This document shows positions 1 to 64,000 of a DNA stretch of 64,000 bases, piece by piece. The position numbers were made by a program, and so were the translations under genes. Positions within the stretch are counted from its first letter, which is position 1, and each line of letters opens with the position of its first letter. Under the pieces are notes generated by a model that saw only the letters and a list, made by a program, of their open reading frames with translations, was not told where the DNA came from and did not search any database. The stretch comes from Roseibium album (GTDB lineage Bacteria > Pseudomonadota > Alphaproteobacteria > Rhizobiales > Stappiaceae): the NCBI RefSeq assembly GCF_001404515.1, contig NZ_CXWE01000006.1, positions 1 through 64,000 of the forward strand, in the 5' to 3' direction.

Positions 1-366
1 TCTTCGGGCTGTCCCAGCCTACATCAGATCGGACAACGGGCCGGAATTCGTTGCTCAAGCCGTCAGGGACTGGATCAACGCTGTGGGTGCCAAGACCGCG
101 TACATCGAACCTGGTTCGCCATGGGAAAACGGATACTGCGAGAGCTTCAACGCCCGTTTCCGAGATGAACTGCTTGACGGAGAAACCTTCTACAGCCTGA
201 AGGAAGCGCAAATCCTGATTGAACAATGGAGGAAACACTACAATACCAAGCGTCCACACAGCGCCTTGGGATACCGACCACCGGCACCGGAGACCATCAT
301 CCAGATGGACCGCAGCCCAGTCATGCACTAACAATCAAAACGGACCACTCAAGTGGGGCTGATCAG
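1..366 (+). mobile_element. Right end of an IS3-family insertion sequence
   Basis: The transposase stops at 331. It is followed at about 342-365 by the sequence ggaccactcaagtggggctg with a short continuation, which resembles the terminal inverted repeats of IS3-family elements lying just after orfB. The exact outer boundary and the target duplication cannot be fixed because the left end is outside the window. Confidence 0.6.
2..331 (+). CDS. IS3-family transposase OrfB, 3' part (partial at window edge)
   Basis: The reading frame is open from base 2, so the 5' part of the gene lies outside the window. The first residues include IRSDNGPEF, the second catalytic Asp block of DDE integrase-core (rve) transposases. 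They are followed by SPWENGYCESFNARFRDE, which carries the catalytic Glu region, and by the usual IS3 C-terminus (HYNTKRPHSALGYRPP). The product would be the OrfB half of an OrfAB transposase that catalyses copy-out/paste-in transposition. The visible part is not interrupted. The subgroup cannot be decided from this fragment. Confidence 0.93.
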   Translation, partial: LRAVPAYIRSDNGPEFVAQAVRDWINAVGAKTAYIEPGSPWENGYCESFNARFRDELLDGETFYSLKEAQILIEQWRKHYNTKRPHSALGYRPPAPETIIQMDRSPVMH

Positions 367-580
367 CATTGTGCGGGCTAAATGCTTTGATTTTTGGTGC
401 AATCTGGCGAACAAAGACGCTCAGACACCCAGTTTACGTTTGTTGGGATACGTAAGTAGTACAATGAACAGTTCGGCCCTCCAAGATCATTGGTGCCGAT
501 AGCGTCGAATAACTGGAACGAGCCCAACGTGAAGACTTGAAACATCCTTGGTTTCGACAGATCATCGATGAAAAAGCTAG

Positions 581-1963
581 CTATAGCCTGCCCCGTCGCT
601 TCAACGCATCGTCAAACTTGAGCATACGAAGCGCGTTAGGGCTCTTGAGTTTGTGAGCGATCACATGGGATTTCACCCTTTCAACCGGTCCTCCCATAAA
701 GCTTTTAGCGACGTATTTGACGATTCCGATCACTGCCGCAGGTGTAGTGAAGTATCCGCTGACTGTTTCGAGCAATGGTAACATATCAAGCCCCATAACC
801 GAGTAGCGGGCATGATCTGACCCCCGATCGAAATTGTCGATCAACCTGTTCACTTGCTTTGCCCGCTCTCTGTACTCTTGTACAAGTTCTTCAATGTTTT
901 CTACCAATACGGAGATGCCCTCTTTGGTAGAGATCTTTTCCTGCTCCTGTAGTATGGCGTACAGACTCTCAATTCCCGCGTTGATTTTGTTTTTGAGGAG
1001 TTTCGTTTCGTTGTTCGACAAGAATTCGATCAAAGCGTTCGCATCTCGATCCTGAAAGGTCTCCACTTCGAAAGCGCCAGTAATCCTCCGAAAAACCCAT
1101 TCCCACATCTCCTTGTCATTTGGTGAGAGCTTGGGTGCAGCACTCGATTTCACATCACCACCTCGCGGCGCTGTTGCGTCGACGGTTTCTTCCATTGGGG
1201 CAAACGCGAAAATGCCTCCAAGGGAGGCGGTTATCTCCGAAAAGGCTAGCCATTTGGTAAAGCTCACGAATTTTAGGAACTCAGGGAGTTTTTCCGTATC
1301 CGACTTAATAGCCTCAAGTCGATCCATAGTATTTTGATAGATGATTGGATCGAATGCGTTGAAGTATGAAATATTGCTTGCTAACTGGGCTGCGTTCCCT
1401 CGCGAAAATGGCACTGCCTCAAATGCTGTTCCCTTTCGGACAACAGCTGGCAATCCTTCGAACCTCAATAAATCCTCGAAAACTTCCGCTTGCATTACGT
1501 CAAATCGATCGACTTTTGACCTCAAAAAGGCATTGATCCTTGCTTTGTGGAAGTAAGAGCGAGCAATTAGGTCATCTAAATCGCTTCGTCTGCTCCCGGT
1601 TAGCTGTACATCGGTCCATTCTTTCGGGTCGGATCCATACAGCACTGGGATGACCAAGCCTGCTTTGACGAACGGTCTGATTCCACCGAAAGTCATTCCA
1701 GTTCGGGAGATGAACATGTCTTCCGATTCAGGTCGAAGGTCTATGACGGGGGTGTCTCCATACGGCAACACATCAAAGAGCCTGTAGCCGAATGGCAGAT
1801 TGGTCGGTCGATTGATCCCCGCCTTCTTCAACTCGGGCCAGAATTCCTTCACTCCAATTCGATTGGTATAGGACCTGATCGATTTTGGGACCGAATCCAC
1901 GATACCTTGGATTGTGTCTGTCTCATCCTGTATGCGCTCGGTAAACTGTCCGGAAAAGTCCAT
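581..1963 (-). CDS. Hypothetical protein, 460 aa, no recognised family
   Basis: This long open frame has codon use like a real gene and begins MDFSGQFTERIQDETD. I do not recognise a family. No signal peptide is visible. There is a weakly hydrophobic segment around residues 245-257 (ITASLGGIFAF). A charged, probably coiled-coil stretch lies around residues 340-385 (EQEKISTKEGISVLVENIEE, then EYRERAKQVNRLIDNF), and a basic C-terminus follows. It stands alone between an IS end and a non-coding gap, so it may be cargo of the accessory region. No function is proposed. Confidence 0.6.
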   Translation of the reverse strand: MDFSGQFTERIQDETDTIQGIVDSVPKSIRSYTNRIGVKEFWPELKKAGINRPTNLPFGYRLFDVLPYGDTPVIDLRPESEDMFISRTGMTFGGIRPFVKAGLVIPVLYGSDPKEWTDVQLTGSRRSDLDDLIARSYFHKARINAFLRSKVDRFDVMQAEVFEDLLRFEGLPAVVRKGTAFEAVPFSRGNAAQLASNISYFNAFDPIIYQNTMDRLEAIKSDTEKLPEFLKFVSFTKWLAFSEITASLGGIFAFAPMEETVDATAPRGGDVKSSAAPKLSPNDKEMWEWVFRRITGAFEVETFQDRDANALIEFLSNNETKLLKNKINAGIESLYAILQEQEKISTKEGISVLVENIEELVQEYRERAKQVNRLIDNFDRGSDHARYSVMGLDMLPLLETVSGYFTTPAAVIGIVKYVAKSFMGGPVERVKSHVIAHKLKSPNALRMLKFDDALKRRGRL

Positions 1964-2452
1964 CGCGAGCCTCTATTGTGAAAAACGATTGTTTAAACAC
2001 GTTGAACCCTAACACAAATTGACAACCAATGGTGCGTGAACATCGAGCTGTGTGCCAACCGCAGCTGAAAGGCGGCTTTGTCCGCAATGCTGAAGTTTGA
2101 ACCCGTAACGGTGAAGTTCCGCTCTTCACCCGCCTGGCGACAAAACTCAACCCTCAAGGAATTTCACCGAACGTATCTCCCGCCATAAAACCCCATCGCA
2201 CCAACTGTGACATAGGCAATCATGCTCCGAGTTTCTTTCAGGAAGACAGGTTATTCAAACGAAATCATTGCATTGTCGAGAGCCGACCCCGAATTAAGCA
2301 CAGCAACAACCCGTTGCTGATCCCAAACGCCGACCTAGATGCCGTGACAGCGAAATCGGGAGCCTTTATGCGAGACTCAAGTGGATTGAAAACGCATAAA
2401 ATAGCGTTCCTGTCCTGTCTGGAACGGAATCATCAGGATAGACACCTCAAGA
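1964..2452. other. Gap of about 490 bp with no supported gene
   Basis: This lies between the starts of two divergent genes and must hold their promoters. Short ORFs here are low-complexity or shadow-like and have no ribosome-binding site. I see no tRNA, repeat or strong hairpin. Confidence 0.5.
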
Positions 2453-2944
2453 GTGCGAGTGGATGCCAACTTGAAACATAATATCGCTTTTGCCCGATTG
2501 TCGGAAATTGAGCCAGCCGAGATTGCGGCTCACATGTCTGACCCCAGGGTCGCGGAACACATGCCGCTTTTGACATTTGCATGGGACGACGCGGCTGTGA
2601 GGAAATTCGTTGCCCAAAAGGAAGAATGCTGGAATCGTGATGGGCTCGGTCACTGGGCGATCTTGTCCGATGGCCGGTATGTCGGGTGGGGTGGTTTTCA
2701 AAAAGAAGGCGACGAGTGGGACTTCGGACTGGTTTTGCGACCCGATGCCTTTGGTCTCGGAACACGCATTTCGAGAAAGGCGCTGGAATATGCGATTGCC
2801 GACGAGCGCATCCCCTTTGTAACATTTCTCTTGCCACCATCTCGAAAGAACCTGGGTGCACTCAAAAGGATTGGAGCGAAATTTCTCGGGGAGATCGAAT
2901 ACGATGGCGCCAGGTTCCTCAAGTTTCAACTTGAGACTGCATGA
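2453..2944 (+). CDS. GNAT-family N-acetyltransferase (RimJ/RimL-like)
   Basis: The 163-aa protein has the layout of the Acetyltransf_3 (RimJ/RimL-like) group. An N-terminal part (RLSEIEPAEIAAHMSDPRVA) precedes strand segments with HWAILSDGRYVGWGGFQ. The acetyl-CoA-binding region is DFGLVLRPDAFGLGTRISRK, matching the usual G-x-G loop followed by a helix. The protein ends with the typical NLGALKRIGAKFLGE helix. Such enzymes transfer acetyl groups from acetyl-CoA to amines of proteins or small molecules; the substrate is unknown. It is a single-gene unit in the accessory region. Confidence 0.82.
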   Translation: MRVDANLKHNIAFARLSEIEPAEIAAHMSDPRVAEHMPLLTFAWDDAAVRKFVAQKEECWNRDGLGHWAILSDGRYVGWGGFQKEGDEWDFGLVLRPDAFGLGTRISRKALEYAIADERIPFVTFLLPPSRKNLGALKRIGAKFLGEIEYDGARFLKFQLETA

Positions 2945-3207
2945 AAGCTTCGTCCGCACTGCTGAAACGGGTGTCAATAAACTGCAAGGTTTGCGTTCAG
3001 GAATGATAACGTCCGGTCGCGGGGGCCGTTTGAGGACCTAAACAAAATATCCTGTAAATTACTTCCATAGATCAAAAATTTCTGCGAAATCTGTCGAGAT
3101 ATGAAATTGCATAACGCCACCTCTTATGCCTGCCGTTGTCTGTAGGGAAATCATATACAAATATACGCTACCTTCAGGTGAATAGTATTGAACAATAAAA
3201 TCTGAAA

Positions 3208-3534
3208 TTAAGTTAGATCGCTCATTTTTCCAAGATATCTACAAGCTTGAAATCCCTTTGGAAAATATTTCTCGAGAGGACTTAGAAATGCTTGCCTTTT
3301 CTCGGCCGGAATAGGGAAATTGTCTTCGACACCTAACAGAAATTCTCGATATCTTCCCTGATAAATTTGATCGACTCCACTTCGGACTTGTGGAACAACC
3401 ACTGTTTCTCCGCCTTCGCATAAGCTTTCCGCAGCTTCTATTTCAGCAAAAGGAATACATAATAAAGACAATGCTGATATAGTGAAAATTATTAAAAATC
3501 TTCTAGAGTTGAATATTTTATACTTACAATTCAT
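3208..3534 (-). CDS. Small exported hypothetical protein
   Basis: From the ATG at 3534, which has a GAGTGG-type ribosome-binding site just upstream, the protein is about 108 aa. It has a basic N-terminus, a hydrophobic core (FLIIFTISALSLLCIPFA) and a likely signal-peptidase site near AEIEAAES. The mature part has two cysteines (SLCEGG and QACRYLG), suggesting a disulfide in the periplasm. A GTG at 3543 is an alternative start. The DNA is AT-rich compared with the core genes, consistent with transfer. No family is recognised. Confidence 0.5.
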   Translation of the reverse strand: MNCKYKIFNSRRFLIIFTISALSLLCIPFAEIEAAESLCEGGETVVVPQVRSGVDQIYQGRYREFLLGVEDNFPIPAEKRQAFLSPLEKYFPKGFQACRYLGKMSDLT

Positions 3535-3962
3535 TTTGGCCACTCTGTTTTACTCAATGCCTTTGCACCATATTGACTACAACTCAATGCATTTATCGTT
3601 GCCCCTTGCTCGAATTCAAAATAACTGACCCGATAATCTGCTGTGCGGCAGAGCAAAGATAGTTTTGAAGACGGATGGAGCAGATTTCTTCATTTTATCT
3701 TTCTCTCAAACAAGAGTTTATTCGCACACAAGTGCCAAGTTTAGCAACCAAATCTTCGAACGCTCAGACTAAGTGAACTCGGCAGTAGCCTAGAGAAATT
3801 CAAAAGAATTCCCCGCTACCGTCTCTAAACCACAGTGCCGGCAGAAACCTGGTGAAATACACCAACAGAAATTCCAGATCTTCCGAAGCCGACGTAAATG
3901 CCACCTGTCCAGAATCGAAATCATATATCAGACTATGTTTCTTTAATACTTTGAATTTTTCG
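3535..3962. other. AT-rich gap; possible small frame at 3800-3988 (-)
   Basis: No confident gene. A 62-codon minus-strand frame at 3800-3988 (begins MFGENTRIDEKFKVL) overlaps the 3' end of the upstream small membrane ORF in another frame. It could be the frameshifted remainder of that gene or a chance ORF. There is no convincing ribosome-binding site. Confidence 0.3.
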
Positions 3963-4247
3963 TCAATCCTTGTATTCTCGCCAAACAACCCAATATATTG
4001 GACTACTTTTTGCTGATTTTGAATAAATCGAATCTTTTTTTAAGGAAGTCACGTACACTTGAGACAACAGAAAGCTTCCCGGTCCAGGGAAAAATGTTAT
4101 AAAAACAGCCACCACGCATGTATTAAAAACAAATTTTACAATTGACGGAATTACCGGTTGCCCACCGAAACTAAATCCAATCAAAAATATAGAGGCCAGA
4201 GAAAAAGCAAATATGCAAGAACAGAAAATACAGATCTTTTTTGTCAT
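3963..4247 (-). CDS. Small hypothetical membrane protein
   Basis: Starting at an internal ATG (4247), the frame encodes about 94 aa with two hydrophobic stretches: ICIFCSCIFAFSLASIFLIG, and FVFNTCVVAVFITFFPG before a polar tail. It looks like a two-pass membrane protein. The DNA is AT-rich and next to decayed IS elements. The frame may once have continued into the next downstream frame at 3800-3988 through a frameshift. No family is recognised and the confidence is low. Confidence 0.35.
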   Translation of the reverse strand: MTKKICIFCSCIFAFSLASIFLIGFSFGGQPVIPSIVKFVFNTCVVAVFITFFPGPGSFLLSQVYVTSLKKDSIYSKSAKSSPIYWVVWREYKD

Positions 4248-4626
4248 TTTGAAGTTTCTTTTCTTAAAACTTTTTCTTCCAAGTATTTCGGGGGCAAAAC
4301 TTCGGAACGCTGTCGACGCCAGATTCAATCTCCGAACAAGTCTGAATTAACGCCAATCTTGCCACGTGTTAAGACTTGCACAATTAGATGATCTTTCTAT
4401 TCTTTCCTACCACTGTTTTCTGACCACCTTCATCAGAGAATTGACCTTAACTTATGATGATTTGGATCAACAATGAAACTACCGGTTGGAGACCATCCAG
4501 TTGAATAATTCATTGCAACTCCGCCATGACAACACCACTAGCTGGTGCTCTTCGATGTCATTTTTTGTTTTTCCTCTTTTTGAAATTTAATAATTAGCTG
4601 AATAAATAGATAAACAACAACAACAA

Positions 4627-4794
4627 TTAGCAATCCAACCATTTTATCAACATGTCGAGACACACGTCAATGTAATTCTTACAAATAATCCACGAAAGCG
4701 CAAATGCCTCCAGTAAAATGAAGGCCAATTGCTCACCCAAATAAATAAAGATAACCTTTTTCGCTTCTTTCAAACTAGAATCCCCACGATACAC
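4627..4794 (-). pseudogene. Probable remnant of a small membrane-protein gene beside the IS5 element
   Basis: A short minus-strand frame reads VYRGDSSLKEAKKVIFIYLG and then EQLAFILLEAFALSWIICKN. This is one amphipathic and one hydrophobic helix, ending with a basic/aromatic tail and a TAA at 4627-4629. The frame remains open a little upstream of the GTG at 4794 but stops near 4825, next to the IS5-like element. It is probably the 3' part of a gene cut by that insertion. A GAGGGAG sequence just before the GTG could allow translation as a 55-aa protein. Confidence 0.35.
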
Positions 4795-4819
4795 TGCTCC
4801 CTCTAATGAAGTTAAACAC

Positions 4820-5700
4820 TTTTATTAAGTGTCACGCTAGGCTTCAGGCTCATAGCCAGTAGCAGACGGTTGCGGCGAAGCAGAGTGCTGATAGAAAGTT
4901 TCTGGCGTTTCGGTCGTATCGCGTAGCGATCCTGCGGAACTCCTTGAGCCTGCCGAACATTCTCTCAATGACGTTTCTGCCCTTGTAATGGTGTGGTGAG
5001 AACCAGTTTTTCCATCTACGAATTTTTCTCGACGGGATGTTGGGTAGAGATCCACGCGCCTCTACTGTCCGGCGGATACGATCACTGTCGTAGCCTTTGT
5101 TGCCATGCGGAACGCCGTTTTCAGGAACGAGCGGCAAGAGTGCCTCTGCTCCAGTGAAGCCCGGGACATTGGCTCCGGTGAGGTGGAAGGCGATGGGTCT
5201 GCCCCTGTTATCGCTCAGAGCGTGGATTTTGGTTCCCGGACCACCACGAGCTCTGCCCTGGGCGTGGGTTTGAGCCCCATTAGCCGCCATGAGCAACCCC
5301 CGGTGCGCCCGAACGGCTGTACTGTCCGTAGGCCGGCAGGTGACGCAAGTATCACCGAGAGACGATCATCACTTCCAGCGTGGGCCGCCGGTTTGGGACA
5401 GCGTATCGAAGATACCCGTCCAGACACCTTTCTCGGACCAGCGGACGAAGCGATTGTAGATGGTTTTCCTCGGCCCATAGACATCTGGTGCATCGAACCA
5501 GCGGCCGCCTGACTTCAGGACATGAATGATCCCGCTGATCATCGACACGGGCCTTGCCTCGCGTGTCGGTCGGCAAAAGCGACTGCAACTTTGAAAACTG
5601 CTCGTTGGTAAGACAGCAATACCCATCGGACATCGTCAAACTCCTGTTCAGGAGCTTGAATCAGGCTTCCACTGATTTGCACTGCCGTTTTATGGGTCCG
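4820..5700 (-). mobile_element. Decayed IS5-family insertion sequence (IS427-like)
   Basis: The element is recognised from its broken transposase at 4850-5639. The gene order and protein style fit the IS427 group of IS5, whose transposase is often split into two frames. I could not identify convincing terminal inverted repeats or a target duplication, so the limits are approximate. It separates the small membrane remnant on its left from the AT-rich exported-protein gene on its right. Confidence 0.6.
4850..5639 (-). pseudogene. IS5-family transposase, frameshifted
   Basis: Three frames must be joined. The first starts near 5639-5633 (MSDGYCCLTNEQFSKLQSLL). The second carries SGIIHVLKSGGRWFDAPDVY and YGPRKTIYNRFVRW. 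The third begins upstream of 5296 with DSTAVRAHRG and runs to the end. All three DDE residues are still visible in the last frame: DST, the Asp in GNKGYDSDRIR, and the Glu in RNVIERMFGRLKEFRRIATR. One break might be a natural programmed frameshift, but at least two are needed, so the gene is probably inactive. Confidence 0.8.
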
Positions 5701-5732
5701 AAGCCTAAGAAGGGAAGAGTATTTACTTTCCG

Positions 5733-6206
5733 TCATTTAGCGCAATCTTTCCTAATTTCATCAATCTTTGTTAGGATAGTGGGTTCTAAATCACCCTTCA
5801 TTAGAAGCGATAGTTCTAACTCATCATAAGAAACGACCTGAACACCATTGCATTTTATGTATTGGGTTTTTGAATTACTTAATTGCGCGCGCTTAAAAAA
5901 AGAAATACTCTTACTCGCGCTATTACTTCCATATAACTCTACACGTTTGATTTCTTCTAAAAAAATACTTTGCTCCACCCTAAATACAGCTTCTGGATGC
6001 TTACAGGAAGAATTTTGCTGTATGACTTTAATTAAACACTGATTTATCTTGACTGTATATTTTGCGTTTCCATAGGTGAATATTGACTCTTCAATCGACT
6101 TACTCAACTCTTCGAAATTATCAGAACTCTCGACCGAATTCGTTTCTTGAACCAAATACAAAACAGTCAACAAATACAAAAGTGCATTTTTTCTTCGGCG
6201 AATCAT
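5733..6206 (-). CDS. Exported hypothetical protein
   Basis: From the ATG at 6206, with AAGGGG about nine bases upstream, the protein is about 157 aa. It has a positively charged start (MIRRRKNA), a hydrophobic stretch (LLYLLTVLYLVQ) and a mature part with paired cysteines (NQCLIK and SSCKHPEAVF, then KCNGVQ). This looks like a small periplasmic protein. The DNA is AT-rich (many AAT/ATT codons), unlike core genes of this genome, so recent acquisition is likely. The gene lies between two IS remnants. No family is recognised. Confidence 0.45.
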   Translation of the reverse strand: MIRRRKNALLYLLTVLYLVQETNSVESSDNFEELSKSIEESIFTYGNAKYTVKINQCLIKVIQQNSSCKHPEAVFRVEQSIFLEEIKRVELYGSNSASKSISFFKRAQLSNSKTQYIKCNGVQVVSYDELELSLLMKGDLEPTILTKIDEIRKDCAK

Positions 6207-6409
6207 CAATAATGCCCCTTTAACGCTGCGTTGTACAAATACCCTCAAGTAAAATTAGATTTTTTAGACCTCATGCGCCATCGAAACAAAAAAATCCGGA
6301 TATCAAGCATGGTATCCAAAACGCTCCAGTTTCGAATTTTCGCACTCAAGTAATTCCACTCCAACCTATGTTTATCTACTAAATTTGAACAACAACATTC
6401 GAAACCACA

Positions 6410-7395
6410 CCTAAAGCTCATCCACTTTATGATGGTTCATATCCCGCGGCGGCAAAATAGTTTGCGCATTCTTGTGGTTTGAACTGGGCGATGAGATCGC
6501 CAACAGAGCTCCACAGGGCATCGACAGTGCGCTCCGCCTTTGCACGCAACAGCGCCTTAAGCTTCGAAAACGCCATCTCGATCGGGTTAAAGTCGGGACT
6601 GTAGGGCGGCAGATAGCGCAACTCAGCATCCGCGCATTCAATGGCCTCCCGGACACCGGCCGCCTTGTGGGCTGGCAGGTTGTCCATCACGACGATGTCG
6701 CCGGGTGAGAGAGTAGGCACGAGAGCCTGCTCGACATATGCCAGGAAAGCGGCGCCGTTCATGGCACCCTCCAGCACCATCGGAGCCGTCATGCCGGTCA
6801 GGCGCAAGGCTCCGGTGAAGGTTGTCGTTTTCCAGTGCCCATGGGGAACGCCTGCCCGGCAACGCTCTCCCTTCAGGGACCGTCCGCGCAGCCGCGCCAT
6901 CTTCGTATTCAGGCCGGTCTCGTCTATGAAGACGAGTTTAGCCGGATCAGGATCAAGCTGACTGTCGAACCAGGCCTGACGCTGCATCATCAGGCCTGGG
7001 CGCTCTTGCTCCAATGCGTGTGCGGTCTTTTTTTTGTATGTGAACCCGCGCGAGCGCAGCCATTTGCTCAACATGCTCCGGCCGATCTTTATGTCGCGCT
7101 CTTCAGCCAACCGGACAACCATCTCATCAAGCGTGATGTCCTTCTTGTCCTCGATCGGGCGACGATGAACTCTTCGTGCGGATCAAGCCGGGAAGTTGTC
7201 TTGCGTCCTGTTTTGCGGGGCGCCGTCTCGCCCTGTCCGGCACGCGCAATCCAACGGATTGCACTGGAAGCACTCACCCCAAATCGTGCCGCCGCCTGCC
7301 GTGCGGAACTGCCGTCTTGCCAGGCTCTCAAAACTCGCCCTCTACCTGTTTTTACAGCCCACTTAACGGTCAACGTGCTTGAAACGCCGACTTAA
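6410..7395 (-). mobile_element. IS630-family insertion sequence, damaged
   Basis: The element is defined by its frameshifted transposase. Near the left edge is AGCTCATCCACTTTATGATG and near the right edge, on the other strand, AGCACGTTGACCGTTAAGTG. These match only loosely, so they are weak candidates for the terminal repeats. No clear TA target duplication is visible. The right edge meets the 3' end of the small gene at 7392-7661, which suggests insertion into or beside that gene. Confidence 0.65.
6427..7373 (-). pseudogene. IS630-family transposase, frameshifted
   Basis: The N-terminal frame (7373 down to about 7160) has the helix-turn-helix SSARQAAARFGVSASSAIRW. The C-terminal frame (to 6427) begins in frame with [20 protein letters not shown] and carries the DDE residues: [19 protein letters not shown] and [16 protein letters not shown]. 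The junction near 7160 needs a frameshift. Some IS630 relatives use programmed frameshifting, so loss of function is not certain. The extreme N-terminus (before GRVLRAW) does not look like the usual start. Confidence 0.82.
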
Positions 7396-7661
7396 TCGCC
7401 ACAATCAAATTCAGAACGAAAATTGTGAATGCGGATACGCAAAGCATGAAAATTGATACTTCCGGAAAATTCGCCTTTGTAAGCTTTCCTTCCAAACTCG
7501 GCAGTAACTTCCATGTCACCGCCAGGTATGTAACCTTTTATTCCATCAAGTATTGCTGTAAAAGCCCATGGCGAAACGTACTCCGTTTTGAACTTGACAC
7601 GAAAATCTGCGCTCTCAAATTTATAATCAGTTATTTCTGAACCATAAATTGACCTTGTCAT
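7392..7661 (-). CDS. Small hypothetical protein, possibly 3'-truncated by the IS630 element
   Basis: The frame starts MTRSIYGSEITDYKFES and is about 89 aa of mostly beta-type sequence (FRVKFKTEYVSPWAFTAILD, then GDMEVTAEFGRKAYKGEFSG). It ends at the edge of the IS630 element, so the natural C-terminus may be lost. It lies downstream of the small membrane ORF at 7690-7893 on the same strand and may form a two-gene unit with it. No family is recognised. Confidence 0.35.
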   Translation of the reverse strand: MTRSIYGSEITDYKFESADFRVKFKTEYVSPWAFTAILDGIKGYIPGGDMEVTAEFGRKAYKGEFSGSINFHALRIRIHNFRSEFDCGD

Positions 7662-7689
7662 CGCGATGAATACTCCAGTAATTTGGCGA

Positions 7690-7893
7690 CTACTTGCGCC
7701 CCGTAACCAAGTGGGAAACAAGAAGATAAAGGTTCCACAACGCTGCCAAGCCGCCAACAATCAACACAAGCCCACCTGCCAGTAACTTTAATTCGCTTGG
7801 CAAGTATTCGAACGAAAGAAAGGCCAAAACAACTGAAATAAAGAGCGCGAGAAAAAAATTAAATACATAAAACACAATCAATTTTCCACCCAA
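7690..7893 (-). CDS. Small two-helix membrane protein
   Basis: The 67-aa frame has two clear hydrophobic helices (LIVFYVFNFFLALFISVVLA and LLAGGLVLIVGGLAALWNLY) and a basic end (HLVTGRK). The only start is a TTG directly after an in-frame TAA, with a poor ribosome-binding site, so the 5' end may be damaged. It might act with the small gene downstream. No family is recognised. Confidence 0.35.
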   Translation of the reverse strand: MGGKLIVFYVFNFFLALFISVVLAFLSFEYLPSELKLLAGGLVLIVGGLAALWNLYLLVSHLVTGRK

Positions 7894-8644
7894 TTACAAC
7901 ATCGCTCTCAAGATACTAGATAGCACAATGTCGCAGGAAATAGCATTCTAGTGCGTTTCGCGGGCAAGATAGTGCGCGGCCCGGTAGTCCGCCTCGGACC
8001 CATCCGCCAACCGGACCCCCATGCGGCCCGAGTTTTGCCTCTCCCTCGCCGGAGCACTGCCGGACACACGCGGCATTTCTGCCCCGTCCACCTGCGCAGC
8101 CGGTCCCCTATCGCCGGGCACTCTATCGACGCGCCCGGAGAGATCAGAATCACTTCTGTCCACCTTGCCCCATTCCCTTCGCTCAACCGCAACCGTCCCT
8201 CGCCTCGAGGCAAGGTTACCGGTCAGGACTGCCATACGGCAACCCCTGATAAGGTTAACCAAACCTTTGCAATAGTACCAAGTCACGTGCAACCGAATTT
8301 GTTCGATTTCCGGTTGAAATTCAAACTAACGCCGCGTTGTCAGGAAGGTGTGGCTACAGGCTGGTGCGTGAGGTGAAAACTGAGACTTTCGATTGACAAG
8401 TGCGCGTTTCAGTAACAAATGGCTCGAGAAGAATTAGATTGTCGCGGCGTTCCTGCAAGTCGGACGGTGGTAACTCTTTCCGCACGGGGCCGCTTTGCCA
8501 ACACGGGTTGATACCAGTGTCTCTCGCGGGAACTCCATCGACGTTTGCCGGTCAGAGCCTGGCGCAGCTTCAGGACGATGCGCAGAATCAACCGCCTCAA
8601 GACACTGTCTCGATGGCAAAAGTCAGAAAGTCATTGGGAAAAAT
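7894..8644. other. Boundary stretch of about 750 bp without a supported gene
   Basis: Two GC-rich overlapping minus-strand frames (7908-8213 and 7948-8292) and several plus-strand frames compete here. None has a good start signal or a recognisable protein. The GC content is clearly higher than in the AT-rich part to the left. It may be a decayed gene or the edge of an integrated island next to the tRNA-Pro gene. I found no duplicated piece of the tRNA in it. Confidence 0.4.
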
Positions 8645-8720
<76 letters not shown>

Positions 8721-8827
8721 ATCCGTTGATTTGTCGGGGTGTATCCGCGTTCGCCGTCGGCGTCAAGAGACGAAAACCGTGATTTCCAGAGACTTGTGAA
8801 CAGTTCCATAATCGAGCGGTTTTGAAA

Positions 8828-9301
8828 TCACTCGATGATCATCGACGGACTGGAAACCTCATTGCCGACATCCAGGCCGAGTTTTGCCGCTGTTCCAGCG
8901 TTGAGTTCCAGGACATACTTTGCCGGGTCGCCCGAGGGAACGACCTTTTCGGAAAAGGGTACCGTGTTGGCTGCAATGCTGACGATCGCGCCGTTTGCGC
9001 CTATATAGATAATGTCGAGGGGAAGCGGCGTGTTCTTCATCCAGAAATAGCGCTCGCCCTCGCTGTCGAAAATGAACAGCATGCCGTGGTCGGCCGCCAT
9101 CTCTTCCCGAAACATCAGGCCACGGGAGCGTTCGCGGTCAGTGGCGGCAATCTCTACAAGGAACCGGTGTTCGGTGTCACCGGAACGGACGGTGAGTTCC
9201 TCCTGGCGCAGCTGTTGAGGCTCATCTTGTGCAAGAGCGGTGACCGACGGACCGATGACGAGAACAACAATCAAGAACAAACGCGCAAAAGCCTGAAGCA
9301 A
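8828..9301 (-). CDS. DUF192 family exported protein
   Basis: The 157-aa protein begins with a signal peptide (LFLIVVLVIGPSVTALAQDE). The mature part is a complete DUF192 domain: FLVEIAATDRERSRGLMFRE, GMLFIFDSEGERYFWMKNTP and LPLDIIYIGANGAIVSIA, ending ELNAGTAAKLGLDVGNEV. DUF192 proteins are small envelope proteins whose biochemical role is not established. The gene follows the cold-shock gene on the same strand after about 185 bp that contain a terminator, so it probably has its own promoter. Confidence 0.92.
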   Translation of the reverse strand: MLQAFARLFLIVVLVIGPSVTALAQDEPQQLRQEELTVRSGDTEHRFLVEIAATDRERSRGLMFREEMAADHGMLFIFDSEGERYFWMKNTPLPLDIIYIGANGAIVSIAANTVPFSEKVVPSGDPAKYVLELNAGTAAKLGLDVGNEVSSPSMIIE

Positions 9302-9432
9302 AGGGACACCCTTTCCAAATCCGGTAACGGGACGACATCAAAGAAGCATCCTGCCTCTTGCCGATCAACGCACGTGAACGCGATCTGCCAACCACCCACC
9401 GGAAATACAACCGCGCGACAGGTTCGACAAAC

Positions 9433-9456
9433 AAAAAGGCCGAAACAAGTCCGGCC
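9433..9456 (-). terminator. Intrinsic terminator of the cold-shock gene
   Basis: On the minus strand GGCCGGA and TTTCGGCC form a stem around a short loop, followed directly by TTTTTG. It lies 30-55 bp after the stop codon of the cold-shock-domain gene. Confidence 0.65.
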
Positions 9457-9486
9457 GGGAGGTACGGAATAAATTTTCTGGTGAGA

Positions 9487-10068
9487 TCAGTGCGATGCGG
9501 GAATGTGTGTTCCCGTTCCCATCGGCCGGATTTCAGCGGCCATGCGTCCCTTCGGACCTTCACCAAAACGCACCTGGACATCCTGGCCCGGACGCAATTC
9601 TGTGATGCCGAACCGGCGCAGGGTTTCCATGTGAATGAAGATATCTTCCGTGCCCTCGCCCTGGGTGAGGAAACCGAAGCCCTTGACCCGGTTGAACCAC
9701 TTGACGGTCGCCTTTTCGAACCCGCCTTCGGGCACGACCTGAACATGGGTCCTGGATGGCGGCAATTGCGAGGGGTGTGTCGCCGTGGTCTCGTCCATAG
9801 ACAGGATGCGGAATGCCTGCAGACCGCGGGGTCTGTCCAGAACCTCACAAACGACCCGGGCGCCCTCATAAGCTGTCTGGTAACCATCGCGCCGGAGGCA
9901 AGTCACGTGTAGCAGGATATCACCGTCACCGTCGTCCGGTACGATAAAGCCGTAGCCCTTGCCCACGTCGAACCACTTTATTGTTCCGGCAATCTCGAAT
10001 ACGTCAACGGCAACATCATCTGCCACCGACTCGAGCGCGCGGGGTTCCCGTGCGGTTTTGACCCCCAT
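9487..10068 (-). CDS. Cold-shock protein with two cold-shock domains
   Basis: The 193-aa protein carries two CSDs. The first is at about residues 28-90 (GTIKWFDVGKGYGFIVPDDG) and the second at about 120-185 (ATVKWFNRVKGFGFLTQGEG, then EDIFIHMETLRRFG). Both keep the RNP1-like K-G-[YF]-G-F and RNP2-like motifs that bind single-stranded RNA or DNA. Two-CSD proteins of about 190 aa are typical of Rhizobiales-type alphaproteobacteria and act as nucleic-acid chaperones. The start ATG at 10068 is the only good one. Confidence 0.93.
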   Translation of the reverse strand: MGVKTAREPRALESVADDVAVDVFEIAGTIKWFDVGKGYGFIVPDDGDGDILLHVTCLRRDGYQTAYEGARVVCEVLDRPRGLQAFRILSMDETTATHPSQLPPSRTHVQVVPEGGFEKATVKWFNRVKGFGFLTQGEGTEDIFIHMETLRRFGITELRPGQDVQVRFGEGPKGRMAAEIRPMGTGTHIPASH

Positions 10069-10206
10069 AGCGATTTTGTCCCGTCTCTAGGTCCGCATGA
10101 TTAGGCCGAAGGCAATTTGCGACTCACCTCGCACCCGATTCCTAATAAAAGGATAACATTGCGACTAATTGCGAGAAGCGAAATTGTGAAACTAACCACA
10201 GACCAT

Positions 10207-10986
10207 TTACAGGTTTTGCTCATTTTCTTCGCCAAAATTTGCAAAAGTTTGTGCCAATGGTGTGCGAATGACAGTAGTGGCCAGTGAATCGAGCGGCGTT
10301 TCTTGCCCGTTGAGAATCACCAGGCCAGCGCCGGAGCGCACCGCAACCGCCGGCAATTGCGCAGCAGGATGAACGACCAGCGACGAGCCGAGCACCAGAA
10401 ACAGGTCGCATTCCCGCGCTGCCTGGACGGCTCTTTCAAGTTTCGCCTCCGGCATCTGTTGCCCGAAACTGATGACAGCCGCCTTCAACAATCCGCCACA
10501 AGCGTCGCAGCGCGGGCTTCGCGCCGCCTCCACCTCGGCCCGCTGCGCATCAAGTCCGGCGCGCCGTCCGCACTCCAGGCAGGTGGCGAATGTCGAGTTG
10601 CCGTGGATCTCGATCAACCGGTCCTGCGGAAAGTCAGCCGCCTGGTGCAAGCCGTCAACGTTCTGCGTGATCAGGCATGTCAGGCGGTCTTCTTGTGCGA
10701 GCAGCGTGAGGGCCTCGTGCGCCGCATTGGGTTCGGATTTTTCAAAAAAGTCCATCATTTCAAAGCGGCGGTCCCAGTCTTCCAGGCGGGCATCCTCCGA
10801 TGAGATGAAGTCCTGGTATTGAACCGGCTGGCGTCTTGACCATATCCCTCCAGGGGACCGGAAATCCGGAATTCCCGATTCAGTTGAAATTCCGGCTCCG
10901 GTCAGCGCCACAATTCTGAGGCGGTCATCCTTGTAAATTTTTGCCAGAAAGTCTCGAGCTTCGGATAGGCTGGTGATAAGTGTCAT
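10207..10986 (-). CDS. Sir2-family NAD-dependent protein deacylase
   Basis: The ATG at 10986 gives a 259-aa sirtuin; the longer frame to 11136 would run into the divergent glyoxalase gene. All family motifs are visible: GAGIS and [12 protein letters not shown] in the NAD site, [11 protein letters not shown], and the catalytic His in EIHGNS. Two zinc pairs (CLECG and CDACG) follow, and GSSL and [10 protein letters not shown] complete the site. The enzyme removes acyl groups from lysines using NAD+, giving nicotinamide and O-acyl-ADP-ribose. It is divergent from the glyoxalase gene with about 54 bp between starts. Confidence 0.93.
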
Positions 10987-11040
10987 GAGCCAGTCGGGTA
11001 CCTTTCGATCAGATCCCTCGGTGGAGGAAAAGGACAAGCT

Positions 11041-11481
11041 ATGCGTTATCTGCACACGATGGTTCGCGTAACCAACATTGAAGAATCCCTGGACTTTTAT
11101 TGCAACAAGATGGGCATGACGGAAATTCGCCGTCACGAGAGCGAGAAGGGACGCTTCACTCTGGTCTTCCTCGCCGGGTCAGACGATCTGGAAGCCGGCA
11201 AGGCCAGTGCCGCGCCGCTCCTGGAACTCACCTTCAACTGGGATCCGGAAGAGTATACGGGCGGGCGCAATTTCGGGCATCTGGCCTATGAGGTCGATGA
11301 CATCTATGCATTCTGCGAAAGCCTGCAGAACAAGGGCGTAACGATCAACCGCCCTCCCCGCGACGGTCGTATGGCGTTTGTCCGCTCGCCGGACAACATT
11401 TCCTTTGAATTGCTGCAGAAGGGTGAAGCCCTTGAAATCAAAGAGCCCTGGGCCTCCATGCCCAATACAGGCGAGTGGTGA
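11041..11481 (+). CDS. gloA: Lactoylglutathione lyase (glyoxalase I)
   Basis: The 146-aa protein fits GloA length and carries the four metal ligands: His5 (YLHTMVRV), Glu62 (LLELTFNWD), His80 (NFGHLAYEV) and Glu123 (NISFELLQ). The central [19 protein letters not shown] is highly typical. The enzyme isomerises the methylglyoxal-glutathione hemithioacetal to S-lactoylglutathione in the cytosol. A Shine-Dalgarno-like AAAGGAC precedes the ATG. The chain is slightly longer at the C-terminus than E. coli GloA, as usual for alphaproteobacteria. Confidence 0.95.
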
Positions 11482-11548
11482 TTTCAGCAGGTTTTCAACA
11501 AGTGCGGGCCCGAGGGATCGGGCCTGCAAAAAATTGTAATAAAGGCTC

Positions 11549-11577
11549 TTGCGGGCAGGACCATTCCCGCCTATAAG
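11549..11577 (+). promoter_or_regulatory. Sigma-70 type promoter for tRNA-Glu
   Basis: TTGCGG at 11549-11554 and TATAAG at 11572-11577 are separated by 17 bp. The -10 box lies 30 bp before the mature tRNA-Glu 5' end. Confidence 0.65.
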
Positions 11578-11606
11578 CCTCCCCACGACGCAGCCGCGTC
11601 GACCGC

Positions 11607-11682
11607 GCGCCCATCGTCTAGCGGTCTAGGACGCCGCCCTTTCACGGCGGAAACACGGGTTCGAGTCCCGTTGGGCGTGCCA
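11607..11682 (+). tRNA. tRNA-Glu (TTC anticodon)
   Basis: The acceptor strands GCGCCCA and TGGGCGT pair with one G-T at the top. The anticodon stem CCGCC/GGCGG holds the loop CTTTCAC with anticodon TTC for glutamate. The T-arm is ACGGG/CCCGT with TTCGAGT. Discriminator G is followed by an encoded CCA at 11680-11682. Confidence 0.95.
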
Positions 11683-11734
11683 ATTTCTTCCCAAGAATTG
11701 GACCATGATGATCAGGCGCCGCGCGCCTGAAGTT

Positions 11735-12637
11735 TCATGCGCGTGATGGTGAAACGAAACGGCCTTCGATCTCCTGGGCCGGATCATCCATTCCGAAAAA
11801 CGCCCTTCCGGGAAATTCCCGTCTGTAGAAGTTCGCGATATCGTTTGCAGTCGGCCCGGCATATTCGATGCGTCCGTTAGGAAAAAACACATCCAGGTCA
11901 TCGTCCTCGTGATCCGTGGCGTAGGTCTCCTGTGAGCCATGAAGGATCATGTTCACGCCGATCCGGCTGTTGACGAAGGTTTGCACGTCCATGAATTTCG
12001 GCGAGCGGGCGTGGATCTGCCCCAGTCTCTTTTCCTTGACCCTGATGATCCGGTCCGGTGCATCCATGTCGACAATTCCGTAGAGATCGAAATCACCATG
12101 GACACATTTCCCCTCCCTGAGGATCGTGGTCGGTGAAAACTTGACGCAGCCGAAGTAAGGATCTTCCGGATTGCGCTCCACGAAATAGCGGCCACTGTTC
12201 GGGATAATGAAAGCTATGTTCTTCTGCTGTTCATAAGTTGCCATTTCCGGTCTCAACTGGCTGGAAAAGGACCGCCAGGCCGCCAGTGCCTTGGGATATT
12301 TTCCATCCTTGTACGCCCGTTCACCGAAAAGCGTCGGATCGACGACAAGCCCGGCAATAGACCCTCTCCTGGCCTCCGGCAGCCGGCTGCCGCGAGGGAC
12401 AACATCGAAATCTGCAGTTTTGGCTTTGCAATCAAGTGGCTTGGGGACGGCATAGCCCTCACCGATATGCTGTAGCGAAGCGGTATTGGTTCGCCTGACG
12501 AGAATTGCGACGTGGTAAAGCCGTGCGGCGGATTGAAAGACGCCGACATGCGCCTTTTTCATATGCCTGTGAATATCGGACCGACCCGCCATAAGAACTG
12601 CCTCCACGATTTCCTGAATGCGTGACCAGTCGGCCAT
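11735..12637 (-). CDS. CyaA/ExoY/edema-factor-like (class II) nucleotidyl cyclase toxin-domain protein
   Basis: The roughly 300-aa protein aligns with the adenylate cyclase core of CyaA, ExoY and edema factor (numbering from the GTG one codon upstream of this ATG). The first lobe matches: FQSAARLYHVAILVRRTN, EGYAVPKPLDCKAKTADFD (Lys67 and Lys74 spaced as CyaA Lys58/Lys65). GDFDLYGIVD supplies the metal-binding Asp183/Asp185. HGSQETYATDHEDDDLDVFF has His234 in place of CyaA His298, and His-to-FFPNG spacing equals CyaA. The Asn that follows six residues later in CyaA is Tyr here. No signal peptide or calmodulin-binding tail is present. The family makes cAMP or cGMP inside target cells after activation by a host protein. 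The secretion route is unknown; the neighbouring T6SS is one possibility. Confidence 0.72.
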   Translation of the reverse strand: MADWSRIQEIVEAVLMAGRSDIHRHMKKAHVGVFQSAARLYHVAILVRRTNTASLQHIGEGYAVPKPLDCKAKTADFDVVPRGSRLPEARRGSIAGLVVDPTLFGERAYKDGKYPKALAAWRSFSSQLRPEMATYEQQKNIAFIIPNSGRYFVERNPEDPYFGCVKFSPTTILREGKCVHGDFDLYGIVDMDAPDRIIRVKEKRLGQIHARSPKFMDVQTFVNSRIGVNMILHGSQETYATDHEDDDLDVFFPNGRIEYAGPTANDIANFYRREFPGRAFFGMDDPAQEIEGRFVSPSRA

Positions 12638-12640
12638 CAC

Positions 12641-13051
12641 CTGAACAAAGGCATTCTACCAGACCATGCCCGGTACAAAGCGTGATCTCTGTCACGTCTG
12701 TCGCGGTGCGACTGCTGCGGTTCCGCAACAAAGAACACCGTCTCGCCATCAAGGCAGTGCGCACTGCCGTGTTGACACGTATTTGATACAAAAAAATTAG
12801 GGGTAACGTTAGGAAACGTGGAACTGCCGGGAAACCTTGATATAATGCCGTCGGAATTTGGACGGTGGAGCTAATTGGCCTGGCAGGGTTCCGTTTCATT
12901 TAAGACGAATTTCACCAAAACGAATAGTTGTGACACGTATTACAGAACATTTAATGCCGCTGGGGTTAGCTCTATAAACAAGAGGAAACAGGCCTCAAGA
13001 TAATGATCGGATTAACCGACAGGCAACAATGATCTTACGAGAGGACAGGAA
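12641..13051. promoter_or_regulatory. Regulatory gap before the caspase-like gene, with a palindrome and direct repeats
   Basis: No gene is supported. A perfect 16-bp palindrome, GGCAGTGCGCACTGCC, lies at 12753-12768 and is directly followed by TTGACA at 12772-12777. The 11-bp sequence TGACACGTATT occurs at 12773-12783 and again at about 12931-12941. This layout suggests an operator-promoter region for the plus-strand gene at 13052, but the -10 box is unclear. Confidence 0.45.
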
Positions 13052-14626
13052 ATGTTCACACGAATGATCGCCGTGCTGGCAATACTGATAGCAGGGACTG
13101 CCCCGGCACTCGCCAAGCGCGTTGCCCTGGTAATCGGCAACGGCGCATACGAACACACGATACCGCTTCCGAACCCGTCGAATGACGCGGAACTGATGGC
13201 CGCCAAATTGCGCAGCCTCGGTTTTGAAGTCGTGGCGGGTCAGGACCAGACTTATAACGACATGCGCCGGTCCGTGCTGGATTTCGCGAAGAAGGCCTAC
13301 GGGGCCGAGATCGCGGTTCTGTTCTACGCCGGCCATGGCATGCAGGTAGGCGGTCAGAACCTTCTGATCCCGATCGACGCCAAGATCGAGGACGAAACCT
13401 CGCTCGATTTTGAAACGATCTCGGTCGACTTCATCATGCGCCAGATGTCCAAGGACGTGAAGGTGCAGATGGTTTTCCTGGACGCCTGCCGCGACAATCC
13501 GCTGGCACGCACGCTTGCGCGCCGTATGGGCCCAAGCCGTTCGGCAAACCTCGGTTCGGGACTTGCGGAAATCAAGGTTGAGGAAACCGGTGGCGAAGGT
13601 TCCGTGATTGCATTTGCAACCAGCCCCGGCGATGTAGCCCTTGACGGCGACGGCAAGAATTCTCCTTTCACCTCTGCCCTTATCCGCCATATCGATACGC
13701 CGAATGCGTCTATTCAGACAGTCATGACCCGGGTGACCGGTGACGTCTATGACGCAACGGAAAAACGCCAGCGTCCGTGGGTGAACGCTTCCCTGATCGG
13801 CGAAGTGTTCCTGAACAAGTCAACCGCTTCGGCGGAAGGCACGGAAGTGGCTTCACTGGGCACGACCACAACCACAGTTCCGGACCAGGCCGTCACCAAT
13901 GCGGCTGTGTCAGCGGCGGCGACCACTTCCCAGCCCAATCTCGATTGGGAACGTGAGAAGCTGATCTGGGAAGCAGCAAAGTCCAGTGACACGGTGGCCG
14001 ACTACAAATCCTACCTGGCGGCCTACCCGAAAGGTACGTTTGCGGATTTTGCTCGCAACTCGATCAAGCGTCTGAGCAACGGTGCGCAGGTTGCTGCGGT
14101 CAATCCGGCCACAACACCTGGTGCCGCCGCTGCTGCGAACCCGACAAACGGTGCTGCCGCGTCACTGCCGAACCCGCAGACTGCGATCCCGGGAACGGCC
14201 GAGACGGAAGCTGCTCTTGGCTGGAACCGGACTGCACGGCGGGAAGTGCAGACACGGCTGAACCTTGCCGGACACAATGTCGGGCGCCCCGACGGTGCTT
14301 TTGGTCCCAAGACCAGAGCCGGTGTCGTTGCCTGGCAGACGCAAAACGGAATGGTTCCGACCGGGTTTTTCACCGCGGCACAACATCTCCTGCTGAACTC
14401 GCAAACAACGGCTCAGTACACGGCCTATATTGCAGAGATCAAACGCAAGCAGCAGGCGGCCGCCACGTCCCGCAGCACAACAACACGCCGGGCGAACACC
14501 ACTCCGCAACGCACGACCAACACGACGCGTCGTACCAATAACGGTGGTGGTGGTCTCAACCCCGCAGGCGCAGCCTTTATCGGCGGCGTGGTCGGTGGAA
14601 TTCTTGGCGGCGCGATCGGCCGCTGA
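13052..14626 (+). CDS. Secreted caspase-like (peptidase C14) protein with peptidoglycan-binding-like domain
   Basis: The protein is 524 aa. A signal peptide (MIAVLAILIAGTAPALA) is followed by a caspase p20-type domain at about residues 23-250, with catalytic His95 in FYAGHGMQ and Cys146 in LDACRDNP. A linker carries WEREKLIWEAAKSSDTVADY, a helical repeat seen in such proteins. A PG_binding_1-like domain follows at about 388-450 (REVQTRLNLAGHNVGRPDGA, then GPKTRAGVVAWQ). The tail ends with a glycine-zipper segment (AAFIGGVVGGILGGAIGR) that may touch the membrane. Bacterial caspase homologues cleave after basic residues; the substrate here is unknown. A good ribosome-binding site (AGGACAGGAA) precedes the ATG. 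Confidence 0.85.
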   Translation: MFTRMIAVLAILIAGTAPALAKRVALVIGNGAYEHTIPLPNPSNDAELMAAKLRSLGFEVVAGQDQTYNDMRRSVLDFAKKAYGAEIAVLFYAGHGMQVGGQNLLIPIDAKIEDETSLDFETISVDFIMRQMSKDVKVQMVFLDACRDNPLARTLARRMGPSRSANLGSGLAEIKVEETGGEGSVIAFATSPGDVALDGDGKNSPFTSALIRHIDTPNASIQTVMTRVTGDVYDATEKRQRPWVNASLIGEVFLNKSTASAEGTEVASLGTTTTTVPDQAVTNAAVSAAATTSQPNLDWEREKLIWEAAKSSDTVADYKSYLAAYPKGTFADFARNSIKRLSNGAQVAAVNPATTPGAAAAANPTNGAAASLPNPQTAIPGTAETEAALGWNRTARREVQTRLNLAGHNVGRPDGAFGPKTRAGVVAWQTQNGMVPTGFFTAAQHLLLNSQTTAQYTAYIAEIKRKQQAAATSRSTTTRRANTTPQRTTNTTRRTNNGGGGLNPAGAAFIGGVVGGILGGAIGR

Positions 14627-14647
14627 CTTCAGCCACAGACACGAGCT

Positions 14648-14678
14648 CGGCCCGGTGATTCACCGGGCCGATTTTTTT
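14648..14678 (+). terminator. Intrinsic terminator of the caspase-like gene
   Basis: CGGCCCGGTG and CACCGGGCCG form a perfect 10-bp stem with a three-base loop, followed by a run of seven T. It lies about 20 bp after the stop codon. Confidence 0.9.
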
Positions 14679-14698
14679 CATGTCTTCACTTTGCGCAT

Positions 14699-15124
14699 TC
14701 AATCGAGTTTCAAACTCACACGTTTCATGTTCGTAGCCTTTGCGGCATCGAGAATATGAACCACCTGCTGGAAATCGGTTGCCTTGTGCGGGATAAGAAC
14801 GGCAGTTTCAGCCCCCGCTGCAGCCAGACGGTTCAGTTCGCTTCCAAGTTCACCAAGGGGTACCGGCAGGCCATTCACGATCAGTTCCGGGATATCCGAA
14901 CCCGCTCCCATTTTCAGGACGATGAGAACGGCCGGAGCGGTGGAAGTTCGCGAATTATCGGCGGCGCCAACACTTTCGCCACTCCCAAGGGCAACATCGA
15001 GCGGACGCCAGATACCGAATGTTGACGAGAGCAGGAAAAACATCACGAGGATGAAAATCACGTCGATCAGCGGCGTCAACGGGATGCGCCTGCGCTTTCC
15101 TACCGGGTTGTGGATCTGGATCAT
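14699..15124 (-). CDS. ExbD/TolR-family protein (first copy)
   Basis: The ATG at 15124 gives about 141 aa: a short basic cytoplasmic start (GKRRRIPLTPLIDVIFILVM) with the functionally important Asp in LIDVIF at the head of a single transmembrane helix, then a periplasmic domain ending VVHILDAAKATNMKRVSLKL. ExbD/TolR forms the ion-conducting stator with ExbB/TolQ and passes force to a TonB- or TolA-like partner. The gene faces the ExbB gene at 16266 rather than forming an operon with it. The longer frame to 15196 lacks the family pattern at its start. Confidence 0.88.
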   Translation of the reverse strand: MIQIHNPVGKRRRIPLTPLIDVIFILVMFFLLSSTFGIWRPLDVALGSGESVGAADNSRTSTAPAVLIVLKMGAGSDIPELIVNGLPVPLGELGSELNRLAAAGAETAVLIPHKATDFQQVVHILDAAKATNMKRVSLKLD

Positions 15125-15269
15125 CTGCGGCTTCTGGTTCTTGCAATTTCCGGCAACTCTGACCGCCACTTTCCAGCAGTTGCGCTCAAACCACAATGAA
15201 AAAAGGCAAATTGACCCAAGGCTCTCACTTGCTTAGCGTGAAATCATCAATGACTTCGAGTGACAATTC

Positions 15270-15728
15270 ATGGCAACGGCCTTTCAATCCAGTTTCCGAC
15301 CGTGCTTCGCAAGGAAGAAGACCAACACGGCAATCCGGCTCTTTCTTCTGCTGTTTGCCTGCGTGCTGGTTCCTCAGGCGGCTCAGGCAGGACTCAGGGT
15401 CTGCAATGGATCCGTCGATCTCGTGAATGTGGCGATAGGCTATGACACGGAAGACGGTTTACGGACCGAAGGATGGTGGACAATCACGTCCAATGCCTGC
15501 AGCCAGGTCCTTCAGGAACCGCTGAAGGCCAGCAACTACTACCTTCATGTCTCCGACGGTTTTGGCGAGAGCAGGCTCGGCGGCGATGTGACGCTTTGTA
15601 TCCGCGAAGAGAAATTTGTCCTGTTCGACGGAGATCAGTGCTGGCAACGGGGATTGATCGAAGCGGATTTTTTCAAGATTGAAACAGAAGGGGCTGAAGA
15701 CTGGACAGTGTTGTTGTCATATGACTGA
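15270..15728 (+). CDS. DUF1036 family exported protein
   Basis: The 152-aa protein has a signal peptide (IRLFLLLFACVLVPQAAQAG) and then the DUF1036 pattern: LRVCNGSVDLVNVAIGYDTE, GLRTEGWWTITSNACSQV, YYLHVSDGFG and CIREEKFVLFDGDQCWQRG. Paired cysteines suggest disulfides. DUF1036 proteins are small periplasmic proteins common in alphaproteobacteria, with no assigned role. It sits with the Exb genes upstream of the T6SS, so a link to envelope energy transduction is possible but unproven. Confidence 0.85.
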   Translation: MATAFQSSFRPCFARKKTNTAIRLFLLLFACVLVPQAAQAGLRVCNGSVDLVNVAIGYDTEDGLRTEGWWTITSNACSQVLQEPLKASNYYLHVSDGFGESRLGGDVTLCIREEKFVLFDGDQCWQRGLIEADFFKIETEGAEDWTVLLSYD

Positions 15729-15798
15729 CTTTTGTGTCAGATGTTCTTAATGTCCAGTTGCTCAAGTGTTTGGATTGAAGTGTTCCGGGGGTTTGTAA

Positions 15799-16230
15799 AT
15801 GCGATTTTCGACGCAACTTTTTATGCTTGGTTATCTTTGCGCTGCGATTGCAGCACCTGCGCACGCACAGGAGCCAGCCGGTAAGATCAGTCTCGAACTC
15901 AATCATGTCCAGCCAACACAGGACGGCGGTTGCCGGCTTTCGATCATTGCGACCAACGGACTTGAACGTCCGATAAATCAATTGGGCCTGGAAATTGTCG
16001 CCTTTAACACCGAGGGGCTCGTCGACCAGTTCCTGCGCCTCGATTTCTCCCGTATTTCTGCAGGCAAGACAAAAGTTCTGCAATTCGACCTGGCTGGCAA
16101 GGCATGCGATGGCCTGTCCAGATTGCACATCAATGACGTACTGAACTGCGTCCCTGCAAGTGTCACGGATGTATACTGCCCCGATCTTCTGGATCTCAAG
16201 AACCGCACTCCAATCCAGTTCGGTGACTGA
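15799..16230 (+). CDS. Exported hypothetical protein next to exbB
   Basis: The 143-aa protein has a signal peptide (STQLFMLGYLCAAIAAPAHAQ) and a mature beta-rich domain (ISLELNHVQPTQDGGCRLSI, IATNGLERPINQLGLEIVAF, then KVLQFDLAGKACDGLSRLHI). Four cysteines suggest two disulfides. I do not recognise a family. It is 36 bp upstream of the ExbB gene on the same strand, so co-transcription and a shared job in the envelope are likely. Confidence 0.75.
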   Translation: MRFSTQLFMLGYLCAAIAAPAHAQEPAGKISLELNHVQPTQDGGCRLSIIATNGLERPINQLGLEIVAFNTEGLVDQFLRLDFSRISAGKTKVLQFDLAGKACDGLSRLHINDVLNCVPASVTDVYCPDLLDLKNRTPIQFGD

Positions 16231-16265
16231 TCGTTTCCGCACACACAGTCTGGAGCTGTCGCTGA

Positions 16266-16940
16266 ATGGTTGAATCGTCTTCTTCCCTGCTTGAACTGGG
16301 AGGGCCTGTTGTCCTTGTTCTCCTGGGGATTTCCGTGCTCGCGCTCGCTGTCATCCTTGCCAAGGCTTTCCAGCTTTCCAATGCCCGTGTCGGTCGGCAC
16401 AGTCTTGTGAGACAGGCAGTGACGATGTGGCGAACCGGAGAGCGTTCCAAGGCAACGCAGGCTCTGCTGAAGGACCGTTCGCTTTCGGCTGCCCTTGTCC
16501 GGAGCGCCATGGAAGCGATCCAGAAACTGGACGGTCAGCCATTGAGTTCGCAGGAACGGGACATTCGTGAAGAACGCCTGCGCGAAGAGATTTCCGCCAG
16601 AGCCGCCGACCGACTTTTCGGGCTCACCAGTTGGCTGAAGGCACTCGATCTCGTCACCCAGATTGCCCCCCTGCTTGGCTTGCTCGGGACCGTGCTCGGG
16701 ATGATCGAGACGTTCCAGACACTGCAGGAGTCCGGATCTTCCGCCAACCCGGGCACACTTGCGGGCGGGATCTGGGTTGCTCTTCTGACAACAGCCTGCG
16801 GTCTTGCGGTTGCCATACCGGTATCTGTCGCGGTGACTTGGTTCGAGACAAGACTTGAAAAAGAGCGCGCAGCTCTTGAGGTGCTTCTGACGGGTGTCTT
16901 CACAGCCGGTGCAACGAGCAACCAGTCTCCCTCATCGTGA
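16266..16940 (+). CDS. ExbB/TolQ/MotA-family proton channel protein
   Basis: The 224-aa protein has an N-terminal transmembrane helix ([20 protein letters not shown]), a cytoplasmic loop rich in Arg/Glu, and the conserved MotA_TolQ_ExbB block: [20 protein letters not shown] with the IETF signature, then the last helix ([20 protein letters not shown]). With ExbD it forms a proton-driven stator in the inner membrane. The 3' end overlaps the convergent TonB-like gene by about 9 bp. Confidence 0.92.
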
Positions 16941-18794
16941 AACCTTGAACGCAGAGAGGGAGTAAACGCCCGGTGACGCCAGAACATTCGCAATCCGTTC
17001 TGCCGGAAGCCTGCCAAACGAGCCTGGCTGTTTTTGCTTGGGCCTGTTCCAGACGGCCAGGATCAGCGCGGTTTCGCTCTGGCCACCGGTTATCAGCGTA
17101 ACCGGGATTGAAAATCGCCAGCCACCCAATGTCGCTGTACTCGTCTGAACCCGGACGAAGCTCCTGCCATCATGGATCTGACCGGCATCGTCAATAAGAT
17201 AGAGCTCCGGCGGTCCCTTTCCGTCCAGTTCAAGACCTGCCTCTTCCGCCTGCGCAATACGTCCGAGTGGCAAGTCACGCTGGATCACACCGGAAACCCT
17301 TGTACCGCTTGTCACGACGGTCCTGTCCAGCTCCACAAGACCCGGCGCTTCAACTCCGTTTGAAATACCAAGTGCATCAAGAAGAGCACATTGACGACCT
17401 GTGACCAGACGCACTTCAATATCAGCACCATATCCCTGATCAGTCGTGAAACGTTGATCAAAAAGAACGAACGGATCGATTGCAGATCCAAACGCGGTCA
17501 CGCGCGCGGTGTCCGTTCCAGCCGACATCACTGAAAGATGCGCGCAGCTTCCCGCATCGTAGTTGGCAACATAAGCCGAAACATTTGCCAGTGGATCAAT
17601 CGTGGCAACTTCATCTGGTGGCACGTTGGCCGTGGGATCAGACGATACAGGCGCAGCCGGTACGTTGGACGGGTTCGGATCGCTTGGATTTAGAGCAGGA
17701 AGATCCACTTCTGACGGTTGAACGGCAGCAATCTGTTCCTCAACGGGCCTGACAGGTTTCACGGTTCCGCTTTGAACCTGAACCGGGCTGGCACTTGAAC
17801 TTGGAACGACAACCGCAGACACCTGGCTCGCAGAAGAATTGCTTGAAACGACAACAGGACTGGATGCAACGGGAGCGGACGACACCGGTGCAACCGTCGA
17901 GCTTGATGTGGTGACAACAGCTGAACTTGTGCTCGGCGTTACCGTTTGACTGGCTACCACGACTGATTCTGTGCTCGATTGCGCAGGCCGAGTTGTCGTC
18001 GAGGAGCTGATGTCTGCAGGCTGAACCTGAGCCGGCACTACCGCTGCGACGTCAACCGGGAGCGGATTTGCCGCCTCGGAGGTCGGTGCAAGTGTTTCAA
18101 CAATCTGGCTTTCGGGCGTTGCAGGATCCTGTACCTGTTGCACAACATCAAGCGCGGTTTCTTCCGGCGCCGCTTGCACTATTTCGGTCACATTCGATTG
18201 GCCTGCGACAACGACCGTCTCCGGTGGTGTCACGGCTAAGATCTGCTGATTGGCAGCTTCAAGAGCCTCCGGCGTCTGTTCAGAAATGGTCTCAACGGCA
18301 ACGGCAGCGACGGCGTCAACCGAAGGAGTGGACACCGGCTGAGCGGAATTCGAATCGAGTTGTTCAGGCGCAACAGGATCGCTGCTATCGGCTAAACTCG
18401 GTGCCAGCGTCTCAGGCAAAACAGTGGCTGTGTAAGCTGCCTTTGTTGCCTCAGGTCTGACGGTTTCACTGCCATTCGGTATTGCCTGCTCCGGCGACAA
18501 GGGAATGACGGCGTCGGCTGCCGTTTCGTTCGCCTGGATGGCTGCTGCATCGGGTATCGCTGCCTCGGACACTACAGACTTCACCGCATCGGCAGATTCA
18601 AAAACCAGATCTTCGCTCTGAATGACAATTTTCGTTTCGACCGGTTCCGGAGGATCTGCGGACTGCCAGGTGAGTTGCGGCAGGCCGTAAATCAGGAAAG
18701 CCAGGTGGGCGGCAACCGACAGCACAAGAACAGCAGTCCAGACCAAAGCGGGGATACGTAGTTCACCGGCCTGATTGTAAACAGCGGCTGTCAC
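16932..18794 (-). CDS. TonB-like membrane-anchored protein with a C-terminal domain shared with PpkA
   Basis: The 620-aa protein has one N-terminal transmembrane helix ([20 protein letters not shown]), then about 360 residues rich in Ala, Val, Ser, Pro and Thr, which would form a periplasm-spanning linker. The folded C-terminal domain runs from about residue 402 to the end ([33 protein letters not shown]). This domain is not a standard TonB C-terminus. It is clearly similar to the C-terminal domain of the kinase at 19251-21161. The start codon overlaps the stop of the ExbD gene by 4 bp, so the two are translationally coupled. It is likely the force-receiving partner of the Exb stator. Confidence 0.75.
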
Positions 18795-19213
18795 GGTTCA
18801 TTCGCTTCAATGGCAATGAAAGACAGGTTCTTCACACCTGCAGATCGCATCTGTTGCGCAAGCTGCGCGACCGCTTCCATCTTTGCCCGGCGGTCAACCT
18901 GGACGGACATGTTGTCCTTGAATTCAGGGGATTGTGCCAGATAGTCAATCAAACCCTGTTCGTCGAGTTCAGTCCCAGCAAACCAAAGATTACCAGATCG
19001 CGTCAGGACAAGGCTGTTCTGGATGTTGCCCTTGCCCGACTCAGAACTCGTTTCCGCCCACTCGAATTCGTCGGGAAGCGGCGGACGTAGAGTTCCGGCA
19101 ACAAGCAGAAACAGAAGCAGCAGGAACACGACGTTGATCAAGGCCAGTGAACTGTCCGCTCTACGATGAGCCAACGGCTTGGGTACGTGGATCGGCTTCG
19201 TGTAGCGTTTCAT
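18791..19213 (-). CDS. ExbD/TolR-family protein (second copy)
   Basis: The 140-aa protein is basic at the start (MKRYTKPIHVPKPLAHRR) and has a single transmembrane helix (LALINVVFLLLLFLLVAGTL), then a periplasmic TolR-like domain (VQVDRRAKMEAVAQLAQQMR). The position of the usual channel Asp is Asn here (ALINVVF instead of LIDVIF), an important difference. Without the Asp the copy may not conduct protons itself and may need the other ExbD. It is the first gene of a pair with the TonB-like protein (4-bp overlap). Confidence 0.85.
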   Translation of the reverse strand: MKRYTKPIHVPKPLAHRRADSSLALINVVFLLLLFLLVAGTLRPPLPDEFEWAETSSESGKGNIQNSLVLTRSGNLWFAGTELDEQGLIDYLAQSPEFKDNMSVQVDRRAKMEAVAQLAQQMRSAGVKNLSFIAIEANEP

Positions 19214-19250
19214 TGCTGTTTCAATTCACTTCCCGCCCGAACACCGCAAC

Positions 19251-21161
19251 TCATGGCACCACTTTGACTGTCGTTGCCGTCGCCCGCAAGATCGGCAAGT
19301 CCTGCATGAGCGCGTTAAAATAGGCACCGGCCTGCTTTTCCTGGCGCCCGGACAGGTTCGCAACAAGATCTCTGCCCACCATTGAAATGATCAATCCGGT
19401 TTCTTCCGAGAGCGTTTTCAGGCTCAACGGTACGACGAACCCTGCCCCGCCGTCATCCGACTGCAGATATGGAGACAGGTTGACAACCTGACCGGTGCTC
19501 GACACGAACAAAAGCCCGAGTTCACCCGTCGACGGATCGTAACCGGAAATACGACCGGCCATGTTTTCTCCGTTCGGTACCACGGTTCGCTGCATATCAA
19601 GCTGGAGTTCGGTCTTTTCATTTCCCTGTGGTGTGGCCCGCAGGAATGCGATGGCGGGACATTGTGCATCGCTGACAAGATTCACCTGTATCTTGGCTTC
19701 AAACCCCTGCGACTGGGTAAAATCGCTGTCGAATGTGATAAAAGGTGGCGTTCTTGACGCGAACCCCTCGATCTCGGCCGAATTGCCGGCGACCTGGACG
19801 GGCTGCAAATACATGCAGTCGCCGGCCTGGTAGTTGCTGACGTAATTCCGGATACGGTCTGCCGGTTTCAAAGTCTCGTCCGGCTGGGTCCCATTCTGCA
19901 AATCATTGTCCGGCAAGACGGGCGGCGATACGGCAATATCAGTCGAGTCCTTGACAGGCGGGTTCTCGATTCGCGGATCCGGCAGAACCGGTTGGGTATC
20001 CTGGCCAGAGTTGCCGGACGAATCCACGTTGATATCGTTACCGCCCTGCGCCACGTCAGTATTGTTCTGATCCGTTGGTTGGGCGGGCCTGTCCGGCGCA
20101 TTTTCACGAGGCTGTGCCACAAGAACCGGCTTCTGATTCTGCTCCGGCAGGTTTTGCCCGACGACGAAGTAAACAGCTGCTGCGCCGACGCCTGCAAATC
20201 CCAGCAGGGAAAATGCAACGAGTACCCGGCGCCCCCACCGGACCGGCGAAGGTGGCTCGTCCAGAACAGACTGCTCGGGAGGAGGTTCGGACGACCTGAT
20301 AATCGTTTTGTCCTCGACGGGCAGGCGCATGGGCGCCCCAAGCGTCCATTCCGCGATTTCTGACATCGACGACGGTCGGTGTGCCGGGTCCGGTTGGAGC
20401 ATTGCCTCAAGCAGCGGCCGGAAACGATTGTCGACACCGTCGAGCGAGGGAACAATCCGACGCTTTTCCACCATTTCGACCTGGGTACCGCCCATGTCCG
20501 TCTGCCTGCCTGTCAGGCTTTCGGCAATCACGAGCCCCAATGAATATATGTCGCTTCTTGCCGTGACCTTGCCGCCAAACAGGCCAACCTGCTCGGGAGA
20601 CATGTAGTTTATCTTGCCAGCGAGTCCGTCGCCGATGATTGTGGGTCCGGCCTTGTTCGCACGGGAAATTCCGAAGTCGATGATTTTTGCCTGACCGACA
20701 TCACTGTTTTGAAGAATGATATTGTCCGGCGACAAATCGCGATGGATGACCTCCCGATCATGGACCGCCTGCAATGCAGAGGCCAGTCTGACGACAAGTC
20801 TGTAAACCGCCTCGGGCTCGAGCGGCCCCGCCTCCAGCCGTGTTTTCAAGGAGGGCCCGCCAACGAATTCCATCGCCAGGTAATAAACGCCGAGCGTCGG
20901 TTCCTTTGCGAAAACAAAGTACTGCGTCAATGCATCGTGTTTCAGCTTGCGCAGAATTTTGGCTTCGCGCTTGAACAGGTCGAGGATCATGGGATCCTTG
21001 GCAAAATTGGCCAGCAAGATCTTGATCGCGACCGGATCCCCGCTTTCCACGTCCCGGGCACGGTACACTGTCCCTATACCACCGTCGGCGATATGCTCTT
21101 CAATTTCATAAAGATTGTTGAGCCGAGTACCACCAGGCAACAAATGGTCGTCAGGATTCAT
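19251..21161 (-). CDS. ppkA: T6SS serine/threonine kinase PpkA-like with extracytoplasmic C-terminal domain
   Basis: The 636-aa protein has an N-terminal kinase domain at about residues 18-275: glycine loop HIADGGIGTVYRA, ATP Lys47 in VAIKIL, catalytic HRDLSPDN (Asp142) and DFG at 162-164. A juxtamembrane segment contains EDKTIIRSSE (Thr286). A single transmembrane helix lies at about 313-334, followed by an acidic Pro/Asn-rich linker. A folded domain runs from about 437 to 636 and resembles the C-terminus of the TonB-like neighbour. PpkA phosphorylates T6SS partners to turn secretion on. It overlaps the phosphatase gene by one base (TGATG) and lies in the tagF-pppA-ppkA order seen in Imp-type clusters. 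Confidence 0.9.
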   Translation of the reverse strand: MNPDDHLLPGGTRLNNLYEIEEHIADGGIGTVYRARDVESGDPVAIKILLANFAKDPMILDLFKREAKILRKLKHDALTQYFVFAKEPTLGVYYLAMEFVGGPSLKTRLEAGPLEPEAVYRLVVRLASALQAVHDREVIHRDLSPDNIILQNSDVGQAKIIDFGISRANKAGPTIIGDGLAGKINYMSPEQVGLFGGKVTARSDIYSLGLVIAESLTGRQTDMGGTQVEMVEKRRIVPSLDGVDNRFRPLLEAMLQPDPAHRPSSMSEIAEWTLGAPMRLPVEDKTIIRSSEPPPEQSVLDEPPSPVRWGRRVLVAFSLLGFAGVGAAAVYFVVGQNLPEQNQKPVLVAQPRENAPDRPAQPTDQNNTDVAQGGNDINVDSSGNSGQDTQPVLPDPRIENPPVKDSTDIAVSPPVLPDNDLQNGTQPDETLKPADRIRNYVSNYQAGDCMYLQPVQVAGNSAEIEGFASRTPPFITFDSDFTQSQGFEAKIQVNLVSDAQCPAIAFLRATPQGNEKTELQLDMQRTVVPNGENMAGRISGYDPSTGELGLLFVSSTGQVVNLSPYLQSDDGGAGFVVPLSLKTLSEETGLIISMVGRDLVANLSGRQEKQAGAYFNALMQDLPILRATATTVKVVP

Positions 21162-21925
21162 CAGCGGGCTTCTCCTTCACCCCGAGAGATACGATCTATG
21201 TCCACGATAACGACTGTCACATTATCAGTGCCACCCTTTTCCAACGCACCGTCCAGCAATCCCCTTGCTGCCGACCTTTGAGCACCTTCCATCAGGAAAG
21301 TTTCAATCACCGCGTCCTCGAGATGTCCGGTCAGTCCGTCGGAACACAACAAGAATCGATCTCCAGCCCTGAGGTTTCCGGATACAAGCTCAAGTTCGAG
21401 ATCCAGGCCCGACCCTATTGCCCTTGTGATCACGTGCCTCCTGGAGAAGTTTCTTGCTTCTTCTTCGGTCAATACGTTCTGGTCAACAAGTTCCTGAACT
21501 TCGGTATGATCAGTTGTCAGTTGCTCCATCTGGCCGCTCCTGAACCGATAGACCCGGCTGTCACCGGCCCAGAGACATGCAAAGTTGGATTCAAAAGTCA
21601 GAAGGGCCGCAATGGTTGTTCCCATGGCTGCGCCGTTGGCATTGGTCGAGGCTCTCTCAATTTGCTCCTTGGCATCGATGACGCGACCTTCGAACTGGTC
21701 CAGAAGATCCACCGCACTCAATGGCATCCTTATTGTCGTGAGCGCATCCTTGACAAGATTGGACGCAATCGCTCCTCCCTTCATGCCGCCGGCGCCATCC
21801 ATAACGGCGAATATACCTTTTGATTCATCACAAAAGAATGCGTCCTGATTTTCGTCACGTACACACCCCACATGTGTAAGCCCGATTGAAAGTCCCCGCA
21901 CTGCCTCATGTTCTGGCTGCATCAT
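21161..21925 (-). CDS. pppA: T6SS protein phosphatase PppA (PP2C/Stp1 type)
   Basis: From the ATG at 21925, which overlaps the tagF stop as ATGA, the protein is about 254 aa. PP2C metal-binding motifs are all present: THVGCVRDENQDAFF, FAVMDGAGGMKGG, LLCSDGLTGHLED and GGTDNVTVVIVD. The enzyme removes phosphate from Ser/Thr and counteracts PpkA, resetting the T6SS. A longer frame to 22087 is only a shadow of tagF. There is no membrane segment. Confidence 0.92.
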   Translation of the reverse strand: MMQPEHEAVRGLSIGLTHVGCVRDENQDAFFCDESKGIFAVMDGAGGMKGGAIASNLVKDALTTIRMPLSAVDLLDQFEGRVIDAKEQIERASTNANGAAMGTTIAALLTFESNFACLWAGDSRVYRFRSGQMEQLTTDHTEVQELVDQNVLTEEEARNFSRRHVITRAIGSGLDLELELVSGNLRAGDRFLLCSDGLTGHLEDAVIETFLMEGAQRSAARGLLDGALEKGGTDNVTVVIVDIDRISRGEGEAR

Positions 21926-22605
21926 GTTCGATGATCCTCCGGATGGTATCGCCCATGGTCTTTCCCTACCAATTTGTTGCCGGCTTCTTCTGCACCGAAT
22001 GACTCCGGCAAAAGCAACCAGCGAAATGCTGTTGCGTCCGGTAAACCGGCGCAATTGAAAGCAAACACCTGCCGGCCCGCCCGGCACCAGAACAACGAGC
22101 TAATTTTGTCCGTTGTCCCAGCATCCGCCGCCAACGACTTGCCATCTGCTAAGTCCTTGGCCCCTCCGCTGCCGGAGATGTCGGCGAGCCCACTGACTGC
22201 CTTCTGAAAATCCTTCAGACTTGCGTCTTCTTCGAGCGCTCCGAGCAGCACTGCCTCGACTTCATCAAACCAGTCGTCCGACGGTCGCTCATCATTTTCA
22301 GAAGGAGATGAGGCGACGGCAATCGTTAAGGGGAACTTTCGACCAACCTTGTCGACGCTTGGCATCAGGGCGCCGCCGATTGCCTGGGTAAAAGGAGCAC
22401 TCCCGTCTACCGGTTCCAGCCAAAAACGCCAGACGGGCATCGTCATATAGGTTTCTTCCCATCGAGAGCCGAGGAGTTGTCTGGAACTGCCCAGTCCCTT
22501 CATCAGAAACGGCTCCCACAGGTTCAGGAATCCCATGGGACAATTACCGACGACAAAGTCGGCCCTGTCCGGCAATTTGCCGAAATATCCCTTCTTTCCG
22601 CTCAT
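21922..22605 (-). CDS. tagF: T6SS-associated protein TagF (ImpM)
   Basis: The 227-aa protein begins GYFGKLPDRADFVVGNCP, the TagF N-terminal signature, and keeps WEETYMTMPVWRFWLEPV and GVLMPSVDKVGRKFPLTIA-like segments (here GGALMPSVDKVGRKFPLTIA). The C-terminus has the FWCRAGRQVFAFNCAGLP block. In other bacteria TagF represses T6SS post-translationally, and it may be fused to PppA. Here they are separate but translationally coupled. The ATG lies 11 bp after the end of tssM. Confidence 0.92.
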   Translation of the reverse strand: MSGKKGYFGKLPDRADFVVGNCPMGFLNLWEPFLMKGLGSSRQLLGSRWEETYMTMPVWRFWLEPVDGSAPFTQAIGGALMPSVDKVGRKFPLTIAVASSPSENDERPSDDWFDEVEAVLLGALEEDASLKDFQKAVSGLADISGSGGAKDLADGKSLAADAGTTDKISSLFWCRAGRQVFAFNCAGLPDATAFRWLLLPESFGAEEAGNKLVGKDHGRYHPEDHRT

Positions 22606-22615
22606 GCGGCAATCT

Positions 22616-25600
22616 TCAAAAGCTTGTCGGGCATTTGAAGTCTCCGACGGCCGAGAGGAAAAACGGGTTTGGTTTGGTGCGAAGTGTCACGGTGAATGCC
22701 ACCTGCCTGCCACCCAGGGTTTTCCGGATCACGAACTTGTTCTGGCCAGAGCTGACCCTGTTGGACCGCACGAACCGGTAAAAGGCCCAATCACCGTGGA
22801 TTTCCTGACGGGATCTGTAACCCGGCACTTCCGGCTGTATTACCAGCACAACACGCGGGGTCGCCGTATTGCTCGGCCAGTCGAAACTTGCCGGCAGCGG
22901 TTCAATATCCGCGTTGAATCCAGGCCCACGCGTCACAAGCACGAGGTTTCCATTGACTTCGAGACTGGCAGCATCAGCCTGCTGGGACAATGCGCGCGGC
23001 ACGACCTGCAATCCGATCGAGGGAAACGCGTTTCCGGTCGGGAAAAACGCCTGCTTGATCAGATCGGCACGCTCGAACTGGCGAAGCGTTGCATTTGAAA
23101 GCCTGTCAGCCTGTGCCACCCCCGGTTTCCAGTTCCAGGGCCGTGACGACGTATCCACCAGCGCCTTCAGGTTCTGATCGAAGAATTGCTGCATGATGCC
23201 GTTTGGTGAAAAAAGTTTGGCGAACTCCGTCATTGGAACTTCAGAACGTCCATTCGTGAACGGGTAATTGCGCGTCACGATCCGCTGGCACGCCTCGACC
23301 ACCTGCGACTTGAGTTTTTCGTTCAGCTGAGTGATCGAAGTCTCCTTGAATTCCTCATCGAATTCCTTGGCAGACTGGAGAATGAGCTTGTCAAAAGGCT
23401 GTGGGAAGCGGGTCGCATTGCTTCTCAGTAATGATGCCTGGATCTGAACGTTGGAATTTGCGGTTTCACTCTGGACCGGGTTGTTTGCGACAACCAGAAG
23501 ATTGTCCAGGATATTCTTGAAGTTGACCAACAGCGCGTCAATTTTCCGGCTGTTTTCTCCCTCAACCAGGACGTGATACGGTCGGAAGTGGTCCTCGATC
23601 CCTTTGCCAGGAATGATCACAGGACCGCCTCCACCGGCTACGGCTCCAAGCGCGTCGGAAACACCCCCGGGTGCCAGCGCCTGAACACCGGCTTCAATTC
23701 CTATTCGTTTCAGGCCACCAGCCCGATCGAGAACATACTGCTGAAATACTTTCTGGGCTGCCGACTTGCCGGCCTGCGCTGCGTTTCCGCCATCAAGCGA
23801 CGCTGTCAGCCCCTCCTGTGACAGGTCTTGAGTGAGCAATGTCTCATTGCGAATGCTTTCCAGCAATTGAACGACCGGAGACGTCGGCGCCGAGACAGCT
23901 TGAAGTGTCGTATAGAGCGGCTTGTCGTTTCGCATGGACTTGAATTTCAGATTTCCAAGCGCTTCCTCCCAGGCTTCAATGAAATCTTTCGTGTAAAGCG
24001 CCAGGACCTCTGCCGGCAGAGACTGGTACTGATCGGAAAAAGCGTCCACTTCGCCAATTTCGCCAAACACCCATCTGTCACGTTCAAGCTCTTCCCGGAT
24101 GCCGGCCAGATTCGGCAGAACAGACAGGTGAAAGCCCGGGTAGGTGTAGAATCTGTCAACCAGAACCGTGTCCAGGGTGTCGCCGTTTTCCGTTTCGAAC
24201 ACGGTTTCCATATCCGGACCGCCGCGTTGCTCCGCGATCCAGTCTTCGCTTGCAAGCCCCTTGGATCTTGACTTCAACAGCGCATAGCCCCGTTCGGAAA
24301 GACTGACCCTTCCAAGTTCCCGCTGCACTTCCGCGACAAGAACGCCGTCGAGTTGATCGGTCAGCACATTGCCGCCGAAATCGAGATCGAGCATCGCGGC
24401 TATGTGCGAATTGAGTTCGTTTCGAAGAACCTGTCCCTGTGGTCCGGGGAAACTCTGCAGAAAGTCCGCTCGGAAAGAATTCTTGATCTGGTCCTTGTCG
24501 ATTTCAGGCGCGTCACCGGCGACCATGCGATACAGCTTTATCAGATTGTAAAGCGACTCAATGTCCTGTCCTCCCGGGCCTGTCCGGTTGTCTAGGACGT
24601 CTGTCATCTGCTTTTCTATCCGAAGCAACAAGCGTGGACGCAGCAAGCGCTCCAGACCGCTTCGATAGGACGTGATCCCGGCAGCCTGAAGACGTTCGCG
24701 CTGGCTCAACCCGAATTTTTCCATGAAAGGCGTCGGATCGTTTCGGGTATCATAGCCTACCGGAAGACTGCGCAGCAGCGAGAGAATGTAAGCAGAATCG
24801 CGCAAGCTATCATCGCGCACGACCCTTTGTTCAAGAACGCCCTCACCTTCCGCGCGGACTGCAGCCACAGCCTTTGCCGTTTCATCGATCAGAGCCCGGT
24901 TGTTCAGGTAACTGATCGTCCACAGACTTCCCAGCCCCAGGGTCGCCAGGACAATCACGGTGTAGGCTGCAATTCTTGCAGCCGTCGCCATTCGGACCAC
25001 TCGACGATTATGCGTGACCCAACCGGCTTCCCCTATGATGACCTGGTTGAGCAAATCGCGAAGAAAATAGCTCTTGCCTTGCCCCGAAAGCGCGGCGGCC
25101 TGGTACGAGGTACCGAACGCCTGGCTCATTGACCCGATAACCCGGTCTATCGCGGTTCCTGTCTGGGTTCCCGATGTGAAGTAGAACCCGCGCAGAACAG
25201 CATTCGGATAGTACCGGCTGGGTTCGAATATGGCATTTAGAAATCCGGTTATCCGGTCCCTGAGCGCCGCAACCTGTGTCGGAAAACCATACAGCATCAG
25301 GCGCGCCCGCGGATCGGGTTCCTCCTGAAGCCTGTCCGCCAGTTCCTCATTCAGGCGTTCGATCAAGAGATCGAATTCCGCCGGAGTCTCGGCGACCATG
25401 TTCTTGTTCTTTTCGCGCGTCTGAAAAGTTGCGCCCCAGACGAGATTCCGTCGGCTTTCCGGATAGGATCCGAAAAACTCCATGAAACCGGCAACCGTAT
25501 CGGCTTTCGTGAAGATGACATAGACCGGGAAGTCGATCTTCAATGTCTTGTAAAGTTCAATCAGCCGTGCCCGGATCGCGTCTGTATGCTCCTTGAGTTC

Positions 25601-26269
25601 CGCGTCCGAAAGCGTCATCAGGTCTTCCAGACTGATCGAAACCATGACCCCGTTGACCGGCTGTCGTGGTCGGGCCTTGCGCAAAATGTTCAGAAAACCA
25701 AGCCACGCTTCCCGATCGTGTTCTTCGTCGGAATCCTGTGTCGTGTAGCGGCCGGCTGTATCGATCAGAACTGCGTTTTCAGCAAACCACCAATCGCAAA
25801 AGCGCGTTCCACCAAGACCTTCGAGTTTCTGCGCTTCGCCCTTTCCCCTGGAGTTGGCGAACTTCAGCCCGGAATGCATCAAAGCCGTGGTCTTGCCTGC
25901 GCCCGGAGGGCCAATCATCAGGTACCAGGGTAAATCATAGAGATATGTGCGCGTGTTGCCGCTGGCTGTCTTCAGGGTCTTCAGCGCATCTTTCATGCGC
26001 TCAGACAGGATCTGGAGATCCTCTTCACTCGCCTTTGGCTGAAGAATCTCCTGTTCCAGGGCCCTGTTGGCCGCAATACGCTTGTAAATTCTGTACCCGG
26101 TCCAGCCACCGATCGTGAGAAGGATCAAGAAGATCAGCAGCAGTCTCACCCAGAGCGGTTCAAACGGGCGCACGCCGGCAATGCCAAGAAAAGGCCCTCC
26201 GAACCAGATCAGAGCAATGAGGGCAAGAATTCCAATCACTATTGCCGTTATTCCGAGCCAGAATTTCAT
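22616..26269 (-). CDS. tssM: T6SS inner-membrane protein TssM (IcmF/ImpL)
   Basis: The 1217-aa protein has two N-terminal transmembrane helices (ITAIVIGILALIALIWFGG and LLLIFLILLTIGGWTGYRI). A cytoplasmic domain has a complete Walker A (GPPGAGKTT, about 120-128) and DTAGRYTTQD. A third helix lies near residue 430, and a long periplasmic part ends with VVLVIQPEVPGYRSRQEI and GDWAFYRFV. TssM spans the envelope and joins TssL to the outer layer. It is expressed with tssL (40-bp gap) upstream and tagF downstream. No tssJ lipoprotein gene is present, as in Agrobacterium. Confidence 0.97.
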   Translation of the reverse strand: MKFWLGITAIVIGILALIALIWFGGPFLGIAGVRPFEPLWVRLLLIFLILLTIGGWTGYRIYKRIAANRALEQEILQPKASEEDLQILSERMKDALKTLKTASGNTRTYLYDLPWYLMIGPPGAGKTTALMHSGLKFANSRGKGEAQKLEGLGGTRFCDWWFAENAVLIDTAGRYTTQDSDEEHDREAWLGFLNILRKARPRQPVNGVMVSISLEDLMTLSDAELKEHTDAIRARLIELYKTLKIDFPVYVIFTKADTVAGFMEFFGSYPESRRNLVWGATFQTREKNKNMVAETPAEFDLLIERLNEELADRLQEEPDPRARLMLYGFPTQVAALRDRITGFLNAIFEPSRYYPNAVLRGFYFTSGTQTGTAIDRVIGSMSQAFGTSYQAAALSGQGKSYFLRDLLNQVIIGEAGWVTHNRRVVRMATAARIAAYTVIVLATLGLGSLWTISYLNNRALIDETAKAVAAVRAEGEGVLEQRVVRDDSLRDSAYILSLLRSLPVGYDTRNDPTPFMEKFGLSQRERLQAAGITSYRSGLERLLRPRLLLRIEKQMTDVLDNRTGPGGQDIESLYNLIKLYRMVAGDAPEIDKDQIKNSFRADFLQSFPGPQGQVLRNELNSHIAAMLDLDFGGNVLTDQLDGVLVAEVQRELGRVSLSERGYALLKSRSKGLASEDWIAEQRGGPDMETVFETENGDTLDTVLVDRFYTYPGFHLSVLPNLAGIREELERDRWVFGEIGEVDAFSDQYQSLPAEVLALYTKDFIEAWEEALGNLKFKSMRNDKPLYTTLQAVSAPTSPVVQLLESIRNETLLTQDLSQEGLTASLDGGNAAQAGKSAAQKVFQQYVLDRAGGLKRIGIEAGVQALAPGGVSDALGAVAGGGGPVIIPGKGIEDHFRPYHVLVEGENSRKIDALLVNFKNILDNLLVVANNPVQSETANSNVQIQASLLRSNATRFPQPFDKLILQSAKEFDEEFKETSITQLNEKLKSQVVEACQRIVTRNYPFTNGRSEVPMTEFAKLFSPNGIMQQFFDQNLKALVDTSSRPWNWKPGVAQADRLSNATLRQFERADLIKQAFFPTGNAFPSIGLQVVPRALSQQADAASLEVNGNLVLVTRGPGFNADIEPLPASFDWPSNTATPRVVLVIQPEVPGYRSRQEIHGDWAFYRFVRSNRVSSGQNKFVIRKTLGGRQVAFTVTLRTKPNPFFLSAVGDFKCPTSF

Positions 26270-26309
26270 TGACGTCGCCTTGTACTTCGGTTGCCCCGGA
26301 GATTAAAAA

Positions 26310-27917
26310 TCAGTTGTCAATCACCAGTCCCTTGGATGGTGGTTTCAAAAACACTTCGACCCGCCGATTGAGTGCCTTGCCTTCACGGTTGGTGTTGGGA
26401 GCTACGGGTTCGTCCGCGCCACGTCCCTCGACCTCGACCCTGTCCGGCGTCTGCAATAGGGCCTGCATTACAGCCGCGACGGATTTCGCCCGTTCGACGG
26501 ACAAATGCCAGTTTGTCGGAAAGCGCGGATTGTTTCGGATCGGATCGCTGTCGGTATGGCCAACGACGAGAATATCGCCTTCCATCTGGTCAAGCGTTTG
26601 GCTGACCTGTTCGACGAGAAGCTGAAACTCGGGGCGCAGCGTTGCTGCGGCCACATCAAACTGCGCGCGCATCCGCAGCATTATGGCGGGTCCGGCTTGA
26701 GAAATCTCCAATCCGTCAATGCCGGCAAGCTGCTCTGCAACCGTGTCAATCGGTGCATCATCCGGTGGTGCCGGCGGCGGTGGCGGCTTCGGTTGGTAAC
26801 CTTCCCGAGCCAGCTCGAGCGGTCCGGTCGGATAAAGAGCCGACGTGCGGCCTGCCAGGACCTCGCTGCCGCTTGCAAGCAGCAACATCAACGTGACATA
26901 TCCGCCGAGCAGCAACGCGCTGGCAACGGCTGCGACCGACCAGATAGGAATTGAAAATCCGGTGCGTTTCTGAAGCAGGTCCAGTCCGCGCCAGTGTGGT
27001 GAAAGATCGTCACCCGGACGGGGCCGGACGCGTCTCAGGATTTCGTGCAGGTCCCGCCGCTCACGCTCCAGTCCCTGCTGACCACCCTGAATCGCACGGT
27101 ACTTTCCGTAAAACCCGAGCGACAAACAAGAATGCATGACTTCCAGAACACCATAGTTTCGTCCCGGATCCTGCTTGGCCTTCTCAAGAACCTGAAAGAA
27201 CTCCACGCCACCGGTTGCCTGTCCGAAGAACTGGGTCAGCATGGAATACTGCGTCCATTGATGTCTTCCGGCGGACGGTAGATTCTGAACGATGTCGTCC
27301 GATGTGGCGCATAGTGCATATGCGGCCGACTGTATCTGGTCGTCGGTGATGCCAACGTTGCGCAAGTCTTTTTCAAAGGCCTTGATGGCATTGTAGACAT
27401 CGCGCATCAACGCGTCGAACTGCGCATCGGTCATTGTCAGATGCAGCCGTCCCAAAAGGAGAAGCAGCGGCGCTGCGGCACGGGAAATCGGATTCCGATT
27501 TGCGACGCGGATCTGGTTTATGTCCGGAGTTTGGGCCAGTTGTCCGGCTGGTTGTGCTCCTGGAGCGGCAGCGGGTTGGACTGGTTGTTGAGGCGGCGGC
27601 GCCGAAGGCTGAGCCGGTGGCGGCGTCCGGATATCGGGTGCTTTCTGCTGGCCGTATTCATAACCTGCCGGGGTCGGTGCATAAGGGTCAGGACCCGACC
27701 CGCGTCCTCCCTGCCAGGGATCGGGAGCACCGGGAGGCTGTGGTGATGGCGGTGCCTGTGGCGGCTGGCCCTGTGCGGGCGGTGGTGGAGGTTGCTGCGG
27801 CTGTTGCGGCGCTCCCGGCTGTGACGTTTCGCTCCAACGCCCCCCGGGGTTGGGCCGAACAATCGTTTTACCCTTTCGCTTGGAAACACCGAAGGGATCG
27901 TCATTGTCCGACATCAT
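26310..27917 (-). CDS. tssL: T6SS protein TssL (DotU/ImpK) with C-terminal OmpA domain
   Basis: The 535-aa protein has a Pro/Gln-rich N-terminus (residues 30-130) preceded by KRKGKTIVRPNPGGRW, where Thr18 matches the known PpkA phosphosite region of Agrobacterium TssL. The DotU domain spans about 145-320 (RNPISRAAAPLLLLLGRLHL). A transmembrane helix lies at about 326-347. An OmpA/MotB peptidoglycan-binding domain lies at about 405-525 (GDILVVGHTDSDPI, then LNRRVEVFLK). It anchors the membrane complex to the cell wall. The ATG overlaps the tssK stop by 4 bp and has GGGAGGGAC upstream. Confidence 0.96.
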   Translation of the reverse strand: MMSDNDDPFGVSKRKGKTIVRPNPGGRWSETSQPGAPQQPQQPPPPPAQGQPPQAPPSPQPPGAPDPWQGGRGSGPDPYAPTPAGYEYGQQKAPDIRTPPPAQPSAPPPQQPVQPAAAPGAQPAGQLAQTPDINQIRVANRNPISRAAAPLLLLLGRLHLTMTDAQFDALMRDVYNAIKAFEKDLRNVGITDDQIQSAAYALCATSDDIVQNLPSAGRHQWTQYSMLTQFFGQATGGVEFFQVLEKAKQDPGRNYGVLEVMHSCLSLGFYGKYRAIQGGQQGLERERRDLHEILRRVRPRPGDDLSPHWRGLDLLQKRTGFSIPIWSVAAVASALLLGGYVTLMLLLASGSEVLAGRTSALYPTGPLELAREGYQPKPPPPPAPPDDAPIDTVAEQLAGIDGLEISQAGPAIMLRMRAQFDVAAATLRPEFQLLVEQVSQTLDQMEGDILVVGHTDSDPIRNNPRFPTNWHLSVERAKSVAAVMQALLQTPDRVEVEGRGADEPVAPNTNREGKALNRRVEVFLKPPSKGLVIDN

Positions 27918-29248
27918 CGTCCCTCCCGAATGGCATAGAATTCAAGCTGAAGGTCCGGCCAGTTGCCGGAAAATTGCAGCCCGATCGCGGAGTCCTGGCT
28001 GAATTCGCGCCAAAGCGGTGTCGTCTTGTCCAGTCGGAAATAGACCCGATCGGTAAGAGCCCGGATCTGAGCGGGCGGGACCGGCATGTGAATTAGCGGT
28101 ATACCCGGCAGATTTGAATAGACGATCTGGCGCATCTGGCCGAATGGACCGACCTTGAACAGCCGCGGAAATTCGTTCTGGATCTCGGTGAGCGGACGAC
28201 GTGCCGCAACTTCGATGACAAAACTCGCCTGCGAGAAAAGATTGCGGTCGACAATCGTCGACTTGAAGGCATTGGGGGCAAGCTGTTCCAGAGGGAGGCG
28301 GATTGCACGGCGGTCGTAACCGGCAGACAGAAACGCCTGTATATCGGCGAGCACCGGCTTGAAGATGTCATGCAGACGGTCATGATCGTAGACCGGATAG
28401 TTTCGGGCCCGCCGTTCTTCTGTTGCGAATGTGGCCAGTTCACCTGCCAGCTGGATAAATTCCGAATAGACCCTTTCAGGATGCACATAAGCCGATTTGC
28501 GAAGATGCATCAGTTGCGGATGGAGCCGATTGAGCATTTGCAGCGTCAGGTAATCGAAATTCTGTAATCCGCCGCCTGCCGACGTATCGGCTGCATATCG
28601 CGCAAGTTCACTCAGTTTCCTTTCCACCCAGCCAATCACCGAGTCGATCCATCCGGTCACGACGGGATGTACGTGGCAGGCAAGAACCGGCGGCGCAAAC
28701 GTGCCGTCGGTGATCACGATACGGTCCTTGATTTCGGTAATACGGGCGACCGGCAGACAGACATGTCCCGGATGGGGCGTGGCCCGTATCGAATACATCA
28801 GCCGCGGATGTGCGACATCGATTTCCTCTTCCTGCCGAATGGCCGAGGTCGAATCGATAATCGTCTCGCGACCCTGAACGTAGCGCGTCGCCGCATCTTC
28901 CCTGCCGCTGGCCACCTCGACAGCGTTGACGGTCGTCTCCGGGATTCCGAGCCAGACGATCTGGCCGGCTGAATCTTCGGGAACATCAATGGCTGGTGGC
29001 GGCGTTCCGTCGGCTGGAAAGTTGAAAACGGTGCCATCCGGAAAAATACCGCGTCCGTAACGCAGCGCAAATCGACATTGCTGCCCGACATCCTGATCGA
29101 TTTCAATCTCTGAAAAGCCCCAAGGATATGAGGAGGCAAGCCTGATACGTTCATCCAGCAAATGTTCGGCGTACCGGTCGCTCTGCTGCAGATGATGCGG
29201 CCTCAAAAACAGGCCTTCGGTCCATGCAACCTTGCTATACCACGACAT
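27914..29248 (-). CDS. tssK: T6SS baseplate protein TssK (ImpJ)
   Basis: The 444-aa protein starts KVAWTEGLFLRPHHLQQSDR, the TssK signature for its shell-like N-domain, and retains HPGHVCLPVARITEIKDRIV, LHPQLMHLRKSAYVHPERVY and YDRRAIRLPLEQL. TssK is a trimeric adaptor that links the baseplate to TssL and TssM. Length is normal. The gene overlaps tssL by 4 bp. Confidence 0.97.
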   Translation of the reverse strand: MSWYSKVAWTEGLFLRPHHLQQSDRYAEHLLDERIRLASSYPWGFSEIEIDQDVGQQCRFALRYGRGIFPDGTVFNFPADGTPPPAIDVPEDSAGQIVWLGIPETTVNAVEVASGREDAATRYVQGRETIIDSTSAIRQEEEIDVAHPRLMYSIRATPHPGHVCLPVARITEIKDRIVITDGTFAPPVLACHVHPVVTGWIDSVIGWVERKLSELARYAADTSAGGGLQNFDYLTLQMLNRLHPQLMHLRKSAYVHPERVYSEFIQLAGELATFATEERRARNYPVYDHDRLHDIFKPVLADIQAFLSAGYDRRAIRLPLEQLAPNAFKSTIVDRNLFSQASFVIEVAARRPLTEIQNEFPRLFKVGPFGQMRQIVYSNLPGIPLIHMPVPPAQIRALTDRVYFRLDKTTPLWREFSQDSAIGLQFSGNWPDLQLEFYAIREGR

Positions 29249-29325
29249 TCAGGCACTGCTCCCTTAATCTTGCCGGCGTCTGTTCGCCCATGAAACTTCA
29301 AGCCTACTCAATATTTGCCAGCCGT

Positions 29326-31089
29326 TTATTGCTCCGGCTCTTCATTTGAAAATTCTTCGTAACTTTCGGTAAAGTATTGCGTGAAAACGCCGACCAGACC
29401 ATCGTCATAAGCACCTGCCAGCGAACTCCAACGCTCGTTCAGATGCTCCCAGAGCTTTACCTTCTGGTTGCTGAATGTGCTCTTGGCGACCTTTCCCTCT
29501 TCTTCAATTGCCCTTGGCGAAAGCGTTTCATCAAAACGTGCTGCGGCCTTTTGCATTGCCGCATATGTCCAGACATGGTGTTTCTGGATATCCTTGAAGG
29601 CGGCAGACATAGCTTTGGGCAACGGCAGGTAACCAGTGTCCTCGACATTGTGCGCAAGCATCGTCTGAAGCGCCATTTGAGGTGTCGGAGAGAACTTCAG
29701 CGCATTGTTTCCGCTGCGGCTTATTAGTGTGCGGTTTGCATTCCGGGTCATGGCCTTGACCTTGCTGCGTGCCTGAAGCAACCCCATCAGATCGCTTGTA
29801 ATATCCTGCAGGACTGAACCGATCTCCCGGGCGAATTCTTCAGGATCCCGGCCTGCCAGAAGCGTTTCAGGAATGCCCGCACCTTCCGAAAACGCCTTTA
29901 GGAAGTCTGCGCCTGCAATCTCGACCACGTCAGCACCGACCTGTTCGGCCGATTGCCGAGCTTCTTTCACCGGTTGGGCAATTTCTGCAACAGGCGCGCG
30001 CTCCTGCGGTGCGGGTTCCTCCAAAGGAGTGGCTACCTCTTGCACATGCTGTTCGGCTTCTGCTCCTCGAGAAGAATGATCCGACGCGTCCTCTGCCGGA
30101 GTGTCGGGAAACGGAGAACCTTCCGGCTCTGCCGGAAAGACATCTGCAGGTTCTTGTTGCGGCGGTTGAGGAGCAGGCTCAGCGGGCGGCGCGTCCACTG
30201 CAGGTTGTGGGGCTACCGGCTCCTCACCGGCGGCGATGTCCGGCATCTTGAATATGGGCTCGGCTGCACCCTGCTGTGCTGCCCCCGGAGCAGCTCCCGG
30301 AAAAGGGGCGGCCTGAGAAGGTTCGCCTTGCAGAGCAGGTTGCTGCTCAACGGCCGGTGATTGCGGCTGAACGCTCGGCTGTGCCGCAAGATGGTCCAGG
30401 GGATCCGCTTGTGCAGGTCTGGCGGGTGCAGCCTCAGGCCTCTGTGACTGAGGGTCATACAGCGCAGGATCCGCGCTCCCCCATCCATGACCCTGTTGGC
30501 TCCAGACGTCATCAGCCGGGGTTCCAACACCTGGTGCATGAGATGGCGGAGCGTGCCGTCCTTCCATCCCGGCGGATGGAGCGCCACTCCAGGGCCCTCC
30601 TCCACCCGGATCGGGATAAGGTGCCTGTACCGGCGGCTGTGCGGACGGCCATTGCGGCTCGGCTGCTGCTGGTGCGGGCTGTTGTGGTGCCTGCCATTGG
30701 GCCGGTTGAGGCTGGAACCCCTGTTCAGCACCTGACGCAGGCGCACCGCCAAACCCGGCGGCAGCGCTTCCCTCGGCATCAAGCGATACCACGACGATAT
30801 AGTCGCCGATCATCAACCGATCGCCGGACCGAAGCGGGTGCGCCTTGTCCATGCGATTCGGATTGCCGTTGAGAAACGTGCCGTTGGTCGAAACATCGTA
30901 CAGGACAAATTGCCCACCTTCGAAGCGGACTTCACAATGCTTTCCAGAGACTACACGCTGCGGGTCCGGAAGGCTCCAATCAAGATGCTCGTGCCTGCCG
31001 ATATCAAATCCGCGGTCGGAGCAGGTATAGGAAACCTGCCCACCGGTTTCGAGTCGATCCACATTTTCAATCTGGAGCGTTATACGCAT
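29326..31089 (-). CDS. tagH: T6SS FHA-domain protein TagH (ImpI)
   Basis: The 587-aa protein has an N-terminal FHA domain at about residues 25-100 (HLDWSLPDPQRVVSGKHCEV and YDVSTNGTFLNG with the phospho-threonine-binding Arg/Ser/Asn positions). About 280 residues rich in Pro, Ala and Gln follow, and then the TagH C-terminal domain (AGADFLKAFSEGAGIPE to FTQYFTESYEEFSNEE). FHA proteins of this family bind phosphorylated TssL after PpkA acts, which triggers assembly. It is translated 23 bp after the DUF6931-like gene. Confidence 0.93.
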   Translation of the reverse strand: MRITLQIENVDRLETGGQVSYTCSDRGFDIGRHEHLDWSLPDPQRVVSGKHCEVRFEGGQFVLYDVSTNGTFLNGNPNRMDKAHPLRSGDRLMIGDYIVVVSLDAEGSAAAGFGGAPASGAEQGFQPQPAQWQAPQQPAPAAAEPQWPSAQPPVQAPYPDPGGGGPWSGAPSAGMEGRHAPPSHAPGVGTPADDVWSQQGHGWGSADPALYDPQSQRPEAAPARPAQADPLDHLAAQPSVQPQSPAVEQQPALQGEPSQAAPFPGAAPGAAQQGAAEPIFKMPDIAAGEEPVAPQPAVDAPPAEPAPQPPQQEPADVFPAEPEGSPFPDTPAEDASDHSSRGAEAEQHVQEVATPLEEPAPQERAPVAEIAQPVKEARQSAEQVGADVVEIAGADFLKAFSEGAGIPETLLAGRDPEEFAREIGSVLQDITSDLMGLLQARSKVKAMTRNANRTLISRSGNNALKFSPTPQMALQTMLAHNVEDTGYLPLPKAMSAAFKDIQKHHVWTYAAMQKAAARFDETLSPRAIEEEGKVAKSTFSNQKVKLWEHLNERWSSLAGAYDDGLVGVFTQYFTESYEEFSNEEPEQ

Positions 31090-31112
31090 TCCAGCATGTC
31101 TCCCGCTCGCTC

Positions 31113-31703
31113 TCAGGCGATTGCCTGTTTCTTGAGGTTGATAACGGGCATTACCCCACCTTCAGCGAATGACAGGCCAGAGGAAAGGCAAGACTTCAGA
31201 CCCTCTTCGCGCTCGCCCGGTCCCAGATTGCCAATTACGATTTGCAGCGCGGCGTTCAAAGCCGTCGCAGTCAGACCCGGTGGAACATCGACACGAAAGT
31301 CCGGGTTGGGGGACAATGACCCGCCGGACCAGTTCACTGCGCGCCCGATCCACAGAGATCCACTGTCGCCACGAGCGTCTTCCGTCATTGCGACAACGGC
31401 AAGACGCGCCTCTTCATCTCCCTCGCGGACCCAATTCTCGCACAGCTTGAGAACTTCGCGGTCATGGTCGCTTTTCTCACGGTCGAGACCTTCAACACAC
31501 TTTATTCCCCACCAGACCGCCTCCGGTTTCGGCAAGATGTGTGCGAAATAGGTGATTGCCAAAAACGGATCCTCACCTTCCAGAATCTCAAGCGTGTAGT
31601 CCTGTGGCGAGACATCACCCTCGGGAGAGCTGACCTTCTCATGCAACTCAGGAAATGTCTCAAAAACCTGCTTCGCCATTGTAAAACGGATACGAGATCC
31701 CAT
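31113..31703 (-). CDS. T6SS-associated hypothetical protein (DUF6931-like)
   Basis: The 196-aa protein has the features of small T6SS-locus proteins near FHA genes: ITYFAHILPKPEAVWWGIKC with EAVWW, followed by Arg/Glu helices and SLSPNPDFRVDVPPGLTATA, then LNAALQIVIGNLGPGER. I assign it tentatively to DUF6931. There is no signal peptide or membrane helix. It sits between vgrG and tagH on the same strand. Its function is unknown. Confidence 0.6.
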   Translation of the reverse strand: MGSRIRFTMAKQVFETFPELHEKVSSPEGDVSPQDYTLEILEGEDPFLAITYFAHILPKPEAVWWGIKCVEGLDREKSDHDREVLKLCENWVREGDEEARLAVVAMTEDARGDSGSLWIGRAVNWSGGSLSPNPDFRVDVPPGLTATALNAALQIVIGNLGPGEREEGLKSCLSSGLSFAEGGVMPVINLKKQAIA

Positions 31704-31749
31704 TCAAATTACTCCATCAGCAGTCCGTCATGCTCACAGCGCCAACACA

Positions 31750-33576
31750 TCAGTTTATCAGAACGACGCCGCCCTTCACGATATGCGTTGCGGTTCCGTC
31801 AACAATTGTCAGGGCTCCCTTGGCATTCAAGGTCGCGTCCGCTTGAATCTGGATTACGGGTGATTTTATCTGAATCATCGCAGGCGTCATAGTGATCTTG
31901 CTCGCGCCGCATTTGAATTCGATCATCGCACCTGCCTTGACTTTCCAGGTCGCGCCAATGTCTTCGGTCACGTTAATGCCGACTTCTTCAGTGCGGTTCA
32001 TGTCGATCTTGGTGGTCCGATCATTCTTCACGTGAAGATCGTCATTGTTCTCAACGACGGTTTCCATGTCCTTTTGTGCGTGTACACCAATTTTTTCCTG
32101 GCCCTTGGAATCATCCATGACCATCTCGTTGTAGCCACCGCCGCCAATTGTTGAATCTGTCTTGATACCGGACTTGTTCTTCTCGCCGGGCAAGGAATAG
32201 GGTGGCATGTTGTCCGCGTTGTATACGGTTCCGATAACGATCGGCTGGTCTGGATCCCCCTCCAGGAACTGAATGATCACCTCCTGGCCAACGCGCGGAG
32301 TGTAAACACCGCCCCAGTTTTGTCCGGACAGGACCTGCGCAACGCGCACACGGCGCGACTGTGTCTTGTCCCGATCCCAGTGAAATTCGACCATGATCTG
32401 ACCGTATTCGTCGACGTCGATTTCTCCCTGCCCCACGACCTTGGCCGTCTGCGGACCGGGAATACGCGGCTTCGAAGTATGCGCCGGCGTTCTGAATGGA
32501 ATGTCTGTCGACAGGACGTCGTAGGCACCGGTGTAGGCCTCTTCCTGAGGCCCGCTCTCGCCAGACCGGTAGCTTTCGGTGATAATCTGGTGGCTCGCCC
32601 GGACAACAAGGTATTCCTTGTTCTGCGGGCCATGCGGGTGCTCTTTCAGTGTGAACAGGCCACCTGCATAAAGACGCACGACCTCGCCTGCGCATTCGAT
32701 GCGCTTGTCCGCTGCCTGCTCTGCTTCAAGGCGAATGTTGGAGTATTTCGTCCCCTTGTCCTTTTCGGTATATCGGCCGGGATAGTCATAGCTTTCCAGC
32801 GCACCGGCCCGATAGGAGGAGCCTGCGTCTTTTTCAGCCTCAAGCGAAGCACTTGGTTTTTCAAAATCGTAATCATTGATCGCAAATTTTCCGGTCCTGA
32901 AATTCCGGCCCGGTATCCAGTCATAGATGTGTTCTTCGTCGCGCTGACTGTCCCCCCCGAGTGGAATGAACGGGATATTGGGATCGCCTTCAATTTGGCT
33001 GTAGGACGACTTGGAATCGGCAAGAATCATGGTGTGTTTGCCGTCGGAGTGTTCGAAACAATACGAAATACCGAACTCTTCCATCAGCCGGCAGCAGAAG
33101 TCGTAATCCGACTCGCGATACTGAACGCAATAATGGATCGGATCGTATGATTCGGTGAGCTTGTCTTCGAAATCAGCAAAGTCGTGCTCGCCCAGAACCT
33201 CGGCCAGGATGTCCTGGACGGACATGTCCTTGAAAATCCGGCAATTGGCGTTTTTGGTCAACAACCAGAACCAGGGGCGCAGGAGCAGTTTATAACGGTA
33301 ATATCCGCCTTGATGCCCTGCCCACCTGGCATCCGTCAAAAGTCCGTCGAAGTAACGGGTATCACCATTGTTCGTTTTGACCTTTACAGTCATGTGAGTC
33401 GCAATGGCGCGATCAAAATCCAGATCTTCCTGCTGACTTACGACTTCAAGACGAATCTCGAATTCTTCGCTCAATCCCTCATCGCACTCTACGGTGACTA
33501 AGGAGAGCTCATCTTCGCCAAAGACCGTTTTGAGTTCGGCCATGCGATCGGTTTGTCTGAGTTGTCCAGTGGCCAC
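31750..33576 (-). CDS. vgrG: T6SS spike protein VgrG (TssI)
   Basis: The 608-aa protein starts at a GTG preceded by a good GAGGAGACC site. It has the gp27-like part (LLLRPWFWLLTKNANCRIFK, YCVQYRESDYDFCCRLMEEF) and the gp5 OB-fold (VEFHWDRDKTQSRRVRVAQV, NWGGVYTPRVGQEVIIQFLE). The C-terminal beta-helix repeats end KGGVVLIN. There is no extra C-terminal effector domain, so effectors must bind as cargo. No PAAR gene is present in the window. The gene is the first of the minus-strand T6SS operon. Confidence 0.97.
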   Translation of the reverse strand: MATGQLRQTDRMAELKTVFGEDELSLVTVECDEGLSEEFEIRLEVVSQQEDLDFDRAIATHMTVKVKTNNGDTRYFDGLLTDARWAGHQGGYYRYKLLLRPWFWLLTKNANCRIFKDMSVQDILAEVLGEHDFADFEDKLTESYDPIHYCVQYRESDYDFCCRLMEEFGISYCFEHSDGKHTMILADSKSSYSQIEGDPNIPFIPLGGDSQRDEEHIYDWIPGRNFRTGKFAINDYDFEKPSASLEAEKDAGSSYRAGALESYDYPGRYTEKDKGTKYSNIRLEAEQAADKRIECAGEVVRLYAGGLFTLKEHPHGPQNKEYLVVRASHQIITESYRSGESGPQEEAYTGAYDVLSTDIPFRTPAHTSKPRIPGPQTAKVVGQGEIDVDEYGQIMVEFHWDRDKTQSRRVRVAQVLSGQNWGGVYTPRVGQEVIIQFLEGDPDQPIVIGTVYNADNMPPYSLPGEKNKSGIKTDSTIGGGGYNEMVMDDSKGQEKIGVHAQKDMETVVENNDDLHVKNDRTTKIDMNRTEEVGINVTEDIGATWKVKAGAMIEFKCGASKITMTPAMIQIKSPVIQIQADATLNAKGALTIVDGTATHIVKGGVVLIN

Positions 33577-33964
33577 GGAGGTCTCCTCGGAAATACTTCG
33601 GTTACAAACAACTGCCGTTTGCAGTCGTCTGACAATTTCCTATGGCGTTTCCGACAAAATTGATGTGCTCGGGAACACAATTATTGCAAATAGTTTAAAC
33701 GCCATCGTCGGAAATTACCAAGCGTTGATTGATAACTTACCCAGCTGATTCTTAAATTGAAAACAGATCACATTAGACTCTTGCCCGCCTCACAAAAAAC
33801 TCACGCCTGCCTCCTCTTGATAAATCACCGCAATTCGACATACTGATATCAAACCGTACTTTAGTGACTTTCGCCACATTAATATTTTCAAAATCTGGCA
33901 CGATGTATATCGAAACTTAAATGCGACATTGTTCGCACGCACTCCAAAAGGGAGGATTGAAATC
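33577..33964. promoter_or_regulatory. Divergent intergenic region between vgrG and the ompA-like gene
   Basis: About 390 bp, AT-rich compared with its neighbours, with no ORF that looks coding. It must carry the promoters for both halves of the T6SS cluster. I see no clear enhancer-type or palindromic site. Confidence 0.45.
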
Positions 33965-34684
33965 GTGACCTATCACCGCCTTGTTTCCGGTCCCGCAAAT
34001 TACCGTAAAGAGTTTGCCGGTTCCCGGATGAAGACAGTACTGTGCGCAGCCGCCTTTTCGCTCGTATTCGCCGGATCGAATTTCGGAATTGGAACCGCAT
34101 CGGCTCAAGATGCGACCTACTCCGCCGAGGAAGTGAGCCAACATTTCAAACAGTTGAAGACACGTTCGCTCAAACCGACTGGACAGACGCGTGCGCTGTG
34201 TATCGGGACAAGGGATGAGTGCAATCCGAATGGTGCCAAACAAGAAGGTGGCCAGGTCGCCGTAACCTCACAGGATCCAGATGCCAACGCCGGTGACAAC
34301 CAGACAGCGGAAACACTCGTGGTGGATCCTGATACCAAGGCAATCGACGAAGGTTTCAATCTACTCGTCTCGTTTGAATACGCGTCGGCGCGCCTGAGCA
34401 CTGAGGCGAAGGTGAACCTGCGGGAATTTGCCAAGGGGATTGCTGATCCGGAACTCGCAAGTGCCGTCTTTGTCATCGAAGGCCATACTGACGGGATCGG
34501 TTCGCTGAACTACAACCAGCGCCTTTCGGAGGACCGCGCACAAGCCGTATCCGAATTCCTGGTCTCCCTCGGTGTCGGCAGAGACCGCCTGAAAACCGTC
34601 GGCTATGGCAAAACTCGACCGGCTGTCGCCGACATCAATGACCCGTCAAACAGAAGGGTCGAAAGCAAACTCGTTTTTGAATAA
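33965..34684 (+). CDS. Exported OmpA-family protein
   Basis: The GTG at 33965 has GGGAGG nine bases upstream and is preferred; an ATG at 34028 would also leave a full signal peptide (MKTVLCAAAFSLVFAGSNFG). The mature protein has a linker and an OmpA C-terminal domain at the end (SAVFVIEGHTDGIGSLNYNQ, LSEDRAQAVSEFL, NRRVESKLVFE) that binds peptidoglycan. It is the first gene of the plus-strand T6SS unit. It could help replace the missing TssJ as an outer-layer anchor, but this is inference. Confidence 0.85.
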   Translation: MTYHRLVSGPANYRKEFAGSRMKTVLCAAAFSLVFAGSNFGIGTASAQDATYSAEEVSQHFKQLKTRSLKPTGQTRALCIGTRDECNPNGAKQEGGQVAVTSQDPDANAGDNQTAETLVVDPDTKAIDEGFNLLVSFEYASARLSTEAKVNLREFAKGIADPELASAVFVIEGHTDGIGSLNYNQRLSEDRAQAVSEFLVSLGVGRDRLKTVGYGKTRPAVADINDPSNRRVESKLVFE

Positions 34685-34699
34685 TTTTTTTCAGACGAC

Positions 34700-34728
34700 G
34701 TCCCTGCCGGAAGCGTATCGGCAGGGAC
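34700..34728 (+). terminator. Intercistronic hairpin before tssA
   Basis: GTCCCTGCCG and CGGCAGGGAC form a perfect 10-bp stem around nine bases. No T-run follows, so it is more likely a partial terminator or an mRNA stability element than a full terminator. Confidence 0.45.
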
Positions 34729-34753
34729 ATGGGAATTGGGGCAGGAAACTCAG

Positions 34754-36037
34754 ATGAATTTCGATCCGGAGACATTTGGCAGCGAACTTTCGCCCGGTGC
34801 CGGGTGCGGCCCTGACCTTTATGATACGGAGCCGGCATTCGCAGCCCTGATGGATGCATGCGAGGAAATGCTGCCCGAACGCTTTGGCGACTTCGATCGC
34901 TCGGAAATAGAATTCTCTGACATTTTCAAGCAAATGGAAGGGTTCCTGAAGCAGTCGAGGGACCTCCGCCTGCTGGCAATGCTCGCGCAATTCGCCCTCC
35001 TGAACGGGCAGTTGCACCTGTTTGCAAATGTGATCAGAATTATTCGCAAACTCCTGGAAGATCACTGGGACCAGGTTCATCCTCAGGATGCCGATTTCGG
35101 ACACATGGAGCGCGTCGGAGCACTCGAAGCGCTCAACAATCGACCAACAGTAACCCTTCCGCTCGAAGCCGCCCCTCTTCTCAAGACACGACGCAGCGGT
35201 CCCATCAGCTATCGCGCGATCAAGATCGCCAACGGGGACACAACACCCCGTCCCGATGAACACACAATTTCGCTCGGAGCCATTGAAGCCGCCCTGACAT
35301 CAGGCGAGCTGGAACAGGATGTCATCGAGGACGTGCTGCGGGATCTCGCAGAACTGCCTGACGAGTTGCGGGCAATCGCTGAAGTCAGTTCGGCGAAACT
35401 GACCGAAGCCGAGGCCAAAGCGTCGCCGCCGAACTACGAACCATTGATGACGCTGCTGCAGGAGATGAGCGCAGAGCTCAATCTTCGTCTCGGCCGGATG
35501 TCACCGGATGATGCCGAAGCGGCAACGTCTGAAGGCGACGAGGAAGACGCGACCGGCACCGGGGCTTCCGCGACTTCCAACCTGGAAATCAAAAACGCCG
35601 CACAGGCCAAACTGATACTGGATTCGGTTGAAGATTATTTCTCCTCCCGTGAACCGTCGCACCCGGCCTTGTTTCTGGTGCGAGAATCGCGAGGACTTGT
35701 TGGCAAGTCCTATCTGGACGCCCTGAAAATTCTGATGCCCCGGAGATTCGACGAAGTCGCACTCTTGCTCGGTGCAAGCGGGCTTCAACTTTCAAACGAC
35801 AGGCTTATTGAGCTCAACGAGGGCGAAGAAAGCGAACTTGGAAGCATCGACGACTTTTCTGTTCTGGTTATTGAGAATCGTGCGGATGCGATTAAGGGCA
35901 TTGCTGCCGTCAAGGGATATTTTTCTGCCAACGAGCCGACAAGCCCCATCCCGATGCTGTTGGAAGAGGCACAAAACATGAGCTCCGGGTCCTTCACCGG
36001 CCTCCTCAACCTCTTTCTCCGTCCGGAAGACGAGTGA
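34754..36037 (+). CDS. tssA: T6SS protein TssA (ImpA N-terminal domain)
   Basis: The ATG at 34754 has GGCAGGA eight bases upstream; the TTG six codons earlier is unlikely. The protein is about 427 aa. Its N-terminus matches ImpA_N: MLPERFGDFDRSEIEFSDIF, LAMLAQFALLNGQLHLFANV and LLEDHWDQVHPQDADFGHME. The C-terminal third has two short repeated segments (FSSREPSHPALFLVRESRGL and FSANEPTSPIPMLLEEAQNM). TssA primes the baseplate and may cap the growing tail. Both C-terminal repeats contain a proline-rich turn and helix. Confidence 0.93.
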   Translation: MNFDPETFGSELSPGAGCGPDLYDTEPAFAALMDACEEMLPERFGDFDRSEIEFSDIFKQMEGFLKQSRDLRLLAMLAQFALLNGQLHLFANVIRIIRKLLEDHWDQVHPQDADFGHMERVGALEALNNRPTVTLPLEAAPLLKTRRSGPISYRAIKIANGDTTPRPDEHTISLGAIEAALTSGELEQDVIEDVLRDLAELPDELRAIAEVSSAKLTEAEAKASPPNYEPLMTLLQEMSAELNLRLGRMSPDDAEAATSEGDEEDATGTGASATSNLEIKNAAQAKLILDSVEDYFSSREPSHPALFLVRESRGLVGKSYLDALKILMPRRFDEVALLLGASGLQLSNDRLIELNEGEESELGSIDDFSVLVIENRADAIKGIAAVKGYFSANEPTSPIPMLLEEAQNMSSGSFTGLLNLFLRPEDE

Positions 36038-36316
36038 GACTGGAACCATCATGGCCACGAGCAACACCTTTGTTTCCCTAGAGTTCTCATACTTGTCCTT
36101 GACACAGGCGGCTAACGGGTCCTCAATATTTGAGGAAAATTTGTAAAGCGACATTGATGTGACTGTGATCACTTCCAAAACCAGGAATTCGAAGTAAATA
36201 TAGTTTCAACAACGCGGCGCAACTCAAATAAAGACACAGTATTTTATGCGCCATGTACGAGTACTTGATTGAATTGAACATTTTTTTCTGAGGTCAAAAT
36301 ACGAAAGGCAAGTACA

Positions 36317-36871
36317 ATGGCATCAGGTAGCGGGCAAAGCTTTATCAAGCGAAATAGGCCACCCAGAGTACACATTTTCTACGAGGATCCATTTGACGCA
36401 GAACAAAAGGTCGAGTTGCCATTCGTGATGGGCGTCATGGCCGATCTGTCAGGTGACAGTCCGGGAGTTGAAAAGGCAGATGTCGACGAGCGCAAGTTTC
36501 TCGATATCGATATGGACAATTTTTCCAAGCGCATGGAAGCGATCGAGCCCGGCACGTCCTTCACTGTGGAGGATAAACTTTCGGGCGATGAGAACACAAA
36601 ACTTGGCGTTCAGCTGCGTTTCAAGAGCATGGATGACTTCACACCCGGAAAGGTTGCCGAGCAGGTACCGGCATTGAAGAAACTTCTTGATGCACGCAAC
36701 AGCCTGGCAACTCTGCGCACGATGATGGACGGCAGGGTGCAGGCGATCAGTCAACTTGAAGAGCTGACACGTGATCCCGCACTGATGCAGGCACTCGCCA
36801 AGAAAATTGAAGCCGACAGTGCCTCGTCGTCGAATGACGGCGCAGCGGAAGGCGATGAAGAGGAGGCATAA
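36317..36871 (+). CDS. tssB: T6SS contractile sheath protein TssB (VipA/ImpB)
   Basis: The 184-aa protein shows the TssB pattern: GQSFIKRNRPPRVHIFYEDP, ELPFVMGVMADLSGD and KSMDDFTPGKVAEQVPALKK, then LLDARNSLATLRTMMDG. It forms the sheath with TssC. Its stop codon is directly followed by the tssC ATG, and the tssC ribosome-binding site lies inside tssB. An AAAGG sequence precedes its own start. A 279-bp upstream gap is likely to hold a second promoter. Confidence 0.97.
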   Translation: MASGSGQSFIKRNRPPRVHIFYEDPFDAEQKVELPFVMGVMADLSGDSPGVEKADVDERKFLDIDMDNFSKRMEAIEPGTSFTVEDKLSGDENTKLGVQLRFKSMDDFTPGKVAEQVPALKKLLDARNSLATLRTMMDGRVQAISQLEELTRDPALMQALAKKIEADSASSSNDGAAEGDEEEA

Positions 36872-38395
36872 ATGAGCAACACCGATACAAGCGCTCAAAA
36901 GAGTGGTGCCGCCGTCGGCGAAGTTGCGGGTGAAAAAACCCCGGAGGAATTCGCTTCGATCTTGAAACAGAATTTCCGTATCAAGAGCGAGCAAGACACG
37001 GCCAATGAACTCGTTGACAACGCGATGTCGACATTCCTCTCAGAGGCCCTGTCGGACGAAGCGCTGATCAAGGATGATGTCTACGACACCATCGATGAAA
37101 TGATTGCCAAGCTCGACGAAAAGTTGACGTCGCAAGTGAACGAGATCATTCATGCGCCGGCGTTCCAACAGCTCGAAAGCGCATGGCGCGGCATCGATTA
37201 CCTGGTTCATAATTCGGAGACCGATGCGTCCTTGAAACTGCAGTTCCTGAATATTTCCAAAAAGGAACTTGCAGGTGTCTTCAAGAGCTACCGCGGCGCC
37301 AAGTGGGATCAAAGCCCGCTGTTCAAGCAGATCTATGAAGCTGAATTCGGTCAGCTCGGAGGTCAACCATACGGCTGCCTCGTGGGCGACTACGAATTCT
37401 CCTACGATCCGCAGGACATTACCGTCCTCAGGGGCATGGCGAAGATCGCTTCTGCTGCTCATGCACCGTTCCTTGCGGCGGCAGATCCGCAGCTCATGCA
37501 GATGGAAAGCTGGACTGAACTTCCGGCCAAACGCGATCTGTCCAAGGTCTTCGATACGGAAATCCACGCTCAGTGGCGCACGCTGCGCGAATCCGAGGAC
37601 GCTCGTTATCTGGGACTGTCGCTACCACGTGTTCTGGCGCGTCAGCCCTATGGTGCCAAATCCGATCCGGTTGAAGAATTCGCCTTTGAGGAAGAGTTCG
37701 ACGAAGACACGCACGACAACTATGCCTGGATGAACTCCGCCTATGCGATGGCGAAGAACATCAACGCCGCCTACAAGGAATATGGCTGGACAGTTCGTAT
37801 CCGCGGCGTGGAAAGCGGTGGCCTGGTTGAAGATCTGCCGACACACGTCTTTGAAACGGACGACGGCGGTGTGGATCAGAAATGCCCGGCTGAAATCGCG
37901 ATCTCCGATCGTCGCGAACATGAAATTTCGCGACTGGGTCTGATCCCGCTGATTCATCGCAAGAATACCGACCAGGCGGCCTTCCTTGGTGCGCAGTCGG
38001 TCTTCAAGCCACGTCAGTTCTCCGGCCCGGACGGCAAGGACGCAACTGCCTCGGACAATCTTTCTGCGCGGCTGCCCTACATGTTCGCAACCACGCGTTT
38101 CGCCCACTACCTGAAGGTGATGGTGCGCAACAAGATCGGATCCACCAAGGAGTCCGCCCAGCTGCAGCGCTGGCTGAACGACTGGATCATGGATTACGTC
38201 GATGGCGATCCTGACAACTCGACTGAAGAGACCAAGGCACGAAAGCCGCTTCGCGAGGCGAAAGTCACCATCATCGATGACGAGGAAAACCCGGGATACT
38301 ACAGAGCCCAGTTCTTCCTTCGTCCACACTATCAGCTTGAGGGCATGGATATCGGCATGAGCCTGGCCTCGAGAATTCCGCAAGACGGAAACTGA
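36872..38395 (+). CDS. tssC: T6SS contractile sheath protein TssC (VipB/ImpC)
   Basis: The 507-aa protein has the TssC core: FQQLESAWRGIDYLVHNSET, VGDYEFSYDPQDITVLRGMA, WRTLRESEDARYLGLSLPRV and FFLRPHYQLEGMDIGMSLAS at the end. With TssB it makes the contractile sheath. The reading frame starts directly after tssB, typical of equimolar coupling. Length is usual. Confidence 0.98.
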   Translation: MSNTDTSAQKSGAAVGEVAGEKTPEEFASILKQNFRIKSEQDTANELVDNAMSTFLSEALSDEALIKDDVYDTIDEMIAKLDEKLTSQVNEIIHAPAFQQLESAWRGIDYLVHNSETDASLKLQFLNISKKELAGVFKSYRGAKWDQSPLFKQIYEAEFGQLGGQPYGCLVGDYEFSYDPQDITVLRGMAKIASAAHAPFLAAADPQLMQMESWTELPAKRDLSKVFDTEIHAQWRTLRESEDARYLGLSLPRVLARQPYGAKSDPVEEFAFEEEFDEDTHDNYAWMNSAYAMAKNINAAYKEYGWTVRIRGVESGGLVEDLPTHVFETDDGGVDQKCPAEIAISDRREHEISRLGLIPLIHRKNTDQAAFLGAQSVFKPRQFSGPDGKDATASDNLSARLPYMFATTRFAHYLKVMVRNKIGSTKESAQLQRWLNDWIMDYVDGDPDNSTEETKARKPLREAKVTIIDDEENPGYYRAQFFLRPHYQLEGMDIGMSLASRIPQDGN

Positions 38396-38406
38396 TTTTC
38401 AGAATT

Positions 38407-38436
38407 GGCAGTTGGGCGGAGATCCGCCCAATCGCC
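38407..38436 (+). other. Strong hairpin between tssC and hcp
   Basis: GTTGGGCGG and CCGCCCAAT pair around AGAT, with additional GGC/GCC pairing outside. No T-run follows. It lies shortly after the tssC stop and about 165 bp before hcp, in the leader of hcp, so it could be an RNA processing or stabilising site. Confidence 0.5.
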
Positions 38437-38599
38437 AGGCATCCCTCGAGGATGCAATCCGGTTCGACCGGGTGGAGGTGCAAACGAGACGCAAATGCGC
38501 CAAGGGGTTTGGACCAGAAGGTCCGAGGTAGATGTCACATATTGGAAGCACAGCGCCGGTCGAAAGGTGCCGGCCTGACACAAAAGAGGATTACTTAAA

Positions 38600-39085
38600 A
38601 TGGCTGTTGATTATTTTCTGAAGCTTGAAGGCATCAAGGGTGAAGCACAGGACAAAACTCACAAGGAAGAAATTGATATTCTTTCCTGGTCCTGGGGTGC
38701 TTCGCAATCCGGTACAACGCACATGGGCTCCGGCTCCGGTGGTGGAAAGGCACATTTCCAGGATCTCAGCATTACCAAGTATGTCGACAAATCGACCCCG
38801 GTTCTGCTGCAGCACCTTTCGACCGGTAAACACATTGCCGGCGGTTATTTCTACTGCCGCAAGGCTGCTGGCGACTCTCCGCTTGAGTACATCAAGATCG
38901 AGATGAAGGACATCATCGTCACGAGCGTATCGACTGGTGGCAGCGGTGCCGACGATCGTCTTACGGAAAACTGCACGCTGAACTTCGGTGAGTACAAGTA
39001 CGTCTATACCGAACAGAAGCCGGACGGTTCCAAGGGCGCAGCGCCGGAATTCGCATTCGACATTGCAGCGAACACCAAGAAGTAA
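38600..39085 (+). CDS. hcp: T6SS tube protein Hcp (TssD)
   Basis: The 161-aa protein begins DYFLKLEGIKGEAQDKTHKE and continues IDILSWSWGASQSGTTHMGS and VLLQHLSTGKHIAGGYFYCR, all typical of Hcp1-like proteins. Hexameric rings of Hcp build the inner tube and carry small effectors. AGAGGA is a clear ribosome-binding site. The gene is separated from its neighbours by larger gaps with hairpins, which fits the need for high expression. Confidence 0.98.
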   Translation: MAVDYFLKLEGIKGEAQDKTHKEEIDILSWSWGASQSGTTHMGSGSGGGKAHFQDLSITKYVDKSTPVLLQHLSTGKHIAGGYFYCRKAAGDSPLEYIKIEMKDIIVTSVSTGGSGADDRLTENCTLNFGEYKYVYTEQKPDGSKGAAPEFAFDIAANTKK

Positions 39086-39100
39086 GGCATTCGCCGAATT

Positions 39101-39135
39101 GGCTGCCGCTCCAAGTGAGCGGCAGCCTGTGTTTT
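39101..39135 (+). terminator. Attenuator-like hairpin after hcp
   Basis: GGCTGCCGCTC and GAGCGGCAGCC form a perfect 11-bp stem with a five-base loop, followed by TGTGTTTT. It can act as a partial terminator lowering tssE-tssH transcription relative to hcp. Confidence 0.7.
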
Positions 39136-39231
39136 CGAGGGGCGCTTCTCCAAAGTCGGGCACAAGAATTCCATTCTTGATGTTGGTCCTCTCGCACATC
39201 ATCCAGGACCGGATTCTCGTGGGCGTTGCCG

Positions 39232-39783
39232 ATGGCAAAATCTAGTGTGAAAATGCATTCGCCACTGATGTGGGCATTCCGGGCCATGGACGACCCGGAC
39301 TACAAGGCCGCACAGGATCGTCAGAAGGCTTCGGCATCCGGTAAAGCTCTCAAGTCAGGCCGCAGACTGTCGCGCGCTTACGGTGTATCGGAGCAGACCC
39401 TTTTGTCGGAAGTTCGGCAGAACTTGCAGGCGTTGCTCAACACGGTCAATCTCAATTCGACACAAGATCTTTCCGATTTTCCCGAGGTGGAAAATTCAAT
39501 CCTGAACTTCGGCCTGCCGGACCTTTCCGTACATGTTGTCGATACCATACAGATCGAACGCCTCGCCGACGATATTCGCGAGGCGCTCATTCGTTTTGAA
39601 CCACGTATGGATCCGCGTAGTTTGCAAGTCGTACGCGACGACAATGTCGAGAGCGATACATTTAAGGTACGATTTGTTATCAAAGCCGAAATTCGTTGTG
39701 ACCCGGTGCGCGTCAGCAGTGAATTCATTGCTGATGTCGACCCTGCATTCGGTCGAATCAAGATTATCGGGGCGACTGGATGA
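39232..39783 (+). CDS. tssE: T6SS baseplate protein TssE (gp25-like)
   Basis: The ATG at 39232 gives about 183 aa; a TTG two codons earlier is also in frame. The gp25 pattern is clear: VRQNLQALLNTVNLNSTQDL, ILNFGLPDLSVHVVDT and IREALIRFEPRMDPRSLQV. Glu-Asn and Arg-Phe-Glu-Pro-Arg parts of the family motif are present. TssE is the wedge component of the baseplate. Its stop overlaps the tssF start (ATGA), so they are coupled. Confidence 0.95.
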   Translation: MAKSSVKMHSPLMWAFRAMDDPDYKAAQDRQKASASGKALKSGRRLSRAYGVSEQTLLSEVRQNLQALLNTVNLNSTQDLSDFPEVENSILNFGLPDLSVHVVDTIQIERLADDIREALIRFEPRMDPRSLQVVRDDNVESDTFKVRFVIKAEIRCDPVRVSSEFIADVDPAFGRIKIIGATG

Positions 39784-41777
39784 ACCGGGAATTTCTGGAC
39801 CTTTTCAATCAGGAACTTACTTACCTGCGTGAGCAAGGCGCAGCGTTTGCTGAAGCTTACCCTGCAGTTGCCGAAAGGCTGGGTGGGTTGCTTGAGGACC
39901 GATCCGATCCGATGTTGTCGGGACTTCTGGAAGGCACTGCCTTTCTTGCAGCCCGCGTTCAACTCAAGATGAAGCACGAGTTTTCAGAATTCACGTCCAA
40001 TCTCTTTGAGCAGCTTTACCCTTCGGCCCTCGCTCCCATCCCGTCCATGGTACTGGCGCGCGTGACGCCAAAATACGGCGATGCCAACCTGAGGTCCGGT
40101 ATCAAGATCGACCGGCACGCGCCCCTGGAGGCCGTGTTTCGGGAGCGGCAGGGCGAAGTCAGGTGCCGTTTCACGCTCACCGCGCCCATTGTTCTGACGC
40201 CGCTGCAACTGACCGGGGCGAAATATCTGAGCTCAGCGGCGCAGGTCTCCGGACTCGGCGCGGAAATGGCAGAAGACAAGCGCACGAGAGCGGGCCTGGC
40301 CATCAAGTTGACGCACCGGATGGCAGAGGATGACGAAAATGAAGTCTCCGACGAGGAAGCGCTCAAGAAACCGGAATACCAGGTGGCCGGTTGCAGGATT
40401 GATGACCTGCCAATCCGGCTGATCGGGCCCCTTGATCTCGCGGCCAAGATCTACGAACAGATTTTCGGGCATACGATCGCTGTCTATCTTCGAACCGAGG
40501 ACGCCTTTGGCCAGGCATCTCTGCAACGTTTGCCGGTCAACGCCGTCGAACAGCTTGGCTTTGACGAGGACGATGCGCTGCTCCACAATGATCGGCGATT
40601 GTTCATCGGGTTCGACCATCTGAGGGACTACTTCAATTTTCCGCGCAGTTTTCTTGGTTTTCGGCTAACTGGTCTGCGACGCCACCTGGATCGCGTCAAG
40701 GCAAAGTCATTCGAAATCGTCTTCATTTTCGACGAGGCCGAAACCCGCCTTCCCTCCCATGTCGAGCACAAGATTTTCGCTCTTCACACATCTCCCGCCG
40801 TCAACCTGTTCGAAAGAGCCACGGACAGAGTGCCGATCAAGAAGGGCCAACACGAATTCGCCGTCATTACGGATCGCACGAGGCCTCTCGACTATGAGGT
40901 TCATTCCGTCACCGAAGTGAATGCACACTTTTCGGGTGGTGAAAAAAGGACGGTCGAGCCGCTGTACAGCGTGGCGCCGGACACTGAAAAAGCGGGGCAT
41001 GAATGGTTCTATACCGTTCGCAGATTGCCCCGCAGGCAATCTTCCAGCGAGGTTCGCAGACTGCAGCCAAGGTCCTATATCGGGACCGAGACCTTCGTGA
41101 CGATTTCAAGCGGTGCTCAAGCTGCTGCCATCCTTCAAAGTGGCAACAAACGACTTGCCGAACTGTCCCTGAAGGTCATGGCATCCAACCGCGCGATTGC
41201 CGCCGATCTGCCGGTCGGAACCAATCCGGACAAGTCGAACATCGGAGATTTCCGCATTCTGGAAGACGTCAGCCTCAAGGTTGACTGTGTTGCCGGACCC
41301 ACACAACCAAGACCACCGCTGCTTTCCTACAATGAGAGATTGGGCGAAGAAGGGCACGTGGGCGCAATTGCCTGGCGCCTGATCAACGTACTCGCGCTCA
41401 ATCACACAGGACTGATACACGACGCGGCCGGTAAAGATGGCCGCTCCTTCGGCGATATTCTGAGCCTCTTCGCTCCTTTATCCGACAATGCGGCCGACAG
41501 GCAGGCGCAATCAGTTCGTGCCGTTTCGACCCGCCCGGTTGTTCGCAGGCTTCAGCAAAAGTCCGGAACCGGTGTGGCACGTGGGCTGGAAGTTACAATC
41601 ACTCTCGACGACAAGGCGTTTGAAGGAGCCAGCGCGTTTCTTCTGGGGGCGGTACTTGACCGCTTTTTGGCAGAATATGCGTCCATCAATCATTTCACCC
41701 AGTGCGTGATCGCAACGACGGAACGCGGTACCATCATGAAATGGCCACCGAGGATCGGCGCCAAAGGGATCCTATGA
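39780..41777 (+). CDS. tssF: T6SS baseplate protein TssF (VasA/ImpG)
   Basis: The 665-aa protein starts FLDLFNQELTYLREQGAAFA, the diagnostic TssF start, followed by DPMLSGLLEGTAFLAARVQL and PSALAPIPSMVLARV. Later come RPLDYEVHSVTEVNA and the C-terminal LDRFLAEYASINHFTQCVIA. TssF with TssG forms the wedge. It is slightly longer than many TssF proteins. It overlaps tssE and tssG by 4 bp each. Confidence 0.97.
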   Translation: MNREFLDLFNQELTYLREQGAAFAEAYPAVAERLGGLLEDRSDPMLSGLLEGTAFLAARVQLKMKHEFSEFTSNLFEQLYPSALAPIPSMVLARVTPKYGDANLRSGIKIDRHAPLEAVFRERQGEVRCRFTLTAPIVLTPLQLTGAKYLSSAAQVSGLGAEMAEDKRTRAGLAIKLTHRMAEDDENEVSDEEALKKPEYQVAGCRIDDLPIRLIGPLDLAAKIYEQIFGHTIAVYLRTEDAFGQASLQRLPVNAVEQLGFDEDDALLHNDRRLFIGFDHLRDYFNFPRSFLGFRLTGLRRHLDRVKAKSFEIVFIFDEAETRLPSHVEHKIFALHTSPAVNLFERATDRVPIKKGQHEFAVITDRTRPLDYEVHSVTEVNAHFSGGEKRTVEPLYSVAPDTEKAGHEWFYTVRRLPRRQSSSEVRRLQPRSYIGTETFVTISSGAQAAAILQSGNKRLAELSLKVMASNRAIAADLPVGTNPDKSNIGDFRILEDVSLKVDCVAGPTQPRPPLLSYNERLGEEGHVGAIAWRLINVLALNHTGLIHDAAGKDGRSFGDILSLFAPLSDNAADRQAQSVRAVSTRPVVRRLQQKSGTGVARGLEVTITLDDKAFEGASAFLLGAVLDRFLAEYASINHFTQCVIATTERGTIMKWPPRIGAKGIL

Positions 41778-43477
41778 GCGACCTGGACGAAAAGGACCAG
41801 AAAACAAAGGTGCGCCCGAAGGACAATGTACCGGAGGGCGACAAGACTGTTGTGCATTTCGCTGGCGCAAAAACGGCATGGCCCGACCCGGACGATACTC
41901 CAGATACAAAGCTTCCCGACCCGGATTCAGATGCCGACGCTCCGGCCGTCGAGGCTGAAGCGGACACGGACACGGAAATAGACATTCCCGCAACAGATCC
42001 CTGGACAATATCGGAAGACGCGATCCAGTCGCCCGCGACTGAATCTGAAACGATCAATCAGAACGATGAGGAAACCGCCGCCGTCACGGCAGACGAGGCG
42101 GATAAAACCGCGTCTGAACCTGTCGGCGAAGAACCAGCAAAACTTGGCTCCGAGCCGGCGCCATTTGAGACGGACCTGACGCAAGCCGAAACAGTTTCAG
42201 CCCATGAAGAGGCACTCCCGGCAACCGATGAAACGGACGACGAACCTGTCGACGCGGTTACTGCGGACGCATCACCGGCCGACACTGAAATGCCGAAAGA
42301 CCCGAAACCACCGGCAGAAACCCGGATAGAGGTTCCAGTTCAGCAGCAATATGCATCACTGCTTGCAGCCCTGAGCGACCGTGTCCAGAAACATCCGGGC
42401 GGCCATGACCTTCTCGCGGTACTGCGCATGCTGGAAGGACAGACCGCTCCCGGAGCTGCACAAGCTGGCATGGACCCAAAGAAGGCCGATGAGCCGGCCC
42501 CTCCGCGCATCGGCAAAAGCCGCCGGCTGATGGAAGACATTGTTCGATTTGGACAGGACCCGACCGGCGAATTCGCTACCTCGACAATCGAACGGGCCAC
42601 CCGCGATGCAGACAACGGACTGATCCTTATGGAGCGGTTCCTGGGAATGCTCGGTCCTCAGGGTGCGCTTCCCTCGGCGCTCAACGATGAAGCGATCATG
42701 CGCGGTTTGCGGGGTGACGACAGTTTGCCCCGGTTCCTGGATGTGTTTAACAATCGCTTCATTCAGCTCTTCTTTCGAGCCTGGGCGGACGCCAGACCAA
42801 TCGTCCAGCACGACCGTCCGGACGACGACCGGTTTCTTGCATATCTCGGCTCCAGCATCGGCATCGGTGGACCAATCTACCAGGACCTTGATGGTATCGA
42901 TGACAGGCTCAAACTCCTCTATGCTGGTCTGAGTTCCTCGAAGTCCAAAAGCGCCGCGCGATTGAAAGCGCTCATCACAGGTGTGTTCGGCGTTGATGTG
43001 GATATCGATCAGTGCGTCGGCACATGGTTGCATCTTGAACCGGACGACCAGCTCAGCATCGGCGGGTTTGGGCCCGGCGGAGCCGGACAACTCGGCATGG
43101 ATACAATTGTCGGGTCGAAGATCTACAGTGTCAGCGACAAAATCCGTATCAGAATATTCACTCAGTCACTGGATGAATATCGAAAATTCCTGCCACCGAC
43201 ACGGACAAAGCCAAATCCATGGACCGAAAAACTCTTTGATCTCATAGATTTCTATCTCGGGCTCGAGATTGAATACGAAATCGAACTCGCGCTGCCCAAA
43301 CGCTGTGCTTCTGCTGTCCGGATGGACGGTTTGAGCTCGGCGACGCTTGGTCACATTGGTTGGCTAAAGCCCGCCGATACGGGCGTTCCGGACGACGCGG
43401 AATTCGACGACGAAGAAGACATGCTGACGGACACGCGCTTCCGGCCCGTTCGCCGGCATACATCCGTTTATCAATAG
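41774..43477 (+). CDS. tssG: T6SS baseplate protein TssG with long acidic N-terminal extension
   Basis: From the ATG overlapping the tssF stop, the protein is 567 aa, much longer than the usual ~330-350 aa. Residues 1-185 are an acidic, repeat-like Asp/Glu/Thr/Ala-rich stretch that contains GDKTVVHFAG (Thr25). The recognised TssG part begins near residue 200 (HDLLAVLRMLEGQ, VRFGQDPTGEFATSTIERA, MLGPQGALPSAL) and includes VDIDQCVGTWLHLEPDDQ. TssG completes the wedge with TssE/F/K. The N-terminus has a coding pattern like the neighbours, so it is not a wrong start. Confidence 0.93.
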   Translation: MSDLDEKDQKTKVRPKDNVPEGDKTVVHFAGAKTAWPDPDDTPDTKLPDPDSDADAPAVEAEADTDTEIDIPATDPWTISEDAIQSPATESETINQNDEETAAVTADEADKTASEPVGEEPAKLGSEPAPFETDLTQAETVSAHEEALPATDETDDEPVDAVTADASPADTEMPKDPKPPAETRIEVPVQQQYASLLAALSDRVQKHPGGHDLLAVLRMLEGQTAPGAAQAGMDPKKADEPAPPRIGKSRRLMEDIVRFGQDPTGEFATSTIERATRDADNGLILMERFLGMLGPQGALPSALNDEAIMRGLRGDDSLPRFLDVFNNRFIQLFFRAWADARPIVQHDRPDDDRFLAYLGSSIGIGGPIYQDLDGIDDRLKLLYAGLSSSKSKSAARLKALITGVFGVDVDIDQCVGTWLHLEPDDQLSIGGFGPGGAGQLGMDTIVGSKIYSVSDKIRIRIFTQSLDEYRKFLPPTRTKPNPWTEKLFDLIDFYLGLEIEYEIELALPKRCASAVRMDGLSSATLGHIGWLKPADTGVPDDAEFDDEEDMLTDTRFRPVRRHTSVYQ

Positions 43478-43502
43478 GTCTCCAATTTGAAAGGCCGATG
43501 CC

Positions 43503-46319
43503 ATGAGCGACATTCTTGTAGAAACAGTTGCAAACAAACTTACGACGGTCAGCTACGATTGCCTGGAACAGGCCATGAGGCTCACAAAGAGCTCGGGCCA
43601 CCGGAATCTGGAAATCCTCCACTGGCTGTATTACCTCGCACGCGACGAGAACACCGATTTTGTTCATATCCTGCGCCATTTCGGCATCGATGTCGGGGTC
43701 GTCCACGGTGATCTTCAAAATGCGATCGGCGAGCTTAAAATCAACCAGACAGAGCTGCCCTCAATGGCCACCCCCTTCCAGGAAGCGCTTGAACGCGCCT
43801 GGTTCGAAGGCACTCTGAGGTATGGCGACTACAAGATCCGGTCGGCTTACGTGCTGATAGCGGCGATGGGCGACAAGACAACCTGGCGCCAGTTTCGAAG
43901 CTATTCATCCGCCCTTGAAACGCTCAATCGCGATGTTCTGGTGCGCGATCTGGACAAGATTGCGGGAGCATCCGCTGAAACGGGTGCAAGACCAATCGAT
44001 GGTTCCGGCCCCAAGGCCGCGGCAACTGCGCCGGGTGGAGAAACTGCAGAAGCAGCGCCGGGCAGCGGTGTCGGCGAAGATGCGCTTTCCCAGTTCACGG
44101 TCGACTTTACGGCACGCGCCCGTGCGGAAGAATTCGATCCTATCGTCGGTCGGGACGAGGAAATCCGGCAAGTCATCGACGTGCTCATGCGCAGGCGGCA
44201 AAACAACCCCATCCTGACCGGGGAAGCCGGCGTTGGCAAAACCGCGATCGTGGAAGGGTTTGCCCAGAAGATCGTCGCGGGAGATGTTCCGCCTGCCTTG
44301 CTGGGTACGCGGCTATGCGCACTCGACCTTGGCCTGTTGCAGGCCGGCGCATCGATGAAAGGCGAATTTGAAAAACGGCTGCGTGCCGTCATCGATGCCG
44401 TTCATGCTTCGATCGTGCCGACGATCCTTTTCATCGACGAAGCGCATACCCTGGTCGGTGCAGGCGGTGCGGCCGGTACCGGCGATGCTGCCAATCTGCT
44501 GAAACCGGCGCTCGCGCGCGGCACGCTTCGCACCGTCGCAGCAACAACCTGGTCGGAATACCGGCAGCACTTTGAAAAGGATCCTGCACTGACCCGGCGT
44601 TTCCAGCCTGTTCAGGTAGACGAGCCGGATGAAGAAAAGTGCTTTGCGATGGTTCGTGGGCTGCTTGATCCTATGGAGGAGCACCACCAGGTTCGAATTC
44701 TCGATAGCGCAGTCAAATCAGCCGTATCCCTGTCTCACAGATACATCCCCGCCCGACAGTTGCCGGACAAGGCCGTCAGCGTTCTCGATACGGCGTCGGC
44801 ACGGGTGAACATTTCGCAGGCGGCCCAACCTGCGAGACTCGCGGATCTTGTTGCCAAAAAAGGGTTTCTCGAAACCGAAAAACAGGCGCTCACCAACGAC
44901 ACCGAACTCGGCATGGAGCATCAGGAGCAGCTGGACGCTCTCAATACTGCCATCGACGAGACAGAGGCCGATATCGAGAAAGTCCGTGAGGAATGGGAAC
45001 GGGAGCGCAATCTGGTGGCTGCCGTACGCCGCCTGAATGCCGCCCTCACCCACCTCAAGGGCGGTGAACCTGCTCCGCATCCGGAAAGCACGGAAATCGG
45101 GGATCCGGAACATGAGGGTCCGGACCTGGTATCGATAGATGACATCGAACTCGACCTGGACGTTGACCTGGAAGACGAAGAAGCCATTCGCGCGGCCCTT
45201 CACGAGAAACGGGCCGAGCTTTCACAGATCCCGGAAGATGACCGGATGGTCTATGCCTATGTGGACGACGACGCTGTCGCCAGCATCATTTCAGACTGGA
45301 CAGGAATTCCGGTCGGCAGGATGGTGCAGGACGAAATGGCAACCATCCTCAATCTGACCGACAGTCTGAACAAGCGGGTGATCGGGCAGGCACACGGTCT
45401 GGCGATGATCGCGAAGCGCATCGAAACCAGCCGCGCACAGCTCGGGAACCCGGACAAGCCGATCGGTGTCTTCATGCTGTGCGGACCGTCGGGTGTCGGC
45501 AAGACCGAAACAGCGCTTGCACTCGCTGAAACGCTGTATGGCGGCGAAGACAGCCTGATCACGATCAACATGTCCGAGTTTCAGGAAGCGCATTCCGTTT
45601 CCGGCCTCAAGGGTGCCCCTCCCGGATATGTCGGCTACGGTGAAGGCGGACGGCTGACGGAAGCTGTCAGGCGCAAACCGTATTCCGTAGTGCTTCTTGA
45701 TGAAGTTGAAAAGGCTCATCCGGACGTGCATGAAATCTTCTTCCAGGTCTTCGACAAAGGGTGGATGGAAGATGGCATGGGCCGCAGGATCGACTTCCGC
45801 AACACCTTGATCCTGCTGACGTCGAATGTCGGAACGGAAATCATCATGAATGCGGCCGGTCATATGCTGGACGCGCCGGTTTCAAGCGATCCGGACCTCG
45901 CGGCAACCGACCCCAACGCGCCTGATGCAGAAGAACTCTCCGAAAACCTGAGACCTGCGCTGCTTGACGTTTTTCCGCCGGCCCTGCTCGGCCGGATCGT
46001 GACCATCCCCTATTACCCACTGTCACCATCCATGCTTGGCTTCATTATTCGCCTGCAGCTCAACCGCATCGTGAAGCGGGTCAAGGAAAACAGAAATGCA
46101 GATCTCGCGTTCGGAGATGATGTGATTGCACATATTGTTTCTCTCTGCCGCGATCCGGACAGCGGTGGCAGGATGATCGACAACATCCTGACGAATGATC
46201 TTCTGCCAAAGCTTTCGCGTGCATTCCTGACCGCACAGATGAATGGCGAAGAATTGACGTCCGTGACAATAGCTGCAGGCGAGGATGGCCTGGAAATAGC
46301 GACGACGACCGGCACTTAG
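43503..46319 (+). CDS. clpV: T6SS sheath-recycling ATPase ClpV (TssH)
   Basis: The 938-aa AAA+ protein has the ClpV N-domain ([31 protein letters not shown]), Walker A motifs at about residues 240 (GEAGVGKTA) and 661 ([10 protein letters not shown]), and matching Walker B motifs ([12 protein letters not shown] and [13 protein letters not shown]). The middle coiled-coil region lies between. ClpV disassembles contracted TssBC sheath for reuse. It is the last gene of the plus-strand T6SS unit. Confidence 0.98.
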
Positions 46320-46328
46320 GTGCCGGTC
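46307..46328 (+). terminator. Hairpin overlapping the clpV stop codon
   Basis: GACCGGCAC and GTGCCGGTC form a perfect 9-bp stem with loop TTAG that contains the TAG stop. No strong T-run follows directly. It could end or weaken the transcript before the next gene. Confidence 0.4.
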
Positions 46329-46425
46329 AGGCATCCATTTTCCGCAAGGCCGAAAGCCGCGTCACCATTTTCCCGGCGCAAAGGTTTGCAAGCCTCACCT
46401 GGTTTGTCGGAACGGGAGCACGTTC

Positions 46426-47487
46426 ATGTTCAACATCTTCACGATGAATGCAGCGCTGAACCTGCTTCAAGGCATCGGGAAGCCTCTGCTCAGTCTGGGC
46501 GCACAGAACAACAGCGTTGCAGTTCTGCAGAAATGCCTGGCGTCGCTCGGCTACGACCTGGCGCATTCCGAGACCTCGCAAGGCATTTTTGACGGAATTT
46601 ACGGCTCCGGAACACAAACCTCCGTTGTCGACTTTCAGTCAGATCAGAAGATCAATCCGGACGGTGTCGCCGGAAACGTGACATTTACCCGGATCAAGGA
46701 AGACCTTCCGACCTATAGAGAGCTGCTGGAAAAGCTGAAAAACATCAATTCGGAAGAATTTCGGAAGAGATTCGACCTGTCGGGCGTGCCGACACCCAAG
46801 GGATTGCCAGAAAGCTTCGTATGGCGACCAATGGGATATGTGATAGCGATCATGACTCAAATCGACACGCTTCTGGGGGAAGGTGATGTACCCAAAGCGG
46901 TCATCGAGCAGATCAAGTACAGAGTGAAAATAAGGCCTGAAAAAACGTCCGCCTTTTCCAGTGCCCAGACTTCGCACGGGAGTATCAATTTCACTCCGTC
47001 GCACTACATTCCCGGTGAGAAGCTCTATCTCGGGAAAGACTTCACTATACGCGCGTCGTTGTTGCACGAAATTTTTCATGCGATGAGACACACGAACAAA
47101 CTGGGTTCTTCCGACAACGTGGTGCAAACGGGTCGCAGGCGAAATTTGACGGAGGTGAGTTACCCACCCGGAGGCAGGGAAATGGGTAACGAAGTCAAAC
47201 TGAACTTCAAGAACAGGGGTGAATTGCTGGCAATCACCGTCACCAACACATACCGGTCAGAAATCAACCCTGTTCCGATAAAACACCCCTACAACAAGGA
47301 AATGCTCTTCCTGCGGAGCGATCATGAGGGTTTTCTGAAGCAGAACGGTCTCCCGAGGCCGGACCTGTTTCACCTGTCTCCTGAAATAGCGCCACACCTG
47401 AAGATATTTCGGGGAGAACAGCCCGATCTTTGTAAAAAGATTGCCGTTTCGAAAGCGCCTTTCAATCCGATCAGGGAACTCAAGTAG
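46426..47487 (+). CDS. Putative T6SS effector: peptidoglycan-binding-like domain plus HExxH metallopeptidase motif
   Basis: The 353-aa protein lacks a signal peptide. Residues 22-92 look like PG_binding_1 (NSVAVLQKCLASLGYDLAHS and GSGTQTSVVDFQSDQKINPD). The second part has SLLHEIFHAMRHTNK, a zinc-type HExxH motif at His214-His218 with another His at 222. This resembles metallopeptidases such as M91/NleD-type toxins; the family is not certain. The gene lies right after clpV with a good GGGAG site. Effector status is inferred from the location and the domains. No obvious immunity gene follows; the next gene is on the other strand. Confidence 0.6.
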   Translation: MFNIFTMNAALNLLQGIGKPLLSLGAQNNSVAVLQKCLASLGYDLAHSETSQGIFDGIYGSGTQTSVVDFQSDQKINPDGVAGNVTFTRIKEDLPTYRELLEKLKNINSEEFRKRFDLSGVPTPKGLPESFVWRPMGYVIAIMTQIDTLLGEGDVPKAVIEQIKYRVKIRPEKTSAFSSAQTSHGSINFTPSHYIPGEKLYLGKDFTIRASLLHEIFHAMRHTNKLGSSDNVVQTGRRRNLTEVSYPPGGREMGNEVKLNFKNRGELLAITVTNTYRSEINPVPIKHPYNKEMLFLRSDHEGFLKQNGLPRPDLFHLSPEIAPHLKIFRGEQPDLCKKIAVSKAPFNPIRELK

Positions 47488-47510
47488 AGCGTTAGTTCTC
47501 GCAAGCGTTC

Positions 47511-49505
47511 TCACTGTCCTGCCAGGATTTCCCCGACGACACCGCGATAGGTCTTGAGGTCCTTGCTTGCAACAGATTGCGGTGCGTCCGCGCCCGTCTC
47601 CATTTCAAAGGAAAGCGGGTCAGCCGGCTCGCCTCGTTGCCGGATTTCGAAATGAAGGTGGGGACCTGTTGAAAGTCCTGTGGTTCCCACATAACCGATG
47701 AGATCACCGGCCTGGACAACAGACCCCTTCTCGACCCCGTCCGCGTATTCATGCATGTGGGCGTAACGGCTGGTGATGCCATCCTTGTGCGTGAGTTCTA
47801 TGAAATTGCCATAGCCACCGCGAACGTCCTTGTAGGTCACTTTGCCGGAAAAGGCCGCCCGGATAGGTGTTCCGGTCGGCGCAGCCCAATCGACACCGGC
47901 GTGCAGACGCTCCGTTTTCTTGATCGGATGAAAACGCATGCCGAATTTTGACGTCAGAACGCCTTTGACGGGAACAAGCATTGCGCCAGACAGGCTGATC
48001 TTTCCGCCCTCACTGACGCAGGCGAAACCGCGATTTCCAGGTGCCTTTAGAACGTAACAGCGGACGGACCAGTCGTCTCCCCTGCGGACACCGGCAAACA
48101 ATACCCTGCCCCCGCCCCGCTTTTCGTCCCGAGGCATGTCGGTGAAGACGAGGGTAAACCTTTCGTCCGGCTTGATTGCTCTTTTGAGATCTGTCGAAGG
48201 TGCCAGGTAAGCGATCGCCTCGCCGACGATTGACGCCGGTACAGCATTCCGCACCGCCGTGGCATAGAGGCCGTCAATCAACCGATGTCTCTTTGGTGAG
48301 CCTGCGCCCTGATCGTCTGCGATTTTCTCCTGTACGACCTCCTTGCCGAACCACGGATCTGCACCGTGCACGTAAGTCTCACCGTCACGGGAGACTGAAT
48401 AGGCGGCGGTTCCGAGGTAGCCCTCCGCAGAGTAGAGTGACAGCTGAACCGGGCGATAGTAGTCACCGATCCTGCCGAGCCGATTAGGCATCCTAGACCC
48501 CCTGATCGCGATCTTGTCGCCCACGATCAAATCGCTCCTCTCAAACTCCTGTTTGACGAATTCAAGCAGTGGTTTCGATGCATCGTCGTCAAAACCGTTT
48601 TCCTTCAAAAACGCCTCAAGCGAGCTTTTGTCGTCGATCTTCTTCCGGATTTCCATTCGGCTCGCGCCTTGTCCGATCGGGCGTTCGGTCAGATAGAGGT
48701 TCAGCGTGTCGGTTGGTGGCTTCAAGAACACAGGGAGGTTCGATGCCGTTGAATTGTCTGTTTCCCCACCTTCATCAACAACAAGGCCTTCCGAATCCTC
48801 GCCTCCGCCAAAATTACCAAACTGAAAATCCGCCTCGCTGCCCGGAGCCCTAATGACGAGGTCGCCGCTTTCATTCAGCATCTGGCTATCCAGTACAAAT
48901 GCGGTCAGGGTCGGCAGGGCTGCCACGCCCGCGGACTCGGAGCCGGAGGGGACGGGTCGCTCGGACAGCTCTATCCTTTGTGTCGCCCCCCCGTCATTCA
49001 GCAACACCGGATCGCCGGCCAAAGGAATGACCGCCGATACTGCCATATCAAAAAACGGATCGGACGGAACAACCAGTTCCTCATCCGAAGCAATGTCGGT
49101 TGCCGTTTCGATTGTTTCAGTGCCTGGCTCTGCGGGTTTGTCCGCGACTGCAATGTCGGTCTGATCCTGTGACTGATCGTCATCCGTTTCCTGAGGAGGC
49201 GGAATAGTGTTTTGATCGACACTCGCCGTCTCAGGTGAAGACAGGGAAATCGCCCCGGATGAAATCAGATGGGCTATGCCGCCAATTCCACCCCCGATAA
49301 CAAGGAAAGCAATGGCGAGGATCGCATATGTCGCGACAGAAGAGACCTTGGCCCGAGGCCTTTCAGGTTCAGCTGCCTGTTCACGTGCGGGGTCTGGTTG
49401 CGGCTTTTGTGGAGCATTGGCCGGTTTGCCAGACGGCCGGATCACCGTGCGATCAAATTCGGGTCGGTTCGCACCGGAATTCTGATTGTCTGACCACTGA
49501 ACCAT
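47511..49505 (-). CDS. Membrane-anchored M23 (LytM) family endopeptidase
   Basis: From the ATG at 49505 (AGGA eight bases upstream) the protein is 664 aa. The cytoplasmic N-terminus contains EFDRTVIRPSGKP (Thr20), like the TssL phosphosite region. A transmembrane helix lies at about 56-80 (VATYAILAIAFLVIGGGIGG). A long acidic linker and a LysM/OapA-like middle precede the M23 domain at about 520-630 with the zinc motifs MRFHPIKKTERLHAGVDWAA and PHLHFEIR. It cuts peptide bonds in peptidoglycan. As last gene of the minus-strand caspase locus it may open the wall for envelope machines. Confidence 0.9.
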   Translation of the reverse strand: MVQWSDNQNSGANRPEFDRTVIRPSGKPANAPQKPQPDPAREQAAEPERPRAKVSSVATYAILAIAFLVIGGGIGGIAHLISSGAISLSSPETASVDQNTIPPPQETDDDQSQDQTDIAVADKPAEPGTETIETATDIASDEELVVPSDPFFDMAVSAVIPLAGDPVLLNDGGATQRIELSERPVPSGSESAGVAALPTLTAFVLDSQMLNESGDLVIRAPGSEADFQFGNFGGGEDSEGLVVDEGGETDNSTASNLPVFLKPPTDTLNLYLTERPIGQGASRMEIRKKIDDKSSLEAFLKENGFDDDASKPLLEFVKQEFERSDLIVGDKIAIRGSRMPNRLGRIGDYYRPVQLSLYSAEGYLGTAAYSVSRDGETYVHGADPWFGKEVVQEKIADDQGAGSPKRHRLIDGLYATAVRNAVPASIVGEAIAYLAPSTDLKRAIKPDERFTLVFTDMPRDEKRGGGRVLFAGVRRGDDWSVRCYVLKAPGNRGFACVSEGGKISLSGAMLVPVKGVLTSKFGMRFHPIKKTERLHAGVDWAAPTGTPIRAAFSGKVTYKDVRGGYGNFIELTHKDGITSRYAHMHEYADGVEKGSVVQAGDLIGYVGTTGLSTGPHLHFEIRQRGEPADPLSFEMETGADAPQSVASKDLKTYRGVVGEILAGQ

Positions 49506-49617
49506 CAACGTATCCTGGCTGAAGCAGGTATTTTTTTGTTTAAGTCGCTGTCCTGATCATGCCGGATGACGCCACCAGATGCAAAATGCGGCTGTCATGA
49601 ATTGGTCGCAGGCTTTC

Positions 49618-51552
49618 TCAACGGGGAAATTTAACCAGGTTGGAACCGCTTTGGCGGGATTGCTCGACTGATCTGAATTCCGAACCTTCCATATACATTT
49701 CGTCGGAATCCAGGGTGAATACGGAAATTTCAGTGCTTAAGCCTCGCAGCTGACCTTTCCAGATTTCCTTGACGGGATAATCATTGGGCAATCCAGTGGC
49801 GACGGAGTCACTGATCGCGAGGCGTACTTTCTTTTCCTTTGCGACGGATTCGACCCTGCTGGCCGTATTCACCGTCGTTCCCATGACGGTAAAGGAACGT
49901 CGGTGCTCGCCACCTATGTCACCGACCAAAACCGGTCCTGCATTCAGCGCGATACGAAGATCCAGTCCCTGCTGGCCTGTAATCTCTCGAATATGATCGA
50001 GAAGGTTGATGATCTCGTGTGCTGCGTCGACCGAAGATTTTTCGGGATTTTCAACCGTATTCGGCGCATTCCAGACCGCCATGATCGCGTCGCCGATATA
50101 TTTGTCGATATATCCGTGATGCTTGGTAATCGTCTGTCCGATCGCATCGAAACAGTCATTGACCACGCGAACAACGTCCTGGTCCGCAAGTTGTTCGGAC
50201 ATCTTCGTGAAGCCGACAATATCGATGAATGCCACAACAACATGACGTGTATCGCCGCCCAGTCGAGGCAATTGTTCCGATGTCGCCATTTGCCTGATGA
50301 CATCTGGCGCAAGATAATGTCCGAACAATCTGACCAGCGAACGCTGTCTGCGCTGGAGAATGCTCACTTTACCGACCGCGGCAACGACCATTGCGCTGAT
50401 GCAACTGACCGGGGCAACACCTGGCGCAAGCAACACTGCGGCTTCGAGCCCGGCAAGCGATAGGACAAGTCCGGCGACGCCCCCCAGAACCGCTACCACC
50501 GGCAAAACCAGGAGCGGCAGAAAAAGACCTGCGACGGCTCCCGCGACAGCGAACAGAACCGCTATGGCAACAAGCACACCGTTTCTCGGCGCGACCGCGA
50601 TGCGGTCGGACAGGGCCGCACCGATCAGATCCGCTAGAATGAAAACACCGGCTGTCTGAGGTTGAGCCCTGGGTCTGCCGCTGGGGCCGGTTTCGGAGGC
50701 CTCAACAGGAATACCTGGCAAAAACCGGTCTGAATAAAGATGCTCGTCTTCAAACGGGAGAAGCCCGCCCAACAAAACTATCCTGTCTGCAGAAAATTCT
50801 TCAAGCTGCTTTCTGCCCTCCTCGGTTGCCTTCAGACGCAGAACGTCGATCAGCGACATATAAGGCAGCGATGTCGCCAGTCTCGAGTTCGGAACGGCAG
50901 TATAGGCTCCCGAAATCTCCGCTTCTGATGCGCCCAAGAGGGCATCGATGAGATGGGGAGACTCATTGAGCGGCAACTCCGGTTCGTGTTGACGCACAAT
51001 TCCGTCGATGTCGGTTGAGACTATGACGGACCGTACGCCACCGGCACCTATTGCCGCCGTAAAACTTCGATGCGGAACACCGATCTCCGTGTGGGCGATA
51101 AATACCCTGCCGCGGTTTCTATAGACAAAACTCTGAAATGGTCTGTCAAAGCCACTTAACCGCGCCTCGCCGGAGCTCGGGTCAACGAAAGAGTCAGCGC
51201 TGTAGGCGAACACGAAATCGAAACCCAGGGCCTTTGCGCCTGCGTCCAGAAGTGCCTGCCCCGCTTCAGCCAGAACCGGGGTCATCAAGACGCGGGGAAT
51301 ACGCGACAACCGTTCAGATTCGAGCGATGTCTGGTCCAGCCCGACGACAGCGACCGGGGCCGGAGCCGTCTCTTGCCCAGTCCCCATGCTGGCCCTGATC
51401 TGAAACAGGCGGTCAATGACCCAGCCTTCCCAGATGGCCTTGTTCGCCGACAATCCAACAACAATTCCTGCTCCCATCGCGACCAGTGCGATGAGAACCA
51501 CAAGCTGTCTACGGCCCAAGGCAGAATCCGCCGATCGGCCTCCTGACATCAT
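49618..51552 (-). CDS. Adenylate/guanylate cyclase (class III) with CHASE2 sensor domain
   Basis: The 644-aa protein has an N-terminal transmembrane helix and then a CHASE2 domain at about residues 30-330 (VAVVGLDQTSLESERLSRIP, LGFDFVFAY). Several hydrophobic helices follow (about 335-400), then the class III catalytic domain at about 425-610, with metal-binding Asp in VVAFIDIVGFT, DKYIGDAIMAVWNAP and MGTTVNTASRVES. It would make cAMP (or cGMP) in the cytoplasm in response to an envelope signal. The start overlaps the upstream stop by 4 bp. Confidence 0.94.
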   Translation of the reverse strand: MMSGGRSADSALGRRQLVVLIALVAMGAGIVVGLSANKAIWEGWVIDRLFQIRASMGTGQETAPAPVAVVGLDQTSLESERLSRIPRVLMTPVLAEAGQALLDAGAKALGFDFVFAYSADSFVDPSSGEARLSGFDRPFQSFVYRNRGRVFIAHTEIGVPHRSFTAAIGAGGVRSVIVSTDIDGIVRQHEPELPLNESPHLIDALLGASEAEISGAYTAVPNSRLATSLPYMSLIDVLRLKATEEGRKQLEEFSADRIVLLGGLLPFEDEHLYSDRFLPGIPVEASETGPSGRPRAQPQTAGVFILADLIGAALSDRIAVAPRNGVLVAIAVLFAVAGAVAGLFLPLLVLPVVAVLGGVAGLVLSLAGLEAAVLLAPGVAPVSCISAMVVAAVGKVSILQRRQRSLVRLFGHYLAPDVIRQMATSEQLPRLGGDTRHVVVAFIDIVGFTKMSEQLADQDVVRVVNDCFDAIGQTITKHHGYIDKYIGDAIMAVWNAPNTVENPEKSSVDAAHEIINLLDHIREITGQQGLDLRIALNAGPVLVGDIGGEHRRSFTVMGTTVNTASRVESVAKEKKVRLAISDSVATGLPNDYPVKEIWKGQLRGLSTEISVFTLDSDEMYMEGSEFRSVEQSRQSGSNLVKFPR

Positions 51553-52229
51553 TTCACGAGAACAACCGCAGTTTTGCGACCGACTTGCGCCGGATCGATC
51601 GTGATCTTTCTCATTTCCACCCCAAAATCAGGCGCTTTTCCCTGGAGGAAGAGTTCGACTTCAACAGCTTCCTCATCATTGTCCCGCTTCGGCATTTCAG
51701 TCACGATATTATCGAGTACATCAAAGCGTTTCGGCTCGCCTCCGCCAAACGATACGAATACGGAACCGTACTGATCTTTCGCCTTGTCGTCGAAGCGCAA
51801 CATCAGCGACGCGGCCTTCTTGTTTTCAAGGGTCAGACCACGCAACGTCACCGTCAAACCCTTGTCAGCAGTATTTGAGCTCGACCCACTGTCGGCCTGA
51901 AGACAATTTCCGGCGCGCAAAACCTTCTCTTCGCCACCTTCAAGTGAAATTCCTGCGGAAGAAACCGTCAAAGTACCCGATTTGATGCGCACTTCCTGAC
52001 AGGCTGAATAGTCGAGCAGATCAACGTGTCCGGTCGCGCCCAGGTCAATAACGTCACCCGGCATCAATTCGGAAAATGCGGCAACGTCGATTCCCTCGGA
52101 CCTGTCGAGCACGAGCGCCACCGGGTCTGCAAATGCCTGACCCGAAGCCAGTGCGCCAAGGGCCACGGCAACCAAAAAACTTGATTTCCTGATACTTCGC
52201 TGCGCAATGCCATTAATAAAAATTTTCAT
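51549..52229 (-). CDS. Exported hypothetical protein (FecR-like?) partner of the CHASE2 cyclase
   Basis: The ATG at 52229 gives 226 aa. A signal peptide (SSFLVAVALGALASGQAFAD) is followed by beta-rich sequence (LVLDRSEGIDVAAFSELMPG, DVIDLGATGHVDLLDYSACQ and VRIKSGTLTVSSAGISLEGG), which has the rhythm of FecR-type domains, though I cannot be sure. CHASE2 cyclases are often encoded with FecR-like proteins. It overlaps the cyclase start by 4 bp, so co-translation is likely. Confidence 0.7.
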   Translation of the reverse strand: MKIFINGIAQRSIRKSSFLVAVALGALASGQAFADPVALVLDRSEGIDVAAFSELMPGDVIDLGATGHVDLLDYSACQEVRIKSGTLTVSSAGISLEGGEEKVLRAGNCLQADSGSSSNTADKGLTVTLRGLTLENKKAASLMLRFDDKAKDQYGSVFVSFGGGEPKRFDVLDNIVTEMPKRDNDEEAVEVELFLQGKAPDFGVEMRKITIDPAQVGRKTAVVLVK

Positions 52230-52390
52230 GACGGTCTCCAAGATCAATTGTCCTATTGCGCCATGCACTCACTGAAAAGCCAGACGCCAATCCAAGGCAA
52301 ACAATACCAGAAAATGACGATTTGATTGTGGCCACAGTCACACAAAGACGCATTGGAAAGCAGCATAGAGGCATCTGGAATATTTGCCAG

Positions 52391-54028
52391 CTATCCTGCC
52401 GGTTCCGTGTAAACACCGGTTATTCCCACGGCGTCTGCAGATTTTCCTATGAGACTCAGCAGTTTTGGTGCCAATGAAGGATCAAGCGGGCGTCCCTCCA
52501 TGGCCGACAACACTCCGACCAGTTGCGGCATCGGCTTTCTGGACCTGATCAACACGATGTGGTCAGCGCCAAACGGAAGCGCCGCTCGCAGATTGAGAAC
52601 ATAGGGATAGTCGGCTTCAAGCTTTGTGTCCTTGCCCAGTGGATCTGCCGCTTTGTCTGGAGCCAGCAGACGCATGGTGCCATCCGCTTCAAGTGCGAAG
52701 ACTGCCATGTAACCGCTCTCGTCCGAGGTCAGGCCTACCCTCAGCGGAGAGCCTTCAGGAATGTGTCCTACGGAAGGGGTCAAAGTTCCTTCAACCGGCT
52801 GGCGTTCACGCGACAGAGCATAAAGCTCGGACAAGAACAGCCACTTGGCAACGACTTCTGAGAACCGATCGGCATTTCCGGCCTTCTTGCGAAGAACAAC
52901 GTCACCGAATTTGGTCAGCACGTCTCCTGCTTCGACGTCCCAGAACAGGTCTGCATTTGCCGCGTCAATCACTTTAAGAGCACCCTCATGACGCCTGGAT
53001 AGATTGTTGAGCACAGGCATTGCCACGTCGGTGCTCGCGGATATGGTCAGTGCGCTGTTGCCACGTGCGAGGATATTGTCCTGAACCCTTGGCAAGACAG
53101 CAGAACGCGTGCCGCCACCGATGGTCAAGCTCGGCGTCTGCCGCCCTTCAGTTGCAACACGGACTGTTTCCTTCAGGAAGCGGGTCAGTTCCTCCATTGA
53201 AATTCCGCCGTCGCGGTCAAGGTCCGCGCGGCCCTCAACACCTCTTGCAAAGGACCAACTCAGTGCACCGCGGGGTTCTCCTGCGATCATCAGTTCAGGG
53301 ATCACCTGGCCATCGACCGTTGCCCCGACATAGATCACGTTTGCAAGCTCCTGCAGGTCGTCCCCGTCTGACGCCTTGTCCTGCAACATCGGGTGCAAGG
53401 GTTGCGATCGCAGAAGATCGTTTTCAAAGGGTGGAAGACCTACAAGACGCGTCCCAAGGCGCACTATTCTCGGATCGATCGAGCGTGTCATCGTTCCCGA
53501 ATGGCAACTGTCTGCGAGAACCAGAACACTTCTGTCTCCCGCAGCCCGAAGCATGGCGGCCAGATCATCGTCCCGCAGGCGTTCGCCGTTCCCGGGCGCT
53601 GATACATCGAAGCCGGCCAGGAGGAAAACTTCATCGAGTCCGTCGGCTTCCGAACCCTTGACCCATTCCGTTTCCTGCGCACCGTGACCGGCATAGGACA
53701 GGACCAGCACATCGTCTTCAGCCGAGCGTTCGATAAGGTCCTGCCAGGCCGAAATAACGCCATCCCGGGTTGCCTCGGCGTCATACAATGTCTGAAGATC
53801 CCGCACGCCTGCCGCTTTTAGCGTATCGGCAATGTCTTTGGCATCGTTCACCGCTCCCTTCAGCGGTGACACGTTCTGATAGGCATCGATCCCGATAACC
53901 AATGCCCGCCATTCGCCTGCGACCGAAGGCGAATGGCCTATAAACACGCATGCCAAAAGCGCTGACAATCGACCAATCCGTCGGCACGCTCCAGCAGCTT
54001 TCAACACTCTGCTCATGAGACGGTACAA
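52391..54028 (-). CDS. Secreted caspase-like (peptidase C14) protein with EF-hand-like loop and DUF4384-like domain
   Basis: The protein is 545 aa. A signal peptide (LSALLACVFIGHSPSVAGEW) is followed by a caspase domain at about 40-300 with His115 (SYAGHGAQE) and Cys175 (LADSCHSGTM). Within it, residues 269-280 (DLDRDGGISMEE) match a calcium-binding EF-hand loop. A DUF4384-like domain lies near the C-terminus (GYMAVFALEADGTMRLLAPD). The calcium loop suggests Ca2+ may control activity, as in some metacaspases. ATG at 54028; a second in-frame ATG at 54016 is possible. Minus-strand neighbours are 14 bp upstream and 160 bp downstream. Confidence 0.85.
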   Translation of the reverse strand: MYRLMSRVLKAAGACRRIGRLSALLACVFIGHSPSVAGEWRALVIGIDAYQNVSPLKGAVNDAKDIADTLKAAGVRDLQTLYDAEATRDGVISAWQDLIERSAEDDVLVLSYAGHGAQETEWVKGSEADGLDEVFLLAGFDVSAPGNGERLRDDDLAAMLRAAGDRSVLVLADSCHSGTMTRSIDPRIVRLGTRLVGLPPFENDLLRSQPLHPMLQDKASDGDDLQELANVIYVGATVDGQVIPELMIAGEPRGALSWSFARGVEGRADLDRDGGISMEELTRFLKETVRVATEGRQTPSLTIGGGTRSAVLPRVQDNILARGNSALTISASTDVAMPVLNNLSRRHEGALKVIDAANADLFWDVEAGDVLTKFGDVVLRKKAGNADRFSEVVAKWLFLSELYALSRERQPVEGTLTPSVGHIPEGSPLRVGLTSDESGYMAVFALEADGTMRLLAPDKAADPLGKDTKLEADYPYVLNLRAALPFGADHIVLIRSRKPMPQLVGVLSAMEGRPLDPSLAPKLLSLIGKSADAVGITGVYTEPAG

Positions 54029-54042
54029 TTCCCGGGGCCGCC

Positions 54043-54288
54043 TTAGCCCCAGCCGCCGCCACCGCCGCCGCCGGGGCCACCGCCGCCGCCACCGCCGCCA
54101 CCGCCGCCGCCGTTGTCATTGTCACGGAATGTCGGATCTTTTAACGGATCAACTGCAGGTGTTGAGGTGGTTGTCGCAACCGTTGGTGTAGTTCGCGCAG
54201 GAGCCGCGGTTTTTGGCTGGATCGCACATCCTGCAAGTACAAAAGGAAGCGCACCGACCAAGGGCAAAAAATATTTAGTCGTCTTCAT
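54043..54288 (-). CDS. Glycine-rich lipoprotein (first of two tandem)
   Basis: From the ATG at 54288 (GAGGAA upstream) it is 81 aa. A lipoprotein signal (LPLVGALPFVLAGC) gives a lipidated Cys. A short Thr/Pro-rich stretch and DPLKDPTFRDNDNG follow, and then about 25 mostly Gly residues ending in a single Trp-Gly. It resembles the next lipoprotein upstream and probably sits in the envelope as a flexible or aggregating tail. It is 14 bp before the caspase gene. No family is recognised. Confidence 0.75.
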   Translation of the reverse strand: MKTTKYFLPLVGALPFVLAGCAIQPKTAAPARTTPTVATTTSTPAVDPLKDPTFRDNDNGGGGGGGGGGGGPGGGGGGGWG

Positions 54289-54474
54289 CGTATTCCTCAT
54301 TTGCTTTCAAGACGGATATTGCCGAGAGAGGCGACACCCAAACACTGCCACGATCGGTCAATCTACACAAAATTTTATACTGACAAGACCAACCGCAACA
54401 CACGTCGTATTTCCACTTGGTCTCGTCACCATACTGCTTGAGACACTTCCTAAAAAATGTCTCAAGTCAATCGT

Positions 54475-54801
54475 TTAACCCCATGGACCGCCGCCGCCGC
54501 CACCGGGCCCGCCGCCACCTCCGCCGCCGCCGCTGCTGCCGCCTCCTCCGCCGCTGCCGCCACCGCTGCTGCTGCCGCCGCTGCTGCTGCCGCCACCGCT
54601 ACTACTGCTGCTGCTGTTATTGTTGCTGCCGCCGCTGCCGTTGTCATTGTCTCTCAATCTCGGATCATTAATTGGATCATAAGACTGGGACGTTTCTCCG
54701 CCACCGCCCGTCGAGCCGGTCGTTAACTGTTGTTGCGCAGCGCAACCCGCAAGTAATATCGCAGACATACTCACTGCCGAAAGTATAATTGAAAATTTCA
54801 T
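54475..54801 (-). CDS. Glycine/serine-rich lipoprotein (second of two tandem)
   Basis: From the ATG at 54801 (GGAGGG upstream) it is 108 aa: a lipoprotein signal (AVSMSAILLAGC), SYDPINDPRLRDNDNGSGGS, a Ser/Asn-rich region and a Gly-rich tail ending GGPWG. The DP-x-x-DP-x-x-RDNDNG core and the Gly-rich C-terminus are shared with the first lipoprotein, so they are likely paralogues. It lies 18 bp after the caspase-Sel1 gene. No family is recognised. Confidence 0.75.
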   Translation of the reverse strand: MKFSIILSAVSMSAILLAGCAAQQQLTTGSTGGGGETSQSYDPINDPRLRDNDNGSGGSNNNSSSSSSGGGSSSGGSSSGGGSGGGGGSSGGGGGGGGPGGGGGGPWG

Positions 54802-54819
54802 GTCGCCCTCCACCACTAC

Positions 54820-57540
54820 TTAGAACAAATCATATCTTGGCCGGCTCTGCTCCCACTGAAATTTAACCAGAGCAATCAGAGAATCGTCGCCCTGAACCGA
54901 GTCAAGTTTGGAATTTTTGAAAAATTTACTCAAAGCATCTCGCGTTTTTCTGCCTGGCTGACCATCCACCGGTCCAGGTTCAAATCCCAGATCTGTCAAT
55001 GTCTGCTGCAGAACCTTTGCTTTCAGGTTCCTGTTGGCCGACTTTAGATCGTTGCGTCCCTTTTCCGCTGCCGGGGATGTCGGATCGACCGCTGTTGCCA
55101 TGGCGAGCATCCTGATCCTGTCGCGGGCAGCCGCTTCACCGGTCTGCTGACCGAGCATCCATGCCGTGTTATAGGCCCCCCAGGCATCCCCTCGCTCCGC
55201 ACTCTCGCGGAACCACTTGGTAGCCTGTGCCTCGCTCTTCTCAACACCCTGACCGTTGAAATACAGCAGTCCGATTGCAGTTCCAGCTGACGGATGACCG
55301 CCTTCGTGCGCTTTTTCGAACCAGCCGAGAGCTGCCTTGTAATCCTGACTGGTTCCTTTGCCGTCCCGATAAAGCGTACCCATATTGAGATATCCGTAGA
55401 TATCTTCGCGCGCCGCAGATCTGTTGTAATAGTAAACGGCTCGGTCAATGTTCTCGTCAACGTGATCACCGCTCAGGTAAAATCCGCCGATCGCATTGAA
55501 TGAAAAAGTGTGACCCGCTTCGACGGACTGAAGCAGTTTCTCCAGCCCCGCCTTTTCATTTTGTCCGGTGCCTTCACCCTTGATTTCTGCCATTCCGAGA
55601 GAATGCAGCGCGTAGGCGTCGCCACGCTCGGCGGCCTTGCGATAAAGACTGACGGCTTTCTTGCGATCCCGGTCAATGCCGGCCCCAAGATAGTACATCC
55701 GGCCAAGTACCTGACCAGCGCGAACGTGACCCATCTGGTAGGCCTGTTCAAAGTAGGCGCTGGCCTTTTCAAGATCGCCGGCTGCAAAAGCACCTCTGCC
55801 GCGCTGAAACACGAACCGACCGATTTCGGGATAGGCCGCCATGGCTTCTCCGCAAACTTTGTCGACCAGTTCCGAGTCGATTTCGTTCGCAAGCCGACCT
55901 TCGGTCACCGCCTGCAAATCAAAGGGCTGTGTCGCCAGGCCATCGCACTGGGTTACTCTTGGTTGAATAATCTGGGTAACCCGTTCAACCGGTTTTCCGA
56001 CTTCACCGGGCAATTCAAGTTCGAAACGCCCTGCCCTGGTCTCAGATCCTATTTGGGGGCGCACTGTCAGGGACGAAAGTCCTGACATCGGGAAACGATC
56101 CCCAGGTCCAAGCAAACGTCCGTCGGAGGAAAGCTGCAGATCGCTGTCTACAGACACAACCTTGAGCCAATCATCCGACGCCGGCAGCCCATCGACAGGA
56201 GCCTTTGGATAGACCGGAACCGGTCCGACCCCGATATCTGCTTCAACGGCTCGGCCCGTGGCAGTTTCGGACAGCCATGCGACCAACGCCTCAAGGCGCT
56301 GTTCACGTTCCTTTTCCTTGTCAGCATCATCGGCATCAGCAACTGCTGTCGCCTGGACAACAGTGACGGACGCGATTGCAGATGCCGAGCCGCCCCATTC
56401 ATCCTCCACTTCGTATCCGATAAGTTCAACGTCTCCAGCCCCCGATCCCGTTGGCATGAATTGCAGGCTTGCTAGTTGAACGGCACTAATCTTGTCCCCT
56501 TCACCAACTGTGCTGCCATCAGGCAGGCGCAATTCACCCTTTTCCGGGGACAGGGTAAGCGTCGCTGTAATGACCCCGCCTTCGGGCTGTACCGGTTCAG
56601 GTATGGAAAGCGCACTCGCCCCGCTTCCGACCGGTATACTTACGCGGTGGTGGGCGGTCACGATGGGTTCGGGTTTTGGAGGGACGAAATAGAAGTTCGT
56701 CACCAGTGTTGAATCTTCGTAAGGGATCTGTTGCCCGCCGGTCTTGCGCACGACCTCATCGCGAACCTTGGTCATCAGGTCCTTGATTTCGAGCGACGGA
56801 TCAAGTGCGTTGCCGACGACGGATGAGGTGAACGGGCTCAGCGGCCCCTCACCGTCATAGGCCACCTGGCCAGGTCTCGTTGCATAGGAAATGAAACTGC
56901 CGAGCTTGTTCGGAATTCTCCGCAACCCGCGCGTTTTGCCGAGCGCATATTCCTCTTCACCCCAGAACAAACTGCCGATTTCAAACGGATTGTCCCTGCA
57001 GGCGTCCAACATCACGATCTGAAGGCTCGAAGCCGCTTTCATGTAGTCGAGCAGATGCGACACCTTGAGGCTTTCGAATTCCAGATCGTATTGAGTCGCC
57101 AGTTTTGCATCGACTGGCAAGATGAAGTTCGATTCACCGACCTGCAATGCGTGCCCGGAGTAATAAAATAGAGCGGTGTCACCGTCGTTCAACTCCCGCA
57201 GGAAGCGGCGAACGACCTGTTCCATTGCCTTCTTGTCCAGATTGATCCCGAGGGTTACGTCAAAATCCGCTTCCCGAAGCATCCTTGTGATTTCTTTGGT
57301 GTCGTTAAGCGGATTCACCAAGGGTTCCACGAACTCGTAATCCTGGTTGCCGATTACAAGCGCGACCCTTCGCCCGGGATCCTCGGCTGTGGATCCCAGA
57401 GCCGGTGCCCCGATCATCGCAAGACCGAGCGGAAAACCAACGATGCCAATTCGAACCGCCCGGTGAAAACCGACTACCGGACCTGAAATTGTGTTTCTTG
57501 CTGACCGCATCAAAGCAGACAGGTATTTCCGTTTTTGCAT
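54820..57540 (-). CDS. Secreted caspase-like (peptidase C14) protein with Sel1 repeats and a peptidoglycan-binding-like end
   Basis: From the ATG at 57540 (GAGGGCGAC directly upstream) it is 906 aa. An N-terminal hydrophobic segment (IGIVGFPLGLAMIGAPALGS) precedes a caspase domain at about 57-300 with His130 (YYSGHALQ) and Cys181 (LDACRDNP). A cadherin/Ig-like or beta-rich middle follows. Then come at least five Sel1/TPR-like repeats (YFEQAYQMGHVRAGQVLGRM, YRKAAERGDAYALHSLGMA). The C-terminal end looks like PG_binding (VLQQTLTDLGFEPGPVDGQP). It starts the minus-strand locus. Confidence 0.85.
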   Translation of the reverse strand: MQKRKYLSALMRSARNTISGPVVGFHRAVRIGIVGFPLGLAMIGAPALGSTAEDPGRRVALVIGNQDYEFVEPLVNPLNDTKEITRMLREADFDVTLGINLDKKAMEQVVRRFLRELNDGDTALFYYSGHALQVGESNFILPVDAKLATQYDLEFESLKVSHLLDYMKAASSLQIVMLDACRDNPFEIGSLFWGEEEYALGKTRGLRRIPNKLGSFISYATRPGQVAYDGEGPLSPFTSSVVGNALDPSLEIKDLMTKVRDEVVRKTGGQQIPYEDSTLVTNFYFVPPKPEPIVTAHHRVSIPVGSGASALSIPEPVQPEGGVITATLTLSPEKGELRLPDGSTVGEGDKISAVQLASLQFMPTGSGAGDVELIGYEVEDEWGGSASAIASVTVVQATAVADADDADKEKEREQRLEALVAWLSETATGRAVEADIGVGPVPVYPKAPVDGLPASDDWLKVVSVDSDLQLSSDGRLLGPGDRFPMSGLSSLTVRPQIGSETRAGRFELELPGEVGKPVERVTQIIQPRVTQCDGLATQPFDLQAVTEGRLANEIDSELVDKVCGEAMAAYPEIGRFVFQRGRGAFAAGDLEKASAYFEQAYQMGHVRAGQVLGRMYYLGAGIDRDRKKAVSLYRKAAERGDAYALHSLGMAEIKGEGTGQNEKAGLEKLLQSVEAGHTFSFNAIGGFYLSGDHVDENIDRAVYYYNRSAAREDIYGYLNMGTLYRDGKGTSQDYKAALGWFEKAHEGGHPSAGTAIGLLYFNGQGVEKSEAQATKWFRESAERGDAWGAYNTAWMLGQQTGEAAARDRIRMLAMATAVDPTSPAAEKGRNDLKSANRNLKAKVLQQTLTDLGFEPGPVDGQPGRKTRDALSKFFKNSKLDSVQGDDSLIALVKFQWEQSRPRYDLF

Positions 57541-57840
57541 GTCGCCCTCAGCGCTTATTTCGGCACTGTATCTTCTCATCAGTCTTCAAATAGGTCTGTG
57601 ACGCAGTTCACAATGTAACCGATCTTTCATAGGTTTGGATCGATCTAAATAAATAAAGTTACGTTCAGTTAAGTGATGCACACTTGCGTCCACTTCGCAA
57701 GAGCCAGATAGGTATTATCACGCAGCTTTTTATTGCTCCGGCCGGGTGGATCGCGCTTATTGTGCCAGCAATTTGAAAACAGACCGAGTCGAACTACGAT
57801 CAGAAACGTTTTGGATGATTCACTGATTGGTCGAAGACAC

Positions 57841-58692
57841 ATGTCAGATACACTCACTATCCGTCGCCTGAAAGAAAACGAGCTTCACATTCTTCTTGAA
57901 ATGGCAATGCAGGAAGGCTGGAATCCGGGAATTGAAGACGGTCCGGCGTTTTTTGCAGCCGATCCAAACGGTTTTCTTGCAGGTGAAATCGACGGCCAAC
58001 TGATCAACGTGATTTCTGCAGTCCGGTACGGCGATACTTTCGGATTTATCGGGTTTTACATCTGCAAGCGTGACTTCAGAACAAAGGGCTACGGGCACCA
58101 GATCTGGGATCACGCACTGTCTTATCTCGGCCCAAGGTTATTAGGCCTGGATGCCGTCAACGAGCAGACCGCAAGCTACGGCGAGCACGGTTTCAGATCG
58201 ACCTACAGAAATATCCGGCAGATGGGTGTCTCCGTGTGCGATATGCCGATGGACGCGCGAATTGCGCCTCTCGGCCAGGGAATTTTTCCTTCGGTCAAGG
58301 ACTATGACCAACGCTTTTTCCCAGCACCGCGCCCCGAATTCCTGACGATGTGGACTGCACCCACTCTGGAGACCAGGCGCGGGTTTGTCTTTGTGGATGA
58401 CGGTTCAGTCAAGGGTTATGGCGTCATCCGACAGTGTCATGAAGGGTTCAAGATAGGTCCCCTGTTTGCCGATACTCCGGAAATTGCCGATACATTGTTC
58501 CGTGCGCTGGCTGGCCAGGTAAAGGGTCAATTCGTGATTCTGGATACGCCCGAACCCAATTCGTCAGCATTGCTGCTGGCTGAAAAGTACGAATTGTCGC
58601 CGGAATTCGAAACCTATCGAATGTATCGCGGCCCGGTTCCCGATCTGCCACTGGATCAGATCTACGGCATTACGACATTCGAATTGGGTTGA
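57841..58692 (+). CDS. GNAT-family acetyltransferase with C-terminal acetyltransf_18-like domain
   Basis: The ATG at 57841 gives 283 aa; upstream in-frame sequence lacks family pattern. The N-terminal GNAT domain (LTIRRLKENELHILLEMAMQ, GWNPGIEDGPAFFAADPNG, GFIGFYICKRDFRTKGYGHQ with the acetyl-CoA loop) is followed by a second domain typical of YitI-like proteins (FVFVDDGSVKGYGVIRQCHE, KIGPLFADTPEIADTLFRAL). The substrate is unknown. It is convergent with the ornithine-cyclodeaminase gene. Confidence 0.85.
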   Translation: MSDTLTIRRLKENELHILLEMAMQEGWNPGIEDGPAFFAADPNGFLAGEIDGQLINVISAVRYGDTFGFIGFYICKRDFRTKGYGHQIWDHALSYLGPRLLGLDAVNEQTASYGEHGFRSTYRNIRQMGVSVCDMPMDARIAPLGQGIFPSVKDYDQRFFPAPRPEFLTMWTAPTLETRRGFVFVDDGSVKGYGVIRQCHEGFKIGPLFADTPEIADTLFRALAGQVKGQFVILDTPEPNSSALLLAEKYELSPEFETYRMYRGPVPDLPLDQIYGITTFELG

Positions 58693-58710
58693 AGGATCGA
58701 AGGATAGGCG

Positions 58711-59655
58711 TCAATGCTCGACGTTCTGGTAGGCGAGCGTTGCTCCGGCCAGATCCTCCAATGCCGCGCCAACGGACTTGAACATGGTTATGGTTGCGTC
58801 CGATTGACGGCCCGGGTGCTCTCCCCGGCAGAGTTCATAGAGGTCAGCCTTGATATCCCCGGGCGTAATCAGGCCGGACTTCAGCGGCTGAACGATGTCG
58901 CCTCCTTCCGACAAGCAACCATCACGCGTATCAACATATATCTCGGCACGCTCGATTAGGTCATCGTCGCTTTCGCGCATCGTTGGCTTGAAGGCACCAA
59001 CAAGATCAACGTGCGCACCGGGCTTCAGGAGATCTCCCTTGATCAAGGGCTCAGTGGACAATGTGGCCGCGCTGACGATGTCGGCCAAACCAAGAGCATC
59101 CCGAAGACTGGATGCGGCCTGAATACGAATCGGCAACTGTCCATCAAGATCACGCGCAAACTGTGCCGTCTTCTCCTGCGAACGTCCCCAGATCGTCACT
59201 TCCTCGATCGAACGGATAGCCATATGTGCCGCGATCAGGTTCGGCGCAAGACGACCGGTTCCCAGCACGAGCAAGTGTCTGGCGTCTGACCGGGCCAGAT
59301 AACGGGCTGCAAGAGCTGAAGCTGCTGCGGTGCGCCGGGCGGTCAACTCGCCGCCATCTATCATGGCGAGCATTTCGCCCGTTCTGGCATCGGACAACAG
59401 ATATTGTCCGTGAACGGCGGGAAGGTTTCGTTCCGAATTTCCCGGAACGACATTCACGACCTTGACCCCCGCATACCCACCCGGCACCCAGGCAGGCATG
59501 AGCAGCATGGTTCCATCCGGCTCTCCGGGTATCTTGAAATCATGATGGTGACGGGTCGGCATTGTGCAACCTGACCGGAACATTTCCGCCAGCGCATCGA
59601 TCAGATCCGGATATGGAAGCGCATTGCGCGTTTGGTCTTCAGACAGGAGCAGCAT
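58711..59655 (-). CDS. Ornithine cyclodeaminase / mu-crystallin family protein
   Basis: The 314-aa protein has the OCD family pattern: DGTMLLMPAWVPGGYAGVKV with the conserved Lys, MIDGGELTARRTAAASALAA, the NAD-binding LLVLGTGRLAPNLIAAHMAI and HVDLVGAFKPTMRE. Members include ornithine cyclodeaminase, alanine dehydrogenase and delta1-pyrroline-2-carboxylate reductase; the actual substrate cannot be told from sequence alone. Length is normal. Confidence 0.9.
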   Translation of the reverse strand: MLLLSEDQTRNALPYPDLIDALAEMFRSGCTMPTRHHHDFKIPGEPDGTMLLMPAWVPGGYAGVKVVNVVPGNSERNLPAVHGQYLLSDARTGEMLAMIDGGELTARRTAAASALAARYLARSDARHLLVLGTGRLAPNLIAAHMAIRSIEEVTIWGRSQEKTAQFARDLDGQLPIRIQAASSLRDALGLADIVSAATLSTEPLIKGDLLKPGAHVDLVGAFKPTMRESDDDLIERAEIYVDTRDGCLSEGGDIVQPLKSGLITPGDIKADLYELCRGEHPGRQSDATITMFKSVGAALEDLAGATLAYQNVEH

Positions 59656-59758
59656 AGGAGATCATTCGATTACAGTTAAAACACCGCGCGACCAAATCAC
59701 AGAAGATGTGCCGGACCAAGTCGTTCAAATTGCAGATATGCACTTTCGCCTGCAATTT

Positions 59759-60859
59759 TCACGATAAATCGAAGATCATCATCACATAGGCGGCAAACAG
59801 CGCCAGATGCACAGCCCCCTGAAGATAGCTGGTCGTCCGCGTGCTGAAGGTCAGCAAGCTTACGAACAAGGTCAGGACAAGGAGAATAATATCCGCATAT
59901 TCGAGGCCCAGTTCCAGCGTATGCCCTGTGACCCAGCTGACGACAAGCACGGCCGGTACCGTCAGACCGATTGTCGAAACAGCTGCCCCGAGGCAGATAT
60001 TCACGGCTCGCTGCAACTTGTTTTCCAGTGCCGACTGCAAGCCACTCATTCCCTCGGGCATGAGCACCAGAGCGGCAACGATGAACCCGCTCAGCGCCAA
60101 CGGTGCGCCAATTCCGGATATTCCGAACTCGACGTAAAGCGCGAGTTTCTTTGACAACAAGATAATGGGTATCAAGGCGCCGAACAGCCCCGCGACGTGA
60201 AACGGAATCGATCTCACCACCACACCATGATGGCCGTCTTCACCGTCGACCGCATCGGGCTGACGGAAGATATCACTGTGCGTCACTGTCTGCATGGCGA
60301 GAAAAACGCCATAGAGCAAAATGGACATTATCACTTCGAAACCGGCCTGGAGCGGGGACAACTCACCTCCGGGCGCGGAATGCGTGACCCTGGGCAGCAC
60401 CAGTGCGAAGATGGCCAGGGGAACAAGCACGGACAAAAACGCATTTGCCCCTTGGAGATTGTATGTCTGGTTCCCGTGCCGCAGTCCACCTGCCAGGAGG
60501 CACAGCCCGATCAGCCCGTTCAACACAATCATAATCACCGAAAACATCGTATCCCGCGCCATCGTCGGCGCCGCCTGACCAGAAATCATGATCGCCACGA
60601 TCAGTGCCACTTCAATGCCGACAACAGCCAGCGTCAGAATCAGCGTGCCAAAGGGCTCACCCAAGATCGTGGCAAGGCATTCGGCGTGTCTGACAACCGA
60701 AAATGCGCACCACATGACAGTGAGGAAAAGAAGAGCAAGCAGACCGAGTGAAGGCCCTACGCCTATCGTTTCGGGATTGAGGACATCACCTGCTGCGGTG
60801 AATGCGGCAAAGACAATGAAGCCGGTAAGGCTTGGCAATTCGTTTCTTAAGATGGACAC
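59759..60859 (-). CDS. chaA: Ca2+/H+ antiporter, ChaA family
   Basis: The 366-aa protein begins at a GTG and has about eleven hydrophobic segments. The diagnostic alpha repeats are visible: HAECLATILGEPFGTLILTL followed by VVGIEVALI, and ALVLMPEGMSGLQSALENKL with the catalytic Glu. It exchanges cytoplasmic Ca2+ (and possibly Na+ or K+) for protons. An N-terminal hydrophobic start rather than a signal peptide fits the family. Function in ion balance is probable. Confidence 0.88.
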   Translation of the reverse strand: MSILRNELPSLTGFIVFAAFTAAGDVLNPETIGVGPSLGLLALLFLTVMWCAFSVVRHAECLATILGEPFGTLILTLAVVGIEVALIVAIMISGQAAPTMARDTMFSVIMIVLNGLIGLCLLAGGLRHGNQTYNLQGANAFLSVLVPLAIFALVLPRVTHSAPGGELSPLQAGFEVIMSILLYGVFLAMQTVTHSDIFRQPDAVDGEDGHHGVVVRSIPFHVAGLFGALIPIILLSKKLALYVEFGISGIGAPLALSGFIVAALVLMPEGMSGLQSALENKLQRAVNICLGAAVSTIGLTVPAVLVVSWVTGHTLELGLEYADIILLVLTLFVSLLTFSTRTTSYLQGAVHLALFAAYVMMIFDLS

Positions 60860-60937
60860 ATGACACCAGAGTGCGGGAGTTTGCAGGTTTCAGGCTTGAA
60901 ACAATAAGGTGTTGACGAGAAAAACTGCAAGTCACAC

Positions 60938-60966
60938 AAAAGCCCGGCGCAATGCACCGGGCTTTT
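60938..60966 (-). terminator. Intrinsic (bidirectional) terminator after livF
   Basis: AAAAGCCCGG and CCGGGCTTTT form a 10-bp stem around nine bases, with the T-run paired to the A-run, so it works on either strand. It lies just after the livF stop codon and ends the liv operon. Confidence 0.9.
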
Positions 60967-60984
60967 GTTCCCAAACAGACAAAC

Positions 60985-61764
60985 TCAGATAGCCAGATAT
61001 TCCTGACGCAGCTCCGCGTTGTCGAGTACTTCCTGCGCGGTGCCGTCAAAAACTACTTCGCCCATGTCGAGAATGACCGCACGGTCGGCCAGATGCAGCG
61101 CGGCGATCGCATTCTGCTCGACGATAATGGTCGTGATGCCAAGTTCCTTGACACCTTCAAGAATGCGTTCAATTTCCTGCACGATCACCGGAGCAAGGCC
61201 TTCGTACGGTTCGTCCAGAAGGAAGAGCTTGATATCCCGGGCCAGGATCCTTGCGACCGCCAGCATCTGCTGCTCGCCACCTGAAAGCGTGACAGCCTCC
61301 TGAAGACGGCGTTCCGCCAATCTTGGAAAGTGATCATAGATCCTGTCAATCGACCAACCTTTCGGTTCCGCGATCTGGGAGAGTTCAAGGTTCTCCTGAA
61401 CCGTCAAGCCCGGAATGATCCGTCGGTCCTCGGGAACCAGACCGACGCCGACACGTGATGCCTGATAGCTTTTCATGTCGTGAAGGGGCTGGTGATCGAG
61501 CCAGATCTCGCCATGGGTCAGGTTGGGATCATCCATACGCGCGATTGTGCGCAAAGTTGAGGTCTTGCCCGCCCCGTTGCGACCAAGAAGCGCCAGAATC
61601 TCGCCTTCGCGGACATCAAAGCTGACACCCTGCACGATGTAACTTTCACCATAGTAGGAGTGCAGGTCCCAGGCCGAGAAAAATGCCGGCGCCGTTCCCC
61701 GCGCTTTTTGCGGTTTCACGGAGGGTGCCGTTTTTCCGGCAAACTGATCTTCGAGAATGGTCAC
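60985..61764 (-). CDS. livF: Branched-chain amino-acid ABC transporter, ATPase LivF
   Basis: The GTG at 61764 overlaps the livG stop (GTGA) and has GGGAGGAG upstream; the frame continuing to 62034 is only the shadow of livG. The 259-aa ATPase has a Walker A (GRNGAGKTST), the signature (LSGGEQQMLAVARIL), Walker B (LFLLDEPYEGLAP) and a His switch region. It powers uptake of Leu/Ile/Val or related amino acids or amides. Confidence 0.95.
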   Translation of the reverse strand: MTILEDQFAGKTAPSVKPQKARGTAPAFFSAWDLHSYYGESYIVQGVSFDVREGEILALLGRNGAGKTSTLRTIARMDDPNLTHGEIWLDHQPLHDMKSYQASRVGVGLVPEDRRIIPGLTVQENLELSQIAEPKGWSIDRIYDHFPRLAERRLQEAVTLSGGEQQMLAVARILARDIKLFLLDEPYEGLAPVIVQEIERILEGVKELGITTIIVEQNAIAALHLADRAVILDMGEVVFDGTAQEVLDNAELRQEYLAI

Positions 61765-62516
61765 AGGTGTGCTCCTCCCAGATAGGCTTCCTGCACGCGC
61801 GGATCCCCCTTGATCTCTTCCGGCTTGCCTTCGGCGATAATCGCCCCCTGGGCCAGAACGGTCACTTTCTCGGCCAGCGAGAAAACAACATGCATGTCGT
61901 GTTCGATAACCACCTTGGTGATTCCCCGATCGCCAATCCGCTTCAACAAATCGATCGTGTTGTTCGTATCCGCGCGGGACATTCCCGCGGTCGGTTCGTC
62001 GAGCAACAGAAGCTTCGGATCTTGCGAGAGGCACATTGCGAGTTCCAGCCTCCTCTTGTCACCTCGTGACAAAGACCCTGATATGTCGTCCCTTTTTTCC
62101 ACCAGGCCGACGTCCTCCAGCATATGGAGTGCCTTGTCGCGGACCTCGGCATCCTGATCCAGGCGCTTGAAGGCATGAAGCGCAAACGATCCATCCCGTT
62201 TGGCCATGGTCGGAATCATGATGTTCTCGATCAAAGACAATTCGGAGAATATTTCCGGCGTCTGAAAGACGCGGGATACACCGACCTGATTGATCTCGTA
62301 GGGTTTCATTCCCGTGAGCGATATGTCGCCGAACATCACGGTTCCGGTGTCCGGAGCAAGACGTCCGATCATGCAGTTCAGGAATGTCGACTTACCGGCG
62401 CCGTTCGGGCCGATGATGGCCTGAACGGTTCCCTCTTCTACGGAAAAGTTCACATTGTTGAGGGCTCTCAAGCCTCCGAACGATTTGTTCACGCCCTCTA
62501 CGCGCAAGATTTCCAT
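61761..62516 (-). CDS. livG: Branched-chain amino-acid ABC transporter, ATPase LivG
   Basis: The 251-aa protein has Walker A (GPNGAGKST), a signature helix (LSRGDKRRLELAM), Walker B (LLLLDEPTAGMS) and the LivG-type C-terminal DPRVQEAYLGGAHL. It is the second ATPase of the high-affinity branched-chain amino-acid (HAAT) transporter. The operon order is livH-livM-livG-livF, 12 bp from livM and overlapping livF. Confidence 0.95.
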   Translation of the reverse strand: MEILRVEGVNKSFGGLRALNNVNFSVEEGTVQAIIGPNGAGKSTFLNCMIGRLAPDTGTVMFGDISLTGMKPYEINQVGVSRVFQTPEIFSELSLIENIMIPTMAKRDGSFALHAFKRLDQDAEVRDKALHMLEDVGLVEKRDDISGSLSRGDKRRLELAMCLSQDPKLLLLDEPTAGMSRADTNNTIDLLKRIGDRGITKVVIEHDMHVVFSLAEKVTVLAQGAIIAEGKPEEIKGDPRVQEAYLGGAHL

Positions 62517-62528
62517 GTCTCTTGTTCC

Positions 62529-63665
62529 TTACTCAGCTGGGGCGGTCGCACCGCTCGGTTCGGCTTTGGAAGACGAACGTTTGAACAAACGCCCGATCCT
62601 GGAAACGCCTTCCATGATGCCTCCCGGCAGAAAAATCACGATCAGCATGAACAAGACACCGAGGGTCAAGTGCCAGCCTTCACCGACAAACAGGCCCGCA
62701 ACGGAAACGACAGGATATTCCAGAAAGTCCGGCAAGAAACTGAATACTTCGTGCAGGGTCTGTTCGTTGAATGCGGAAAAGATGTTTTCGAAATACTTGA
62801 TGAGCGCCGCACCGAGAATCGGACCGAGCAACGTGCCGGCTCCGCCAAGGATTGTCATCAGCACCACCTCACCCGATGCGGTCCATTGCATGCGTTCGGC
62901 ACCGGCGAGCGGGTCCGTGATGCACATCAAGGCACCAGCCAGACCTGCATACATGCCTGATATCACGAATGCGGCAAGCGTGTAGGGACGCGGATTGAGC
63001 CCCGTGTAGTTCATTCTGTTCTGATTGGTCTTGACGGCACGCAACATGATGCCGAACGGCGAGCGGAATATTCGTTGCGCAATGAAGAAACCGATCAGCA
63101 GCACAACGGCGCAGAAATAGAACCCCGCATAACCCGTCATTTCGATCCCGAAGAGGTTGGAAATCAGCGGGCCGTCGGCATTGGCCGAGCTGTCGAACAA
63201 TCTTGGATCGGATTCCAGGACGCGCAGACCGGTTTCACCGTTGGTGATCGGTGTCAGCACGGAATAGGCCAGATTGTAGGACATCTGTGCAAAGGCAAGC
63301 GTCAGGATGGAAAAGTAGATGCCAGATCTGCGCAGGGAGACATATCCAATTGCCAGCGCAAAGACACCTGACGTCACAACCGCCAGAATGGCAGCGGGAA
63401 TCGGGTTCATGCCCAGCAACTTGAAAGACCAGACGGCAGTATAGGAACCAACTCCAAGAAAGGCCGCGTGGCCGAAGGACAGATATCCGGTCAGTCCAAA
63501 CAGCAAATTGAAGCCGGTGGCGAAGAGCCCGAAGATTGCAAATTTCTGCAGCAGGTCCGGATATCCGGCCCCGATCGGCGCGAGCCACACGGGCATCGTC
63601 AGAACCGCGATGGCAAATACGCCAAACAGGAGATAGTCGCGGGCAGGAGAAATTTTTGTAACCAT
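62529..63665 (-). CDS. livM: Branched-chain amino-acid ABC transporter, permease LivM
   Basis: The 378-aa permease has about ten hydrophobic helices and the LivM pattern ([48 protein letters not shown] with the EAA-type loop, [19 protein letters not shown]). It forms the channel with LivH. It lies 5 bp after livH. A basic C-terminal tail ([14 protein letters not shown]) is usual for alphaproteobacteria. Confidence 0.95.
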
Positions 63666-63669
63666 GTTC

Positions 63670-64000
63670 TTAGTTCTCCATGACGCCCTTACGGCCCATC
63701 AATCCACGTGGACGCACGAGGAGGACAATCACCGCTACGAGGTAAATTATGATCTGGTCGATACCGGGAAAGATCGCCTTAACCTCGTTCATGGAAGCGA
63801 AGGACTGCAAAATTCCGAGCAAAAACCCGGCCAGGACGGCGCCGGAAAGAGAGCCCATTCCACCAACCACAACAACAACAAAACTTAGCACTAGGAAGTC
63901 CATTCCCATGTGATAGTCCGGTGGCAGGATCGGCGTATACATCACGCCTGCAAGCCCAGCGACAACCGCAGCGATGGCAAAGACGATCGTAAAACGGCGC
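63670..64000 (-). CDS. livH: Branched-chain amino-acid ABC transporter, permease LivH (C-terminal part, runs off window)
   Basis: The frame is open to the window end, so only about 109 C-terminal residues are seen. They read [20 protein letters not shown], then [20 protein letters not shown] and [20 protein letters not shown], and end [17 protein letters not shown]. These are typical of LivH. The 5' part lies beyond base 64000. Confidence 0.93.

Follow-up and report, generated by a model that had tools for sequence, protein, structure and literature searches.

A PpkA-type kinase and a TonB-like protein of a type VI secretion locus in Roseibium album share one C-terminal domain

TonB-type membrane motors power iron uptake. 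The locus described here, which lies in a window of 64,000 nucleotides of Roseibium album DNA, raises the question of what such a motor might do beside a type VI secretion system (T6SS), where its TonB-like protein, which we call the rod, ends in the same domain as the PpkA-type kinase of the secretion system. A preliminary description of this DNA placed both genes correctly (Table 1) and was aware of no published T6SS that has both proteins; we likewise found none in the literature searched, which was mostly open-access.

Table 1. Positions of the module genes and of the neighboring T6SS genes in the window.
Feature	Position	Strand	Basis
Caspase-like protein with peptidoglycan-binding domain	13052..14626	+	PF00656, E 2.3e-43; PF01471
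ExbD1, membrane Asp (LIDVIFILV)	14699..15124	-	PF02472, E 6.6e-15 (scanned as 14699-15142)
DUF1036 protein	15270..15728	+	PF06282, E 2.8e-30
Small cysteine-containing protein, signal-peptide-like start (by eye)	15799..16230	+	Without Pfam match
ExbB/TolQ/MotA-type proton channel subunit	16266..16940	+	PF01618, E 2.2e-27
TonB-like protein (rod)	16932..18794	-	Without Pfam or NCBIfam match
ExbD2, Asn in place of the membrane Asp (LINVVFLLL)	18791..19213	-	PF02472, E 1.3e-10; alignments
PpkA-type Ser/Thr kinase	19251..21161	-	Kinase domain aa 18-266, PF00069, E 5.7e-39
PP2C phosphatase (PppA-type)	21161..22087	-	PF13672; NF033484 below its cut-off
TagF	21922..22605	-	PF09867
TssM, TssL, TssK	22616..29248	-	Family searches
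Fha (TagH-type)	29326..31089	-	PF20232, PF00498

One domain at the ends of two proteins

In the kinase, the kinase domain is followed by a transmembrane segment at about residues 313-334, a linker, and an end domain that runs from about residue 426-430 to 636. The rod begins with a transmembrane segment at about residues 17-38, which carries an SVAAH motif, and continues through a long low-complexity linker to an end domain from about residue 396-400 to 620. With both spans placed by hydropathy, each protein has one membrane span, a linker and then the homologous domain, as had been proposed. The kinase is a Ser/Thr kinase with a single span and a periplasmic domain, a topology that comes from hydropathy only, and is encoded beside PppA, TagF, Fha and TssKLM, as befits a PpkA. 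Periplasmic domains of PpkA proteins are known input sites, according to the available text of two reports (PMC6082577, PMC12607579).

BLASTP alignment of kinase residues 426-636 with rod residues 396-620 scored 76.3 bits at an E-value of 9e-22, with 29% of the 206 aligned columns identical. The profile-profile comparison called for in the preliminary description, of 12 kinase with 19 rod domains and with the window row present in each of the two alignments, returned a probability of 99.9% and an E-value of 9e-37 over 206 columns. Chance similarity is ruled out by a Smith-Waterman score of 189 between the two C-termini, against a mean of 32.7, a standard deviation of 5.5 and a maximum of 74 among 2000 shuffles, and a control run of the domain profile against 10 other window proteins reached a best E-value of 0.64. 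The motifs listed earlier were located in both proteins, which have NYxAGxC, PFxxFDxxFT, QGxxAxI, QC and ETxLI in common; their sole cysteines, at 449 and 501 in the kinase and at 417 and 469 in the rod, are 52 residues apart in each. The last ~200 residues of the two proteins are thus one domain, which we call CDOM.

AlphaFold2 models of the kinase CDOM (pLDDT 91.5, pTM 0.87) and of the rod CDOM (pLDDT 87.1, pTM 0.85) present the main structural elements in the same order, order being the only property compared, so the predicted structures agree with the shared domain; the rod model has an extra helix at 112-120, and the kinase model a short helix at 177-182. The C-terminal half of CDOM is an Ig-type beta sandwich. 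A sequence search against solved structures gave a best E-value of only 0.6, and the structure-match lists were filled by the Ig half, with no family for the N-terminal half among the matches listed.

A Ton-type module with two unlike ExbD proteins

The genes for the kinase, ExbD2 and the rod form one tight run, in which ExbD2 starts 37 nt downstream of the kinase gene and the GTG start of the rod overlaps the ExbD2 stop codon. The rod is encoded together with ExbB and ExbD, as a TonB should be, and its N-terminal span is of TonB type: the His is present in 34 of 35 rods and the Ser four residues earlier in 26 of 35, with Ala there in the remaining His-bearing rods. The single His miss (L118) is a case in which the script took a segment of the ExbD2 reading frame that overlaps the rod gene. 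Ser16 and His20 of the E. coli TonB touch ExbB, as stated in the accessible part of the source (PMC12215075).

The TonB C-terminal domain (PF03544) is absent, as the window rod and three further rods (L079, L100, L216) gave no Pfam match. A diverged TonB_C is rejected at the profile level, where hhalign gave CDOM a probability of 0.9% against TonB_C. Since related operons elsewhere are closed by an ordinary TonB with TonB_C (7/7 tested), the end domain of the rod was replaced by CDOM. The Ser/His motif and the true TonB of the related operons bear out the earlier assignment of a TonB-like protein working with an Exb motor. With the Ton system the module has in common the ExbB and ExbD families, the TonB-type Ser/His span, a linker and a periplasmic end domain; it differs in that the rod end is not TonB_C, in its two unlike ExbD proteins, and in its occurrence with a T6SS.

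Among loci found without use of the Asn pattern, ExbD1 has the membrane Asp, Asp25 in E. coli, in 19/19 and ExbD2 has Asn in 19/19; a further 59 loci picked by that pattern were excluded from the ExbD2 count. Both this Asn and the second, Asp-bearing ExbD go beyond what the preliminary description saw. ExbD2, its membrane Asp replaced by Asn, does not qualify as a proton-coupling subunit, and a drive by proton flow is uncertain because the proton-carrying Asp is missing from it. The AglR-AglQ-AglS gliding motor of Myxococcus, as described in the sections available of PMC3169522, similarly pairs one ExbB-type channel subunit with two different ExbD/TolR-type proteins; the likeness considered is one of ExbD number, and neither a CDOM rod nor a T6SS kinase is described in those sections.

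The module thus consists of ExbB, ExbD1, ExbD2 and the rod, often accompanied by genes for a DUF1036 protein, for a small secreted protein, and for either a caspase-like or an M23 protein. The DUF1036 gene neighbors many rods and is missing at several rod loci; in 9 of 34 stretches with the kinase only, it lies no more than about 2.1 kb from the kinase gene. The small protein, with its several cysteines, is a recurrent neighbor of this ExbB and also of some TonB_C-type operons. Caspase-like genes adjoin part of the related loci, and M23 peptidase genes recur as neighbors; in one locus (L220) a lytic-transglycosylase-like protein was noted by eye near the module.

Distribution and descent of the two forms

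Further copies of the module, again with a T6SS, occur in Hyphomicrobiales and on Paracoccus, Sagittula and Rhodovulum plasmids. In a sample of the order, CDOM was found in 28 of 47 TssK-positive genomes versus 1 of 250 TssK-negative genomes (Fisher p 1.2e-25, kinship not corrected), in a search with one sequence rather than a profile as query, which makes the absences weak; they are weak also in the class and phylum samples, where at most the best 7 candidates per genome were scored. Among the 46 genomes or plasmids that carry the rod, 42 also gave a kinase form, in three cases from a fragment without the kinase domain, and TssK was undetected in the other four. Neither a CDOM kinase nor TssK was found in the rod-bearing genomes L094, L109 and G081, and TssK was not detected in rod-bearing L148. 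The two loci are unlinked in seven Jiella/Aurantimonas genomes, on different contigs in six and about 2 Mb apart in G326, and are more than 1.1 Mb apart in G956 and G980. A strong match to the Asn-bearing ExbD2 is missing in 23 of the 29 CDOM-bearing genomes of the order sample, among at most the best 13 candidates per genome. The expected co-occurrence therefore stands in part: the pair is kept in Hyphomicrobiales and on Rhodobacterales plasmids, unlinked loci included, but these 23 kinase genomes and the three TssK-less genomes with only the rod form speak against strict pairing.

A tree of 81 domains was built from 85 sequences after removal of copies (L062 and L098, of L090 and L079) and near-copies (the L093 rod and kinase, of L091), with L065 and L088_9035 assigned to the kinase side by hand. 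The seven rod and seven kinase domains of the window genus group together (99/95), and the remaining 23 rod domains form one clade (99/95). Such a grouping within the genus is what local co-evolution or exchange would give if the rod caps or clusters PpkA through direct pairing of like domains. However, the AU test does not reject a tree in which all rod domains form a single clade (p 0.255), and in the other genomes compared that have both forms, the kinase from the same genome as the rod comes only 9th to 44th in identity among 50 kinases; we regard direct CDOM-CDOM contact as very improbable. Nor is there support for the kinase end having been duplicated in tandem recently in this genome, as a rod domain and its own kinase domain are 24-29% identical within the genus and the pair is present in other orders. 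Judged from these relationships, CDOM may have entered rods by one or by two recruitments.

A possible input to the T6SS kinase

We propose, at roughly even odds (about 0.5), that an accessory Ton-type motor serves the periplasmic side of the T6SS threonine-phosphorylation pathway that runs through PpkA, as an analogue of TagQRST. The CDOMs of PpkA and the rod would bind each other or a common periplasmic partner, for which the DUF1036 protein is the first candidate and the small secreted protein the second. The energized motor, or the free rod, would pull on or compete for that partner and so alter PpkA dimerization and autophosphorylation; phosphorylation of Fha or TssL, and with it T6SS assembly, would then change. 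The role would parallel that of TagQRST in Pseudomonas, or of RtkS or TssW elsewhere, except that the input would come from a motor driven by protons. The model suggests that T6SS building may be timed by the energy of the cell or by the state of its envelope. Its more specific form, in which a PMF motor with an Asp/Asn ExbD pair gives the kinase a mechanical input, and the rod's copy of the sensor competes for or pulls the ligand so that tension or energy gates the T6SS, is tentative and on the whole doubtful.

Several observations count against signaling, namely the four rod-bearing genomes without detectable TssK and the absence of DUF1036 from several rod loci. Many CDOM kinases occur where the motor does not, so it is not needed for all of them, and because the module travels with its T6SS in the genus and at most other loci, linkage there may be hitchhiking. 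Within the order sample CDOM is nearly confined to genomes with a T6SS, as would also be expected if both proteins docked through CDOM at one fixed site on the T6SS envelope complex or peptidoglycan and the motor helped the machine to cross the cell wall or outer membrane, with no kinase signaling; the cell-wall proteins that recur nearby (M23 peptidases, the L220 protein, the peptidoglycan-binding caspase of the window) fit this as well. Against this stand the unlinked module and T6SS loci and the rods where TssK is undetected, and we consider docking rather unlikely. Those same TssK-less genomes favor an envelope motor that stands by itself, has a separate task and is only partially associated with T6SS, for which CDOM is a reusable periplasmic sensor placed in kinase and rod alike, and one related TonB_C operon (L135) does adjoin a TonB-dependent receptor. 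Yet among the loci examined CDOM occurs, fragments apart, only in kinases and these rods, and the rod is without the kinase form only in L094, L109 and G081, which leaves a free-standing motor clearly unlikely.

The proposed action on PpkA has precedents in the portions of the literature at hand. What is proposed here, a module of the envelope that lies upstream of PpkA, is shown for the H1-T6SS of P. aeruginosa (PMC6082577, PMC12607579, PMC3953482); there it comprises the TagS/TagT inner-membrane complex, the lipoprotein TagQ and TagR, whereas here it would be a Ton-like motor. RtkS in Serratia (PMC6082577) and TssW in Acidovorax (PMC12607579) are periplasmic or outer-membrane partners that act on the PpkA periplasmic domain; in the text available, neither a motor nor a domain common to regulator and kinase is described for them. 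RtkS needs DsbA (PMC6082577, same portions), and CDOM has two invariant cysteines. Agrobacterium is without TagQRST orthologues, and the available part of PMC3953482 leaves its PpkA signal open.

With the outer domain of the kinase borne by a conserved motor as well, PpkA activation in alphaproteobacterial T6SS becomes testable by a few deletions. The locus shows that a TonB rod can acquire a new end domain, and that natural Asp/Asn pairs of ExbD exist, which bears on the working of stator motors with two ExbD-type subunits. If true, a mechanical input to the kinase would define a new class of kinase regulation and put a Ton/Tol-type motor to a new use.

The kinase, the rod and their gene set

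The PpkA-type kinase and the TonB-like protein of the window (the rod) end in homologous two-cysteine domains of about 200 residues (CDOM), and their genes lie in a tight minus-strand run of kinase, ExbD2 and rod, in which 37 nt separate the kinase from ExbD2 and the GTG of the rod overlaps the ExbD2 stop. One side of the T6SS cluster encodes VgrG, Fha, TssK, TssL, TssM, TagF, a PppA-type phosphatase and the kinase; the other encodes an ImpA_N protein, TssB, TssC, Hcp, TssE, TssF, TssG and an ATPase of ClpV type. A peptidoglycan-binding protein and an M23 peptidase are found at its far end (46426-49508); M23 genes are neighbours of the module (ExbB, the two ExbDs and the rod) at other loci. 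The genome also has a weak third CDOM-like match (G000:C4:716744-717097, locus L003; E 0.005) with two TGA within the aligned stretch.

Genes of the window that adjoin the kinase-ExbD2-rod run
Feature	Position	Strand
ExbB	16266-16940	+
Small secreted protein	15799-16230	+
DUF1036	15270-15728	+
Second ExbD (ExbD1)	14699-15124	-
Caspase-like protein	13052-14626	+

At the membrane position that we take to be Asp25 of E. coli ExbD, with its presumed role in proton coupling, ExbD1 of the window keeps the Asp and ExbD2 has Asn. The same residues are seen in 19/19 ExbD1 and 19/19 ExbD2 proteins from loci found without the Asn pattern (the window; L083-L088 in the genus; L062, L075, L079; L207; L216, L217, L218, L220; L234, L236, L238, L239). 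The third transmembrane segment of the window ExbB contains GIWVALLTT; at what is presumably the position of E. coli Glu176, the ExbBs of the module carry Val, Ala or Thr, and those of operons whose TonB ends in TonB_C have Glu (L121), Gln (L135) or Val (L123 and L139). The combination of a single ExbB-type protein with two of ExbD type has a reported precedent in AglRQS (PMC3169522).

The rod as a TonB protein with another end domain

The N-terminal transmembrane segment of the CDOM rods carries the TonB-type His in 34/35 cases and a Ser four residues before it in 26/35; the same Ser and His are reported to touch ExbB in E. coli TonB (PMC12215075). Scanning genome contigs for ExbD2, with a pattern that required the Asn, gave 59 loci, 22 of them with a CDOM rod (L105 and L106 being one genome, and L098 matching genome G081). 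Many others are ExbB-ExbD1-ExbD2-TonB operons, for example in Alcanivorax, Marinimicrobium, Rhodovulum and Tistrella, and Pfam assigns TonB_C to all seven of the fourth genes tested. Such operons without CDOM occur in gammaproteobacteria and other alphaproteobacteria (e.g. L115, L117, L121, L123, L134, L135, L139); at L135 the gene after the TonB is a TonB-dependent receptor. The TonB_C-type operons with the mixed ExbD pair look like ordinary Ton systems, their Asn being part of the search pattern and hence no measure of conservation there. Profile comparison shows no relationship between CDOM and TonB_C (probability 0.9%). Given the TonB-type transmembrane segment of the rod, the related operons with TonB_C and this lack of relationship, the end domain of the rod was most likely exchanged.

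Co-occurrence and distribution

The preliminary description had paired the rod with the kinase and proposed a survey of their co-occurrence. A CDOM-bearing kinase (the kinase form) was found in 42 of 46 rod-bearing genomes or plasmids. The 46 comprise 14 genomes of the genus, G048, G081, G199, 20 named genomes, five of another family and four plasmids (those viewed among 16 matches). The 42 comprise the 14 of the genus, G048 and G199, ten with the kinase form at the same locus, seven with it elsewhere in the genome, each time inside a T6SS cluster, the five of the other family and the four plasmids (Sagittula, Thioclava, Rhodovulum, Paracoccus aminophilus); at G048, L092 and L137 it is a CDOM fragment without kinase domain, assigned by position. 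The remaining four are G081 and the genomes of L094 and L109, whose searches gave no kinase form, and the genome of L148, which lies outside those searches; no TssK was detected in any of the four. The rod and kinase loci lie on different contigs (six) or about 2 Mb apart (G326) in seven Jiella/Aurantimonas genomes, and over 1.1 Mb apart in G956 and G980, so linkage alone is insufficient to explain the pairing.

With the CDOM of the window kinase as query, CDOM was found in 29/297 genomes of the order sample; TssK was found in 47/297 and strong ExbD2[Asn] matches (E below 1e-40) in 6/297. The order is taken to be Hyphomicrobiales, because coordinates agree between G319 (Jiella mangrovi) and G1037, a genome of that order. 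CDOM is present in 28/47 TssK-positive versus 1/250 TssK-negative genomes (Fisher p 1.2e-25, uncorrected for kinship). All six strong ExbD2[Asn] genomes fall within the 29, and five have TssK, the exception being G081 (83% complete). Among 25 genomes of the genus, including the window's own, the 14 with two CDOMs are also those with strong ExbD2[Asn], and TssK occurs in 21; kinase and rod were viewed in full for seven of the 14 (window, L083-L088) and assigned by identity and frame length in the other seven. Eleven lack CDOM: four have no TssK, six only TssK outside the score range of this T6SS, and G022 a TssK within that range on a small contig. G001, G007, G008, G009, G014 and G021, with TssK and neither CDOM nor strong ExbD2[Asn], represent other T6SS types. 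In G002 the kinase gene occupies two frames that overlap, one for the kinase part and one for CDOM (L088, 7632-9158 and 9035-9697). CDOM was found in 2/385 genomes of the class sample (the window's own and G585) and 19/398 of the phylum sample, 14 from the same order and five from a single further family within the class, all five with both forms.

The module shares its stretch with tss genes on the Paracoccus aminophilus, Sagittula and Rhodovulum plasmids; the Thioclava plasmid has the CDOM kinase and no tss gene within the 22 kb viewed. In Tritonibacter the stretch viewed contains the kinase form and no module. In the plasmid records the ExbDs are annotated as 'biopolymer transporter ExbD' or 'hypothetical protein', and the rod always as 'hypothetical protein'. 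Between motor module and tssK, the Rhodovulum plasmid has an 8238 nt gene (L220, 11683-19920) for a very large hypothetical protein.

A candidate ligand and a proposed mechanism

The periplasmic domain of PpkA is the known input site; the protein acting there is RtkS in Serratia, TssW in Acidovorax and, probably, TagR in Pseudomonas (PMC6082577, PMC12607579). In Agrobacterium the phosphorylation pathway acts on TssL, and there are no orthologues of TagQRST, the PpkA input module of Pseudomonas (PMC3953482).

DUF1036 is our first candidate for a common ligand because its midpoint is no more than about 2.1 kb from that of the kinase in 9/34 CDOM-kinase stretches without a rod, some from genomes with a rod elsewhere (L064, L068, L069, L070, L073, L074, L077, L215, L224). 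Weighing against it, the other 25 stretches have no DUF1036 that near, and none was found at eight rod loci (L075, L091, L093, L094, L109, L131, L148, L218); at L079/L098 and L096 the contig ends within the locus. All nine stretches, which have no motor module, contain an M23 peptidase. In Mesorhizobium ciceri WSM1271, with the kinase form and no module in the stretch viewed, the kinase is followed by DUF1036 and M23, with a caspase gene near.

No description of a T6SS kinase combined with a Ton-type rod was found in the titles and abstract starts searched, with subscription literature mostly outside. We infer a common partner, force and a direction of control for rod and kinase: as a movable arm driven by the motor, the rod would display the outer domain of the kinase a second time, and may thereby withdraw or deliver a partner common to both.
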